A stretch of DNA of 64,000 bases from Gracilaria domingensis (taxonomy: Eukaryota > Rhodophyta > Florideophyceae > Gracilariales > Gracilariaceae): positions 1 to 64,000 of the forward strand of contig VCMS01000014.1 of NCBI GenBank assembly GCA_022539475.1, given 5' to 3'. Positions 1 through 64,000 of the stretch are shown piece after piece. A model generated the notes under the pieces. That model had not been told where the DNA came from. It worked only from the letters and a program-made list of their open reading frames with translations, and did not search any database. Position 1 is the stretch's first letter. The number at the start of each line of letters is the position of its first letter. The position numbers and the translations under genes are program-made.

Positions 1-734
1 CTCCCCACAGGTACGACACGGCCAATGCGGGTGTAAAGAAACGGGGTTCGACCCTTCCGCAGTAATGAGGGAGCGAAGCGGCGAAGAAGAAGCGTCCAGC
101 GGTAGAGAACACACGACACAAGTCGGCAGTAGCGTCACGTGCGTAGCACGCGGTACCCACGAGTGTGGCGATGACACGCGAGAGCGGTAATAGCCCACGC
201 GAGTGTGTCGAGCCACGAACGGTATGCACCGGTACATCCAAGTAGTGCTACCTGTATAACAGGGACAGAAATAAAGAAAACACACACAAAGTAAACACGC
301 GAAAGCGGTAGTGGTGTTAATGATGCCGCGAGGCGGATGATGAGCCTTGCACAAGGTGCCGACTCTCCGGGAGGAGGATATCGGTCACCAGGGTGAAACA
401 TCAGAGCCGAACACTCGGTTGGTTCGTTTACTTCCCCGACAATGGGTGCAGCTCAACCTACTAAGTAGTGTAGAGTGCCAACCCACTGTCAAGCGGTGTA
501 GCGAAATATCTAGAATAAACATCTAAAATACCCCAACTAATGGGTGCAAACTTCCCACACTGTGTGACCCACCGGCTAAGCCGTGCGCCTCATAACACTA
601 ATTCTAATATTAAGTATACCCAAGAATGGGCTGATCTCACCAGTTACTCATACTGTGTGCCACCACCTCCCGGCATCGCCGTGCATGTTATGAATCGCAT
701 CAGCGAAGGAGTCCCGCAATCGCGTTGCACTACA
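1..734 (-). repeat. 3' LTR of chromovirus copy B (truncated by window edge)
   Basis: Read on the minus strand this begins TGTAGTGCAACGCG just after a polypurine tract (735-747) and matches the 816-bp LTRs of copy C. About 80 bp of its far end lie left of the window. Compared with copy C it carries many single-base insertions and deletions, especially in the first 60 bases. They could be decay or poorly polished sequence at the edge. Confidence 0.88.
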
Positions 735-812
735 TTTCCCCCTCCTTAGGGTGCGAGACGACCACGCGAGCGATTTCGTTTTCCTTTCTGGAGTGTATTT
801 AAGCACGTCGGC

Positions 813-2897
813 ATGAGGTCTCCAATCCGGCCTCCCCGGTCTCTTCTAACGGCGACTCCGGTCCACCCCTCTCCACGCGTACTGCGTAGTGTCTCCTCGA
901 TACCTCGGCGCGCTCTCCCTTCTCTCTCGCTTCCAGCGCTTTCGTCTCTTCCTCGCGCGCTTCCGCGATGCCGAACCCGAATCAGGGTAGCAACCAACCG
1001 CCTGGCGGGTCTCAGAACCAATACGTTGGTGGTTTCGCTGGGCCTTCACACCCTTCCTCCTCTGGAGTGCCTCTCTCACAGCCGTCTTCCGCTGGCATTC
1101 CCGTTTCCGCAACCGGTCAATCCGGGATTTCACACGGCTCCTCTTCCCCAGACGGGTGGTCAACTTCCCGCCCCCGGCGTCTGTACCGCAGTGGAACTGG
1201 ATCGCTCCTGCTGTTCCGGTCCAACCGGTAGTCAACCCGTATGCGGGCGCGTGGGCGTCGTATGACGAACTCGACAACGTCGACCCTCGCAGCAATCCCA
1301 CACCGTTCTTACGGGCTCCGTGGTTTCATCCGCAAGGCGTGACCAATCGTTCCCTTCGTCGGGCGTATGCGATGGCAGTGGTCCACTCTCCCAAGGAGGC
1401 GTGGCACGTCTGGATGACGGTGACGTTCGATGGCATTACGGAATACGTGCCTACAAACGCGCTCGGTCCACCAATTCGTGTCAGTCGCACAAACTCGCCG
1501 AGCGGCCATGGTTGCGTAGCAGCACTGGCGCATTTTCGCGCACGAAACTCAGAGCGCCGATTCCGGCGAACTTCGCGTTTTCGACGTGGCCTTCCTTCCG
1601 AACACTCGGCGAAATTCCAAATATGGAGAGAATCTTGCCGCCGGCTCGGTCGGGGTTGTGGTGGGACGCGTTACTAGAACGTTCGCCTCCGTTCTACCAG
1701 GATCTCCTGTGATGGACCCGTCCGCTTGCTGCGTGCAGAACTTCGATATCTCCCAACCTCCCCACACGGCCCGGTACCGGGTCCTAACTACGCTTCAACC
1801 CCAATGATCCGTCCCGAAACGACGTGCCATGCTCCCTGGGGTTACGCTCATCCGTATCAAACACGGAGCAAACCGGATTCGTCCGCGCCACATGCGTGGG
1901 AGATATGTTCCTCTCCCCTTTGTGTGGGCGTCCGTGGAGGTCTGCCGTGGCTGTTACGTGGAACTCCCCCCCTGTCTCACGTATGTGGGTAGTAGGCTCG
2001 TGACAACCCGTTTACGGGATGGTGGAGCGTTGTCCTCAACGGAGTGGGCGGCGCGAACAGCGGTGTATCTTCTCAACGAGGTATATGACCAGTAATCGAC
2101 TGTGGTTCATTCCCCCGCGCTTGCGGCAACTCATCCGAGCCTTGGATCTCACTATCCCGCTTGGCGGTAATGGAAACTTCTCGAAGTCATGTGCCTCTTG
2201 CGAGTGATTGATGGAGTCGACTGGAACCAGGTTCCTCGTTCGCAGAGGCGCGCGACGAAAGGTCGATCTTGCCAATTGACCGGTCTCGGGTCGCAGTCCC
2301 CACTGGTCGGTGATTACATCTAACTACGACCCCTGGACACGGGGTGCCGATTACAAACGCCGAGGCGGAACTCTTCGGAATGCCGAGCGAGTCATCCCTC
2401 CGGGGCACCCAACGGGTTTCATCATCATGACTGATGAGTTCTTTCACCCTGTCGGGGATCAAAACATCATGGTTGATGACGCTCCCGATGACGGTGACGA
2501 CTATGGCGATGACAACTTCGCAGCAGCTCCGGTGGAGGGGGCAGTACCTGCTTCAGCAGTGCCAGGTCCCAAGCGGGTGTCGACGCGATCTTCTCGACTC
2601 CGGTGAATGTTCCTCTGCGCCTCTAGCGGCTCCTGGGCCCGTAGTGGCTCCTGTTCCTACGCCTGTGGCGGTTCCGACTCCAGCGGAGAATGTTGCTTCG
2701 CCTGCGATGGCGGCGTCGGCTACGCCGAACGAAGCCGCGAACGCGGGACTTTACCGGACGAAGCACGGGCTGCCGTGATAGCTCAATTCCTCAGCGAGGC
2801 TGGCATCTCCGACTCGACATCTGGCGACGTCTCGCAGATGCGCGACGCGCTAATTGCGCAGCTTGCGAACGCTGGAGACCAGCAGGAATCCGAGTAA
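813..2897 (+). pseudogene. Broken copy of the retrotransposon's opposite-strand ORF (copy B)
   Basis: This is the counterpart of the intact 681-codon frame at 27555-29600 of copy C, transcribed against gag-pol. The start ATG (813), the alternative ATG at 968 and the final TAA (2895-2897) are preserved. In between the frame is cut by repeated one- and two-base indels, so no product of more than about 170 residues is possible. A TATTTAAG box lies just upstream, as in copy C. Product function is not recognised. The sequence could be real decay or low base quality. Confidence 0.75.
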
Positions 2898-2999
2898 CTC
2901 GTGCAGCTTCTCCTCTAGGGAGTCCTTCCTAGCTGATACCCAATAACTTGGCCGTTGTGTGCTCGACTAGCGAGCCACAACATAGTAACATTGACCAGT

Positions 3000-3290
3000 A
3001 AACTGTGAACTTCTCTTGATCTCAAGACTTCTTCCCTTCTTCCAAGGTGTATACTTCTTAACTTCTCCCTTCCGGGGTGATCTTCCTCTTACGAGTGCTT
3101 CTTCCTCTTACGAGTGCTTCTTCTCTTCTGAGCTTCCTTTTCCTCTTCATAGAGTCTTCTTCCTCTTGCGAGTGCTTCTTCCTCTTCTGAGCTTCCTTTT
3201 CCTCTTCATAGAGTCTTCTTCCTCTTGCGAGTGCTTCTTAACTTCTCCTCTTCCTGAGGGCGTTACTATTCGAACTTCACTGTCCTCTCA
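3000..3290. repeat. Pyrimidine-rich tandem repeat (copy B spacer)
   Basis: A run of CTTCTTCCTCTT-type units on the plus strand (purine-rich on the element's sense strand). Two near-identical blocks of about 59 bp contain CTCTTGCGAGTGCTTCTT. It is the mirror of 27200-27435 in copy C and lies between the pol stop and the opposite-strand ORF. It has no good coding frame. Confidence 0.75.
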
Positions 3291-3428
3291 ATAGAGTGTC
3301 TCCTCACCACGCGAGTAGCGGTACAGTACTCCTCTGGAGGTTGTCGCAGTGTTCCTCGATTGAGTGTTGTCGTTCGTAGAACCGTTCGTGCGCGGTACGC
3401 GATACGCCTCCGTCTCCAACGACGTGTG

Positions 3429-6400
3429 TTATCCGACCATCGCTTGATGTAGGTTAGCCGGCAACGCCGTGTTAGTTCGACGATGGTACTGCACGATCTT
3501 CGATCGGGGTAAGTGCTCCACGGGTTCGTCCGAATCCCGCGACGGCGGATAGCCATACCAGCGTACCTGGTACTGAACATACCCCTTCGGGTTCCAACTG
3601 TGTCCCACGATGTGGTCTACGACGAACTCTTTCGAGTATACGCCCCGCTCGAGCTCTTCCTGCGAAGGGTCGTCAGCGCGCCGCGGCGGTGCCGTAACTT
3701 CGTCACCAGCGGTGCTGTGAGTTTCTCCTGACGCCTTCGGCGGTAGACTTGCCTCTGCTGAGTGTTCGTTTCCCGTTTCCGGGCTTCTTTAAGCAGCTTC
3801 GCCGCTTCGGCGGGTCCGCGAACGGCTAGTTCACGCGGTAGTTCCCGTCTTGACGGTGAAGGCAGACGCGGAGGCGGGTTGTTCACCACGGCACGTGCCG
3901 GTTCACGTGACGACACGCGACGTTTCGCGGTGGTGGCACTGCCACGAGCTGTGATTGGCCCATTGTGTGGCGCGCGCAGCGCACCCCAAGATTTGTGGTG
4001 CGCAAGCGCTCCTGCAGATGCAGTGTGCGTTTTCCCTAAATCAGGGCTGTAATCCGTATCTCCAGCGAGCGGTGCGCCGTCATGACTTATCGAAACGTCA
4101 TGACGTGCGACTTGCGACTTCCCCACGGCTGGTGCAACGGTGCACTACCATTACCCGAACCGGGGTGTGTGATCTTCGCTTCAGCGAGCGTCTTCTCTTC
4201 TTCCTGCTCTGCAGTGTCTAAGGTACCGGGATCTGCCGTGACTTCCTTAGTGCGCGCCCGCGAAGGCGGTATGTGGCGGTCGTCAGCGACGGTTTGCGGC
4301 GACTGCGCGTCCGGAATACTCCGTGATACACTATCCAGCTTCGCTGTAGCCTTGCTCTGCCGAGAAGTCGGGTGTTCTTGATCAACTTCCGGCCTTGCCG
4401 TGGTAACGTCGCGAACGAGAGCATGCTCCGCGTCCTGCGCCGACGAGGCGATGGGCGCGTGTTCTGGCGACGATTCCCCAGATGGGTGAGCAATACCAGT
4501 ATCCTGGGACAACCTTGAGTCCGTTTGTTGCGTGCGGTGTCCTTCCTGAAGGTCGCGATCCTTCGTGGAAGGTTGTGTATCCTCCGCAGAGTTCTGCGCG
4601 ACAGCGGCCGACTGCGGCGCGTCCTTCGCGACTTCAACACGCGACAGCGGGTGATCCTTCCCACTGACAGTGGTGTCCGTAGCAACTACGTCTTCGACGG
4701 TGTCCTGAGGCGACTCTGCCTCTGCTTCATTACTTTCCCGTGAATCACGGTGCTGCGACGGTAGCGACACCGGTGACTCACTCTCCGCGACAACGCGTGA
4801 ATTCCCCTCCCCCTCCTTAGGTGGAGCGTTACGGGGAGCAGTCATCACGTCAGTTGACGGTGTAACAGACGCTGTGAAACGCGATTTCACCAGCGGTGTA
4901 TGTTCCGATACCTCGGCTTGCGACGATATAATCGGTACATCTGCGAGACCCCGTGTTGGGTGACGGAGCCCCACAGTGGGTGTAGTGTTCTGCGACGAGG
5001 TTCCTCGGTTCTCTGTCTGTCCAGCTTCCTGCTGTGTGTCCGAAAGTACTTCCGTGTGAACGGTTGGACCTCTTACCACGCGATCGCGGGAGAAACGCTC
5101 ATGAGCGTCACCAACTTCCAGTACGGCTGTGTCCTTGTTCACGCTGACAACGCGGTACGGACCATCAGCGATGGGTGAAAGCTTGTGGCGCCGCTCCTTT
5201 TCAGGGTTGTAGTACTCCTTCCTGACAAAGGCGAGGTTTCCCACTTTCAGTGGCGGTAGTGGTCTCCGTACCCGGGCATCAAAGTTCCGCTTGTAAGCGT
5301 GTTGTGCTTTCGCCATTGACGACCTGGCGACAGGTACCATTGCGGATAACCACTGCTTCCATTGCAAGTAGTGATCCCGTATTGACGGTGACGTATCCAG
5401 CTTTGCTGATGGTTCAACCGCAACTGGCGGTGGTGTCCGTGAGAGCACGAGCTCAAAGGGCGATAAACCAGTTACTCTGTGAACTTGCGTATTATACGCA
5501 TACGTCACGGTATCCGTGTAGAGATCCCAAGTTTTCGGGTGTTCAACAGTATAAGCCCGCAACGCGGAGAGCATCGTCCGGTTAAACCGTTCGACTTGCC
5601 CATTGCATTGGGGATGATACGTCGTCGTGAAGAGATTCTTCACGTCGAGTATCCGACAGACATCCTGGAAGAAACGTGCAGTAAACTGCGGACCATTATC
5701 TGAGAGGAGATTGACCGGGGGACCGTAGACCATAACCCAATGGCGAACGAATGCCTCTGCAACACTGCGTGCTGTAATCGACTTCAACGGAACTGTCCGG
5801 ACTAGCTTACTGAATCTATTCGTAATAACGAGTAAGAACCGATTTCCTCGGGAAGTACGCAAGAACTCGCCGAGTATATCGATGGCAATAAACTCCAACG
5901 GCGCCCTTGCGGGGAAAAGTGTTAGTTTCTTCGCATGGCGACGCTGTTTAACTCGCTCTCGAGCACAATGTGTACACGCCTTCACGGTGGTGTAGCAGTC
6001 CAACGCTAACGCGGGCCAGTAGAAATCCCGACGCAGTGTCGTGTATAACCGCTTAGCACCCGGATGGGAAGCCATCCGCGAGTGATGCGAGAGATGCAAT
6101 ACCCTTGTTTGTAAGGAGTGAGGAACCACAATCTGTGGGGTAGAACGAACCACTCTGACGAGGTAACCTTGTGTGTTGACCCCGAACGGGATGTTAGCAC
6201 CACCATTAATTTGGGAGCGTATCCTCGTACAGAACGGGTCAGATTGCTGTTCCCGCACCAGCTCTTCTGGAGTAATGGGGACGAATGTACCGGATTCCGG
6301 GTCTTCACCGTCTGCGACGAGCAAATCATCACAGATGTCGTCCGACACGATGTCGTAGTCTTCATCACCCTCCTCCATGAGGAAACAGGGGATATCTTCA

Positions 6401-8982
6401 TCCTCGTCATCGAGGGGTAAAGCTTCACCTTCAGTTCCTAGACGTGAAAGAGCATCCGCTTGCGCGTTTAAACAACCCTTCTTATAGGTGACCTCGTAGT
6501 CAAACTCGGCAAGCCGAAGACGCCAACGCATTAAGCGTCCGGAAGGCTCCGTGACTGACATTAACCAACGCAAGGCGGAATGATCCGTATTGACGGTAAA
6601 GTGCACACCCATAAGATATGGTCGTAGAGTCTGCAAAGCCCATACCATGGCGAGACACTCCTTCTCGGATACCGAGTAATTGCGCTCGTGCACGTTGAGT
6701 GTACGAGACCAATAGCCAATTGGTTTGCGTTCCCCTTCGGGTGTAGTCTGAAAGAGAGCGCAGCCAATTTGGTAATCGCTCGAATCCGTATCCACGGTGT
6801 ACGGCAACCCGTTCTTTGGTAACGCTAACACGGGTGCCGTGGTAACAGCCTCTTTAAGAGAGTTGAAGGCCTCCACTTGCGTGGGGGTAAGTGGTCCCAA
6901 TTTGGGCGGTTGTCCCTTCTTCAGGAGTTCGTTGAGCGGTCCCGCGATCTTCGCGAAGCGAGAAATGAACCGTCTATAAACGTTGCATAGCCCCAGAAAG
7001 GAGCGTAGCTCTGTCTGTGTAGTGGGGTGCTTCGCCTCTTTGAGGGACTTCACGCGAGCTTCCTCGATCAGTAACCGTCCTGGACGTATGACATGGCCCA
7101 GATACTTCACTGAGTCAGTGAAAAACTCACACTTCCTCAATTTGAGAGTAATTCCAGCATCCCGCAAAGCGGTCATTATCTCCCGAACATGTTCGAGGTG
7201 ATCGTCCAAACTGTTGGAAAACACGATGATGTCATCGAGGTATACCAAGCAACTCCGCCATTTGAAGCGAGCTAACAAAATGTCCAGAGCACGCTGAAAC
7301 GTAGCGGGGGCGTTCGTTAACCCGAACGGCATACGCTTAAAGCGGTATAGTCCTGAATGACAGGTAAGCGCGGTCTTGTCACGGTCTTCCGGTCTAACTG
7401 GTACTTGCCAGTAACCCCAGTTTGCATCCAAAGTGGAGAACACAGTAGCATCGCCAAGCGAGTCGATATACTCGTCCATACGAGGTATGGGGTACACGTC
7501 TTTGACGGTGACATCGTTCAAGCGACGATAGTCGATACAAAAGCGCCAGGACCCGTCGGGTTTCGGAGCCAGTACAACTGGAGATGCCCACGGCGACTGA
7601 GCCGGTTCTATCACGCCAGCGCGGAGCATTTTGTTGATCTGAAACTCTTCCTCTTCCCGTGCTTTCGGGCCTGCCCTGTAAGGGTGCTGAGCAATCGGCT
7701 TGGTCTCCGGCAGGAGGTCAATCCGGTGTTCCGTAGTTGAAACCTCTCCGAGGGAACCATCCCACATTGGTGTAAACTCTCGCAACATGTTGCGCAACTT
7801 CTCACGGTGTGAAACCGGTACATGACCGAGATTCAATTCTTCTAACTCCTTGATAGGGTCAATCTTGTCATAACTCGTAGGAACGGTCCTAGCTTCCGAG
7901 TCATTCGTGTGTTCAACCGTCTGGGACGGGTGTTCAACCGTCTGGGACGGGTCCGACGCAGACGAGCGCGACGATTCTTCCTCCCCCTCCTTAGGGTGAA
8001 GCAAACCAGTGCGTTCTTCAGCAAGCCCGAGCATCTCGGCGGCAGTCACCTTTGTAGGGATAAGCGCCGTAGGGTGCGGTAAGACAGTACCAATTACTTG
8101 GTTCTTCACCAGATACTGGGGCTTCTTGCCAAAGTTGGCCAACATAACCCGAAAGGGGTGTTCGCTGTTGATTTGAACAACTCCGTTCGCCAACGCGACC
8201 TGATACTTCTCGTATAACGAGTTCAATGGTTGAACAACCCGCAAACCACGCGGTGCGGCAGTAACATCAACCCAAACCTGGGATTCTGGCGGAATAGAAA
8301 TTGCACGCGCTACGCGGAGCTTCGGCGACTCCTTCGGAGGTGAGGAATCCTGTAGAGGAGCGGGTAGTGGTACCAGCTTAGCTGACGCTCGGCGTAATGA
8401 GCGACGAACAATCGGTACAACCGAACCATCTTCCATTTCCACTTCACGCGCACGCGGTCGTATGGCTTCGACATATCTGTCGCAGAAGTCACACCCTAGA
8501 ATGACAGGGGCAGCGAGCGTCTTGCAGACGATGAATTCTACCTGCTCGATGCAGTTACCAATCCTGACAATCAGTGAAACCATTCCAGCCGTTTGTAACG
8601 GGTTATTGTTGGCATCTGCCACGTCCATGACGGGTCCAGAGCGGATTCGACAACGGACTTCCGGCGGTAGTAACGACTCAACAATGAAGTTGGGGCCAGC
8701 ACCTGTATCCAAGACAGAGAGATGACGCACCATATACTGGGTGGATAGGCCAAGGTCAGCAAATATCTTGTAGTTTCGCTTGGCCAGCACCATGACTCGA
8801 TCCGGGATCCGGTTGTTCCTGAACCGTATCCACGGGCGACGTAACACACCGATGGTGGTAGAGTCCACGTCTAAGACGGTCTGTTTCCTCGAAAGGATTT
8901 TGACCTGGGAGCGAGGCGGTGACGCCTCGGGCGCCGTAGACCTCGACTCGGGCGCCTCTCCATTGGAGACTCCCGTACTCAG
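3429..8982 (-). pseudogene. pol: pol of copy B, frameshifted near its 3' end
   Basis: Encodes protease (DTGA), reverse transcriptase (YLDD), RNase H, integrase (HHCC, DD35E) and a GPY/F module in one open frame from the gag overlap (8982) to a stop at 4087. Relative to copy C a one-base loss near 4120 ends the frame early, and a second indel near 3760 separates the chromodomain-coding end (stop equivalent at 3429-3431). Up to about codon 1480 I see only a few substitutions against copy C, for example D/H in the RT thumb region and N/D in integrase. After that the divergence is dense. RT and integrase should still be made if transcribed, but without the chromodomain. Confidence 0.82.
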
Positions 8983-11063
8983 TTTAACTGAGTTCCATCC
9001 GTTCTAACGGGAACGGCGTCCTGTGCAGCAGGCATCTTCACAGATTCCTGTGGAACAGCGACAGAACTACCCGCAACAGCGGTTGCCGCCACGGCTTGAG
9101 CCGGTGAAACATTGACCTGGGTCGAACCAGAGTGCAGTAACGCAGCCAATTCTGCAGCAGACACCCTACAGGGGTACTCAGCCTTCGCACGCAGATATGC
9201 GGTTACCGGCACTGACGCCTGTTCGGCGGGGGTCAGCGCTTCAAAATTCGCCACAACCGTGGGCATTTCCCTCATCGAGAGGTTGCAGTTCGGAGCTGCA
9301 TGCCCGTGGTTGTAACACGTGAAACAGATCAGGGGTGGTCTTCCGGAACTCCGTGGGTCTTGGAACTTCACCGTTCGCGGGTCTACCCAACCAGGTCGCT
9401 GGTAACGACTCCCTGAATAGGGTACTTGAGGACCGCGAACGCGTGGACGGTCTGCGTAAAGCAGCGCATCTTCCGTCTTCGACGAGGCTTCTGAAGTAGA
9501 AGGCAACTCCGTAGTCGGAATAGAATCCAGGTCCACCTGTGCGAGATGTAAGTTATCCACATCGTGGCCAGAAAAGTCCTGCGGTAGCAGTGAAGCCGAT
9601 GACGACCCTCCTTCGAGGTGCAACGCCTTGGTTGAAACCCGGTATCCGGTGCGTGCGCGCAAGGCGTCTCCCTCCGCCTTCGCGTACTGCACTAACTCCA
9701 GATAGGTAGTCTTCTTCCGGTCTTCCCGTCGCTGGGCAACCAGAGTGCGAATAGCCGGATTCAATCCGTTGATAAACAGCGTGCAGCGCCCGTTTGAGGA
9801 GTAAACATTGCCACAACGGTGGAATGCCTTATTCAGGCGTACCGAGTACTCGGTTTCCGACTCCTTCGGGCGTTGTTTCGTCTCCCGCAACGCGGTGATT
9901 GCTTCCTCGATAGAGGTATTTGTCGCATACGAGCGCAACAAATACTGCACTGCTTCGGGCCAGCAGGTGACCCCTCCTTCAGAGGCGCGAGATGAACCTC
10001 TTACAGAGTTATACTGATCTTCAGCGAGTCCACGTAGAAAATACGGTAAGGCAACATAAGCTTGCCCCTCACTCATGCCGAGGATGTCAGCTTCCGCTAC
10101 AAAGCGTGAAAGAAAGTCAAGCACCAGAATGGGATCCTCCCCAGTGAACAACTGGTTGCGAAAGGTTAAGGACATGCGTTTGATGCAGTCCTTCACCTTA
10201 CCCGTGCCACGGGGCGTCCGGTTCAGACTTGAATCTTCCAAACGGTAATACCGGTAAGATAACAACCTTTTGAACAAGGGATTCGTCGGCTCCAGTTCCC
10301 TCAAACCTGAGTGCTTTCGCCCCCGTTTCCGGGTACCAACAACACCATAGGTGGACGTAGAACTCCGCGAACGCGTAGAACGAGCGCGACGTTCACCGTC
10401 ACTTGACGAGCTCGATGATAAGGAACCCGCCGAGCGGTTTGAAATACCAGAAGACTGTGACGATTCCGAGTCATACTCGTCGACATTCCTCTTCTTAGAG
10501 CGACTCTTCCCGGACTTCCGGTCACGTGTACCACGAGACACTCCCGCAGAGGCGGCAGCAGGGCCGTCATCCTCACGGATGGTGGCCTCTAACGTCTCAA
10601 GACGGCCAAGGATCCGAATGAACTTCGTGTTAACCTCCTCGGTGAAACCGGGATATCCTTGAAGAACCTCCAAGAGGGCATTAACATCCTTCCGTAAAAT
10701 ACGTAGATCATCTGATACACCTCCGTTGAGGGCTGCGTCAACCTTCAAACGAAGTGTGTCGACCTCGGAAACGAGTGCTTCATGAGAACTCCTCATGACA
10801 GCAGTCTGAGCCTCAAGCACACGAACTTGAGTCTCCAACTCGTTTACGAGCGCATCCTTCGCCGCGACAGCGGGTATAAGACCCTCCAAAGGAGCAGATG
10901 AGGGCCCAGCCACTGGGGCGTCAGACGACTTGTCAGGCTGTTTCCGGTTTCCGGGTTTCCTTCCATCACCCTGTAGGGGTTCAGGAACAGACCGCAGACG
11001 TGGGGGCAAGCCAGAGCCAACGGAGCGAGACTTCGTAGGGCTCGAGCGCTTGCCCGACGCCAT
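8979..11063 (-). CDS. gag: Gag polyprotein, copy B
   Basis: Intact 694-codon gag starting at the ATG at 11063. An in-frame TTG codon lies upstream but the ATG is the natural start and matches copy C. The order is a basic Ser/Pro-rich N-terminus, a coiled-coil heptad region, a Ser/Arg-rich hinge, a capsid-like helical domain and a single CCHC zinc knuckle (C-x2-C-x4-H-x4-C) for RNA binding. I spotted only two amino-acid differences from copy C (G/E and Y/H). The stop TGA immediately follows a slippery heptamer, so pol is expected as a -1 frameshift product. Confidence 0.85.
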   Translation of the reverse strand: MASGKRSSPTKSRSVGSGLPPRLRSVPEPLQGDGRKPGNRKQPDKSSDAPVAGPSSAPLEGLIPAVAAKDALVNELETQVRVLEAQTAVMRSSHEALVSEVDTLRLKVDAALNGGVSDDLRILRKDVNALLEVLQGYPGFTEEVNTKFIRILGRLETLEATIREDDGPAAASAGVSRGTRDRKSGKSRSKKRNVDEYDSESSQSSGISNRSAGSLSSSSSSDGERRARSTRSRSSTSTYGVVGTRKRGRKHSGLRELEPTNPLFKRLLSYRYYRLEDSSLNRTPRGTGKVKDCIKRMSLTFRNQLFTGEDPILVLDFLSRFVAEADILGMSEGQAYVALPYFLRGLAEDQYNSVRGSSRASEGGVTCWPEAVQYLLRSYATNTSIEEAITALRETKQRPKESETEYSVRLNKAFHRCGNVYSSNGRCTLFINGLNPAIRTLVAQRREDRKKTTYLELVQYAKAEGDALRARTGYRVSTKALHLEGGSSSASLLPQDFSGHDVDNLHLAQVDLDSIPTTELPSTSEASSKTEDALLYADRPRVRGPQVPYSGSRYQRPGWVDPRTVKFQDPRSSGRPPLICFTCYNHGHAAPNCNLSMREMPTVVANFEALTPAEQASVPVTAYLRAKAEYPCRVSAAELAALLHSGSTQVNVSPAQAVAATAVAGSSVAVPQESVKMPAAQDAVPVRTDGTQLN
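8982..8988 (-). promoter_or_regulatory. -1 frameshift heptamer GTTAAAC at gag/pol junction (copy B)
   Basis: Read on the minus strand the gag frame ends TTA AAC TGA preceded by G, giving the slippery heptamer G_TTA_AAC directly before the gag stop. Pol is open in the -1 frame from here. The heptamer and downstream hairpins are identical in copy C. Confidence 0.6.
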
Positions 11064-11513
11064 CGTCCACGACGAGATACAACCAGAAAACTGGGAACAG
11101 GAAAGCAAAACAACAAATTAACCTCGAATGAGTGTAGCGTCCTCACGCGAGTGACGATAACCGACAAATCGGACGAACCAACCGTACCAACGGGAACAGC
11201 CGTATACGGAATTAGGGCTGATTCGACCAGATTGCTGGGAACAGTAGACAACCCAAACGGGGTGACAACAACCGTACCGACGGGAATCACACACTACGGA
11301 AATAGGTAGTGCCACCGGTAGTAAACCGTGTCCAAACAACAACCCAAAATGAGGAAAGCAGTACCAACACGACGTCTGTCGGCAAAGCCTTCCAGTAGAA
11401 ACTGTGTAGTGTATCTCCACGACCAGATACGAACCGGCAAACCGGAAATTGATCAGAAAACCAACTTGCTGGATCAACGCGACTTCTAAGTCGGGAGACC
11501 AATTGTTGTGCAA
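11064..11513 (-). other. Leader and primer-binding region, copy B
   Basis: About 450 bases between the 5' LTR and gag. It starts on the minus strand with TTGGTCTCCCGACTT (a TGG-type primer-binding site), with a perfect 14-base inverted repeat CGACTTAGAAGTCG overlapping it at 11480-11493. Further in there are repeated CCCGTYGGTACGGTTG units. It is noncoding as far as I can see. Confidence 0.6.
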
Positions 11514-12210
11514 AACCCAGCGATGGGGAAAGACACGCAAAGGCGGTTCAGACCCTCTCTCAAGAGGCGAGCACAGCAGTAGAGCGCTCCCACAGGTACG
11601 ACACGGCAATGCCGGGTGTAAGACCGGGGTCGACCCTTCCCAAGTAATGGAGGGAGCGAAGCGGCGAAGAAGAAGCGTCCAGCGGTAGAGAACACACGAC
11701 ACAAGTCGGCAGTAGCGTCACGTGCGTAGCACGCGGTACCCACGAGTGTGGCGATGACACGCGAGAGCGGTAATAGCCCACGCGAGTGTGTCGAGCCACG
11801 AACGGTATGCACCGGTACACCAAGTAGTGCTACCTGTATAACAGGGACAGAAATAAAGAAAACACACACAAAGTAAACACGCGAAAGCGGTAGTGGTGTT
11901 AATGATGCCGCGAGGCGGATGATGAGCCCTGCACAAGGTGCCGACTCTCCGGGAGGAGGATATCGGTCACCAAGGGTGAAACATCAGAGCCGAACACTCG
12001 GTTGTTCGGTTTACTTCCCCGACAATGGGTGCAGCTCAACCTACTAAGTAGTGTAGAGTGCCACTGTCAAGTGTGCAACCGGGCTAACTAAAATAAATAA
12101 TAAATATCTAGAATATCCCAAAGTTGGCTGCCAACCGTCCATACACGTGTGTAGCCATCCAGCAATGATGTGCCAACCTCACCAGAGTCCTTGACCTCCA
12201 CTGCACTGCA
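11514..12210 (-). repeat. 5' LTR of copy B with an aberrant U3
   Basis: The end next to the leader (11514 to about 12061) matches the family LTR. From about 12062 to the outer edge the sequence departs from the U3 seen in the other three LTRs. Only islands such as CTGTCAAG, AATATCTAGAAT and CACGTGTGT are shared, and the segment is roughly 120 bases shorter. The outer edge at 12210 (TGCAGTGCAG on the minus strand) is a best guess; host-like coding sequence begins at once beyond it. Confidence 0.65.
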
Positions 12211-15200
12211 GGGGCAGTGATTTCACACCAAAAGCGAGCAAATACCGCATAAAGCGTGGCTCTACAGCTTCCAAGTTGCCATGGTACATTGCATTTCCGA
12301 AGCTTATATCACTAGTTTTGAAGCCGCTTGCCCACGTCACTGCAGCTCTCGAAAGAGATATGAACGGCGATGTGTCAATGCTTAACATGCCAAAATTCGT
12401 TGTCCAAAAGGCTGTTCTTGGCTCATTGGAGGCCATTGTGAGACAATGCAGAATGTCTCCGCCTTTATCGTCATGGAAGCAGTTGACCATCGCCACTTTA
12501 GTTTCGATGCGAAATGCTGGTGTTGGACCTCACGGGCAGGTGATGCGATCGCGGTCTCTTCGAGTGTGTTCTGAGATGCTTCGTATACGTCCGTTTGAGA
12601 CTGCGTTTTGTACAGGAAGCGTTTTGAAGACTCTAAAGGATGCTGGTTTCAACACGGAGACAAATCGAACTATTAAGAAGACCCCAGCTTTCATACAATT
12701 TCTTGGAGTTGTTATGCGATCTGACGCATTGAATGGGAAGGAAGAACTCGTAACGAACCATATGTGGGCTCTGGAATATTGCTTTGGTGTCGTGAAAGGT
12801 ACAGAAGTAGATCATCAACAACATGATGTTGACACGGTTGATGTTGTTCTTGCTATTGGGAAAGGGTTCCTATCGTTTTGTCATAGCTTATCATTTCCAA
12901 ACCCGAAACTCGCCCCTGTGCTTGTTGTCAATATTAATCGTCTCCTGGAATTGTTATCGAGTGCACTGCAAACTTTGGTACTACGACTTCTCGATCGAAT
13001 GGAAAACGGGCCGAAAGCACTGAAAACATGGGCCAAAGCTTTTGCGAAATCTCTGGAAGTTCTGGAAGTTCTTGCCGCCTTTGAGCTTATGGACGTACTA
13101 ATGTTAGTTCCCGTGGCTGATACTTTGAGTGCATCTCTTATATCTGGAAACTGGCATGCATCGTCAGCGAAGAGTTCACTAAGGGCTCTATCGGCTATTG
13201 CAATTCGAGTTAGAAAAGGCGATGGAGATGAACATCGCGCGATTCAGAAAAGTATATTACGCCTTATTCCCCAGATAGCTCACTCAAGGTATACGAAGGA
13301 CTCATTGGCATTTGTCGCATTATTCGATCTGCTTTCCAACACCAGTCAAGCTGATTTAGTGTCCGCCTGTCAAGTTCTGAAATCCATGTATGCCATGAAG
13401 TCAACAAAACTTGATTCCCCTGATTTAGACGAACGAATCGAAGCCTTGAACGAGCTTAGCGCCATGATGAAGAAAGGAATATCCGCCGGGAGTTCAACTA
13501 TTCAGATTAGGAAGAATACCGAAGATGCAAGAGACGTCGCTCTTAGTGAGAAATATATTCCATGCGGTCCGGATGCTCTTGTGGAGCTTTTCTGTAGCGC
13601 TTTCGCTGCGGTCCGTAGTGATGATACTGCAGTTCGCGGGAACGCTGGATATTGTATTGCTTTAATGGCGAAATGGGCTGCTTGCTCCGACAGCATTGGT
13701 GTAAAGCAGTTGAGGATACATCTATTGGAATCACTTATTCATGCAACTTTTAAATCCAGAGACAATGACTGTCGAAGTGAGTATTGTCGAGCTTTGGGGG
13801 AATTTGTTCGCAGTTCAAGTATGTCGAACCGTGTTTACGATGATGGGCTCCTTATCCTCCCAATCATGAAAGACCTACCCTCATCAACTGATGTCGAGGT
13901 TGACGTTTTCGAGAACTTAGTTCATTTGCAGGCGCATCCTCGAGGAAGAGCAATCCGGGATGTTGAGAAATATATTTCATCTTTCAGGCAGAGGCGATCA
14001 GACGAAGACAAACATGCGATCGGTACAAGGCATTCGTGAAATCTTTTTGTCTACCTTTGGCTCTCAACATGGCACTAGAATTGGTGGAGACCATAGATTC
14101 TCAGAATCGAGGGCGGCAAATGAAAGAATTTCAGGCGAAAGAAAGCTCAAGGCGTGGTGTAGGGTTGTGGGCAGTGTCATTAGCAGGCGAATCAACACGA
14201 CTATTAGATTGGGAGGATTACAAAACGTGCTTAAGCGACATTCTGAGGCGTTTGCGAAGTGAAAAGAGAGAGAATGTATGCAGTGCATTATTCAAACTGT
14301 TGGTGAAGGTCTCCGACGCCTTCCCACCGTGACGGTATGACGAAGAATCTGTTGAATACATCGAAACATCAACATATTTGGCAGATGTCGTTTTGCCACG
14401 AATGCTTCAATACGTCACTGCCGGAGCAGTTGAAGGAGATGTAATTAATGATTCGAGTAGACAAGAAGATCCTAGGAACAGGTCCGGTGCGTTAGCATTT
14501 CAGGCCCCAGTGGCAGTGGCAATCGCACAGTCGATGTTACAGCTCCCATCTGCCAAAATGGACACGTTAATCCCTCTATTGGTTACCCCTATGACAAACG
14601 CACTACGCTCGCGAAGGAGTGGTATTCGGGATTCTGCTAAAAAGGCTCTTACTTCAGTCGTTCTTATTCTTGGTCCAAAGTATCTGGGTTACGTTATTCA
14701 GCAAGTTCTGTCAGGCTTACCTGAAGGATAGTCATTCCTAAAGCCATGCTCAAAGAATCTGGGAAGCACCAGGACGAAGACGCGCAACAGTTTTCAAGCT
14801 CAAGCTACAATCACCGGATTTGTAAGCTTGTTATGCAATTCTTGTCCTCAATTCTTACCAAGAACTGGCCGACAATCTGGGAAAGAACTGCAAACTGGAC
14901 GAAGATGCAGGCCATGTGTGAGCCATTTCTGCCATTTATTGTCAAGGCTCTGAACTATGGTCGAGAGGACTTGACCTTGGTGGCCTTCAAGGTCACGCAA
15001 AGAATGCTGAAATTACCCCTTCCTGGAAGAATAGAAATGGCGAAGAGTCTATCAGACACGATGTTGAACTTGTTATCACATGGATCCAATGCTATTAGTA
15101 ACACTGGAGTTGCAGAAACGGAATACAACCTGTCCATAACCTGTCTCCGCTCCGCAGCTGTACTCCTATCTGAGGTTGGGACAAAGAACTTCACAGTCGT

Positions 15201-16013
15201 TTCTCGAGAGCGTGTGGAGGCACTGATTACCATTAGTTGTGAATTAATTGACTCAGGAGGTCCTGAGATGCGAGGAGCTGCGCTTTCTGTGCTTCGATCT
15301 TTGGTGGCTGGTCAAGTTATCATTCCGAAACTCTATGATGCTATAGAGAAAGTCAAACATTTAGCTATTCATTGTCAATCTCGACAACTTAGAGACGCCT
15401 GTACGAACCTCTCTATCACGTTCCTGGTGTCATTTCCGCTGGGGTCAAAACGTGTGTGCCAGCACCTTGAGCTTTTTGTGCGCAACTTGAGTTATGAGCT
15501 CGCAGCTGGACGGCTTGCGGCGTTGAATGCGATACATGCCGTATTGAACAAGTTCCCAGGGGACGTCCTAGAACGAGAAAGTGAATACCTTTTTGTGGCG
15601 TTGTGGAATCTGGAGATATTCAATATCTAGCACCTGATAGTTCTGAAACTAAGGAACCCGCCCCTCACAGCCCTGAGGAGCTTTGTGCAGACGGTAATGA
15701 TACAAGCAGTGATGGGATAACGGGAGGGGGGTTGCGTATGATGGGTCAAACGTTGCAAGAATCATTATCAGAGGTTCTAGGGACTACCGAGTACTTTGAG
15801 GTCTACAATCAACTGAGAAGCTTGCGAGGGGAAATGAAACAAGCCCGGAAGAGAAATGAGGCTTTGTTGGCTGCAGTTCACCGGGGACGCACTGCTAAGA
15901 AATGTAGTGAGAAGGTTGCTGTGCGTGAGTGGTCATGGGGGAAGCTAAACAAGGCTCGTCGAAATGCAGATTCTATCATCTTTTACAACAACAAATTATG
16001 GCAGGAAGATTAG
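12195..16013 (+). pseudogene. UTP20: UTP20-like (U3 snoRNP HEAT-repeat protein), 3' fragment, decayed
   Basis: Pieces in several frames together match the C-terminal part of UTP20, a nucleolar HEAT-repeat scaffold of the small-subunit processome. Recognisable blocks are the VFENLVHLQ.H.R.RA region near 13915, the IRD.A..AL segment near 14620, the FPLG...LE block near 15435 and the basic C-terminal tail near 15840-15960. Breaks seen: one-base frameshift near 14030, in-frame TGA at 14330-14332, frame change near 14731-14746, and near 15610 a jump straight to the C-terminal tail. That jump omits several hundred residues of the usual protein. The 5' part is missing because copy B of the chromovirus adjoins it. 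UTP20 is essential in yeast, so an intact copy is expected elsewhere. Confidence 0.75.
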
Positions 16014-16207
16014 CTTGGGATCAAGGAAGTACCTGTCCCTCAATTCTTTAGACGACCAGCGAACTAACACGCCGATTCTAGGTGTACTGAGTCCGTATTG
16101 AATACGAATCAAACTCCGGCGATTTCCACCGTATAGACCTCGAGGTAAACCTTTCTCACTATATTGTGGGGCTGCATTCTCCTCAAGAGACCCACATCGG
16201 TGTGATA

Positions 16208-18129
16208 TCAAAGCATCTCTATAGCTTCAGAAGTAGGGACGAAATCAGTTCCCCAATTTTCCAGCTCATCCAATTCTAGTTCACAATCTCCAACATCAAC
16301 CATGTCACCTGATATGTTCTCGTCGTCCAGAAAGCGTGAATACATCTGCCCATTCGTCCCTGCTTCTTTCAAATTTGACTTCATCGCTTCCTTTGCAGCT
16401 CCAAATCGCAAATCCGTATACTCAACCTCCTCATGTTTCTTCTCCACCCGCCCTCGAGCATCGAACAAAGATTGGTTTAACGCACAAAAAATCAGTTTAG
16501 ACACTTTTCCCTGCTGTAGTCGGTTTCGAGATGGAGTTCTAAGTCTGCCCTGCAGACTAAAACTGCGCTCCACACTCGAAGATGACGGACTAGAACATAA
16601 AATCCGTAGCGCAAATTCACGCAGAAGGGAGGTCTTAGGGTATTCAACCCAGTAGTAGACAGGCGTTTGATTGTACATCATTAGTGAATGCCTCGCGATA
16701 GGATCTTGCATCTGTGAACGCCAGCTCATACGAACAGAAAGGAACTCCTGACAAATACGGTCCACTGCTCCATGTTCACCCCCTTCACTAGGGACCTTTT
16801 CGCTTGCAGGATAGCAATCGGATTTAACAAATGAAAGCACATGCTCTACAAGGTGCGGACGAAACGCTCCCAGGTTTTCCCCCAGGCTCCTTATATCCAA
16901 CATGTATGCCACATGATGTAGCGGTGTCACCAACGCGACTTTTTGTCCCTCCCCCCTCATACGTCGTTCAAAAATCGTGATGATCTCTTCACTTCTCTGC
17001 GTCGTGTAAAAGGGAGTAATGGGAAGTTGCTTAAGCTTGTTCAAAAGTTGCACCGTGGCCGGATATACCTCAGATAAAAGAGAGGACTCGTCGTCAAATA
17101 TTCTCAAGTACTGACGAACAAGGCGGAAAATGTGGTATACGTTCAAAAGCTTGTCGTATAAGGCCTCGTTCCGAATGGTCGCTTTAAACAGGTCGCGTTT
17201 GTCTCTGTTTCGGCCACTGTACAAATTGGAATGGAAGTCAGTGCACCCTATAAGTTCGTTTAGAACTGCCTTACATCTCAGGAAGGACGCAATCATGCTC
17301 TCTGACGAAGCAAAACGAGTTTGTGCCATCTTACAGGGAAGAATGGCAGAAGGGGGCAGACGCACTCTTCCATATTGGTCCACTTCCCGTGAGGATCGGG
17401 TCCGAGGAGTTCGTAAATTGAACCGCGTTTTCAGCTCCTTGAATCTATGATAGAGCTTGGGGTGGTTCCTGAGATCACCAATCACACTAGAAACCATCAC
17501 AAGAATCTCGTTAATCCACGCCAGCTTACCCATATCCTGCATTAATAGATTTGCCAAGTGCGTCTGGTCCTGGCAAGACAACATGAAGTTGTGCCTCTGC
17601 AATATATTCTGCTTGGCTTTAACACAGGAGCTCGTGTTATCACTGACTACAGCGCAGATTCGCTGTATGTCCCCAAATTCCAACATAGTATCCTCCACAA
17701 CCTTAGCATAAAAGGCTGAATCACAGGTCATAGATCCAGTAAAGATCGATTTCAAGAAGAACGTTTTCCTAACCTTCTCCATTCCAGTAAGAGATAATAA
17801 AATGTTGACCACTCCTTCATTATTCACATCCGTCCACCCATCAAAAATTAATGTACCGTAAGAATCTTTCAAAGATGCCGAGATAGACTGCTTCACGCGC
17901 GCGTGCATAGTCTCGTAGTAAATACTGATATTCTTGGAGCCCATGCGTTGTGGATCAGGTAGTTGCTTGCTTAACTCATAATTAGCAATTTTGATGATCT
18001 GATAGAATTCATCGGAGCCCTCCGTACGACTTAGTAGAGAAAACGGGAGCATATGCTTGACAAAGAAACGTGTAACGAGGTTGTTGAACATCGATCGGCG
18101 ATCGCGAGAGTCAAAACTTAAGTCGCTTC
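16208..18129 (-). pseudogene. hAT transposase, C-terminal part (split by copy C)
   Basis: Catalytic and dimerisation part of a hAT-family transposase. Visible features: the FDGWTD block with the first catalytic Asp, VVSDN with the second, a Cys/His-rich CQDQTH segment, and near the C-terminus a typical hATC dimerisation motif (S.SSVERSFS...R.R), which supplies the catalytic Glu. The frame is open up to the exact 5-bp target duplication of the LTR element at 18125-18129. The N-terminal part is at 30496-30996. Without the retrotransposon and one copy of the 5 bp the frames on both sides are in phase, so the gene was probably intact when hit. Confidence 0.85.
18125..18129. repeat. Target-site duplication GCTTC, left copy
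   Basis: GCTTC precedes the 5' LTR here and follows the 3' LTR at 30496-30500. Five base pairs is the usual length for Ty3/gypsy integrases and fixes the limits of copy C. Confidence 0.9.
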
Positions 18130-18945
18130 TGTAGTGCAACGCGATTGCGGGACTCCTTCGCTGATGCGATTCATAACATGCACGGCGATGCCGGGAGGTG
18201 GTGGCACACAGTATGAGTAACTGGTAAGATCAGCCCATTCTTGGGTATACTTAATATTAGAATTAGTGTTATGAGGCGCACGGCTTAGCCGGTGGGTCAC
18301 ACACGTGTGGGAAGTTTGCACCCATTAGTTGGGGTATTTTAGATGTTTATTCTAGATATTTTCGCTACACCGCTTGACAGTGGGTTGGCACTCTACACTA
18401 CTTAGTAGGTTGAGCTGCACCCATTGTCGGGGAAGTAAACGAACCAACCGAGTGTTCGGCTCTGATGTTTCACCCTTGGTGACCGATATCCTCCTCCCGG
18501 AGAGTCGGCACCTTGTGCAGGGCTCATCATCCGCCTCGCGGCATCATTAACACCACTACCGCTTTCGCGTGTTTACTTTGTGTGTGTTTTCTTTATTTCT
18601 GTCCCTGTTATACAGGTAGCACTACTTGGTGTACCGGTGCATACCGTTCGTGGCTCGACACACTCGCGTGGGCTATTACCGCTCTCGCGTGTCATCGCCA
18701 CACTCGTGGGTACCGCGTGCTACGCACGTGACGCTACTGCCGACTTGTGTCGTGTGTTCTCTACCGCTGGACGCTTCTTCTTCGCCGCTTCGCTCCCTCC
18801 ATTACTTGGGAAGGGTCGACCCCGGTCTTACACCCGGCATTGCCGTGTCGTACCTGTGGGAGCGCTCTACTGCTGTGCTCGCCTCTTGAGAGAGGGTCTG
18901 AACCGCCTTTGCGTGTCTTTCCCCATCGCTGGGTTTTGCACAACA
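18130..18945 (+). repeat. 5' LTR of chromovirus copy C (816 bp)
   Basis: Runs TGTAGTGCAA...TTTTGCACAACA. It is the same length as the 3' LTR. By eye I found a single mismatch between them (A at 18226, G at 29776). Candidate promoter elements are the AT-rich GTATACTTAATATT near 18256 and a cluster of CGCGTG motifs between about 18565 and 18720. No AATAAA signal is seen. Confidence 0.93.
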
Positions 18946-19385
18946 ATTGGTCTCCCGACTTAGAAGTCGCGTTGATCCAGCAAGTTGGTTTTCTGATCAA
19001 TTTCCGGTTTGCCGGTTCGTATCTGGTCGTGGAGATACACTACACAGTTTCTACTGGAAGGCTTTGCCGACAGACGTCGTGTTGGTACTGCTTTCCTCAT
19101 TTTGGGTTGTTGTTTGGACACGGTTTACTACCGGTGGCACTACCTATTTCCGTAGTGTGTGATTCCCGTCGGTACGGTTGTTGTCACCCCGTTTGGGTTG
19201 TCTACTGTTCCCAGCAATCTGGTCGAATCAGCCCCAATTCCGTATACGGCTGTTCCCGTTGGTACGGTTGGTTCGTCCGATTTGTCGGTTATCGTCACTC
19301 GCGTGAGGACGCTACACTCATTCGAGGTTAATTTGTTGTTTTGCTTTCCTGTTCCCAGTTTTCTGGTTGTATCTCGTCGTGGACG
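18946..19385 (+). other. Primer-binding site and untranslated leader, copy C
   Basis: Two bases after the LTR comes TGGTCTCCCGACTTAGAAG (from 18948), a plausible primer-binding site; I could not match it to a known tRNA 3' end. CGACTTAGAAGTCG (18956-18969) is a perfect inverted repeat overlapping it. CCCGTYGGTACGGTTG occurs twice, at 19165 and 19255. There is no convincing coding frame. Confidence 0.6.
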
Positions 19386-21470
19386 ATGGCGTCGGGCAAG
19401 CGCTCGAGCCCTACGAAGTCTCGCTCCGTTGGCTCTGGCTTGCCCCCACGTCTGCGGTCTGTTCCTGAACCCCTACAGGGTGATGGAAGGAAACCCGGAA
19501 ACCGGAAACAGCCTGACAAGTCGTCTGACGCCCCAGTGGCTGGGCCCTCATCTGCTCCTTTGGAGGGTCTTATACCCGCTGTCGCGGCGAAGGATGCGCT
19601 CGTAAACGAGTTGGAGACTCAAGTTCGTGTGCTTGAGGCTCAGACTGCTGTCATGAGGAGTTCTCATGAAGCACTCGTTTCCGAGGTCGACACACTTCGT
19701 TTGAAGGTTGACGCAGCCCTCAACGGAGGTGTATCAGATGATCTACGTATTTTACGGAAGGATGTTAATGCCCTCTTGGAGGTTCTTCAAGGATATCCCG
19801 GTTTCACCGAGGAGGTTAACACGAAGTTCATTCGGATCCTTGGCCGTCTTGAGACGTTAGAGGCCACCATCCGTGAGGATGACGGCCCTGCTGCCGCCTC
19901 TGCGGGAGTGTCTCGTGGTACACGTGACCGGAAGTCCGGGAAGAGTCGCTCTAAGAAGAGGAATGTCGACGAGTATGACTCGGAATCGTCACAGTCTTCT
20001 GGTATTTCAAACCGCTCGGCGGGTTCTTTATCATCGAGCTCGTCAAGTGACGGTGAACGTCGCGCTCGTTCTACGCGTTCGCGGAGTTCTACGTCCACCT
20101 ATGGTGTTGTTGGTACCCGGAAACGGGGGCGAAAGCACTCAGGTTTGAGGGAACTGGAGCCGACGAATCCCTTGTTCAAAAGGTTGTTATCTTACCGGTA
20201 TTACCGTTTGGAAGATTCAAGTCTGAACCGGACGCCCCGTGGCACGGGTAAGGTGAAGGACTGCATCAAACGCATGTCCTTAACCTTTCGCAACCAGTTG
20301 TTCACTGGGGAGGATCCCATTCTGGTGCTTGACTTTCTTTCACGCTTTGTAGCGGAAGCTGACATCCTCGGCATGAGTGAGGGGCAAGCTTATGTTGCCT
20401 TACCGTATTTTCTACGTGGACTCGCTGAAGATCAGTATAACTCTGTAAGAGGTTCATCTCGCGCCTCTGAAGGAGGGGTCACCTGCTGGCCCGAAGCAGT
20501 GCAGTATTTGTTGCGCTCGTATGCGACAAATACCTCTATCGAGGAAGCAATCACCGCGTTGCGGGAGACGAAACAACGCCCGAAGGAGTCGGAAACCGAG
20601 TACTCGGTACGCCTGAATAAGGCATTCCACCGTTGTGGCAATGTTTACTCCTCAAACGAGCGCTGCACGCTGTTTATCAACGGATTGAATCCGGCTATTC
20701 GCACTCTGGTTGCCCAGCGACGGGAAGACCGGAAGAAGACTACCTATCTGGAGTTAGTGCAGTACGCGAAGGCGGAGGGAGACGCCTTGCGCGCACGCAC
20801 CGGATACCGGGTTTCAACCAAGGCGTTGCACCTCGAAGGAGGGTCGTCATCGGCTTCACTGCTACCGCAGGACTTTTCTGGCCACGATGTGGATAACTTA
20901 CATCTCGCACAGGTGGACCTGGATTCTATTCCGACTACGGAGTTGCCTTCTACTTCAGAAGCCTCGTCGAAGACGGAAGATGCGCTGCTTTACGCAGACC
21001 GTCCACGCGTTCGCGGTCCTCAAGTACCCTATTCAGGGAGTCGTCACCAGCGACCTGGTTGGGTAGACCCGCGAACGGTGAAGTTCCAAGACCCACGGAG
21101 TTCCGGAAGACCACCCCTGATCTGTTTCACGTGTTACAACCACGGGCATGCAGCTCCGAACTGCAACCTCTCGATGAGGGAAATGCCCACGGTTGTGGCG
21201 AATTTTGAAGCGCTGACCCCCGCCGAACAGGCGTCAGTGCCGGTAACCGCATATCTGCGTGCGAAGGCTGAGTACCCCTGTAGGGTGTCTGCTGCAGAAT
21301 TGGCTGCGTTACTGCACTCTGGTTCGACCCAGGTCAATGTTTCACCGGCTCAAGCCGTGGCGGCAACCGCTGTTGCGGGTAGTTCTGTCGCTGTTCCACA
21401 GGAATCTGTGAAGATGCCTGCTGCACAGGACGCCGTTCCCGTTAGAACGGATGGAACTCAGTTAAACTGA
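19386..21470 (+). CDS. gag: Gag polyprotein, copy C
   Basis: A 694-residue structural protein forming the virus-like particle. The ATG at 19386 is preferred over an upstream in-frame TTG. Layout: basic Ser/Pro-rich start, a predicted coiled coil (about residues 80-165), a Ser/Arg-rich stretch (about 180-255), a capsid-type helical domain (about 275-500), and a CCHC zinc knuckle at 580-593 (C-x2-C-x4-H-x4-C) for RNA packaging. The stop TGA at 21468-21470 follows the slippery heptamer at 21461. The pol frame is already open from 21446, so the two overlap in the -1 register. Confidence 0.88.
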   Translation: MASGKRSSPTKSRSVGSGLPPRLRSVPEPLQGDGRKPGNRKQPDKSSDAPVAGPSSAPLEGLIPAVAAKDALVNELETQVRVLEAQTAVMRSSHEALVSEVDTLRLKVDAALNGGVSDDLRILRKDVNALLEVLQGYPGFTEEVNTKFIRILGRLETLEATIREDDGPAAASAGVSRGTRDRKSGKSRSKKRNVDEYDSESSQSSGISNRSAGSLSSSSSSDGERRARSTRSRSSTSTYGVVGTRKRGRKHSGLRELEPTNPLFKRLLSYRYYRLEDSSLNRTPRGTGKVKDCIKRMSLTFRNQLFTGEDPILVLDFLSRFVAEADILGMSEGQAYVALPYFLRGLAEDQYNSVRGSSRASEGGVTCWPEAVQYLLRSYATNTSIEEAITALRETKQRPKESETEYSVRLNKAFHRCGNVYSSNERCTLFINGLNPAIRTLVAQRREDRKKTTYLELVQYAKAEGDALRARTGYRVSTKALHLEGGSSSASLLPQDFSGHDVDNLHLAQVDLDSIPTTELPSTSEASSKTEDALLYADRPRVRGPQVPYSGSRHQRPGWVDPRTVKFQDPRSSGRPPLICFTCYNHGHAAPNCNLSMREMPTVVANFEALTPAEQASVPVTAYLRAKAEYPCRVSAAELAALLHSGSTQVNVSPAQAVAATAVAGSSVAVPQESVKMPAAQDAVPVRTDGTQLN
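21461..21467 (+). promoter_or_regulatory. Candidate -1 ribosomal frameshift site GTTAAAC
   Basis: The gag frame reads TTA AAC TGA, preceded by G, so G_TTA_AAC is an X_XXY_YYZ-like heptamer touching the gag stop codon. A short stem TCTCC/GGAGA begins 12 bases downstream (21480-21492), and a 7-bp stem with loop TCAC lies at 21520-21537. Pol continues in exactly the -1 frame. The same heptamer works in some nidoviruses (established); its use here is inferred. Confidence 0.65.
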
Positions 21471-24400
21471 GTACGGGAGTCTCCAATGGAGAGGCGCCCG
21501 AGTCGAGGTCTACGGCGCCCGAGGCGTCACCGCCTCGCTCCCAGGTCAAAATCCTTTCGAGGAAACAGACCGTCCTAGACGTGGACTCTACCACCATCGG
21601 TGTGTTACGTCGCCCGTGGATACGGTTCAGGAACAACCGGATCCCGGATCGAGTCATGGTGCTGGCCAAGCGAAACTACAAGATATTTGCTGACCTTGGC
21701 CTATCCACCCAGTATATGGTGCGTCATCTCTCTGTCTTGGATACAGGTGCTGGCCCCAACTTCATTGTTGAGTCGTTACTACCGCCGGAAGTCCGTTGTC
21801 GAATCCGCTCTGGACCCGTCATGGACGTGGCAGATGCCAACAATAACCCGTTACAAACGGCTGGAATGGTTTCACTGATTGTCAGGATTGGTAACTGCAT
21901 CGAGCAGGTAGAATTCATCGTCTGCAAGACGCTCGCTGCCCCTGTCATTCTAGGGTGTGACTTCTGCGACAGATATGTCGAAGCCATACGACCGCGTGCG
22001 CGTGAAGTGGAAATGGAAGATGGTTCGGTTGTACCGATTGTTCGTCGCTCATTACGCCGAGCGTCAGCTAAGCTGGTACCACTACCCGCTCCTCTACAGG
22101 ATTCCTCACCTCCGAAGGAGTCGCCGAAGCTCCGCGTAGCGCGTGCAATTTCTATTCCGCCAGAATCCCAGGTTTGGGTTGATGTTACTGCCGCACCGCG
22201 TGGTTTGCGGGTTGTTCAACCATTGAACTCGTTATACGAGAAGTATCAGGTCGCGTTGGCGAACGGAGTTGTTCAAATCAACAGCGAACACCCCTTTCGG
22301 GTTATGTTGGCCAACTTTGGCAAGAAGCCCCAGTATCTGGTGAAGAACCAAGTAATTGGTACTGTCTTACCGCACCCTACGGCGCTTATCCCTACAAAGG
22401 TGACTGCCGCCGAGATGCTCGGGCTTGCTGAAGAACGCACTGGTTTGCTTCACCCTAAGGAGGGGGAGGAAGAATCGTCGCGCTCGTCTGCGTCGGACCC
22501 GTCCCAGACGGTTGAACACCCGTCCCAGACGGTTGAACACACGAATGACTCGGAAGCTAGGACCGTTCCTACGAGTTATGACAAGATTGACCCTATCAAG
22601 GAGTTAGAAGAATTGAATCTCGGTCATGTACCGGTTTCACACCGTGAGAAGTTGCGCAACATGTTGCGAGAGTTTACACCAATGTGGGATGGTTCCCTCG
22701 GAGAGGTTTCAACTACGGAACACCGGATTGACCTCCTGCCGGAGACCAAGCCGATTGCTCAGCACCCTTACAGGGCAGGCCCGAAAGCACGGGAAGAGGA
22801 AGAGTTTCAGATCAACAAAATGCTCCGCGCTGGCGTGATAGAACCGGCTCAGTCGCCGTGGGCATCTCCAGTTGTACTGGCTCCGAAACCCGACGGGTCC
22901 TGGCGCTTTTGTATCGACTATCGTCGCTTGAACGATGTCACCGTCAAAGACGTGTACCCCATACCTCGTATGGACGAGTATATCGACTCGCTTGGCGATG
23001 CTACTGTGTTCTCCACTTTGGATGCAAACTGGGGTTACTGGCAAGTACCAGTTAGACCGGAAGACCGTGACAAGACCGCGCTTACCTGTCATTCAGGACT
23101 ATACCGCTTTAAGCGTATGCCGTTCGGGTTAACGAACGCCCCCGCTACGTTTCAGCGTGCTCTGGACATTTTGTTAGCTCGCTTCAAATGGCGGAGTTGC
23201 TTGGTATACCTCGATGACATCATCGTGTTTTCCAACAGTTTGGACGATCACCTCGAACATGTTCGGGAGATAATGACCGCTTTGCGGGATGCTGGAATTA
23301 CTCTCAAATTGAGGAAGTGTGAGTTTTTCACTCACTCAGTGAAGTATCTGGGCCATGTCATACGTCCAGGACGGTTACTGATCGAGGAAGCTCGCGTGAA
23401 GTCCCTCAAAGAGGCGAAGCACCCCACTACACAGACAGAGCTACGCTCCTTTCTGGGGCTATGCAACGTTTATAGACGGTTCATTTCTCGCTTCGCGAAG
23501 ATCGCGGGACCGCTCAACGAACTCCTGAAGAAGGGACAACCGCCCAAATTGGGACCACTTACCCCCACGCAAGTGGAGGCCTTCAACTCTCTTAAAGAGG
23601 CTGTTACCACGGCACCCGTGTTAGCGTTACCAAAGAACGGGTTGCCGTACACCGTGGATACGGATTCGAGCGATTACCAAATTGGCTGCGCTCTCTTTCA
23701 GACTACACCCGAAGGGGAACGCAAACCAATTGGCTATTGGTCTCGTACACTCAACGTGCACGAGCGCAATTACTCGGTATCCGAGAAGGAGTGTCTCGCC
23801 ATGGTATGGGCTTTGCAGACTCTACGACCATATCTTATGGGTGTGCACTTTACCGTCAATACGGATCATTCCGCCTTGCGTTGGTTAATGTCAGTCACGG
23901 AGCCTTCCGGACGCTTAATGCGTTGGCGTCTTCGGCTTGCCGAGTTTGACTACGAGGTCACCTATAAGAAGGGTTGTTTAAACGCGCAAGCGGATGCTCT
24001 TTCACGTCTAGGAACTGAAGGTGAAGCTTTACCCCTCGATGACGAGGATGAAGATATCCCCTGTTTCCTCATGGAGGAGGGTGATGAAGACTACGACATC
24101 GTGTCGGACGACATCTGTGATGATTTGCTCGTCGCAGACGGTGAAGACCCGGAATCCGGTACATTCGTCCCCATTACTCCAGAAGAGCTGGTGCGGGAAC
24201 AGCAATCTGACCCGTTCTGTACGAGGATACGCTCCCAAATTAATGGTGGTGCTAACATCCCGTTCGGGGTCAACACACAAGGTTACCTCGTCAGAGTGGT
24301 TCGTTCTACCCCACAGATTGTGGTTCCTCACTCCTTACAAACAAGGGTATTGCATCTCTCGCATCACTCGCGGATGGCTTCCCATCCGGGTGCTAAGCGG

Positions 24401-27022
24401 TTATACACGACACTGCGTCGGGATTTCTACTGGCCCGCGTTAGCGTTGGACTGCTACACCACCGTGAAGGCGTGTACACATTGTGCTCGAGAGCGAGTTA
24501 AACAGCGTCGCCATGCGAAGAAACTAACACTTTTCCCCGCAAGGGCGCCGTTGGAGTTTATTGCCATCGATATACTCGGCGAGTTCTTGCGTACTTCCCG
24601 AGGAAATCGGTTCTTACTCGTTATTACGGATAGATTCAGTAAGCTAGTCCGGACAGTTCCGTTGAAGTCGATTACAGCACGCAGTGTTGCAGAGGCATTC
24701 GTTCGCCATTGGGTTATGGTCTACGGTCCCCCGGTCAATCTCCTCTCAGATAATGGTCCGCAGTTTACTGCACGTTTCTTCCAGGATGTCTGTCGGATAC
24801 TCGACGTGAAGAATCTCTTCACGACGACGTATCATCCCCAATGCAATGGGCAAGTCGAACGGTTTAACCGGACAATGCTCTCCGCGTTGCGGGCTTATAC
24901 AGTTGAACACCCGAAAACTTGGGATCTCTACACGGATACCGTGACGTATGCGTATAATACGCAAGTTCACAGAGTAACTGGTTTATCGCCCTTTGAGCTC
25001 GTGCTCTCACGGACACCACCGCCAGTTGCGGTTGAACCATCAGCAAAGCTGGATACGTCACCGTCAATACGGGATCACTACTTGCAATGGAAGCAGTGGT
25101 TATCCGCAATGGTACCTGTCGCCAGGTCGTCAATGGCGAAAGCACAACACGCTTACAAGCGGAACCTTGATGCCCGGGTACGGAGACCACTACCGCCACT
25201 GAAAGTGGGAAACCTCGCCTTTGTCAGGAAGGAGTACTACAACCCTGAAAAGGAGCGGCGCCACAAGCTTTCACCCATCGCTGATGGTCCGTACCGCGTT
25301 GTCAGCGTGAACAAGGACACAGCCGTACTGGAAGTTGGTGACGCTCATGAGCGTTTCTCCCGCGATCGCGTGGTAAGAGGTCCAACCGTTCACACGGAAG
25401 TACTTTCGGACACACAGCAGGAAGCTGGACAGACAGAGAACCGAGGAACCTCGTCGCAGAACACTACACCCACTGTGGGGCTCCGTCACCCAACACGGGG
25501 TCTCGCAGATGTACCGATTATATCGTCGCAAGCCGAGGTATCGGAACATACACCGCTGGTGAAATCGCGTTTCACAGCGTCTGTTACACCGTCAACTGAC
25601 GTGATGACTGCTCCCCGTAACGCTCCACCTAAGGAGGGGGAGGGGAATTCACGCGTTGTCGCGGAGAGTGAGTCACCGGTGTCGCTACCGTCGCAGCACC
25701 GTGATTCACGGGAAAGTAATGAAGCAGAGGCAGAGTCGCCTCAGGACACCGTCGAAGACGTAGTTGCTACGGACACCACTGTCAGTGGGAAGGATCACCC
25801 GCTGTCGCGTGTTGAAGTCGCGAAGGACGCGCCGCAGTCGGCCGCTGTCGCGCAGAACTCTGCGGAGGATACACAACCTTCCACGAAGGATCGCGACCTT
25901 CAGGAAGGACACCGCACGCAACGAACGGACTCAAGGTTGTCCCAGGATACTGGTATTGCTCACCCATCTGGGGAATTGTCACAGGAACACGCGCCCATCG
26001 TCGCACGGACGCAGGACGCGGAGCATGCTCTCGTTCGCGAAGTTTCCACGGCAAGGCCGGAAGTTGATCAAGAACACCCGACTTCTCGGCAGAGCAAGGC
26101 TACAGCGAAGCTGGATACTGTATCACGGAGTATTCCGGACGCGCAGTCGCCGCACTCCGCCGCTGACGACCGCCGCAAACCGCCTTCGCAGGCGCGCTGT
26201 AGGGTAGTCACGGCAGATCCCGGTATCGTTGACACTGCAGAGCAGGAAGAAGAGAAGACGCTCGCTGAAGCGAAGATCAAGCACCCCGGTTCGGGTAATG
26301 GTAGTGTACCGTTGCACCCAGCTTTGGGGAAGTCGCAAGTCGCACGTCATGACGTTTCGATAAGTCATGACGGCGCACCGCTCGCTGGAGATACGGATTA
26401 CAGCCCTGATTTAGGGAAAACGCACACTGCATCTGCAGGAGCGCTTGCGCACCACAAATCTTGGGGTGCGCTGCGCGCGCCACACAATGGGCCAATCACA
26501 GCTCGTGGCAGTGCCACCACCGCGAAACGTCGCGTGTCGTCACGTGAACCGGCACGTGCCGTGGTGAACAACCCGCCTCCGCGTCTGCCTTCACCGTCAA
26601 GACGGGAACTACCGCGTGAACTAGCCGTTCGCGGACCCGCCGAAGCGGCGAAGCTGCTTGAGAAGACCCGGATTCCGGAAGCGACCACTCAGCGGAGGAC
26701 ACACTTACCGCCGAAGGCGTCAGGAGAAACTCACAGCACCGCTGGTGACTATGTAACGGCACCGCCGCGACACGCTGACGACCCTTCGCAGGAAGAGCTC
26801 GAGCGGGGAGTTTACTCGAAAGAGTTCGTTGTCGACCACATAGTGGGGCACAGTTGGAACCCGAAGGGGTATGTTCAGTACCAGGTACGCTGGTATGGCT
26901 ATCCGCCGTCGCGGGACTCGGACGAACCCGTGGAGCACCTACCCCGATCGAAGATCGTGCAGTACCACCGTCGTACTAACACGGCGTTGCCGGCTAATCT
27001 ACATCAAGCGATGGTCGGTTAA
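21467..27022 (+). CDS. pol: Pol polyprotein with chromodomain, copy C
   Basis: Open frame entered by -1 frameshifting; there is no ATG before 21656. Residues counted from the GTG at 21581: aspartic protease D54-T-G-A; reverse transcriptase with catalytic D481 and Y543-L-D-D546; RNase H starting near D693; integrase zinc finger HHCC (about 925-975) and catalytic D997, D1057, E1093 (DD35E spacing); GPY/F module 1236-1238; then roughly 460 residues rich in Ser, Thr, Glu, Asp and His; and a chromodomain at about 1745-1800 with a likely aromatic cage F/W/Y. The usual TWEP is SDEP here. The chromodomain presumably targets insertion to marked chromatin. At more than 1810 residues it is much longer than a typical chromovirus pol because of the linker. 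Confidence 0.92.
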   Translation: MSTGVSNGEAPESRSTAPEASPPRSQVKILSRKQTVLDVDSTTIGVLRRPWIRFRNNRIPDRVMVLAKRNYKIFADLGLSTQYMVRHLSVLDTGAGPNFIVESLLPPEVRCRIRSGPVMDVADANNNPLQTAGMVSLIVRIGNCIEQVEFIVCKTLAAPVILGCDFCDRYVEAIRPRAREVEMEDGSVVPIVRRSLRRASAKLVPLPAPLQDSSPPKESPKLRVARAISIPPESQVWVDVTAAPRGLRVVQPLNSLYEKYQVALANGVVQINSEHPFRVMLANFGKKPQYLVKNQVIGTVLPHPTALIPTKVTAAEMLGLAEERTGLLHPKEGEEESSRSSASDPSQTVEHPSQTVEHTNDSEARTVPTSYDKIDPIKELEELNLGHVPVSHREKLRNMLREFTPMWDGSLGEVSTTEHRIDLLPETKPIAQHPYRAGPKAREEEEFQINKMLRAGVIEPAQSPWASPVVLAPKPDGSWRFCIDYRRLNDVTVKDVYPIPRMDEYIDSLGDATVFSTLDANWGYWQVPVRPEDRDKTALTCHSGLYRFKRMPFGLTNAPATFQRALDILLARFKWRSCLVYLDDIIVFSNSLDDHLEHVREIMTALRDAGITLKLRKCEFFTHSVKYLGHVIRPGRLLIEEARVKSLKEAKHPTTQTELRSFLGLCNVYRRFISRFAKIAGPLNELLKKGQPPKLGPLTPTQVEAFNSLKEAVTTAPVLALPKNGLPYTVDTDSSDYQIGCALFQTTPEGERKPIGYWSRTLNVHERNYSVSEKECLAMVWALQTLRPYLMGVHFTVNTDHSALRWLMSVTEPSGRLMRWRLRLAEFDYEVTYKKGCLNAQADALSRLGTEGEALPLDDEDEDIPCFLMEEGDEDYDIVSDDICDDLLVADGEDPESGTFVPITPEELVREQQSDPFCTRIRSQINGGANIPFGVNTQGYLVRVVRSTPQIVVPHSLQTRVLHLSHHSRMASHPGAKRLYTTLRRDFYWPALALDCYTTVKACTHCARERVKQRRHAKKLTLFPARAPLEFIAIDILGEFLRTSRGNRFLLVITDRFSKLVRTVPLKSITARSVAEAFVRHWVMVYGPPVNLLSDNGPQFTARFFQDVCRILDVKNLFTTTYHPQCNGQVERFNRTMLSALRAYTVEHPKTWDLYTDTVTYAYNTQVHRVTGLSPFELVLSRTPPPVAVEPSAKLDTSPSIRDHYLQWKQWLSAMVPVARSSMAKAQHAYKRNLDARVRRPLPPLKVGNLAFVRKEYYNPEKERRHKLSPIADGPYRVVSVNKDTAVLEVGDAHERFSRDRVVRGPTVHTEVLSDTQQEAGQTENRGTSSQNTTPTVGLRHPTRGLADVPIISSQAEVSEHTPLVKSRFTASVTPSTDVMTAPRNAPPKEGEGNSRVVAESESPVSLPSQHRDSRESNEAEAESPQDTVEDVVATDTTVSGKDHPLSRVEVAKDAPQSAAVAQNSAEDTQPSTKDRDLQEGHRTQRTDSRLSQDTGIAHPSGELSQEHAPIVARTQDAEHALVREVSTARPEVDQEHPTSRQSKATAKLDTVSRSIPDAQSPHSAADDRRKPPSQARCRVVTADPGIVDTAEQEEEKTLAEAKIKHPGSGNGSVPLHPALGKSQVARHDVSISHDGAPLAGDTDYSPDLGKTHTASAGALAHHKSWGALRAPHNGPITARGSATTAKRRVSSREPARAVVNNPPPRLPSPSRRELPRELAVRGPAEAAKLLEKTRIPEATTQRRTHLPPKASGETHSTAGDYVTAPPRHADDPSQEELERGVYSKEFVVDHIVGHSWNPKGYVQYQVRWYGYPPSRDSDEPVEHLPRSKIVQYHRRTNTALPANLHQAMVG
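22451..22467 (+). promoter_or_regulatory. Internal polypurine-tract copy 1
   Basis: CACCCTAAGGAGGGGGA is identical over 17 bases to the tract that precedes the 3' LTR (29661-29677). Inside pol it encodes a Lys/Glu/Gly stretch between protease and RT. It could act as a central plus-strand primer. It is also present in copy B near 7984-8001 on the other strand. Confidence 0.5.
22498..22540 (+). repeat. 21-bp tandem duplication in pol
   Basis: CCGTCCCAGACGGTTGAACAC occurs twice in tandem and encodes a repeated PSQTVEH unit in the protease-RT spacer. It is present in both copies B and C, so it predates their divergence. Confidence 0.8.
25627..25641 (+). promoter_or_regulatory. Internal polypurine-tract copy 2
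   Basis: CCTAAGGAGGGGGA followed by GGGG repeats 14 bases of the 3' polypurine tract. It lies in the long integrase-chromodomain linker. The equivalent in copy B is near 4806-4822 (complement). Confidence 0.45.
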
Positions 27023-27199
27023 CACACGTCGCTGGAGACGGAAGCTTATCGCGTACCGCGCACGAACGGTTCTACGAACCACAACACTCAATCGAGGAAC
27101 GCTGCGACAACCTCCAGAGGAGTACTGTACCGCTACTCGCGTGGTGAGGAGACACTCTATTGAGAGGACAGTTGAAGTTCGAATAGTAACGCCCTCAGG

Positions 27200-27435
27200 A
27201 AGAGGAGAAGTTAAGAAGCACTCGCAAGAGGAAGAAGACTCTATGAAGAGGAAAAGGAAGCTCAGAAGAGGAAGAAGCACTCGCAAGAGGAAGAAGACTC
27301 TATGAAGAGGAAAAGGAAGCTCAGAAGAGAAGAAGAACTCGTAAGAGGAAGAAGCACTCGTAAGAGGAAGATCACCCCGGAAGGGAGAAGTTAAGAAGTA
27401 TACACCTTGGAAGAAGGGAAGAAGTCTTGAGATCA
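27200..27435 (+). repeat. Purine-rich tandem repeat between pol and the opposite-strand ORF
   Basis: GAAGAGGAAAAGGAAGCTCAGAAG-type units; the block containing GCACTCGCAAGAGG recurs at a 59-bp period (27218 and 27277), with shorter partial units after. The strand is almost entirely A and G, while the opposite strand is pyrimidine-rich. The remainder of 27023-27554 shows no gene. The position between two convergent reading frames suggests a transcript-end or plus-strand-priming role, but that is speculation. Confidence 0.8.
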
Positions 27436-27554
27436 AGAGAAGTTCACAGTTTACTGGTCAATGTTACTATGTTGTGGCTCGCTAGTCGAGCACACAACGG
27501 CCAAGTTATTGGGTATCAGCTAGGAAGGACTCCCTAGAGGAGAAGCTGCACGAG

Positions 27555-29600
27555 TTACTCCGATTCCTGCTGGTCTCCAGCGTTCGCAAGCTGCGCAATT
27601 AGCGCGTCGCGCATCTGCGAGACGTCGCCAGATGTCGAGTCGGAGATACCAGCCTCGCTGAGGAATTGAGCTATCACGGCAGCCCGTGCTTCGTCGGTAA
27701 GTCCCGCGTTCGCGGCTTCGTTCGGCGTAGCCGACGCCGCCATCGCAGGCGAAGCAACATCCTCCGCTGGAGTCGGAACCGCCACAGGCGTAGGAACAGG
27801 AGCCACTACGGGCCCAGGAGCCGCTAGAGGCGCAGAGGGAACATTCACCGGAGTCGAGAAGATCGCGTCGACACCCGCTTGGGGACCTGGCACTGCTGAA
27901 GCAGGTACTGCCCCCTCCACCGGAGCTGCTGCGAAGTTGTCATCGCCATAGTCGTCACCGTCATCGGGAGCGTCATCAACCATGATGTTTTGATCCCCGA
28001 CAGGGTGAAAGAACTCATCAGTCATGATGAAACCCGTTGGGTGCCCCGGAGGGATGACTCGCTCGGCATTCCGAAGAAGTTCCGCCTCGGCGTTGGTAAT
28101 CGGCACCCGTGTCCAGGGGTCGTAATAGATGTAATCACCCGACAGTGGGGACCTGCGACCCGGAGACCGATCAATAGCGGAATCGCCTTCGTCCCGCGCG
28201 CTCTGCGAAAGAGGAACTTGACTCCAGTCAACGCCATCGATCACTCGCAAGAGGCACATGACTTCCGAGAAGTTTCCATTACCGCCAAGCGGGATAGTGA
28301 GATCCAAGGCTCGGATGAGTTGCCGCAAGCGCGGGGGAATGAACCACAGTCGATACTGGTCATATACCTCGTTGAGGAGATACACCGCTGTTCGCGCCGC
28401 CCACTCCGTGAGGACAACGCTCCACCATCCCGTAAACGGGTTTGTCACGAGCCTACTACCCACATACGTGAGACAGGGGGGGAGTTCCACGTAACAGCCA
28501 CGGCAGACCTCCACGGACGCCCACACAAAGGGGAGAGGAACATATCTCCCACGCATGTGGCGCGGACGAATCCGGTTTGACTCCGTGTTTTGATACGGGA
28601 TGAGGTAACCCCATCGGGAGCGGGCACGTCGTTCGGGACGGATCATTGTTTGAAGGTAGTTGGACCGCGGTACGCGTGGGAGATATCGAAATTCTGCACG
28701 CAGAAGCGGACGGGTCCAGCACAGGAGATCCTGGTGAACGGGGACGTTCTGGTAACGCTCCACCACACCGGCGAGCCGGGCAAGATTCTCTCCATATTGG
28801 ATTTCGCCGAGTGTTCGGAAGAAGGCCACGTCGAAACGGAAGTTCGCCGGAATCGGGCGCTCTGAGTACGTGCGAAACATGCGCATGTGCGCTACGCGAA
28901 CCATGGCCGCTCGGGCGGAGTTGTGCGACTGACTACGATGGTGGACGAGCGCGTTGGTAGGCACGGTAATCCGGTAATGCCAGTCGAACGTCACCGTCAT
29001 CCAGACGTGCACGCCTCCTGGGAGGTGACCACTGCCATCGGCATACGCCTCGACGAGGGAACGATTGGTCACGCCTTGCGGATGAAACCACGGAGCCCGT
29101 AAGAACGGTGTGGGATTGCTGCGAGGGTCGACGTTGTCGAGTTCGTCATACGACGCCCACGCGCCCGCATACGGGTTGACTACCGGTTGGACCGGAACAG
29201 CAGGAGCGATCCAGTTCCACTGCGGTACAGACGCCGGGGGCGGAAGTTGACCACCCGTCTGGGGAAGAGGAGCCGTGTGAAATCCCGGATTGACCGGTTG
29301 CGGAAACGGAACGCCAGCGGAAGACGGCTGTGAGAGAGGCACTCCAGAGGAGGAAGGGTGTGAAGGCCCAGCGAAACCACCAACGTATTGGTTCTGAGAC
29401 CCGCCAGGCGGTTGGTTGCTACCCTGATTCGGGTTCGGCATCGCGGGAAGCGCGCGAGGAAGAGACGAAAGCGCTGGAAGCGAGAGAGAAGGGAGAGCGC
29501 GCCGAGGTATCGGAGGAGACACTACCGCAGTACGCGTGGAGAGGGGTGGACCGGAGTCGCCGTTAGAAGAGACCGGGGAGGCCGGATTGGAGACCGTCAT
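27555..29600 (-). CDS. Opposite-strand ORF of the chromovirus (unknown product)
   Basis: A 681-residue frame running against gag-pol, from the ATG at 29600 to the stop at 27555. The frame stays open further upstream but without ATG; a second plausible start is the ATG at 29441, which would follow the TATTTAA box (29611-29617) at a proper distance. The protein has a Ser/Pro/Gly/Gln-rich N-terminal 130 residues, a central Trp/Tyr/Arg-rich part that looks folded (about 140-480), an acidic patch (DDAPDDGDDYGDD), a Pro/Ala/Val-rich stretch and a helical Ala-rich C-terminus. I do not recognise a family. Plant LTR elements with antisense ORFs are known. Openness over 2 kb and the broken but recognisable twin in copy B argue it is a real gene. 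Confidence 0.7.
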   Translation of the reverse strand: MTVSNPASPVSSNGDSGPPLSTRTAVVSPPIPRRALPSLSLPALSSLPRALPAMPNPNQGSNQPPGGSQNQYVGGFAGPSHPSSSGVPLSQPSSAGVPFPQPVNPGFHTAPLPQTGGQLPPPASVPQWNWIAPAVPVQPVVNPYAGAWASYDELDNVDPRSNPTPFLRAPWFHPQGVTNRSLVEAYADGSGHLPGGVHVWMTVTFDWHYRITVPTNALVHHRSQSHNSARAAMVRVAHMRMFRTYSERPIPANFRFDVAFFRTLGEIQYGENLARLAGVVERYQNVPVHQDLLCWTRPLLRAEFRYLPRVPRSNYLQTMIRPERRARSRWGYLIPYQNTESNRIRPRHMRGRYVPLPFVWASVEVCRGCYVELPPCLTYVGSRLVTNPFTGWWSVVLTEWAARTAVYLLNEVYDQYRLWFIPPRLRQLIRALDLTIPLGGNGNFSEVMCLLRVIDGVDWSQVPLSQSARDEGDSAIDRSPGRRSPLSGDYIYYDPWTRVPITNAEAELLRNAERVIPPGHPTGFIMTDEFFHPVGDQNIMVDDAPDDGDDYGDDNFAAAPVEGAVPASAVPGPQAGVDAIFSTPVNVPSAPLAAPGPVVAPVPTPVAVPTPAEDVASPAMAASATPNEAANAGLTDEARAAVIAQFLSEAGISDSTSGDVSQMRDALIAQLANAGDQQESE

Positions 29601-29608
29601 GCCGACGT

Positions 29609-29620
29609 GCTTAAATACAC
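29609..29620 (-). promoter_or_regulatory. TATA-like box for the opposite-strand ORF
   Basis: On the minus strand GTGTATTTAAGC lies about 170 bases before the ATG at 29441 and just before the ATG at 29600. It is conserved in copy B near 792-803. If used, transcription would start past the 29600 ATG and favour the 29441 start. Confidence 0.35.
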
Positions 29621-29666
29621 TCCAGAGGAGGAAAACGAAATCGCTCGCGTGGTCGTCTCGCACCCT

Positions 29667-29679
29667 AAGGAGGGGGAAA
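29667..29679 (+). promoter_or_regulatory. 3' polypurine tract of copy C
   Basis: AAGGAGGGGGAAA ends directly at the first base of the 3' LTR, the standard position of the plus-strand primer. Two near-identical copies occur inside pol. Confidence 0.85.
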
Positions 29680-30495
29680 TGTAGTGCAACGCGATTGCGG
29701 GACTCCTTCGCTGATGCGATTCATAACATGCACGGCGATGCCGGGAGGTGGTGGCACACAGTATGAGTAACTGGTGAGATCAGCCCATTCTTGGGTATAC
29801 TTAATATTAGAATTAGTGTTATGAGGCGCACGGCTTAGCCGGTGGGTCACACACGTGTGGGAAGTTTGCACCCATTAGTTGGGGTATTTTAGATGTTTAT
29901 TCTAGATATTTTCGCTACACCGCTTGACAGTGGGTTGGCACTCTACACTACTTAGTAGGTTGAGCTGCACCCATTGTCGGGGAAGTAAACGAACCAACCG
30001 AGTGTTCGGCTCTGATGTTTCACCCTTGGTGACCGATATCCTCCTCCCGGAGAGTCGGCACCTTGTGCAGGGCTCATCATCCGCCTCGCGGCATCATTAA
30101 CACCACTACCGCTTTCGCGTGTTTACTTTGTGTGTGTTTTCTTTATTTCTGTCCCTGTTATACAGGTAGCACTACTTGGTGTACCGGTGCATACCGTTCG
30201 TGGCTCGACACACTCGCGTGGGCTATTACCGCTCTCGCGTGTCATCGCCACACTCGTGGGTACCGCGTGCTACGCACGTGACGCTACTGCCGACTTGTGT
30301 CGTGTGTTCTCTACCGCTGGACGCTTCTTCTTCGCCGCTTCGCTCCCTCCATTACTTGGGAAGGGTCGACCCCGGTCTTACACCCGGCATTGCCGTGTCG
30401 TACCTGTGGGAGCGCTCTACTGCTGTGCTCGCCTCTTGAGAGAGGGTCTGAACCGCCTTTGCGTGTCTTTCCCCATCGCTGGGTTTTGCACAACA
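29680..30495 (+). repeat. 3' LTR of chromovirus copy C (816 bp)
   Basis: Same limits (TGTAGTGCAA...CACAACA) and length as the 5' LTR, with one difference noticed. It is followed by the target duplication GCTTC and then by hAT transposase coding sequence. Confidence 0.93.
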
Positions 30496-30996
30496 GCTTC
30501 CTGAGCACTCGCTTTTTGCGTTCGAAGAGGCCATCAGCTTCGACTTTCTACGCGAAGGAGCAACTGATTTCTGAACCTTCGACTTCGTCCTCTTTGACGT
30601 AGCAGTATGTCGTCGCTTTTTTGATACAACTGGCGTAATCGGATGCCCAAATAAATCGAAACCGCCTGAACTCACATTGTTTCGATAATATGACTCAAGA
30701 CGCTTGTCTTGAAGCAAACGGTAAAGAAGTTCGGAGGAGGTTTTCTTACACTTGACAGCATGCTCACCAAGTCGTGAAGCATTAACAATTAGAGCCTTGC
30801 TATGCCATAAACATGCTTTGCATGTCGTGTAGAACTTTGTGGGTGCTCCTGCCTCGTCTTCAACCGGAAAACTGCGTGACTCAAAAAGCTCGTCTACCCA
30901 CCACTTCTTAGGCTTTGTCCTTTGCGGCCCGGTAGAAGCAGAACGAGTATCAGTGCGGTTTGTAGAAGTATGTGCGAAAGATATATTCTCTGACAT
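30496..30996 (-). pseudogene. hAT transposase, N-terminal BED-finger part (split by copy C)
   Basis: Starts at the ATG at 30996 and is cut at 30496 by the LTR element. It holds a BED-type zinc finger (Trp-Val-Asp...C-x2-C...H-x4-C), which binds transposon ends, and then a basic Lys/Arg/Ser-rich stretch. It is in phase with the catalytic part at 16208-18129 if the insertion is ignored. Terminal inverted repeats of the original hAT element were not found; the plus-strand CCCTG at 31569-31573 would be a possible right end but has no partner near 16014-16207. Confidence 0.8.
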
Positions 30997-31852
30997 CGCA
31001 AGTTACCTGCTTAACGCGTAAAGAGAACAAAAAAATGCACACTGTGACCCGCAAAGATATTGAGCGCATATATAGGGCCTTTTTTGTCTCTTGCAAACGT
31101 ACGTTAAATACGCGACGACGCACGAATGCGAGTTACTGACAGAAGTAATCGTGCAGCATACGAGGATGATACGAGGAAAATGAGGGGAGGGTTTAAAGCG
31201 CAAAGCACAAAAGCAGGTTTTTTGGGCAAAGTAGAGGGGAAAGGAGTAGATAGTAGAAGAAGAAAGACTGCGCGACGGGCGAGCAAAGATTGTCGTGGAG
31301 TAGGAGGACGGAGTGGAACAAAGAGCGCCGCAGAATTGTACGTAGGCTTTTTGGCTAAGATTGGGACGGGGAGCGCAAGGTGGAGAATATAGGGCAACTA
31401 CGTTGCATTTGTTGGCGTTAGGGTTAGTTGTTATAAATTTGAAACAGAGCGGAAAGTTAGGGCACGAGCCCATTCCTGCCCATGTCTGAAAGTACGTGTA
31501 GGAGTACGACCTGACAAACAGTTGTGGCAGAACTGACAAACGATATTGGGCTTTCGGCGAGGCTCTCGCCCTGACAATGAAAGTGTCTTGCGAGAGCAAA
31601 GAACACTCAAAAGCAACTGCTCAAGACTTGAGTTGGTTTGTCAAGTATTCGTATATCGAGTGCAGTCTATGTTTACACGTGTTTGAAGTTTCCAGAGTTT
31701 CAGAAATTCGATTGGAAAGTCTTTGTCTCAATCTATCCGAACGAAAGAATCTCACCGAGGAAAGTTTCGTTTTGCCACATTCTTGGGCACCACACCGTCT
31801 CCGCTCCGTCTTCTCACCCAACTCGGCTCTCGGCGTAGATAGCGCCCGCGCC
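30997..31852. other. Intergenic region between hAT and phosphatase genes
   Basis: A TATA box (minus strand CTATATATG, 31068-31076) sits about 75 bases before the hAT start codon and is its likely promoter. The rest is moderately purine-rich on + (31140-31400). No gene is visible; the frame of the following phosphatase is open back to an ATG at 31577, but the signal-peptide Met at 31853 fits better. Confidence 0.5.
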
Positions 31853-33346
31853 ATGCGTCTCTGCCTCCTGCTTGCCGCATCGGCTCTGCTCCTCTGCGCT
31901 CCGGCTCGCGCCGCGCAGTCCGCTTTGCCCCCGTCCCCGCTCGTGGACAAGAAGCTGCTCTTCGTCCTCGAGTTGTGCCGCCATGGCGATCGAACGCCGT
32001 TGCACCAGTTCGCGTCCGACGCACTGCCCGTCTCCAAATGGCCGGAGGGCGTTGGCGAGCTCACAGCCATCGGCCAACGCGCTCACTACCAGCTAGGACA
32101 GCGCCTCCGAGAGCGATACGTAGACACAGACTTCCTGCCTCAAGCCTTTTCGCCCAACGACGTCTATGTGCGCAGCACCGATATAGATCGAACTCTCGTG
32201 TCCGCCACCTCGCAGATGGCGGGCTTGTACCCCCCCGGAACCGCCCCCAACCACGATGTGCGCGTGCGTTTTGGGAAGGATGCCTTGCATGAGAATGAAG
32301 GTGGCCTGCCGCACCTGTATCAACCAGTGCCGATTCATACAGAGTCCATCGAAAACGACATGCTCCTTCTGCCCGACCGCAACTGTCCCAGACTAGACCG
32401 CATTCTGCGCCGAAACTACAAAGCGCCCGCCTTTCTCAACAAGCTAGAGGAGGAGCGCGCCTTCCTGCGCACGGCTGCCAAAATAGCAAAGCGCGATCCA
32501 GACAGCTTTTCCATGTGGGATTTGGAGCAACTTTCTGACACATGGACCTGTTTCCAGCACCACTCAGTGCCATTGCCGGACCAAGCCACCCCTGAAATCG
32601 TCAGCAGAGCTCAGAATCTGTCCTATTGGCTCGGTGATTACGTCAATCGAGGAGTTGAAGTCAATCGCTTACGTGCGGGCTTGATTTTGTACGACGTCAG
32701 ACAATTTATGACCATCGCCGCCCTCAAGAGTTTGAATCAGCTCTCTCCCGAGAACGAGAAGGCCTATAAGAAATTCGTTCTATACAGCGCGCATGACACG
32801 ACTGTTGCCGCTACGTTAGCCGCACTGCAAGCGTTTGATGGAGTCAACCCGCCGTATAATTCCACGCTTATCTGGGAGTTATACGGTGCGGAAGCAACCT
32901 CTGATTTTTATGTCAAGGTTGAGTACAACGGCAGACCGCTTGTCTTGCCTGGCTGCCCCGATGCCTTATGCCCGGCGGACCAGTATATTCGCTCCACCCG
33001 GAAGCGCACTGTCGAAGGAGAAGGGCTGAAGAAAATTGAATGTCTGATCGGCTTTAGAAGGTTCGCCGCAATGGTTGGCAGCATCTTCTCAACTAACAAG
33101 CCCAGTACACCAGCTAACATTGTTTTTAATGTCGAAGATGATACCTCAGGTGCATCATCAGTAGGAGCGCCGCTTATCCTTGTGATTACGAGCGTTGTTA
33201 TCCTAATCGGAGCTTGCGGCGTGGCCAACAGACTGCGTTCTAAATACAATGGATATCAGAGAGCGAGTGATATGACTGATGAGGACGCCTCCTACCGTCA
33301 ACCTATTGTGCAGGATCATGTTTCCGAGAGACGCATTCTCATGTAG
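31853..33346 (+). CDS. Histidine acid phosphatase, secreted or membrane-anchored
   Basis: A 497-residue branch-2 histidine phosphatase that hydrolyses phosphomonoesters through a phospho-histidine. R43-H44-G-D-R-T-P is the catalytic signature and H314-D315 the distal acid. Residues 1-21 form a signal peptide (hydrophobic core LLLAASALLLC ending AQS). Residues 440-458 are a transmembrane segment followed by a 39-residue cytosolic tail, so it is a type I membrane protein facing the lumen or outside. An upstream in-frame ATG at 31577 would put 92 residues before the signal peptide and is unlikely. Phosphate scavenging or lysosomal-type activity is inferred. It is a single exon with no breaks. 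Confidence 0.9.
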   Translation: MRLCLLLAASALLLCAPARAAQSALPPSPLVDKKLLFVLELCRHGDRTPLHQFASDALPVSKWPEGVGELTAIGQRAHYQLGQRLRERYVDTDFLPQAFSPNDVYVRSTDIDRTLVSATSQMAGLYPPGTAPNHDVRVRFGKDALHENEGGLPHLYQPVPIHTESIENDMLLLPDRNCPRLDRILRRNYKAPAFLNKLEEERAFLRTAAKIAKRDPDSFSMWDLEQLSDTWTCFQHHSVPLPDQATPEIVSRAQNLSYWLGDYVNRGVEVNRLRAGLILYDVRQFMTIAALKSLNQLSPENEKAYKKFVLYSAHDTTVAATLAALQAFDGVNPPYNSTLIWELYGAEATSDFYVKVEYNGRPLVLPGCPDALCPADQYIRSTRKRTVEGEGLKKIECLIGFRRFAAMVGSIFSTNKPSTPANIVFNVEDDTSGASSVGAPLILVITSVVILIGACGVANRLRSKYNGYQRASDMTDEDASYRQPIVQDHVSERRILM

Positions 33347-33508
33347 GCTTAACTGTTACTGGTGGTTCTTTATGGTGTCATAATTATGTTAGTTTTACAG
33401 TCAATCCCCGCCGTCACCCCGTAGCGAACCATTATTGTTAGTGGTTTCTCTGCATTAGAGTAACTTAGTTTTCGCTTTGCGGACTAAACAACATACAATT
33501 AACTGTGT

Positions 33509-36500
33509 TTATCCGTCAGCGTCCACGTTGTCAAAGTCTAACCGAAGCCCGACTTCGTCCATACTAGACTCCTGTTGAACGTCTTGCTCGGTAAGATTTT
33601 GCAACGCTACAAGAGTCTTGGAAACCTCCTCCAACTCTTCCAGAACATCTTGAGAATCTTCAGTTGCTTCCATGCTTTCCGGAAATTGTCTGCGTAGCGT
33701 ATCTCGCATCTTTGCGAAGAACTCCCGAGCTCCTGGGCTAGGTTCTTTGTTCTCATCTTCAGAATCTGTGTAAAACTGAAAAATGGAGTTTGCCAGGAAG
33801 CATGAAAAGCTTGCCACAGCCTTATCTGACGGTGCACCCATTGCGCCGTACCTCATACCGGCTACTATGCCAGAGTAGAGCATGAACGCATTTGTGGGAC
33901 CACTTTCTGGTGAACTCGTCACCAAAGACGACACCATGTTGCATAGCATTGATGCAAATAGATTTCCCTCAGCTTTGTCGCTGTCTTCGAAAGCCGAAAG
34001 AAAATGCTTGGCAAACACTTGTTGGAAATCAAGCGCATCCCCTTCCTGCTGCATTCCAAGCATCGCTGTGCACATAAAATCCTCAAGGGCTGTTTGTTTC
34101 GCGAGGACTCCGGTTGGGCGATCATCACTTGTTTGGCATTTGATGAGAACGTCGCAAGCCAAGCCCAGCAAACCCTTGGCGCAGTTCCGGAGAGAAGACG
34201 GAGGACATTGCATAGCCGCTACACGACCACCCTCGCAATCCAGTGCATATTGCTCCCGAAGAGTGAACGACATACGAAGCATATGGAGCACAGGACGTGT
34301 CATGATTCCCTCATTAAAGTCCTGTGCTTGCATTATGTTATGTGAGAGCTTCTCAATGCACTGCAAGTCGTTTTCATTCGCGAATCCCAAAGCAACGATA
34401 TCAGCGCAGAATCCAAGACAAGCGCTGATTGCAGCTGTACCAAACGATTTGTCTGTCGAATATGCCCGCGACCATACTTCCTTCGCGGAGCACCATGACA
34501 ACATTTCTCTCAGCTCACTTTGTGCCCTTTCATCTCGTCCCAAGAATTTAACTAGCAGAATAGCTGCGTTCCATGAGTCCAGCAGACTCCCAAGCAAGAG
34601 CCCAAAGCCCGGTAATTGCTCTATCTCATCGTCATCTTTCTCGGCTTCCAAGAAGTAGTCTATGGCACCCAGTTTTCCTTTCCGAAGAGCTCTCACAAGC
34701 TGAATCCATTGAGGAGCTGTTCCCGAAGACTTTGAACTATCTAATGCCATGCTAGCTAAGAACAACTCTCGAAAGTCGTCGCTGTTTAGCACAACATTGG
34801 AGCAGGCCCGGAGAGCGACAAGAGCATTAGTTCGAGTTTTCAGCTGCTTTCGGTTCGTGTTGCGCGACTTTCCCCCGCTGAAGACTTCTCTGCTTTTCTT
34901 GAACCTCGAGCTTTCTTTTGTGTCTTCGTGCCGAGAGCCGATGTTCGACACCCAGATATTGCGCCATCGCTCCACCCCGACACAACTGCTGACAACGTTG
35001 GTAGCAAATTCCAGCGAATCCCGCATGACATGAGGGCCCCAAGTAGCTCATGGAAGTTTGTCATCTCTTCTTGAGTTTCTGGAGCGAGTTCCATCACCCT
35101 GTCGATCTGTTCGCGCCACAAGCTTATAACGGATCGCATTTTCGATGGGGTTATACACCCAGCTATTTTCCACGTTCCTACTCGCATGCGCAAACTGTTT
35201 CTGTCCTCAAGCAGCATTGGTTTCAAAGCCTCTCCACCAAACACACGGTCGAGATACTTTCGAAGATGCTTGTTCTTCTCTTTCTGTAAACTAGGAAAGA
35301 TTGCGGTTAAAACATCTGCAACAACGCCGAACAAAGTAGGTCTGTTAATTACATCATCATTTGACTTCACTGCACTGCTCTCTTCATGATCGGAGGGAAT
35401 ATTTTGGTCCCGAGGAGGAACATTTTCGTCATTTACCCGACGTCTTCGACGACTTCCCTGCGGTCGAGATGTCCTGTCCCTTCTATTTCGCTCTCGCTTT
35501 TCTCCGTTGAAATCATCTGGAGCTTCAACAGCCTCTTCAGCAATTGACATGGCAAACTCGCAAAGTGGACCTGGAGATACGTGAAGATTAATATGCTTGT
35601 AAAAGTAGCAAGCTGCTTCTCTGCTTGTGCCAAGCATTGAAAGACAAGCCCGTTTCCTGCTTTGAGCGACTTCCTCCGGTGTTTTACCTTTCTTTTCCAC
35701 CGGAAAGTAAGACGGTACAATAAGCGTCATGATTTTGGTCGCTACCGACGCAGATTCCCTTGGCAGTCTCCGAAGCAAATCTTCGACCGGCACAATGTCA
35801 AAATATCGCATGCCTGCCAAGCGCTTCCGTTTGACTGAGATAAGCAAGTCAAGAAACGAAAGTCGAACCCTTTCGACTCGATCATGAATAAGCCCTTTGA
35901 GCTTAGGAAGAGCTTTGGAGAGTAACTCTTGCGTGAGATGGTTCTCAAATATGAAGGCCAAACCTTTAAACGCCGCCAGCCTTACCTGTGCAGCTGACGC
36001 ATCAAACGCGAGCTTCAAAACCATAATATCAATCATTCTCTTGGCAGAAGCCAACGGAACGAGATCCCAGTACAACCCGAGTACTTTACAGGTCCCTTCG
36101 ACGGTTGCTTTTCGTACAATTGGAGAGGGGTCTTCGAGGAGGTCTAGGAGTTTCGAGCATTGAAGATTCGTACTATTGGCAACTGCTTCTCGCAAATCAC
36201 CCGGATCATGTATCGGAAATGCGTCGGCAAGGATTGTGACAGCATTCCTTCGAACTATTGGACTGGCGACCATTAGGTTTCTGTACAAAACCGGACCGTG
36301 CATTCGATTTAGAAGCAAATCAACGCCGTTGACTCGTTTGTTCGTGTGAAAAGCTGAAAGCACGGTCCGGAGATTGAATGCGTAAGGCTCAGCTCCGGCA
36401 TATACGGCTAATTCGCTCACTTTCGTCAACTTCTCCGCAAGCCAATCCGCACGCTGAGTCTTCCACGCATGGAGAAAAACTAACCCAAACCAATGTGCCC

Positions 36501-37253
36501 TTTGCTTCTTTATCGAAGCAAGTTGTTTTATCAACGCTTCGAATACTTCGTTTTGAATGTCTGCAATTGTCAACAAATGGGAGAGAAACTTGCGCCCTCC
36601 TCAACTCGCAAGTATACAGCTGATGTAGCGCACCGTAGCAAGAGGTTACGCAAAGTTTCCGAGTGGGCCGCGTTTGATGAGAGATCGAGCACGTTTAAAG
36701 CCTTTCTCAGAGCGAATATGCGTCGAACATCGGAGGCAGTTCCAATCTTTCGAGAAGGTAGCTTCGTGCTTTCTTCCCCGAAACTACGCATTAGAAGGTA
36801 GACAATTGTACGAGGGACAACTTGATCTCGTTCCTTGTCTGCAGAAGTCCACATCCATTCGCAGACCTTTGAGATTTGGTTTTGAATATGGGTCGGGATT
36901 GATGAGAGCAGAGCGGTATGTAAGTATATTATTAGTTGGCGTAGAGATGAATTCAGTGGGGTGACCCTCTTTTGGACAAGGAGCCATGCCATATCAACTC
37001 CCGCTTCCAAAGCATCCATACGCTTCTCATCACTTTGTTCATTTCGGTGAGAGTCCTCCGCCCGTAGTACTTTTGATATAGCTTCGTGCAAGAGCGACGC
37101 GACTTCTGGTGTACTCTTTTCTGAAAGCAAACTTAGAAGCTCTGCAAGGTCTAGTGAGTCATCTCGAGAACGATGACGTTCATATACGGCTAACAAAGAT
37201 GACGGTTCTCCGTCACGTAGAGCTTTGAGAAGCCAGGCGCATGACTTTTCCAT
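33509..37253 (-). CDS. NCAPG2: Condensin II subunit G2-like (NCAPG2), two frameshifts
   Basis: HEAT-repeat subunit of condensin II, needed for mitotic chromosome compaction. Three overlapping frames on the minus strand follow the protein from start to end: ATG at 37253 to about 36598, then to about 34850, then to the stop at 33509. Landmarks are the YLR.EEG motif at the first break, the SLLEDP.P.VR-type repeat near 36130 and the LIHD..E.VR.SF.DLL block near 35860. The total of about 1240 residues is close to the animal protein. Each break fits a single-base indel, and no GT-AG intron resolves them. Either a very young pseudogene or two sequence errors; there are no in-frame stops inside the long stretches. 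Confidence 0.72.
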
Positions 37254-38892
37254 AATATTGCTTAAAATGGGCTGCGAAGAATTGCAGCAGTAAGCAGTAG
37301 CAACCTTGCCTGATTCAGGGACCTCGTTTTAACCCGCTTGTGGCGATTAGGATGTAGCTGACTATACGGAGTTTCAGCAAGGTGTCCGCTTCTAGCGACA
37401 ATATGGTCTTCTTCTTCATACGTTAAGCTAGTGCGTTCGTTAGCAACAGATTATAAGCTGGCATCTAATGCTGTTCAACCATGGCGGTAAGCCTAGGCAT
37501 TAACTTCCTTCGCACGGCGTTTGTCGTATGCAGCATATCTCAAGATTCAAATTTAAATTTTGAGGCTCGTCACGGTGTTTGAAGTGGTGGAAGAGAATGG
37601 GAGGTTCGGATATTAAGGTGATAAATTTAAATTCAAAATAAACGATGTACTCAGTTGCCCTGGCACACCCCGCACATGCGCATGTCGATCGAGAGAAAGC
37701 TCACTGATTATGCTGCGGATTGCAACGAGGCCTAGAGGGACCCTCAGGGTCCCTCTAGGCCTCGTAACGAGGCCCTCGTTGCAATCCGTAGTAGAAAATC
37801 TCAACATGTCGTTAACGTTACGAAATCTTATTCACGCTCATCCACAATGCAAAATACTAGGTGCAATGCGCCCACCCGCATCATGAGTAAAGCACGAGAT
37901 GGTAGTAATTTGTTCCGACGATAAGCTAAGGGAATCAAATCACAGTGATATGTCTAGAAAGGAAGCTGTAGTCAGAAAGAGCAACACATGCTTTAGAACT
38001 TGCAAGATCATGGCTCAGAAGTTTCCCGTCTAAAACGACACCGAGACCCACGCGATCATGGAGTTACGTAATACGGCGGAGTGTGAAAAACAACTAAGAA
38101 TTCTCACGACATGTTGTGCGAAATAATAATCTAGAGGAGGTAGAAGATTTCGTTTAGATTTGTAAGCAATGTTTCTGCAGAATATCTAGGAACAAGTGAA
38201 TTGGATCGAAGCACCATGTTTTACTAACTCGGATAATACGAAAGAATGCCACTAACGCAATGTTTCCTACCGGATGAGAAGATGCGAACGATTGAAACAC
38301 ATACCAGATCGTTCTTCTTTCGTCTGTTGACACTCATAATAAAGGACAAGATAGAAGTTGCACAATATAACCCAAATGCGGGCCATGAAACGATAGACGT
38401 ATTATCGTGGTATTACTGTGATGCAATTATGGCAAAATGTAAGGTCAAGATTACTATATGTATCCCGCATCCTTCAGATGAACACCTTGGCCACCTTCGT
38501 GAAGTCAATATCTTGTAAGCATCACGCTGAAATCCACGTTTGTCGGCGTAAGTATGGAGAAATGGCATTAAATGCAATAGTCCCGTTCTGGTCCATTCCG
38601 TTAAAGCCTCTTGAGAATGCTGATAAACCCAAAAGTGGCTAACTAGCCCAGGGCTGTTAGTCGTACCGGGGGATAGCTGTAGAAAATGAGCTAATGGCTT
38701 GGCCCTAGTAGCGATGCGTCTATGATTTGGAAAAAGCAATTTCACAACCGAACGAAGCACAAGAGACGTTATCATAAAGAGAAAGTTTTCTTTGGAGGCT
38801 CTCGGAAGCTCCTACATATTGTCCGAGACAAAGAGAAGAACTGTGTGCCATAATACGAGAACATTCTTCCCGGTTGTGGAGTAAATAAAAAA
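37254..38892. other. Gene-poor interval with a fold-back palindrome
   Basis: No credible coding frame on either strand and no tRNA-like structure noticed. It holds the strong palindrome listed at 37716-37788 and AT-rich stretches. Short frames here lack family resemblance. Confidence 0.5.
37716..37788. repeat. Nested inverted repeat (fold-back hairpin)
   Basis: Inner palindrome 37725-37765: arms ACGAGGCCTAGAGGGACCCT and its complement around a single C. Outer pair: CGGATTGCAACGAGG (37716-37730) and CCTCGTTGCAATCCG (37774-37788). The two share the ACGAGG bases, so alternative cruciforms are possible. Confidence 0.9.
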
Positions 38893-39612
38893 ATGTGCCA
38901 GAGCGTTCACAAGGTGAGAAAAAGATTCTCTAAGGTAACGACCAGAGAAAGCACCATCGAATCGCAAATTTCTACACCGTATGTTCTTGAGAAAAAAGCA
39001 CTCTTAAAGGAAAAAGCAGCTCTCACGAAGGCTGTTCAGTTTCTGAAAACGGGGAAAGAAGCATGGGTGAATGTAGCTAAAGTTCAGAAGGAATTCAATG
39101 AACATATTGTTAGCGAGGGCGATGTTGCTTCCTCTGTTTACAGCGTTGCAAACGAAGCATCAAACAGTGCAAGACTTATGCACACCGATGTCAGTGCTGA
39201 GAGCGGCCCTGAGGTACCGTTCGTTGCTATTTCTCGTAAGGTGAAAGCCTATATTGGTGAACTGCGTGACATTGAGAAGGATTTCCGCGATGTGGAGACG
39301 AGTTTCACGGAAATGGTCCGCTACGAAAAGAAGGTGAAGAAACTGCAGTCAAAGAAGAAACCATCAACAGAAAAGGTGAACAGGAATATGGACAAGATGA
39401 GTACGAGTCGCTCAGTTCATGAGTCAAAGGTGGAAACTATCACAGAGAAGATGAAATCAGTTCGGACTAGGTACAGTGGAGTCCTTGAAGCGGCACTTTA
39501 TGCATTTTGGCTAGGACAATCTAAGTATTTTGGCGTGGTTGAGAAACATACCGATTCTATCCGACAGAAGGCCTTGGACTCTGAGGAGATGCTACTGACC
39601 AGCGACGTTTAG
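38893..39612 (+). CDS. BAR-like coiled-coil protein
   Basis: 239 residues, mostly helical and highly charged (Lys/Glu), with heptad character at about 30-75, 110-150 and 165-225. The pattern of three long helices with basic faces, small residues at mid-helix and a final aromatic segment (YAFWLGQSKYF) resembles BAR or F-BAR membrane-bending domains of the amphiphysin/Rvs type. If so, it would dimerise and shape membranes in endocytosis. There is no SH3 domain or membrane anchor. It is a single exon starting at the ATG at 38893. Another elongated coiled-coil family is possible. Confidence 0.5.
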   Translation: MCQSVHKVRKRFSKVTTRESTIESQISTPYVLEKKALLKEKAALTKAVQFLKTGKEAWVNVAKVQKEFNEHIVSEGDVASSVYSVANEASNSARLMHTDVSAESGPEVPFVAISRKVKAYIGELRDIEKDFRDVETSFTEMVRYEKKVKKLQSKKKPSTEKVNRNMDKMSTSRSVHESKVETITEKMKSVRTRYSGVLEAALYAFWLGQSKYFGVVEKHTDSIRQKALDSEEMLLTSDV

Positions 39613-40185
39613 GCAATCGCAGCTGATGACAGGTTGTTAGAACTCGGAACAAGGCTGGGGCAAACTCTCTCTCTGTTTTGAACCCGCTAAATGATGCACT
39701 GACTATCAATTATAGACCAAGTTATATGCAGCGCCAGACCTGGATTTGACTTTTAAGCGCTTTCGAAGTCTACTGTTGAAAATTCACTTCGCTCTATGAA
39801 GTACTGCTGTTATTGTGACTGGCTTCATAGTCTGACACCCGTACCAGTGGTAAACCTATCATGTAATCCACTTCTCATATCGACATTCTTCTCTAGTTTT
39901 TTCTCTCTCTCTCTGTTTATGGGTGTAACAGCCTAATTCCGGCGTGCTACAGAACGCTTCTGTTGAAAGAAACGGTCTCTCACTAGGAAGGCCAAAACCT
40001 TTTCAGGCCATTTTCTAATTATGGTCTTAACAGCTAGACCCTGTCGATCACTTAAGAGCATGCAAGCACAAACGTCGGGACAAGGTCCTCTTTGGGCATC
40101 TCAAAAGATAATGCTCAACTGAATCCAGTACTCCAGGTCTACAGCTGCAAACCAACCTCTTTCCTCGCAGATAAGTTCTCTAGTT
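39613..40185. other. Intergenic, nothing recognised
   Basis: Contains a short CT microsatellite near 39897-39917. No gene is supported. Confidence 0.4.
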
Positions 40186-40583
40186 TTGGACTTCAGCTTT
40201 TTACTAATATCTGTGGCAGATTTCATTGGAAGCTCCGCTAGAGCTCGCAAGGCAGAAGTCTTACTAGCTCAGTTTTACACCGGCCATGTTTCTTTCCTCC
40301 ATCCTGTTGTTTCATATATGCAAAAGAAGACAATGAGATGCGAATGTGGCTTGAATGTGAAGAAAAGCGCGGAACACTTTGTTCTACGGTGCCCTTTGAC
40401 GAACGCATCCCGGAGACACACGATCCCTGTTTTAGCTAAACAACGCGATTTAGATTTGCAAACTTTGATCAGAGAACACCCTCATCAGCTCTTAGCCTTT
40501 TTAGCGAGAGAAAACTATCTGTAGATAGTTTTACTTTGGTCCTGTAATTGAGGACCATTGTCCGCATTAAAGAAGAAGAAGAA
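40186..40583 (+). mobile_element. Non-LTR (LINE) retrotransposon 3'-end relic
   Basis: The last 110 or so codons of a LINE ORF2: a TGH..L..Y segment and the C-terminal zinc knuckle (CxC-x8-H-x4-C, EHFVLRCP), stop at 40522-40524. After the stop come a hairpin GGTCCT/AGGACC (40538-40556), the kind of 3' structure LINE reverse transcriptases bind, and a short GAA-repeat tail to about 40583. There is no ATG; the element is 5'-truncated, as usual for target-primed insertion. Confidence 0.75.
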
Positions 40584-41129
40584 TCTGTGGCAAATACAAA
40601 AACCACTAGGCCACATGTCCGGTGTGTACGGTGTGCAGTCTGCAGATGTGTCACGTATATGTACTCCCACAATATCCACGTTGAGTTGTGTTTCTATGTG
40701 AATGTTTAATTCCGTCTGCTTCGGGCGGCGACCAATTCTCTTTCTTTGTTCTCTGAAGTTATATGTAACCCCTCTTCGGATGTACAAAAGAACTATGTCT
40801 ACATTGACACTTTTGAAGAAGGGTTCATATGAAACCTATGGCCCAAACAAGTCTCGTTATTAGTCTACCTCCGTATTTTCTATGGGGTCCAATTTCAACC
40901 TTGGACATCACTGGTATGAGCTTCTCTCATTCTCTCGCTTTATACAAGCCTAAAAACTACCTATGGAGTATGACAAAATGGGCCTGGACCGATAACAAAC
41001 CTGTCCACTGACTACTACTCATGATGATTCAAACTCGATTAGAAAATACATGTGGGTACAAATAAAAGTAAGTAACAGAGCAAAGTGAGTACTTCGGATG
41101 AGAAAGAATGGCTACGAGCTTTAGAGGAT
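40584..41129. other. Intergenic, nothing recognised
   Basis: Lies between the LINE tail and the 3' end of the acylaminoacyl peptidase gene. No gene or repeat supported. Confidence 0.4.
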
Positions 41130-43643
41130 TCATTTTCCCATCTTGGCTAGAAAGTCCAGCGCACAGACCCAAGCATCATCGCCTTCTGGAACTTCATCAA
41201 TTGCGTGCCCGCATCTGTCGTACCACCTGAGTATCACTGTATCCTTTCCAAACACGGTGTTCATCTTTCGCCTCCATGTGAGACTTTGCCCGGCCGGCAC
41301 CCGTTTGTCCATTCCTCCAACTTGCAAAAGCGTCTTTCCGGGTTGAAGACCGATTTCATGAGCCTCATCTACGAAGTTTACGGGTGAGCACCCGTCCATT
41401 TTCGCTCGGGCACGCTCATCAGGAACTAAACCCTCCGTCGCTCGCGACCCGGACTCGCAAAAGCACCAATCGGGTATATCTGTGCTAGCCACCATACCAG
41501 CTACATCCACAACAGGGTTTCTTAGGACAGTGCGGCTAAAAAGATTTGCTACAAGACTTGTATGAGCACCAATGAAGCCACTATGACTTCCTCCGACGAA
41601 GCCGGAATGAGTGCGGTTGAAGCTATACTCTCGAATTGCCCATCTTGTAGCCTGAACTACCTCGTTGATTTCCTGGGTTCCAATTCTTCCAGGCAAGCTT
41701 TCCAGAGATCTTTGGCCCAACCCTAGAGAACCACGGTAATTAACATACAGCACAGCATACCCTGATTGCAAGAGAGCCATCGTTGCTAAGGAATAGCCAT
41801 TCAAGGTAGACACATGGGGTCCCCCGTGTGGAAACACAACGAGCTTGGTAGCTTGGTTCCGTGGAGGGGGTGTGAGAACCGTAATTTGGAATCGAGTATG
41901 AGGTGCATCCCGTGCATTGTCGAATAGTCGAGCGCACATATCTAAAGAGACGCGACTTGATGGATCTTGTGCGACCATGTCATACGTAGCGAAAGAATTG
42001 ATACACTTTCGTAATGCTCGGACGGATTCAGAATGATAGTTAATTAGTTCAACGCTGAATATCTTGTGCGCCTCCTTCGTTCGTAGAAGAAACATTTGTG
42101 GAGGATTAGCAGGGTTGCTGGCAGAAACGAGCAGTGTGGAACCCCAAATGTCAAGGACTTCGATGTTTCCTTGAGATATGTCGTAGTAATCCTTCGTTCC
42201 AGAAAATTTGCTCTCTGACAAAACGTCTGCAGCTAGCTGCGACAAGTCCGTGAAACTTAGTTCTTCATGTGGCTCAAAGTTCCCACGCCTCGTGTTAAAC
42301 CTCACAGCAAGAACTTTGTTAATGGAACCCCAAACTGTATTAAAGACAAGGGTCTTACTATCAAGCCAGGGATTTCCAGGCAAAGCATGTAGGTACAATC
42401 CAGGGAAATCGTTATGGGCTGGGTCTACTGGGATGTCAATCAGAGTATACGGGTTTCCAAAGCTTCCAGACCTCAACGATACGCATCTAAGTATCTTGGT
42501 CGCGTTATGAGGAGAAATGCGACGCTTTTCTTTCGCATCCTCTTCTCGCGGTGTAGTGGTGTACACGATTTGATGACTGTCTTGTGCAAATCGGGGTGAG
42601 TTGCAACAGAAGTCAGCAAAATCTGTATCACTGGAAATGACTTTCATGGATTTCGGCATATCGACAACGTCATCAATTGTTGCTGGGGCAGCGAACACAA
42701 CTATGGCAGAGAATCGATTGTAACAATATCTGATTCCAAGGTCGTACGGAAGCAAATGTTCTTGCTCACATGCTTCGTCGTGGGATGCATATGTGCCCCG
42801 TCGCATGGTGGCAACGATCCATTCGCCATCTGGGCTCCACTCCGGTTCACCAAACATCGAATCAGGAGAAACGTCCGAGAGGTCGGAGGCTAGGCAAACT
42901 TTTCCTGATTGTACGTTTGCTACGAATATAGCTGGAGATCGTCGGGCGACATAAGCTTCCCCCAAAGGCATTCTTGCGTCTTCATCAAATTTGAAACTTA
43001 AAGGTTCCCTCCAGGATACAAGTGGATCAATATCTTTCTGCTTCTCTTTCTGAGGCTTTGGGCGATCAGCAACGTACGCAATCATCGTCTCGTCCGGAGA
43101 CCAGGTCACCCTTCCGAACCATTCATCAGTAAAGATGGGGCCATGAACAGTGTCAGGAATCTCCCATACTTTAAGCAACCCGCCTTCAGAAGACCAGATT
43201 TCTGCCGTGATGGCACTTTCCTTTGTTCTTGATTCATCCTTTGATGTGAATCGTACGAGCTTCGAACGCGTGGGCGAATAATACGAATTGACTGCAGATG
43301 AATCCTTCACTTCCACGGGAGGGGATGAAAGGAACTGGCCTTCAGAACATGTATATGTAGTGGAGTAAAACCGCCTACAGCTGGCGATAACGTCACGCTG
43401 AGTCCAAATGGCGGTCACTGAATTGGCGTCGTCTCGCATGAGGTGCGCTGAACGTAACGAAGGGCTGGCAAAACAAAGCTCAGCCCATAGCTTTGCGCTT
43501 GACTTTCCAGAGTCAGAGGGCGTCGCTTTCATAGTCATCTTTCTCCGAGTGATTGGGATCCTTGAGGTTTCAGGATGTGTTTGGAGCAAACGATTGTGAG
43601 CACTAAATCCAGGATGAAGAATGAAAGAGACAGAGAAAAGCAT
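41130..43643 (-). CDS. APEH: Acylaminoacyl peptidase (S9C prolyl oligopeptidase family)
   Basis: 837 residues, single exon, ATG at 43643. It removes N-acylated amino acids from peptides, usually in the cytosol. The N-terminal two thirds have the WSPD-type repeats of a beta-propeller (WSPDETMIAYVAD, WSPDGEWIV). The C-terminal alpha/beta-hydrolase has the triad S686 (G-G-S-H-S-G), D779 (GGMDKRVP) and H813 (CGHAIDEV). The usual GGSHGG is GGSHSG here. An internal Met at residue 36 is an alternative start that would drop a weakly hydrophobic leader, so an organelle form cannot be excluded. Confidence 0.9.
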   Translation of the reverse strand: MLFSVSFILHPGFSAHNRLLQTHPETSRIPITRRKMTMKATPSDSGKSSAKLWAELCFASPSLRSAHLMRDDANSVTAIWTQRDVIASCRRFYSTTYTCSEGQFLSSPPVEVKDSSAVNSYYSPTRSKLVRFTSKDESRTKESAITAEIWSSEGGLLKVWEIPDTVHGPIFTDEWFGRVTWSPDETMIAYVADRPKPQKEKQKDIDPLVSWREPLSFKFDEDARMPLGEAYVARRSPAIFVANVQSGKVCLASDLSDVSPDSMFGEPEWSPDGEWIVATMRRGTYASHDEACEQEHLLPYDLGIRYCYNRFSAIVVFAAPATIDDVVDMPKSMKVISSDTDFADFCCNSPRFAQDSHQIVYTTTPREEDAKEKRRISPHNATKILRCVSLRSGSFGNPYTLIDIPVDPAHNDFPGLYLHALPGNPWLDSKTLVFNTVWGSINKVLAVRFNTRRGNFEPHEELSFTDLSQLAADVLSESKFSGTKDYYDISQGNIEVLDIWGSTLLVSASNPANPPQMFLLRTKEAHKIFSVELINYHSESVRALRKCINSFATYDMVAQDPSSRVSLDMCARLFDNARDAPHTRFQITVLTPPPRNQATKLVVFPHGGPHVSTLNGYSLATMALLQSGYAVLYVNYRGSLGLGQRSLESLPGRIGTQEINEVVQATRWAIREYSFNRTHSGFVGGSHSGFIGAHTSLVANLFSRTVLRNPVVDVAGMVASTDIPDWCFCESGSRATEGLVPDERARAKMDGCSPVNFVDEAHEIGLQPGKTLLQVGGMDKRVPAGQSLTWRRKMNTVFGKDTVILRWYDRCGHAIDEVPEGDDAWVCALDFLAKMGK

Positions 43644-43965
43644 GAAGCGCTTTTACCCTTGGTACCCAAGAGGGTATCTTGTGAAGGTAATCAATGATTA
43701 CCTTCGGAGTCTGCTGTGCTGTATGTGATGGAGACTTGCAGTATTCAGTGGGAAATGGGTGCCTACCGGTTATTCATTGTGACATCGATGAGCTCAAGAT
43801 CATTGTCTTGTCAGTTGTGTATTACACAATGTGTAAAGCTCCGGCTGTCTCGGGAGGATAAACCGAAACGAACCAGTCACTGACGGAGGTTTGTTTCAAA
43901 AACAGTACGTGTAATACACAAATTTTGTTGGATAGCATAGCTACAGAATATAAGGGGTATGTTCG
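43644..43965. promoter_or_regulatory. Intergenic region with palindromes upstream of APEH
   Basis: GAAGGTAATCA-A-TGATTACCTTC (43683-43705) is a perfect 11-bp inverted repeat 40 bases before the APEH start. TTGTGTATTACACAA (43815-43829) is another, with a partial second copy GTGTAATACACA near 43909-43920. They could be transcription-factor sites; this is inference. Confidence 0.45.
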
Positions 43966-44391
43966 ATGCGAGGCAATGTAAGAGCTTTTAAAAGTTTAAA
44001 GAAAGACATAGCATCAGTACGAAGGCTCGTGATTCACATGAGGTTACAGACTGCGTTCTTCAAGAACGTTTACCCTCCTTCCGTGATTTCATCTTTTGGG
44101 CGTCCAAAAAATGTAGTCGATAGTCACGGAGTAGATTCTAGAACAGATTCTCCTTTGCTTGTACAGGTTCAAATAAGATTTGGTTTACGGGTTCACATTC
44201 ACGGTCTGTTTAGACACCGCCAACGTCGTATAGAAACTGCGGATCTAGAGTTAACAAATCAACACATAAATCCACGAGATGTTCCAATTGCTACAAGCCC
44301 CGCTAGGAACGAGAACGATCTTAAGCTAAACCTATGTCATGGATCTACATTACCTGTGCTGTTAGGAAGAGATTTCACTTCCTTGATATGA
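43966..44391 (+). CDS. Hypothetical 141-residue protein
   Basis: Open frame from the ATG at 43966, basic in its first half, with no recognised domain, signal or membrane segment. It lies downstream of the palindrome-rich spacer and converges on the mannosyltransferase gene. It could be a chance frame. Confidence 0.25.
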   Translation: MRGNVRAFKSLKKDIASVRRLVIHMRLQTAFFKNVYPPSVISSFGRPKNVVDSHGVDSRTDSPLLVQVQIRFGLRVHIHGLFRHRQRRIETADLELTNQHINPRDVPIATSPARNENDLKLNLCHGSTLPVLLGRDFTSLI

Positions 44392-44558
44392 TGACCCCTC
44401 CAGCGACGTAATCCATCACAAGAGACACGCGTTCAAGAGAGACTCTTTGGGTTGCAGCTCACAACTTCAGACAACCCTTCATTCTATATCCAAGTACTTC
44501 CCATTGTCCAACATAATCGAAATAAGAAACTTGTTCAGAGAGCGAGGGAGCGAATCTC

Positions 44559-46338
44559 TCAGGTTACAGTCTGATGTTCATGGACAACTCGTGAGCTCAC
44601 ATTCCCTATCGAATTGACTATCATCCTGTGTGCAGCTTCTCCCCAGAGCCGACGGTAGAGGTGGTTGTTATATCTTCTACGATTCGCGTACCTCTTCAAC
44701 CTATCCTCTCTTTCCTTTCGAATCCGATCGGCATGTGCTTCATATATTGTTTTTGCGATTTCTCCAATCCGTGACCTGTCCTCCCCCCATGCGCGCCCCA
44801 TTTCCTTCGCAGCGACTTCGATCCATTTCGGACTCAATATGGGTGTGATCTTCTGACTTTCAACGATGGAACGAATGTCTTCACCATCTGTGACACGAAG
44901 GTCCACTTTGACAATGTTTCTGGGCCTCACTCCACCACCAGTGGCATAGTGATGGAGTTGGTGCAGGGCATATATCTCCCCATCACGTCCAAATTTCAAT
45001 TGAGAACTCATTGTCCAATCCGACGGGTAGGATCGTTGTAGTTTGAACCGGCGTCGACGACGTCGGCCTCTCCTTCCCAGTGGTTGCGGTTTCTCGACAT
45101 TGATATGACCAGACTCGCCAATCCAAGGAACCAGAGTAAAATTCCTGTTATGCATCATCCAGACAATGTGAAAAAGGTCTTTGTCCCCCTGTCGCTTGTT
45201 AATGAACGGAAAGAGACAGTAAGGTTAGCATACGAATTCAATGGGCACAAGGTTCTAGGACCCAACAGAACGCACCAGGCTTAATTCACGAAGGGCTTTC
45301 TGGGACTTGTCCCGGGCTATTTCGCACAAACTCCGCATTTCGTGAACACATTCACTCTTTCGTAACAGTAGCATACCAGAATCAAAGCCCTGTCGCACCC
45401 ACCAGGAGTTCAACGGAAAGAGCGCCGATGTACTTTCGTCGGAAAGGATTGATTCGAGTTTGCGTTCATTAAAATGATCCCTTGAATCCGGCCAGAACCT
45501 GCTCTTCAGAACACAGTAAGTCAGTAAACTACTTGGAACAAGACCGAATCGTATAAAAGGAAACCTTACATGGCACCAGTCTTGAGAAATTCATCGTCTT
45601 GGAAAAGGGGTTCCAAAGGCCGTACTGGGTATAGGTCGCAATCTAACCATAAAACTTGTTCGACGGGCGCATGAGCAATAGCAAAAATCTTAGCGTACCC
45701 ATACAACCCCTCTGGATATCGCTCAGGGATCTGCACACCAACAAAAAAGGAGGAAGCAAGTAGGAAGTTAGACCGGCAAAAAGACCTCGAATGGGTTTCG
45801 AGTTGCGGAAACCATCCAAAGCATGTTAATTCTTGCTTACCTTAAAGCAGACGATTTTAACTGCTCCTGCGGTCCTAGTCGTCATGTCATTGCACCACTT
45901 TTCAGCACGAGGAGCATCCGCACTATAATAACCAAGAAAGAGCGGAAGTCTGGAGTTAAACCGTTGAAGCTGATAAACGACTGCTTGAACACCATCAATC
46001 ATCATAGCAGGTTTCCAGCTTCCGTGATGCGTGTGGCTTGGACCAAATGGGCATGACATAACAATACCTTTCGCTTCGGATATGGCATTCAACCACGGCA
46101 AATGATATCTCCGTTCAAAGCCTGATTGGCCGCTTACAACTGCTGATCTGTTCGTAGCGGTTTGATACGATCTCTTAACCGCTGCAATGTAAAAAGTGCC
46201 GAGAAAGAACGCTACGCAACACAAGATTGTGAACACTGAAGCTTCAGTTGCAGGCAATGGCATGGCTTGCCTTGAATACTTCTTGAAAAAACGATGGGCT
46301 CTTGAAAAGTCTGTCCGATAGATTGGGAGACGAGGCAT
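44559..46338 (-). CDS. MNN1-type alpha-mannosyltransferase (GT71-like), four exons
   Basis: Exons (minus): 46338-45841, 45730-45570, 45498-45276, 45188-44559, giving 503 residues. Introns of 110, 71 and 87 nt begin GTAAGC, GTAAGG and GTGCGT and all end in AG, and the frame is kept across them. Family features: one N-terminal transmembrane anchor (about residues 33-55, type II Golgi topology), a catalytic DxD in LDCDLYPV (exon 2), TGAMFWPD (exons 2-3), and GDKDLFHIVW at the start of exon 4. These are the conserved blocks of the Mannosyl_trans3 family, which transfers mannose from GDP-mannose to glycans in the Golgi. The C-terminus is Arg-rich. The third donor (GTGCGT) is the weakest call. Confidence 0.78.
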
Positions 46339-47028
46339 GGGAGCTATGCATAAGATATGAAACTGGAAGGAAGAGGGTAAGCTTTGCGGCGATGTGGAAG
46401 CAGTAAGCCTTTGATATGAGCGACAGAGGAAATGTCTGACAAAAGAAAGGGATATGGTCGCGAAGCTGCGTTCAAAATGGAGGTGGTATGGAGCATACTA
46501 GATTGTAGTTACGAGGACAGACCGACACACTCTCGAAAATCTCGTGTCGGGTAGATACGACTTCTTCAGGTAAACGCTCGACTATCATAACGAGAACGTA
46601 ATCTGTAGTACTGAACTGTTAAATGTTTTGTATTGGAGAGATCCATTGTCAGCCGCACGATATACGCGATGCATGCGTCGTGAGAACAAGCATGCTCCTT
46701 GGTGAGAAGAATACAACAGCCGTGTTTCGAATGGCCAGTGTATGTGGCCCACTTAATCGGTTGCTAAATAATTCGCGAGGCGGTACGTGTTAAAAGGATG
46801 TTGGAGAAGATATACTGTGCGTGGCTATGCCCCGTGCCAACTGACAGAAAGAAACATGAGCGTTGATCTCGTCCAGGAGTGCTCCGCACGTGGCTCGGAG
46901 CGTATACTGGAGACCATAGCAAGCGGCATAGAACACTGCTTCAGCTGATTTTGGAATCGGAGAACGTGAATCGGGCCTGTGCCACACTCTCACTGGAGAG
47001 CCCAACGACATTGTGAGTTGCGCTCACT
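46339..47028. other. Intergenic, nothing recognised
   Basis: Short frames only; no repeat or RNA gene noticed. It probably contains the promoter of the mannosyltransferase and the 3' end of the uL10m gene. Confidence 0.4.
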
Positions 47029-47610
47029 TCATGTGGTACTGTTTGACGTTTCTATACTGCCCAACACCCTGACCAATTTGCTTCCATTGCTAGATTTGAG
47101 TGTATTCAGCAAACCACGGTGTGGACTTTCTAACACATTAAGCAGTGACGGCTTTGCTCCCAAAACAGCAATGAGTTTTGCCCACTCTGCGCGTTCGCCT
47201 TCACTACTCAGAACAGTTTCCCATGTTCGAGCCGTGACGATTCCGTCTCCAAATTTACCACCGATAAGAACGCCTCCATCGATCTGTTTTGTTGCGCTCT
47301 TGATCACACACACCACGTCATCGATATCATCGCCATACACAACAGCGCAAGGACCTCCTCGGAACAGTTCTGATAACCCTACGTACGGTGTTCTGAGGGA
47401 ACCTTCTCGGGCCGCCCTCGGTATCGCGAATCGTGTGTTTACATGAGGGGAGTCTCGCCTTTCCTTGAGTATTCTATGCTTCATGTTAGTGCGACCCCAG
47501 GCACGGCCGCCTGTCATCTGAACGACAGCGACATAGGGGTTGTCCTTGATGATCTTTGACCATGTTCGGATTTCGAATTCTCGTCGCAAGGCATGAACCG
47601 AGAGCGACAT
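47029..47610 (-). CDS. MRPL10: Mitochondrial-type ribosomal protein uL10
   Basis: 193 residues, ATG at 47610. The L10 fold is recognised from the ELFRGGPCAVVYGDD segment, the GGVLIGGKFGDG beta-hairpin and the C-terminal VLESPHRGLLNTL helix, matching bacterial LRGPTALAF...KGG and LNAP..GL.. blocks. uL10 carries the L7/L12 stalk of the large ribosomal subunit. The basic N-terminus (MSLSVHALRREFEIR) could target mitochondria. It is divergent from BFR2, 313 bp apart. Confidence 0.72.
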   Translation of the reverse strand: MSLSVHALRREFEIRTWSKIIKDNPYVAVVQMTGGRAWGRTNMKHRILKERRDSPHVNTRFAIPRAAREGSLRTPYVGLSELFRGGPCAVVYGDDIDDVVCVIKSATKQIDGGVLIGGKFGDGIVTARTWETVLSSEGERAEWAKLIAVLGAKPSLLNVLESPHRGLLNTLKSSNGSKLVRVLGSIETSNSTT

Positions 47611-47858
47611 TTGGCTTGGGAGGCGTCAATGCGGAAGTAAGAGGCGCGGGAAACGGGTGCGAATCGTTGCTTGCCCAACGGCGGATCATTCGGTGATCGA
47701 TAAGAATTGATACGTGTAGATTATAGTTTTTCAAGAAAACTTTAATATTTAACTATTTAGTTTACCACGTACATATACATGTACACGTACACACCACGCT
47801 TTCCGACGGCGATAGATAGTTTCGTAGATCAAGCTCGGCGGTCTCCGCCATCCCTGGC

Positions 47859-47866
47859 TATAAAAG
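47859..47866 (+). promoter_or_regulatory. TATA box of the BFR2 gene
   Basis: TATAAAAG lies 58 bases before the ATG at 47924, a normal distance allowing a short 5' leader. It supports that start codon. Confidence 0.6.
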
Positions 47867-47923
47867 TGGAGTGAACGGGTTCGCAGTTTCCGAAGTGGAG
47901 TCAGAGTCACCAGATCGCTCTTC

Positions 47924-49136
47924 ATGCCCGCTTTACATCTGGATGACCCCCTTCAATCCGATCAATCCTATGCTTCTTCCGGAGAGACAGGGTCGAGTCA
48001 CCAGTCTTCTGATGATGAGAATGGTCCCTCATCCCCATCCCGACCCCAGGCAATCGCCCCTCAACTTTCACAGCTACAAAAGGAAGAATCCGCCGTAGCA
48101 AAACGCCTTGCCAGAGCCCATGAGAAGCAGTTGGAACGGGCTCACGCGCTTCTCAAACAGAAGGTATGTCAACCCACAACCATTTGCGATTCACCACGCT
48201 TGTTGATACTTGTGATGAGTAATCATCTTTTGCAGTGCTAGACTATTGATTTCCAAAGTGTATGAAAACGACAAGTTGACTCCATTCTCTGAAGGTATCA
48301 TGCACGACGAGTGGTAGCGCGCCGCGAATGTGTATTGCAAACAGAACTTGTATCTAACAACAGCGCAATGTTTTGTTGGTCTTTGTCAACGTTTACTACA
48401 GAGTATCTACGATTCGATCGTAAACTTGCGCATCAAGCTACAACCCATTCTCGAGTTATCCGGAAAGCTTCCACCTGTTGAGCAGCGGGGTCACAACGAC
48501 CGATGGTCATCGCCAGACGCCGAGAGCGCCATTGCGAAAGCCGAAGCTTCTCTCAATTCGCTCTTTGTTGAAGCGGATGACGCGTGGAAGGCATCTTGGC
48601 CTGCCGACCGGAACGAGTCCTTCCAGTCGTTCTCAACATGGCGAACCTCTGTGCTGGACCACTGGGGTCGAAAGGTAAGTGAGGCCACGGGGGCAGTTCC
48701 AAAGGGTGGCTTCAAAGCATTTGACACCACTGTGACAGCGCAAGTGAAGTCCACACTCGCGACCGGTAAGCATTTGGAGAGAAGTCGAAAGGTGAAGGAA
48801 TCGCTAGAGCTTATTGGCGGTGCAGAGCTTTCTGCGGGCAGTCATGCGTTTCATTACGATGACTCTGAGCTGTATCGATGTACATTACGAGAGATTATTG
48901 AGAGCGGTGAGGGTAACGCTTCGGGCCTGCGATTGGATCAGTTGTCAAAACGCGGTCGTGTTCGGAAGAAGAGGGATGGAATGAGCGCGAAGGGAAGGAA
49001 ACTGAAATACGATGTGCATGAAAAGCTGGTGGGTTTTCTGACGCCTATGCCTCTCCCAGATGGTGGGCCTGTAGATGAGATTTTGATGTCTCTGTTTGGG
49101 AATGTGAATGGAGTAAAGCGTGGCGTAGAGAATTGA
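47924..49136 (+). CDS. BFR2: BFR2/AATF (Traube) nucleolar protein, two exons
   Basis: Exon 1 47924-48163, intron 48164-48401 (GTATGT...CAG, 238 nt), exon 2 48402-49136; 324 residues. Exon 1 is Ser/Asp-rich and then helical (AKRLARAHEKQLERAH). Exon 2 has the AATF helix (IYDSIVNLRIKLQPIL) and the TRAUB-type end with DDSELYRCTLREIIE and GRKLKYDVHEKLVGFL. In yeast and animals this protein acts in 18S rRNA maturation within the 90S pre-ribosome. It is shorter than the 500-residue homologues, mainly in the acidic N-terminus. The intron keeps phase 0. Confidence 0.83.
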
Positions 49137-49187
49137 GTGGTGTATACATAGATTTTACATGATGCTATAAAGTGAGATGGTGGGGAG

Positions 49188-49616
49188 TTAATTGTATGCC
49201 CTTGTGCTGTAATCCTTTGGAGCAGTTACCAAACCTCTTCCCTTGCGCGCGCCACGAAAAACTACTTCGATGATGTCAATAAGGTCCTGTTTATCGGTGA
49301 TTGGAAATGTTATCTTGTTGTTGTTGCCAGTGCCCATGTCAACCATGATGTGCTTGTCTCTGTGGAAAAACATGACGGAGCAAGGGTCTGTGAGCTTGAA
49401 ATTCTCGTTGAAGGCTGTGACGTGAGAGATGTCGACGAGGTAAATGACGGCAAAGTTCTTGATGAGCTCTGCTACCTCGTAGAGGGTTTCATCCATGATC
49501 ATGCAGGTGGGATCGGCATCGGTGCCCCAGCGAATGAGCACGACTCTCTCCTGCTCTGCCTGCAAGGCGTTGTTGACCTCCTCCTCGGAGTCCAGGTGGG
49601 GCAGCAGGTACGACAT
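49188..49616 (-). CDS. DIM1: U5 snRNP 15-kDa protein DIM1 (TXNL4A)
   Basis: 142 residues starting at MSYLLPHL, exactly the length of the family. It has a thioredoxin-like fold, FAVIYLVDI core and the invariant DPCSVMFF and GTGNNNKI segments, and ends GARKGRGLV.APKDYSTRAY. It is a component of the U4/U6.U5 tri-snRNP, needed for spliceosome activation. The frame is open for 75 codons upstream, but the Met at 49616 is the conserved start. It is one of the most conserved proteins here, and its presence fits the existence of spliced genes in this window. Confidence 0.95.
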   Translation of the reverse strand: MSYLLPHLDSEEEVNNALQAEQERVVLIRWGTDADPTCMIMDETLYEVAELIKNFAVIYLVDISHVTAFNENFKLTDPCSVMFFHRDKHIMVDMGTGNNNKITFPITDKQDLIDIIEVVFRGARKGRGLVTAPKDYSTRAYN

Positions 49617-49915
49617 TGCGGCGCGCTGTTGACGGACAGCGGCTTGACTCTCGCTAGGAGGCCGATGAAGAAGGGAGGGGGAGAGAGGGGTGAACAAGAA
49701 GCGAACGGTCGGTGGACGAAATATTTTCGACGCGCGAAAAGTTTTGCAAATACGTGGACTTGGTGGAACATGCAGACGCAGACGAGATATCAGATACGGC
49801 GCAGCTCGCACGCGCCCCCGCCGTGCTCGTCGGACGTTCATCCCGGCGCTTCTGGCATCGCAGGGTGATCGTGCGTCTTTGGTCCGTCTCGCAAGCGGCT
49901 TGTGCGTTGAGCAAA
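49617..49915. promoter_or_regulatory. Shared divergent promoter of DIM1 and the CDGSH gene
   Basis: 299 bp separate two start codons on opposite strands. No clear TATA box is seen. Both genes must take their promoters from this stretch. Confidence 0.45.
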
Positions 49916-50182
49916 ATGGCTTTCGTGAATGGGGCGGCGCTGCCGCTGCGCGGCGCTCCGCAGCGTCAGAAGCGCTGTGCGCGCATGAGCGCGCTCAACG
50001 GGGACAAGTCGAAGACGATGAAGGAGGTGTACGCGGTGGTGGTCGGATCGAAGGCGCCGGTGTGCCGGTGCTGGCAGTCGAAGAAGTTCCCGCTGTGCGA
50101 CGGCAGCCACAACGCTTACAACAAGGAAACCGGCAGCCACATCGGGCCGCTGGTGATTTCTGCCACGGCGAAGGACGAGTAG
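49916..50182 (+). CDS. CDGSH iron-sulfur (NEET) protein, organelle-targeted
   Basis: 88 residues. C50-R-C52-W-Q-S...P-L-C61-D-G-S-H65 is the complete CDGSH signature binding a redox-active 2Fe-2S cluster through three Cys and one His. The first 30 or so residues are rich in Arg, Ala and Ser without acidic residues, as expected of a plastid or mitochondrial transit peptide. NEET proteins handle iron, Fe-S and reactive oxygen. The Met at 49916 was chosen because the upstream frame reads through the promoter shared with DIM1. Confidence 0.88.
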
Positions 50183-50766
50183 GCGCGCGCACGCGCGCGG
50201 CGGCGGTGATCGCGCGCGGCGGCGCGCTCGCCGTTTTTGCTGTTAGTTGCGCGGGCCCGCGCAGCGGCGCGGCGCGCCTCAAAGATACTTGGTAAAATGA
50301 ATAATCAGAAGCGACGGGCGCCATTAGCTGCCGATTCGCGCGGCGCGCGCGGCTACGTAGGCGCGGCGGCGTGCGTGCGTGTGTGTGCGCATCGCGCACA
50401 GCTGATCGCGCAGCCGCACTGGTCACACATAAGCGGTGGACCGCGTGACGCGGCCGCCGCGCCGGTGGAACGCGCACACAACGCACGTGCGCGCGCGCCG
50501 CCGCCGCCGGTGCGCGCCGACAGCAGCGCTGCGTGACGCGCGCCACCGCCCCGCGCGCACTGTATGTTTGCCGGTGGAACGCGATCTGGCGCAGTCACGC
50601 GCGCTGCGCGCCAGTCGCACAAAAAGCAAAGCGCGCGCGCCGCGCCGCTAGCCGCACCGCGCTGCCCTGCCGCTGCTCCTCCTCCCCCGCCTTGCGCAAA
50701 CGCCGTCTTCTTCTCCGCCCCCCTTACCCCTTAGGCCCCCCCCCCCCACCCCCCCCATCCCCGCCC
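50183..50766. other. CpG-rich low-complexity intergenic DNA
   Basis: Extremely GC-rich, dominated by GCGCGC and CGCGCG runs, unlike flanking DNA, then a C-rich homopolymer stretch (50731-50757) just before the next start codon. Long open frames here arise from base composition. Confidence 0.6.
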
Positions 50767-51753
50767 ATGCAGGCCACCCCGCCCAAGCCGCGCCGCGCCC
50801 GCCGCGCGCGCAGCGAGTCCGACCGCAAGAAGCACGCCGGCTGGAGGCGCTGCCCGCGCTGCAATCGCTCCGTCTCCACCAATGGCCGCAACTTCTATCA
50901 CCACATGCATAAGTGCGACCGAATCTTCTTCGCCGATCGAATTGCAGAGGCGGACATGCTACGCTCGGCGCGGCGCGCCCCGCGCGTCGCGCTGTCACAG
51001 CTTCAGCGCGCCCTCTTTGTGCAGCAGTTGTCCTTCCTCCGCGTGTACGATCGCGTCGTCGATCGCGTGTGCGCCGATTTGGAACGAAGTGATCCCAACC
51101 TCTTTCGCACCGCGCTTTTCCAGGCCGTTCGCGATGCTAAGAGTCGTCCCGTGTCGCTGCCATTGCCCTCTCCCGTGCACCTTGTGCCGCCCGCCGTGCA
51201 GCAGCAGCAACAACAACAGCAGCAGCAGCAGCAGCAGCAACAACAACAACAACCGCAACAGCAACAGCGACAACAACAACATCAGCCGTCGCTTCCGTCC
51301 GCGCTTCATTCGTCGCTTTTGACATCGCCGCCTCCGCCGCCGTCTTGCAGTCTACCGCCGCCGCCGCCGCCTCCCGCGCAGCCGCACGTTGCCTATGCGC
51401 CCCGTGCGTCGCCCACCGCTACCCCGGTAACCACCCCCGTCACTCCGGTGCCGCCGCGCACCCACTTGTTATGGCCGACCGATCGTGTCACGTCGTTACA
51501 TACGTCGTTGCCGTCGCCGCCCATGTGGAGCAGCGCCGAGTATGCTCCGCTGCCGTCAGTTTCGCACGCTGTGCCGCACCAAATGCCGCTGCGCGCCGTT
51601 GTGCCGCGTTTGAATCCTGTCGCTGCCGTTGTGCCTGCCGCTGCTACTTGTACTGCCGCAGCGCAGCAACAGCCAAAGGTCGCTGCAAAGACTTCGGATT
51701 CCGTGTCGAGGGTTACTTCGGCCATGGCCATTTCCAGCGTCATCAATACCTGA
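50767..51753 (+). CDS. C2HC zinc-finger protein with polyglutamine and proline tracts
   Basis: 328 residues from the ATG at 50767. A basic N-terminus is followed by a perfect C2HC finger, C29-x2-C32-x12-H45-x4-C50, then helices (about 70-125), then about 30 residues of almost pure glutamine from CAG/CAA codons (about 51199-51288), and a Pro/Ala-rich C-terminus. The layout suggests a nuclear DNA- or RNA-binding regulator. I do not recognise the family beyond the finger. The mixed CAG/CAA run would partly stabilise length. Confidence 0.65.
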   Translation: MQATPPKPRRARRARSESDRKKHAGWRRCPRCNRSVSTNGRNFYHHMHKCDRIFFADRIAEADMLRSARRAPRVALSQLQRALFVQQLSFLRVYDRVVDRVCADLERSDPNLFRTALFQAVRDAKSRPVSLPLPSPVHLVPPAVQQQQQQQQQQQQQQQQQQPQQQQRQQQHQPSLPSALHSSLLTSPPPPPSCSLPPPPPPPAQPHVAYAPRASPTATPVTTPVTPVPPRTHLLWPTDRVTSLHTSLPSPPMWSSAEYAPLPSVSHAVPHQMPLRAVVPRLNPVAAVVPAAATCTAAAQQQPKVAAKTSDSVSRVTSAMAISSVINT

Positions 51754-52566
51754 CTGTGTGCCGGTTTGCTTTGTTGGTTTCGGTTTGTACTATCAACCTC
51801 AACATCATGTCAACAATATCGTCGTCGTCGCTGTCACTGCTTGTCGTCACGCCTTCGTGCTTGATGCTCGCTCTAGTCAAGCTTTTGTTTTGTTCTCTGT
51901 TCTTCTCTGTACCGCTGGTTTGTCAACATCATCGTCTTCAACATCAACATTTTCCTCACCAACGTCACTCTTATCACTGTCAACAAAAGCCAACACTTGT
52001 CATCGTCAACTTGTTCCAACTTTGATCAACCCCTCCCACCCACTCCTCAACATCCAACCTCGACCTTCACCCACCAACGTTTTCATCAACAACAGCAACA
52101 AGTCAGTCTTCAACCGCGTTTGTGTGTCAGTCAGCCAGCCAGCCAGCCAGTCAGTCAGTCAGTCTTCAACCTTCAAAAATCATCATGCTTCAGTCTTTCA
52201 ACTGTTTCTTTTTTCATTGCGTCCTGTTCCATTCTTGTCGCTTCTTGTAGCTTAACCTTGTTTTTTTTTGTTTGTTTGCTCCTTTTACTGTTGTAGCTTA
52301 GCTTGTAGTAGCACATTTACTTTTGTTTTTACTACTGTATGTAGATAGCTAGTCTTGCGTTTTAGTTGTACACCATCGCGTCATTTCCAGGGGGTGCTCA
52401 TCCCCTTTTTTCTCCTGATCATGTACATGTATAGTCACAGATCAACCTGTAGTACACATAGCCCATTTCGTATAGCACGCCTTGGCAGCATACATTTCAA
52501 TGACGCGCGAGCAACGCCTCGCCCAACGCCGTATCGCGTTTTACGTCAGAACGAAGTACTACTTGT
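51754..52566. other. Intergenic / 3' UTR with CAGC/CAGT microsatellite
   Basis: T- and C-rich DNA following the polyQ gene, with ATCATC/ACAACA runs. A tetranucleotide CAGT/CAGC repeat lies at about 52127-52164. No gene is seen. Confidence 0.5.
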
Positions 52567-53871
52567 TTACTCTCCGTGCTCGTCATCCGCCCCGAGCTTG
52601 CTCTCGACCAGCTCTCTATACTGCTTAAGCAACATCTCCTCTCTGCGTTTTTTCTCATCCCGGTCAAGGTCGTTGAGGGCAGCTCGCTCCTCGGCTGAAT
52701 ACACTTGATTTTCCTTCCGTATTCTCACTGCCTCCATCCTTCGATTTCGACTACCGCTCATGACATATCCCTGCTTCTCGAAAGACGAAATCTGTTCCCC
52801 AGTTAGACCGATCTCCCCCCTTCTCGGAATGCGCACCCCTTCTTGAATGAAGGCGGCCATCTTCGAACCTTCTCCCTTGAGTAAAGCCTTTCCGAAATCC
52901 CTCTTTTCCTTTGTCGGTGGTGCAGGTCCTAGCGGTGCATCATCTATGTCTTCATCACTGTCTCGTTTTCCTTTCAGCGCCTTTGGTTGGCTTTGGGATT
53001 TCTCTTCATCATCTTTCTTATCTTCGGGTTCTTGCTGCTGTTGTTGTTTAGCGCGTTCTGCGCGACGACGACGTTTCTCTTCTTTTCGTTTTCTCTTCCG
53101 TTCACGCTTTGCCCGCAAGTCAGCTCCGACATCGAAACGATTTTCTAGACGTGCTGGTGGAGACGGTGATCGCTCCCACACAGTAACGTGCACAGCCTCT
53201 TCCCGCTGAGCTACTCGACGAGCCCAATACCCGCGCGCACCGCCGCCATATTCACGCTGCGGCGCACGAGCTAGAGGAGAGCGCCGGCGAATCTGAAGCG
53301 ATTGGCGTTGACCATAGCGAGGAGGCGTAGCAGAGCGACTGCGACGTACAGGTGAAGGTGCCGGATGTCGACGATGCGGAGATGGTGATCGACGCCCCCG
53401 CCCTGGGGAGAGTGAAGATCGTTGGCGTACTGGCGAAAAGCCTCTAGTCCTGCGTGCAGGTGAGCGAGTTCTATCGCGGAACACAGGTGAACGAGGTCTA
53501 TTTCGGCGTGCAGGTGAACGCGTTCTGTCTCGACGTGCTGGTGATCGCGCTGGGTCTAGCCGAGCAGGTGAACGCCTTCTCTCTCTGTATACAGGCGATC
53601 GCGTTCGTTCTTCTCGTGCGGGTGCAGGCGATCGCGTTCTAGCCCGGTGTACGGGGGACCATGTTCTGTCCCGCCGTGCAGATGAACGTGTTCCATTTCG
53701 GCGCGCACGCTTCGGCGGCGGCGGCGTTAAGCTGGGCGAGCGCCTGCGAGCGCGTTGGTATCGTCTGCGGTAATAGTCGTCATCCGGCGGCGGCGTCGGC
53801 GACGCCGAACGCTCGCGCAAAGACCAGGAGGGCGAATTTTGCCTCCAACGTTCATTGCGTTCTCGCGGCAT
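52567..53871 (-). CDS. NKAP: NKAP family SR-rich splicing/chromatin protein
   Basis: 434 residues from the ATG at 53871. The first 220 residues are built of RSPARR.RTRSP-like repeats (RS domain). Then come basic KRERKRKRKEEKRRRR helices and a Gln run, then the C-terminal SynMuv-type domain: RIPRRGEIGLT.EQI..FE..GYVMSGSR.RRMEAVR.RKENQVYSAEE. That block identifies NKAP/NKAPL, a nuclear-speckle protein that binds RNA and the spliceosome and acts with Notch and NF-kB co-repressors in animals. In an alga the splicing role is the safer inference. The RS repeats are visible in DNA as degenerate 33-36 bp tandem units (about 53440-53690). Confidence 0.88.
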   Translation of the reverse strand: MPRERNERWRQNSPSWSLRERSASPTPPPDDDYYRRRYQRARRRSPSLTPPPPKRARRNGTRSSARRDRTWSPVHRARTRSPAPAREERTRSPVYRERRRSPARLDPARSPARRDRTRSPARRNRPRSPVFRDRTRSPARRTRGFSPVRQRSSLSPGRGRRSPSPHRRHPAPSPVRRSRSATPPRYGQRQSLQIRRRSPLARAPQREYGGGARGYWARRVAQREEAVHVTVWERSPSPPARLENRFDVGADLRAKRERKRKRKEEKRRRRAERAKQQQQQEPEDKKDDEEKSQSQPKALKGKRDSDEDIDDAPLGPAPPTKEKRDFGKALLKGEGSKMAAFIQEGVRIPRRGEIGLTGEQISSFEKQGYVMSGSRNRRMEAVRIRKENQVYSAEERAALNDLDRDEKKRREEMLLKQYRELVESKLGADDEHGE

Positions 53872-54206
53872 GACACCCACCGTTGCTCCGTGCAAATGTG
53901 CGGTTCTGCCTAAACTTCTGGGCGTGTTCGCGCGTGTTCGCACGACGATTGCGGCGGACGACGTGGTGAGGAAGTTGCTGACACGCGCGCCAAATTGCGG
54001 CGGGTGGTGGCGGGGCTTCGCTGCATGCAGATTTCTGCAACGGCGGGTAACGATGAGTGGCTTCAATTCGAGCCGTGCGCCACGGCGTGTGTTGAGCGCG
54101 CCGCGGTTGGTGCTGCGCGCGTCTCAATTGCGCGCGGTGCGCGTGTTGCTGTAGTCAGCGCGCGCAGCGGACGCTCGTTCGGTGTGCTGGACGCGGGCTT
54201 GCAGAG

Positions 54207-54214
54207 TATAAAGG
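54207..54214 (+). promoter_or_regulatory. TATA box of the FkbM-type gene
   Basis: TATAAAGG lies 84 bases upstream of the ATG at 54291, in the 419-bp divergent spacer with NKAP (53872-54290). Confidence 0.6.
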
Positions 54215-54290
54215 GGGGCGCTGACTGCTGAATCTTGTCAACGCCGCAGTTGAAAGGCATCGTGGGTGTTTTCATTTCCCTCTTCGCGCA

Positions 54291-55274
54291 ATGGTCAGTG
54301 TCAAGTTCTGCAAGCCTTCTTTGGGTGCTGATTGCCGACGCCAGTCGGACTTGTTCTCATGGGTCCGCATGGTAGCTTTGTTCAGTGCTGTGGCTACCGC
54401 TCTGTATGTTGTGGAGGCCAGGCACCTCTCTTCCAGTAAGACGATGAACGCAAAAGAACACTTCGAAAACATAGAGATTGGAACTCGTGCTGATTGGAAG
54501 AATGAGAAAGATCTACCAAACTTCTGTAAGAATATCTTGAAAGACCCCAAGCCGCTGAGAAGCGATTGTGGTCGGGACATAGAGACGATGAAGTGCCGTA
54601 ATGGTAGCGCCTATCAGATGTTTTCGCAGTTTCACCAAGACTACTTTCTGTACACTCGCCACTTCAAGTACCTAAATCGACCTGGCATCTATCTGGATAT
54701 CGCTGCTAATGATCCAGTGCATATCTCGAACACTTACTTTATGGACCGCTGTTTGGGGTGGAAAGGTATCTGTGTGGAGGGTAACCCAGGCTATCATGAG
54801 AAGCTCTATCGTATGAGGTCTTGTCATTTGGTGCCCACTTGCGTGGGCAGTCGTGATGGTCAGTCTGTTCAGTTTGGTTTGAAAGGTGGTGCGGGCGGAA
54901 TCATCGGCAATACTTTCAAACACAAGGACAAGTTCGCAGAATTGGGTGTCGAAGTGCCGATGATCCGTGAGCGCTGCACTATGATGAGGAACGTACTTGC
55001 GAGAAATGGTGTAAAGCAAGTGGACTTTCTCAGCCTCGACGTGGAAGGGCATGAGTTAGAGGTATTGAAGGGCTTTGACTGGGATAATGTGGTCGTTAAC
55101 CTGATGTCGATTGAAGTGTCGCCAACGTCAGTGAAAGAGATTGAAGAGTTTCTCACGCCGAAAGGGTACAAACGATTCCTTCCCGACTTCACTGAGAGAG
55201 CCGAGCGCACGGGTTTGATGATCGAGGATGCTATATTCCTGCATGAATCTGTCGAGTTTGGTAAACCTCGCTGA
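54291..55274 (+). CDS. FkbM-family SAM methyltransferase, type II membrane or secreted
   Basis: 327 residues. The Methyltransf_21/FkbM fold shows as YLDIAAND (SAM-binding motif I), KGICVEGNP (motif II, acidic end binding ribose) and VDFLSLDVEGHELEVLKGFDW (the hallmark LDVEG). A hydrophobic stretch at about residues 24-42 (VRMVALFSAVATALYVV) may be a signal anchor, so it may work in the secretory pathway, perhaps O-methylating a sugar. In related eukaryotic groups such enzymes methylate polysaccharides or glycans; the substrate here is unknown. Confidence 0.82.
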   Translation: MVSVKFCKPSLGADCRRQSDLFSWVRMVALFSAVATALYVVEARHLSSSKTMNAKEHFENIEIGTRADWKNEKDLPNFCKNILKDPKPLRSDCGRDIETMKCRNGSAYQMFSQFHQDYFLYTRHFKYLNRPGIYLDIAANDPVHISNTYFMDRCLGWKGICVEGNPGYHEKLYRMRSCHLVPTCVGSRDGQSVQFGLKGGAGGIIGNTFKHKDKFAELGVEVPMIRERCTMMRNVLARNGVKQVDFLSLDVEGHELEVLKGFDWDNVVVNLMSIEVSPTSVKEIEEFLTPKGYKRFLPDFTERAERTGLMIEDAIFLHESVEFGKPR

Positions 55275-56566
55275 AGACACGGTTGGATCAGATATGCAGG
55301 ACGGAAACTGAATTTCTAAGCACAAATGTTCAGCTAACCAGCTCGAAGGTTTGCTTTCTTGAGGCATGAGGAACGAAAAACACACAGCCTTCATGCAACC
55401 TTGAGCACTAACTTCTTCCTATTAGGTCGCTTCCACTCTTCATTGGTCGGCGAGATAGACACACCTGCTACGCTTCTGGCCCACAAGCTTGGCAATACTC
55501 AACATGGAATAAATAACACTTAGCTTCATAAATCCATAGTTTCGCCTATGAGCTGCATCCGAAGATGGAGAAGAGACGTAACATTTACAACAAAGTTTCC
55601 CCATTATAGGGACAGCGTTGTGATACAGCATGTCCTATACCTATACCTGATGTGCATTACAATGGGGAGGACGTTGAGGGACCCATTTCGTGATTTAGGA
55701 AAGTTTGAATCTGTGAACAAAAGTGGAAGAAGACTTGTTCATCATCCGACGTGTGAGAAGCATTCCCACTGAGGTGCACACACTGCAAGGGTGATAATGA
55801 CGACGATGACACTATTTTACTACAGAATGGTTTCTGACTCGACCACAGAGGATCGTGGTGCTTCCTTCCTAGGCGAACACATGCCATGTGAGTCTATGAT
55901 GATGGCAGTGCCATTAAAGTACATTTCCGGGCGGCAATACAACTCTACACACAAGTGTTGCCGATATTGGGAGATGCAAAAGCTTGTCAACAACCACGCT
56001 TCCGGGAAGCGTAGTTTCAGCTTGTGCCAGCCGAGCCATAAACAGCTTTGTTTTGTTGTATGATAGGAACAGCAGGAGTTGTTTCTGTCATACTGCACCC
56101 TTTCTGATGCTCTGTTACTGACGACTCTGCTCCTCGACCTGCTGATGAAAGCACAAGCATAGCGCATCAAGTTCATGATGACCGTCGATGAAATCATGAC
56201 TTCGGTTGAATGTGATCTGCACGATCAAGAGATTGCGCGTGTCAGATTGTAAATCCGGAGCACCAGCCAATCACGGTACACAAAATCTAACCGCAGCCAA
56301 TCAGCATGCGCTCAAAAACCAACAACTGAACGCCTCGGGTCACTTTGTATTCCGAGCGCAACGTAAGCGCGCCGGAAGCGCAACCTGCGCGGTCGAGTCA
56401 ACCAATCCGTCCGCGAAAGCAGCCCCGTCCGCGGCTGCTTCCACGTCCGAGAAGCGAAGAACGCGGCTCCTTGTTGCCAACATCGTACTAATAGCCAGAC
56501 ATACGCCCACTGCTCTCCGATTCCCAGCTCGATTGTCTTCGCGCCTGCATCCCCCCATTCCCCACC
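55275..56566. other. Intergenic, nothing recognised
   Basis: No frame in this 1.3 kb resembles a known protein, and no repeat stands out. The last 200 bases are the likely promoter and leader of the hibernation-factor gene. Confidence 0.4.
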
Positions 56567-57358
56567 ATGTTTCTTTTTGTCCCCACCACCCCGCTCTCCG
56601 CCCACCCGGCGCGTTCCAACTCGCTATGCGCACGCTCACGTTCCGCTGGCATCCCCAGCCAAGCTCCTGTGCGCCCGGCTTCCATCAGAATGGTTTTGTC
56701 CGATCGCGAAACCAAGCCCATTCGTATCACCGGCAACAACATTCATTTGACGCAGAGTCTGCAAAACTATGTCAACGAGAAGCTTCACAAGGTCATCCGT
56801 CGTTTTGGAAACCTCATCTCGAAGATGGATGTTCACCTGACCGTCGAACACAATCCTTCTATTCCCAATCGACACAAGGCTGAGGTTGTGGCTTTTGCTG
56901 GCAAGACTATTTTGAGAACTGAAACTCGCTCACACGACATGTATACTTCCATCGATGATGTTGAGGACCGTATTGGTCGCATCATTAGAAAGTATAAGGA
57001 ACGAAAGGAAGGTAAAACCAAAGCCTCCAAGAAGACTCGAGAAATCGAGACGCAGGTTACTAGCGCACCAGAGTTGGAGGATGACGTCGCTGAGGACGAT
57101 GGTGATTATCAAGATGTTTACGGAGAGGCCCCTCCACCGGTTCCAGCTGTCAATGAAGTTGTCCGGAGAAAGGTGTTTCCAATGCCGCTGCAAACCGTTG
57201 AAGAAGCGGTTCTGTGTTGCGAATATGTGGATCATCCATGGTATCTCTTCAGAAATGCCGCTACTAGCGAGATTTCGTTGGTGTATAAGAGGAATCGGGG
57301 TGGGTACGGACTGATTGAACCTTCAAACCCTAATGTCGTTGATGAACAGCCTTTGTAG
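56567..57358 (+). CDS. PSRP1: Plastid ribosome hibernation factor (long HPF / PSRP1)
   Basis: 263 residues. The first 40 or so (Ser, Pro, Ala, Arg; no acids) form a plastid transit peptide. The N-terminal S30AE domain (about 48-150; PIRITGNNIHLTQSLQNYV...KVIRRFG) binds the small ribosomal subunit and blocks tRNA sites. An acidic linker (about 165-195) joins the C-terminal long-HPF dimerisation domain (about 200-258; FPMPLQTVEEAVLCCEY..HPWYLFRNA...VVYKRNRGGYGLIEP), which pairs two 70S ribosomes. This is the light/dark-regulated ribosome-silencing protein of chloroplasts and cyanobacteria. It shows the organism has a plastid. Confidence 0.9.
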   Translation: MFLFVPTTPLSAHPARSNSLCARSRSAGIPSQAPVRPASIRMVLSDRETKPIRITGNNIHLTQSLQNYVNEKLHKVIRRFGNLISKMDVHLTVEHNPSIPNRHKAEVVAFAGKTILRTETRSHDMYTSIDDVEDRIGRIIRKYKERKEGKTKASKKTREIETQVTSAPELEDDVAEDDGDYQDVYGEAPPPVPAVNEVVRRKVFPMPLQTVEEAVLCCEYVDHPWYLFRNAATSEISLVYKRNRGGYGLIEPSNPNVVDEQPL

Positions 57359-57974
57359 ACGCTGCACGCCCTCCCCTTCTTTTAACAGTCTTTTACATGC
57401 TTGCGAGCTCTGTTCGGTGTTCTCATCATATGGTTGTTCCTTAAAACAACAGAGCTTGAGCCCTAGTAAACCGTTTTTGCACATACTGCCATCCTTTGCT
57501 GACCAACCGTGCGTTTTCCGCGCGATGTGCAGTATCAATAACTATCTCCGGCTGCCCAGAATCTTGCCGTCCGGTCCTCAATCCACGCAAATGCTCAGTG
57601 AGATTCCCGTACCTATTGCCAGCGTGTGCCAACGGTACCACGAGGGTCGACAAATCATATGACAGCATTATTGCAGAAGTTCGAACCCTGCGAGCTCTGT
57701 TCCTCCGTCCTGCTGCGGCTTCTTTAGCCCTTCTAACTACCTGAGATGTGCTCGGCCATTGTTTATGTGCATACAGCCTGTAGATGAATGAGAGCAGATT
57801 TGCGAATTTGCAATTCCTTGCTCTCCACATTTGCCTTCGGACTTTGCAAACGTACTCTTGACTTCGTATTTCTCGTGCCGGCTTTCACAAGCAGAAGTGC
57901 CGCCACAGTTGCATCGGACTATCAAGAGCATAATCAACTACCGCAAAACTTTTGTCTCTGCTTTGCCCTGTGCG
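57359..57974. other. Intergenic, nothing recognised
   Basis: Lies between the HPF stop and the first ATG of the DUF99 gene. The DUF99 frame is open back to a TTG at 57831 but without ATG. Confidence 0.4.
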
Positions 57975-58607
57975 ATGGTTAAATCTGTAGCTGAAGTGTG
58001 CCGTCGAAATCTCGCTCCTCGAATCCTAGGATTTGACGACGCTCCATTTCAGACACGACCGCGAATCCCCGGTTCTGAAGTTCATGCAGTTGGGATTGTC
58101 ACCAGCCTCGATCGATTCGAAGGCATGCTGTACTGTGGACGAATACTACAGGATGGACTCAATGCAGGCGATTGTATTGCAGAAGCAGTTCTCAATAGCA
58201 AGTTTCATGAGCAAATCCATGCTGTGTTTCTTGACGGGGTTACAATGGGGGGTTTGAATGTCATCGATATTCAACAACTGGCGGACGTTTTGAACAGACC
58301 GGTTGTGGCCGTTATGCGAGCGCAGCCGAATATAGAGAAAATGTTGGCAGCTATAGCGAAACTGCCGTGTGCCGAAGAGAGAAGACTAAAACTGGCAGCT
58401 GCGGGTCCGATACATCAAGTGGATGGATGGGTGTTCCAGTACAGATGCCCTACTGACGAAAATGCGGGGACAACTACTGCTCAGAATATTGCTACTTTGC
58501 TAGATCGCTGTACCCCGCTCGGAACTCAACAGATACCCGAATGCTTGCGAGTTGCACACCTGATCGGGGCGGCAATCAAATCCGGGCAGAGTTCTTCGTC
58601 CGCTTAG
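57975..58607 (+). CDS. DUF99 family protein (endonuclease dU-like)
   Basis: 210 residues from the first in-frame ATG. Blocks typical of DUF99 (PF01949; related in fold to endonuclease V) are RILGFDDAPF, VGIVTSLDRFEGMLYCGRI..DGLNAGDCI, AVFLDGVTMGGLNVIDI and RPVVAVMR. The conserved acids in FDD and LDG would bind metal. In archaea such proteins are proposed to act on deoxyuridine or inosine DNA. The family is mainly archaeal, so a eukaryotic nuclear copy may be an ancient transfer. No targeting peptide is evident. Confidence 0.72.
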   Translation: MVKSVAEVCRRNLAPRILGFDDAPFQTRPRIPGSEVHAVGIVTSLDRFEGMLYCGRILQDGLNAGDCIAEAVLNSKFHEQIHAVFLDGVTMGGLNVIDIQQLADVLNRPVVAVMRAQPNIEKMLAAIAKLPCAEERRLKLAAAGPIHQVDGWVFQYRCPTDENAGTTTAQNIATLLDRCTPLGTQQIPECLRVAHLIGAAIKSGQSSSSA

Positions 58608-58839
58608 TATCTGCCACTCCAAACCCATTTCGTTTACGCTGTACGTTCCAGAGATAAGCTTGCATGAGCATACACAAACACAACCGATTTCATACGTTTT
58701 GTGAAGAAAAGCTACTCGACGAATGTGTGATTGGTGAGCTAGGTGGAGAGCTCACTTCAAGCATTCCTCTCTCCTTCTCCTGTTCCCCAGAATAATGCTT
58801 TGCTAGAATTCTCTTATGATGCGCCTCCCTGAACACGTA

Positions 58840-58878
58840 AAGTGCCCTCTGGCATCATCATGAGGCCAGAGGGCACTT
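58840..58878. terminator. 14-bp stem hairpin between convergent genes
   Basis: AAGTGCCCTCTGGC (58840-58853), 11-base loop, GCCAGAGGGCACTT (58865-58878): a perfect 14-bp stem. It lies between the DUF99 gene (+) and the ASPM-like gene (-), so a transcript-end or insulating role is possible. Confidence 0.45.
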
Positions 58879-58989
58879 GAAGTGTTATCCTTCTCGCAGG
58901 CGTAATTGTGTACACATACCAAGGGTAAGACCTCTGAAATTATCTTTTCGCTGGACAGGGTGTCTAGTAGACACCTATGGTGTACTTTA

Positions 58990-59105
58990 TCTATACATAC
59001 ATAGCGTGAGCAATTAACTATACATACTATACATACATAGCGTGGGCAAATTAGCGGAACAACTACACATACTATACATACATAGCGTGGGCAATTGGCG
59101 GAACA
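58990..59105. repeat. Three-copy tandem repeat CTATACATACATAGCGTG
   Basis: The 18-base core occurs at 58991, 59027 and 59072, followed in the last two copies by GGCAA...GGCGGAACAA-like sequence. Spacing grows from 36 to 45 bases. The rest of 58608-59378 has no gene. Confidence 0.8.
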
Positions 59106-59378
59106 AAGGAGCACTGAGATGTGATGATAGAACTCAAATTTCTGCTTCTGATCAAGGCATGTTGAAACCGGTCACGAGTGCCATGAAATCTTACATCTTC
59201 TTTATCTTGTTAAGTCGGATTTGCATGGTTGCGTTAGCATTCATTTCGATTGCATGATTACACAATGTTTCTCAACGAGAAACTATTTGTGGCTCTAGAA
59301 CCGGCTGCATACAACTAAGAGCCTCAATTCGAGGCCTCCGCCAAAGATCTGAAAAGGATCTCGGAAAAACTACGAAGT

Positions 59379-62300
59379 TTATAATACTACACCTTCTGAT
59401 TCCAAGTCGCCAAGCAATGATATCAAAACAATATGCGATGGACGGAATATCAGTTCCGGCAATACATTGGTGCGCTCAGCGGCCGCAAGGTGATCCCGAA
59501 GCAGATGATGCCTCTTTCGTCCAGTTCTACTTAGTCGAACTTGTTCCACAATCATTTTGGCATATTGAACTCGGTACCGATTCTTTCTTTCTTGCTCGGC
59601 GGCTGTGTGAAGGAGATGGTTAATCGCTTCCAATCTTCTCAACGCAGGACGACTTTTCCTCATCAATACCAAACCACTGTCGTCGTCTGAAACGCTCTTC
59701 AGAATGGAAACTGCTGACATCAAGATATTCTCTTGATCTCGATAGAATTGGGCACAGGTAACGAGCACATCGATGCAGTTCTCGACAGAGATAAGATCTG
59801 CTACACGGTTTTGTACCTCACAGAAATCGTGAACAATTCGCATACCGAGGTGAATGAGCCGGATATGTGTCGGAGTCCTGTGCAGGTATCGCATCACCAC
59901 GAGAACTGTCCTAATGATGTTTTGACAAACAAGGCTCTGGCGCGCAGGACCATTTTGCTTCGTCGACGATGAAAAACGATGCATGGGCGACGCGGTTGCC
60001 GTCGAAATCCTGCGAATGAGGGCCCGAAGTTTGCTTGCCGAACTCGGATTGCTCATGACGTTTTCAACAGATTTCCTGGAAGAATTGATGTTGAAGGCAC
60101 TTAGCTGGACAGCAAGATTCTCAAAGCTCTCACGATTGTCACGATCGGGAAGGACGTCTACTCGATCATCGCGATCCTTGTCCCACTCAATGTTCTCCAA
60201 TTCTCCACTGTCCTTCTCTTCATTTCCACAAGATGTTGGTGGGCGTTCACTCTGAGATGTGGTGAAAGCTCTCAAGGAACCATCCGGAGTCGACACATTT
60301 CGCTCTGACATCTCCAAAGCATCCCTCTCCGCATACTGTGGTAAAGAATCACGAGTCTCTTTAACGCTGTCGTTCGATTCGTGCTGCTCAAATGCGGTGG
60401 AATCACAACCTTCTGCTCCACTTTGGAGTTCCTCCTCGACGTCTTGAATATGTAGTTCCTGATAGGACTGTATCAGTCTTTCGGAGTCCAACAGCTTTTC
60501 CCTGGTTTGATCGCGCATAAGCAACGCCGCCTTCACTCGCTCGCTCTCTCTTTCCTCTGCGTGATCAATGAGCATAAGTTTGGAATCAATGTCGGCCTCA
60601 AGTAGTTGGAAAACGTTAGATCCGGTATCTTCCAGTCTCTCATCCAAGGAAGCAACAGCATCTTCCAGTTCCTTTTTGTCTCCTTCAATCCGAGCCAGCT
60701 TCAGTCTGTAACTCCACATGGAGTTCTGGAACAATTCATGCAACGCATGACGCTCTTGTTCGGAGTTGAGCCGTTCTTGTACCCTTTTCAGCATAATTTC
60801 ATTCATGTACTCTGTGTAGCTTCGCTCAGCCAAGAAACAAGAGGCTGTCAATATCGTCTGCGACAAACTTTCAATAGAATTGTTCAACTTTCTGCAGATC
60901 AAGTCTCGCTCACATTCCAGTTCGAGCAGCTCTCTGTCAATGCCCTCATCCTCTGTGCGCCTAACAGAAAGCATTGCGTCCAGAGCGTCAAGCTCGTGTT
61001 CCACTTCATTTGCTGCAAGGGGACTGCTGGATTCTGAACTTGAATCATGGTCAAGAAGAGCGACGCATTCCTCAGACTCAAAGTCAATCGAAACGGGAAG
61101 CTCTGCAGTCATGAATCTTTCATCAAGTCCTTTCCTTGAGGCTTCGAGTCTTTCTTGTTCATGCTTCAATCTCTTCATGGACGCAATACCAGCTTCATCA
61201 AGCTCCTTGTATCGCATGTCTATCTCTATTCTTCTTCGTGCGTCGAAATCGCGCCTGGCTTGTGTCCGTTCCATATGGTTTTCGAACGCAGCTTCTGCCG
61301 AGGACAACGCTTCTTCTATACATGTTCTCATTTCTTCTTCAATACCAGTTTCTTCAACCATGTCAGTATGTGCTGTCTGCACATCGTCACCGCAACGTTC
61401 CTGCTCAGAAAAACCTCCGATACTTTCCCGGGCACTGTCTTTCACAGGATCATGATCTAAGAGGTGGCTTGTACTGGGAGAACAAGGTGTATGGGCGTGT
61501 ATTTGCACTTTGCCATCGGGCGGGGAATCAACGAAGAGACTTGTGTCGGAATTAGGGCAAAAGCCTCCGTTACTACCCGTTGGGCTCGCAGGCTCCCCCA
61601 CATCTTCCAAGTACGTCTTGAAGGTGTCCTCGGAAACAAGCTTCTCAGATGCTACAACAGTTGTCTCTGGAACATTGTTCTGGACAGGGTTCACGCTTTC
61701 CGCATTATACTGCGAGTTTGTAACTCCCTCACTTTCAATGTCGTCGCTTCCCGTGAAACGAAGGAGCTCATCACCTGGGTCTCCAGAATCCGTCGAAGAG
61801 TCCGAGTCTTGGCCAAGTGGGTCCGGCCGGGCAAACTCTTCTTGTCTATTGCTCTCGTCTGCACTGGGTATATCGCCTCCATCGTTTTCGTGCCCCATTC
61901 CGACATCAAACTCGGACCTGCTGCCGGGAAGCACACCGTGCACAACTCCCTGCGTTGTTTCATTTGAAACCAATGTGTCCCGTAGTTTCCTCTGGCTCTG
62001 ACTGTTCTCCTGCGCAGCCAAATCTGCATCATACGCCGCTCGAGCGACAATATCCGAAGCTAGTTCACTTCTCTGAAGAAGGAACTGATACGCAGTACGC
62101 CCAATCGTTGCGACTGCGGACGACAAGATCCCTTTTGAAAAGTGACTTTTCGCAACAGACGGATTCTGTTCGCCGTCGACACGACCATCATTCACCTCAG
62201 AGGCACCAGATTCCAAAGTACGAATGGGTGCAAGGCTGTTCTCTCTCGCATTACTAGACTGATGTTGAACGATGCCTGCCAATGTTTCATACGGTTCGTC

Positions 62301-64000
62301 CTCCAAAATGCTCGAGTCCCGAATCCCTGGGCTTGCCGTATACCACGAGAAGCGGTCAGATGGAGTTTCTGCGTAATTTCTGATCCCTGGTCTCGGCCGA
62401 AACGTCGTCCAAGGTGTTTGAAATACCTCGTGTTCCGCTCCTGGTGATGATTGGTCGATGGAACGTTTCAACAAATGGGAACTCGGAGTTTGTTGATTTT
62501 GAACCAAAGGCTCCCGGTCTTCCATCGTGTCTATCAGACTACTTCTGCTTATGGCTTGTGGACTGTTCTCGCTGGCGGTTGGGTCAATCCTGGCACCCAC
62601 ATCCGGGAATGCATCTACTTCAGTTGGCAATTCGTCGTGGGTTTTCTCAGTCCTCATTCCGTGCTCATGTGAGAGCATCGCTTGCACATACTCATCAATT
62701 TTCTTCAAGTGACTCGGAAGAAGTACCATTGCCTTTCCTACATCTTCCAGAGATTTTGAACACAACCGATAGCCTTTCAAGGCTTCTTCATTTTCCTCTT
62801 GCGTGTTGTAGAGTCCACCTTTTGAAGCCAAAATATCCTCGGAGGGGGCGAGCGACTTTCTGCTCCAGAACTCGCCCTCCAGCGATTTCGCAAACCTTTC
62901 TTTCCTGCGCACCAGGTTTTCATGCTCACAGCGAGCTAAGAAACCACGAACAGCACTTTGCACCAACACAGCGCTATCCTTGTCGTTCATTGCTCTTTTC
63001 CTAACCTGAAACGCTTTGTAGTTGGAGAAAATCACCTTCGCCGCCCTCTCCTTGCGTGTCTCTTCGCTGTCAATGCCAGCAGATCGAGTACTGGAGCTAC
63101 CCCCAACTCCATCCGACGGTGTCGTCTTTGAGTGCCCCAAAGGCGTCCCCACAGCGATAGGGCTGCATTCCTTACTGTTTGCAACTTGAGATGTAAGAGG
63201 GGACGAAAGGTCAACTGATGCTACATGAACGCTTGGCATGTCCTCGTCCTCCAGACCGTATCTCTCATCAGCAAGAGTGGTCCCGCTGTCTTCTGAGAGC
63301 TGAGAACTTGGCGTCAGCGAAGTGCTTCTTCCAAACAGTCCCATATCTACATTCCTCGCAGACGGCGATTCTGTGTAGCTAAAGTCATCCCAGTCTTCGG
63401 CAAACTGATGCACATACTCTAGATTCTCTTTCTCGTTTCTGCCCATTTGAGCTCTGTTGAATATATAGGCCGTCATGAGAACCATCAGACGCCCAAACGA
63501 TTCTTCCTTGAGCTCCGAAATAAACGCCGGCGCAAGCGAAGCCTTTGCCGAAATCGAAAGGCTCGGCATGGCGCCAAGCCGCTCACAAGCATTCTGGAAC
63601 TGCGCGATATTGCTCTGAACAATTTCCAACTCTTTCAACGAGTCCTGTTCTTCTCGTAGTTCAGCTGGGGGCACCCGAATAATAGCGTCCATATCCAGTG
63701 CATGAGGATGAAGGTGGTTCAACATGATACACAAAACCACGCAGTCCCGAAAACTTTCAGTAAAGTCCACGACCTTGATCCTGTGAATCCCACAAACCGC
63801 AGCGCACCACATCAGCAGCTTGTGAATGCAGCTTTTGTCCGACTGTTCATATATAACCAATCTGCTGGGACTCCTGATGCTCGGGCTAAGCTCCTGAAAA
63901 GCTCCAGGCGAGCTGCACCATGTCGCATCCGCAGCTTTGCTTCGAAACTCATTTTGCGCCTCTGCCAGTTTTTCCTGCAGCAATTGCGGGTTGAGAAGCT
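59379..64000 (-). CDS. ASPM: ASPM-like spindle protein (abnormal spindle), 5' end outside window
   Basis: More than 1530 residues; the frame is open to the window edge, so the N-terminus is missing. In order on the minus strand: a calponin-homology domain (about 63560-63850; HRIKVVDFTESFRDCVVLCIMLNHLHP), one IQ motif (about 62890-62960; AVLVQSAVRGFLARCEHE), a long acidic Ser/Glu-rich disordered part, coiled coils (about 60450-61300) and an armadillo-like C-terminus (about 59400-59970; LIHLGMRIVHDFCEV...CIDVLVTCAQFY) matching the end of ASPM. ASPM focuses spindle microtubule minus ends, with IQ motifs binding calmodulin or myosin-like light chains. Animal ASPM has dozens of IQ motifs; here I see one clear one. 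A single exon so far. Confidence 0.72.
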   Translation of the reverse strand, partial: LLNPQLLQEKLAEAQNEFRSKAADATWCSSPGAFQELSPSIRSPSRLVIYEQSDKSCIHKLLMWCAAVCGIHRIKVVDFTESFRDCVVLCIMLNHLHPHALDMDAIIRVPPAELREEQDSLKELEIVQSNIAQFQNACERLGAMPSLSISAKASLAPAFISELKEESFGRLMVLMTAYIFNRAQMGRNEKENLEYVHQFAEDWDDFSYTESPSARNVDMGLFGRSTSLTPSSQLSEDSGTTLADERYGLEDEDMPSVHVASVDLSSPLTSQVANSKECSPIAVGTPLGHSKTTPSDGVGGSSSTRSAGIDSEETRKERAAKVIFSNYKAFQVRKRAMNDKDSAVLVQSAVRGFLARCEHENLVRRKERFAKSLEGEFWSRKSLAPSEDILASKGGLYNTQEENEEALKGYRLCSKSLEDVGKAMVLLPSHLKKIDEYVQAMLSHEHGMRTEKTHDELPTEVDAFPDVGARIDPTASENSPQAISRSSLIDTMEDREPLVQNQQTPSSHLLKRSIDQSSPGAEHEVFQTPWTTFRPRPGIRNYAETPSDRFSWYTASPGIRDSSILEDEPYETLAGIVQHQSSNARENSLAPIRTLESGASEVNDGRVDGEQNPSVAKSHFSKGILSSAVATIGRTAYQFLLQRSELASDIVARAAYDADLAAQENSQSQRKLRDTLVSNETTQGVVHGVLPGSRSEFDVGMGHENDGGDIPSADESNRQEEFARPDPLGQDSDSSTDSGDPGDELLRFTGSDDIESEGVTNSQYNAESVNPVQNNVPETTVVASEKLVSEDTFKTYLEDVGEPASPTGSNGGFCPNSDTSLFVDSPPDGKVQIHAHTPCSPSTSHLLDHDPVKDSARESIGGFSEQERCGDDVQTAHTDMVEETGIEEEMRTCIEEALSSAEAAFENHMERTQARRDFDARRRIEIDMRYKELDEAGIASMKRLKHEQERLEASRKGLDERFMTAELPVSIDFESEECVALLDHDSSSESSSPLAANEVEHELDALDAMLSVRRTEDEGIDRELLELECERDLICRKLNNSIESLSQTILTASCFLAERSYTEYMNEIMLKRVQERLNSEQERHALHELFQNSMWSYRLKLARIEGDKKELEDAVASLDERLEDTGSNVFQLLEADIDSKLMLIDHAEERESERVKAALLMRDQTREKLLDSERLIQSYQELHIQDVEEELQSGAEGCDSTAFEQHESNDSVKETRDSLPQYAERDALEMSERNVSTPDGSLRAFTTSQSERPPTSCGNEEKDSGELENIEWDKDRDDRVDVLPDRDNRESFENLAVQLSAFNINSSRKSVENVMSNPSSASKLRALIRRISTATASPMHRFSSSTKQNGPARQSLVCQNIIRTVLVVMRYLHRTPTHIRLIHLGMRIVHDFCEVQNRVADLISVENCIDVLVTCAQFYRDQENILMSAVSILKSVSDDDSGLVLMRKSRPALRRLEAINHLLHTAAEQERKNRYRVQYAKMIVEQVRLSRTGRKRHHLLRDHLAAAERTNVLPELIFRPSHIVLISLLGDLESEGVVL

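Follow-up and report, generated by a model that had tools for sequence, protein, structure and literature searches.

The question raised by this locus is whether a long open reading frame running antisense to gag and pol in a red algal retrotransposon is a gene and, if it is, what its product might do for the element. The window, by which we mean the whole stretch of 64,000 nucleotides analysed from a contig of Gracilaria domingensis, contains a single LTR retrotransposon family twice, the copies being inverted relative to each other. The copy that carries the frame, termed copy C, has the following parts:

18130-30495, plus strand: copy C, a Ty3/gypsy element with paired LTRs flanked by a target-site duplication
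18125..18129, no strand: left target-site duplication, GCTTC, 5 bases identical to the right copy
18130..18945, plus strand: 5' LTR, 816 bp, TG...CA, delimited by comparison with the 3' LTR
19341..21470, plus strand: gag-like ORF, 709 aa, named from its size and position
21581..27022, plus strand: pol ORF with reverse transcriptase (RT), RNase H, integrase (H2C2 and rve) and a C-terminal chromodomain, identified with Pfam
27213..27329, plus strand: tandem pair of purine-rich units, 58 bases long and spaced at 59 bases, separating pol from the antisense ORF as part of the spacer
29667..29679, plus strand: polypurine tract (PPT) directly abutting the 3' LTR
29680..30495, plus strand: 3' LTR, 816 bp, putative source of an antisense transcript, with a promoter role suggested by position
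30496..30500, no strand: right target-site duplication, GCTTC

The window element is a Ty3/gypsy chromovirus, given the gypsy order of its pol domains in Pfam (RVT_1, RT_RNaseH, H2C2, rve, Chromo), its chromodomain (27.0 bits against a cut-off of 25.1), TG..CA LTRs, PPT and target-site duplication; the chromodomain assignment covers this element, and the further families described below were compared by their RT region alone. The gag-like ORF gave no Pfam match above the cut-off. As the 5' and 3' LTRs differ by a single mismatch in 816 bp, copy C is probably a young insertion. It apparently interrupts a hAT transposase gene (16208-18139 and 30496-30996): a minus-strand ORF with DUF659 and hAT-dimerisation matches in Pfam adjoins the 5' LTR, and a second minus-strand ORF past the 3' LTR, which has no Pfam match, is possibly the zinc-finger part of the same gene.

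A sequence-only reading of this DNA had pointed to an antisense frame of about 700 codons lying past the stop of pol (27022) and short of the 3' LTR (29680), and the frame is indeed there. It runs from 29663 to 27555 on the minus strand, with 702 codons from a GTG at 29663 and 721 codons from stop to stop. The longest stop-free run observed in 27023-29679 is 707 codons; in 1000 dinucleotide-preserving shuffles of the same interval such runs averaged 182 codons and never exceeded 428, and the length of the frame is therefore beyond chance. The frame and the region ahead of it comprise:

27555..29600, minus strand: antisense accessory ORF, 681 aa from the ATG, placed by selection profile and alignment
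29601..29663, minus strand: in-frame 5' extension from the GTG, probably untranslated, judging by the dN/dS of codons 1-21
29611..29617, minus strand: TATTTAA, a TATA-like box kept in 30/30 family-1 copies

Two candidate starts had been put forward, of which the ATG at 29600 is most likely the one used, rather than the GTG at 29663, because the selection profile changes there: among the copies of this element family (family 1), dN/dS is 1.66 over codons 1-21 versus 0.44 over codons 22-73. An ATG stands at the place equivalent to 29600 in 29 of 30 family-1 copies, and in the thirtieth (L020) it is visible too, displaced by the match boundary. The 5' extension reaches the complement of the PPT, which precedes the ORF in all loci looked at from each of four families. 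In family 2, a stretch clearly resembling the annotated N-terminus of a Gracilariopsis chorda protein (P0003) starts at the frame's first ATG, the family-2 rows in this comparison beginning at that ATG by choice; for family 4 and P0002 the N-terminal likeness is weak. The TATA-like box is real as a conserved motif in family 1. As evidence for a promoter it is weak, because it lies only 10 nt ahead of the ATG and was not seen in any of seven upstream stretches from families 2-4; it is too near the ATG for a transcript start upstream of the box. A sense-strand frame at 27990-28580 (196 codons), open in 22/22 equal-length copies, was also considered as a gene and rejected, as it mirrors the codons of the antisense ORF and this reverse frame has a dN/dS of 1.04.

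Whether the frame is maintained as a coding sequence could be judged from its other copies in the genome. Searching the assembly with the window protein gave 71 matches, which merge to at least 63 places (family 1). At 41 of the 63 listed the match covers 674 residues or more, and 28 of these 41 near-full-length places are free of stops; of all 63, 25 contain at least one stop and a further 10 are stop-free but partial. The best 30 of the 63 (L009-L038) were fetched with their flanks for the analysis of dN/dS, and 27 of the 30 are stop-free. An LTR terminus adjoins the ORF in 30/30 of the fetched loci and the C-terminal part of pol lies antisense in the downstream flank of the ORF in 29/30; at the remaining locus (L016), which contains 474 N, the match to the window starts only at 27182.

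Counted from the ATG, the pooled pN/pS of the 30 copies is 0.263 (codon bootstrap 95% CI 0.206-0.331), a set whose choice as the best matches to the window protein can lower dN somewhat. Downstream of codon 73, the ratio falls to 0.23 over codons 74-185 and to 0.17 over the core (codons 186-550), rises to 0.43 over codons 551-655 and is 0.22 over codons 656-702. Over gap-free columns the ORF frame has a dN/dS of 0.28 and the other five frames have values of 1.12, 1.81, 1.04, 0.42 and 1.89, the 0.42 belonging to a reverse frame that has its third positions in common with the ORF. When pairs of copies are sorted by rising distance (435 pairs less 11 whose dS is 0, leaving 424), the ratio is 0.67 for dS up to 0.02 and then 0.33, 0.23, 0.29 and 0.24, a trend that fits selection during replication before insertion and decay after it. 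The last 316 codons of pol (26072-27019, chromodomain included) have a dN/dS of 0.59 versus 0.26 for the ORF in the same 28 copies, so that the C-terminus of pol is under weaker constraint than the antisense ORF. Thus, the antisense frame is under purifying selection. The sequence-only reading had assigned the frame to the chromovirus family and had proposed to judge it by dN/dS across copies and by stops in full-length copies; with a ratio of 0.26 (95% CI 0.21-0.33), well away from 1, and with most near-full-length copies open, that assignment is borne out, and we regard it as nearly certain that the frame is a selected, protein-coding accessory gene.

The family assignment had been drawn from a broken twin of the frame in the second copy of the window:

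about 751..2897, plus strand: twin of the ORF, its frame broken, in the second copy, which is inverted (93.9% by blastn across 2177 aligned columns)

The twin is present as described, though its damage may in part be artificial. Its differences from copy C are mainly scattered single-base gaps, and the gag-pol of the twin is mostly gap-free relative to copy C over 7.9 kb. Since the stretch (C14:1-3700) lies at the end of the contig where its numbering starts, assembly error may account for part of the damage and is as likely a cause as decay. Elsewhere in the genome, contig C144 has three RT matches of equal score (L001-L003) on one strand, exactly 11590 bases apart and with one internal TGA each, a pattern suggestive of an element repeated in tandem.

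The gene extends beyond one element family and beyond this alga. Three protein searches, with the window protein and with A1 and A2 (in each, the 7993 candidates richest in common words were scored), returned an identical set of four outside relatives, P0001 to P0004, two of which are named proteins of G. chorda; the G. chorda proteins are 37-43% identical to the window protein. Used as queries against the G. domingensis genome, P0003 led to family 2 (at least 77 places), P0004 to family 3 (at least 49 places, taken from 69 rows of which the other 20 are families 1 and 2) and P0002 to family 4 (at least 42 places). Orientation was scored for ORF places of families 1-3 that lie no more than 9 kb from an RT or pol among the matches listed (150 rows for RT and 64 for pol), which gave 89 pairs from 189 ORF places; places without one (28/63, 46/77 and 26/49 in families 1-3, 100/189 together) count neither way. 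The ORF is antisense to and downstream of pol in 35/35 scored pairs of family 1, 29/31 of family 2 and 22/23 of family 3. In the three deviating pairs out of 89 (two in family 2 and one in family 3), the nearest RT may belong to a neighbouring element. Family 4 was examined at one locus, where pol (L057) has the plus orientation and the ORF (L053) the minus orientation. Conversely, for 29 of the 64 family-1 pol places among the matches listed, no antisense ORF is listed closer than 9 kb, which does not prove that the ORF is absent there, because one of these places is the inverted twin of the window, which carries the broken ORF.

An alignment of the core of 14 sequences has 58 invariant positions. 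Over 354 core columns, P0003 shares 78% identity with family 2, and P0001 and P0002 share 67-69% with family 4. Core identity is 46-52% for the relatives in the three further families. Among all four families the core is 44-52% identical (354 shared columns), whereas RT identity between them is 77-83% (319 columns), and the antisense protein thus diverges much faster than RT; a fixed set of core residues is retained despite this. From these comparisons, the families appear to predate the split of this alga from Gracilariopsis, unless they have moved horizontally.

The 681-residue protein has a Pro-rich N-terminus, an Arg-rich basic core (pI 9.8, charge about +14), an acidic stretch, an Ala/Pro-rich acidic linker or tail and a short conserved C-terminal segment; the stretch and tail that follow the core are acidic. 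No transmembrane segment was detected, the maximum 19-residue Kyte-Doolittle mean being 1.22. A profile search for a known family, as had been recommended, yielded nothing credible for the window protein and 14 family members in Pfam, PHROGs and PDB sequences. For example, the best PHROG match has an E-value of 0.088 and occurs in 2/14 members, the best Pfam matches are two families, each found in a single member (E-values 0.28 and 0.45), and the best PDB matches are Bcl-2 chains (E 0.05-0.08) that align with residues 569-628 in the low-complexity tail. No relative was found in phage records, and among viral contigs 29 stretches fit a peptide pattern, none of which was confirmed as a relative. 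Two AlphaFold models are unusable (mean pLDDT 34 and 37.5) and show helices at low confidence. The protein has no similarity to the gag of the element by BLASTP beyond a low-complexity stretch and none by HMM alignment of the family profile to the single gag sequence; a duplicated gag was accordingly rejected, and the accessory capsid that had been suggested for the product found no backing. The protein family is apparently new, being unlike anything in the databases searched, and no description of the gene was found in the literature on red algal retrotransposons and chromovirus antisense ORFs, as covered by titles and the openings of abstracts, a scope outside which most subscription journals fall.

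The sequence-only reading mentioned antisense ORFs of some plant gypsy elements and knew of no such protein in an algal chromovirus; the protein family does appear to be new, and the arrangement has more precedent than that reading implied. Plant and fungal LTR retrotransposons are already known to carry a class of antisense additional ORFs located between pol and 3' LTR (aORF-3R), with maize Grande gene23, rice RIRE2, PvRetro13 and Botrytis Boty among the examples in the available part of the review (PMC7264820). According to the same part, these ORFs occur in most copies and mostly lack clear similarity to other proteins, antisense transcription of its own has been reported for Grande, and no function is known for any of the antisense accessory genes covered there (PMC7264820). 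The algal frame has the location and antisense orientation of aORF-3R in most scored copies of families 1-3, and its reading frame is conserved as theirs are; it differs in belonging to a red alga and to a chromodomain element and in coding for a protein with little or no lysine, which has no Pfam match and may be unrelated to the Grande, RIRE2, PvRetro13 and Boty proteins. Antisense ORFs of the Retand lineage, a non-chromovirus lineage of flowering plants, likewise lie between pol and the 3' LTR, are found lineage-wide, carry a Transposase_28/TRP28 domain (PF04195) and have been proposed to encode a nucleic-acid-binding regulator, as far as the accessible text of that study goes (PMC11963269). 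Place and orientation are thus common to both, whereas the domain of the Retand proteins has no match in the algal window protein or in the 14 members at E <= 1, and TRP28 was rejected as its identity; a search of the genome for PF04195 was empty, and so were equivalent searches of control genomes. Among retroviruses, the antisense gene of HTLV has its promoter within the 3' LTR (PMC7264820, in the part available), and deltaretrovirus antisense proteins are nuclear regulators (PMC11963269, likewise). The likeness of the algal ORF to deltaretroviral HBZ and APH-2 is that of an antisense gene, known here from sequence alone. HBZ, which we take to be one of these nuclear regulators, and APH-2 are smaller proteins than the algal one. 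In short, the arrangement of the algal gene is known and its protein family apparently new.

The composition of the protein is unusual in one further respect. It has 0 Lys and 50 Arg, whereas K/(K+R) is 0.32 and 0.34 in the gag and pol of the same element (Fisher p 1.4e-8) and 0.20-0.51 in nine other ORFs of the window, with eight of these at 0.33-0.51. The ninth, at 52570-54066 (minus strand), has 26 Lys versus 104 Arg. Lysine is absent from 25 of the 30 family-1 copies, the five others having one or two. The proteins examined from families 2 and 4 have two each, those from family 3 have nine and ten, and P0001 to P0004 have 2, 1, 5 and 15, respectively. The two G. chorda proteins resemble families 2 and 4 in having a K/(K+R) of 0.02-0.08, as against 0.17-0.19 in family 3 and P0004, which are only mildly depleted; the absence of lysine is therefore not a strict rule. 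From the frame's own positional composition 10.5 Lys would be expected, so that their absence from the window protein appears to exceed what base composition would give. The codons AAA and AAG occur 0 times in the coding frame of the window ORF versus 11 and 5 times in the two other forward frames. The corresponding counts are 2 versus 14 and 2 in family 2 and 9 versus 12 and 2 in family 3, and in these two families the coding frame is not the poorest in lysine codons.

We propose that an antisense transcript would begin in or near the 3' LTR, as the position of the frame suggests, that the accessory protein would be translated from this transcript and that it may act on the element's own cycle, in transcription, RNA handling or a nuclear stage. 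The protein would then be a nucleic-acid- or chromatin-associated regulator, as has been proposed for Grande gene23, the Retand TRP28 proteins and the retroviral antisense proteins. Such a role is suggested by the basic core, followed by the acidic stretch, the Ala/Pro-rich linker and the conserved C-terminal segment, and by the analogous genes; the putative binding to DNA or RNA is read from composition rather than from a recognisable domain or a usable fold. We hold the regulatory, nucleic-acid-binding role tentatively, as a little short of an even call, and the proposal as a whole, comprising the accessory gene, a transcript from the 3' LTR region and a nucleic-acid- or chromatin-associated regulator, strikes us as evenly poised. 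A role at the RNA level may coexist with it, because the antisense transcript would pair with the genomic RNA of the element. The further view that this RNA is itself the functional product, controlling the element through dsRNA and silencing while the frame is incidental, draws on its complementarity to the genomic RNA in the 3' region and on the dsRNA or silencing role discussed for antisense RNA of plant elements (PMC7264820, in the part available). It does not explain selection at the protein level, however, given a dN/dS of 0.28 in the ORF frame versus 1.0-1.9 in four of the five others and a protein homology that spans families and genera; as the main account it is scarcely credible, and an additional role is the most it could claim.

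The main rival to a regulator of the element's own cycle, though an unlikely one, is an antagonist of the host, whose chief task would be to blunt RNA silencing, chromatin silencing or ubiquitin-dependent turnover. Depletion of lysine would then avoid ubiquitylation, lysine deserts being reported to prevent it where it is unwanted (PMC10169902, in the part available), and the divergence of the core, so much faster than that of RT, would reflect an arms race. The lack of lysine next to gag, pol and the other ORFs of the window, the low ratios that the two G. chorda proteins share with families 2 and 4 and the empty count of AAA and AAG in the window frame all favour this reading; against it, base composition explains part of the depletion, family 3 and P0004 share it only mildly, another forward frame is as poor or poorer in lysine codons in families 2 and 3, and no domain ties the protein to any defence. 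A fuller version, in which an undescribed family, antisense in red algal Ty3/gypsy elements since before the Gracilariopsis split, fast-evolving and poor in or free of lysine, shields the element from silencing or ubiquitin turnover in the manner of HBZ, seems to us slightly more doubtful still. A structural protein, forming an accessory part of the virus-like particle or pre-integration complex, would accord with the conserved core, Pro-rich flanks and conserved C-terminal segment, with the low-confidence helices of the AlphaFold models and with retention alongside gag and pol through replication, but the lack of likeness to gag and an antisense expression independent of that of gag, as would hardly be expected of a component of the particle, make this improbable. 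That the gene was recently captured from the host, as had also been raised, would suit the lack of any visible gag or pol ancestry; yet no donor was noticed among the best-scoring genome places listed, and four diverged families and a second genus mean that any capture was old, so that we consider a recent one very unlikely. An envelope-like protein, comparable to some sense-oriented third ORFs, would fit the position between pol and the 3' LTR and was rejected for its antisense orientation and the absence of a hydrophobic segment, and can hardly be right.

The arrangement found in this alga has precedents, then, in plant, fungal and retroviral elements, and the preferred reading, of an accessory gene whose product may regulate the element, places the algal gene beside them. 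It adds a very different host, strong selection, four diverged families, invariant positions and an odd composition, by which the function of antisense genes becomes testable in a further lineage. The algal case also suggests that the antisense arrangement arose more than once.
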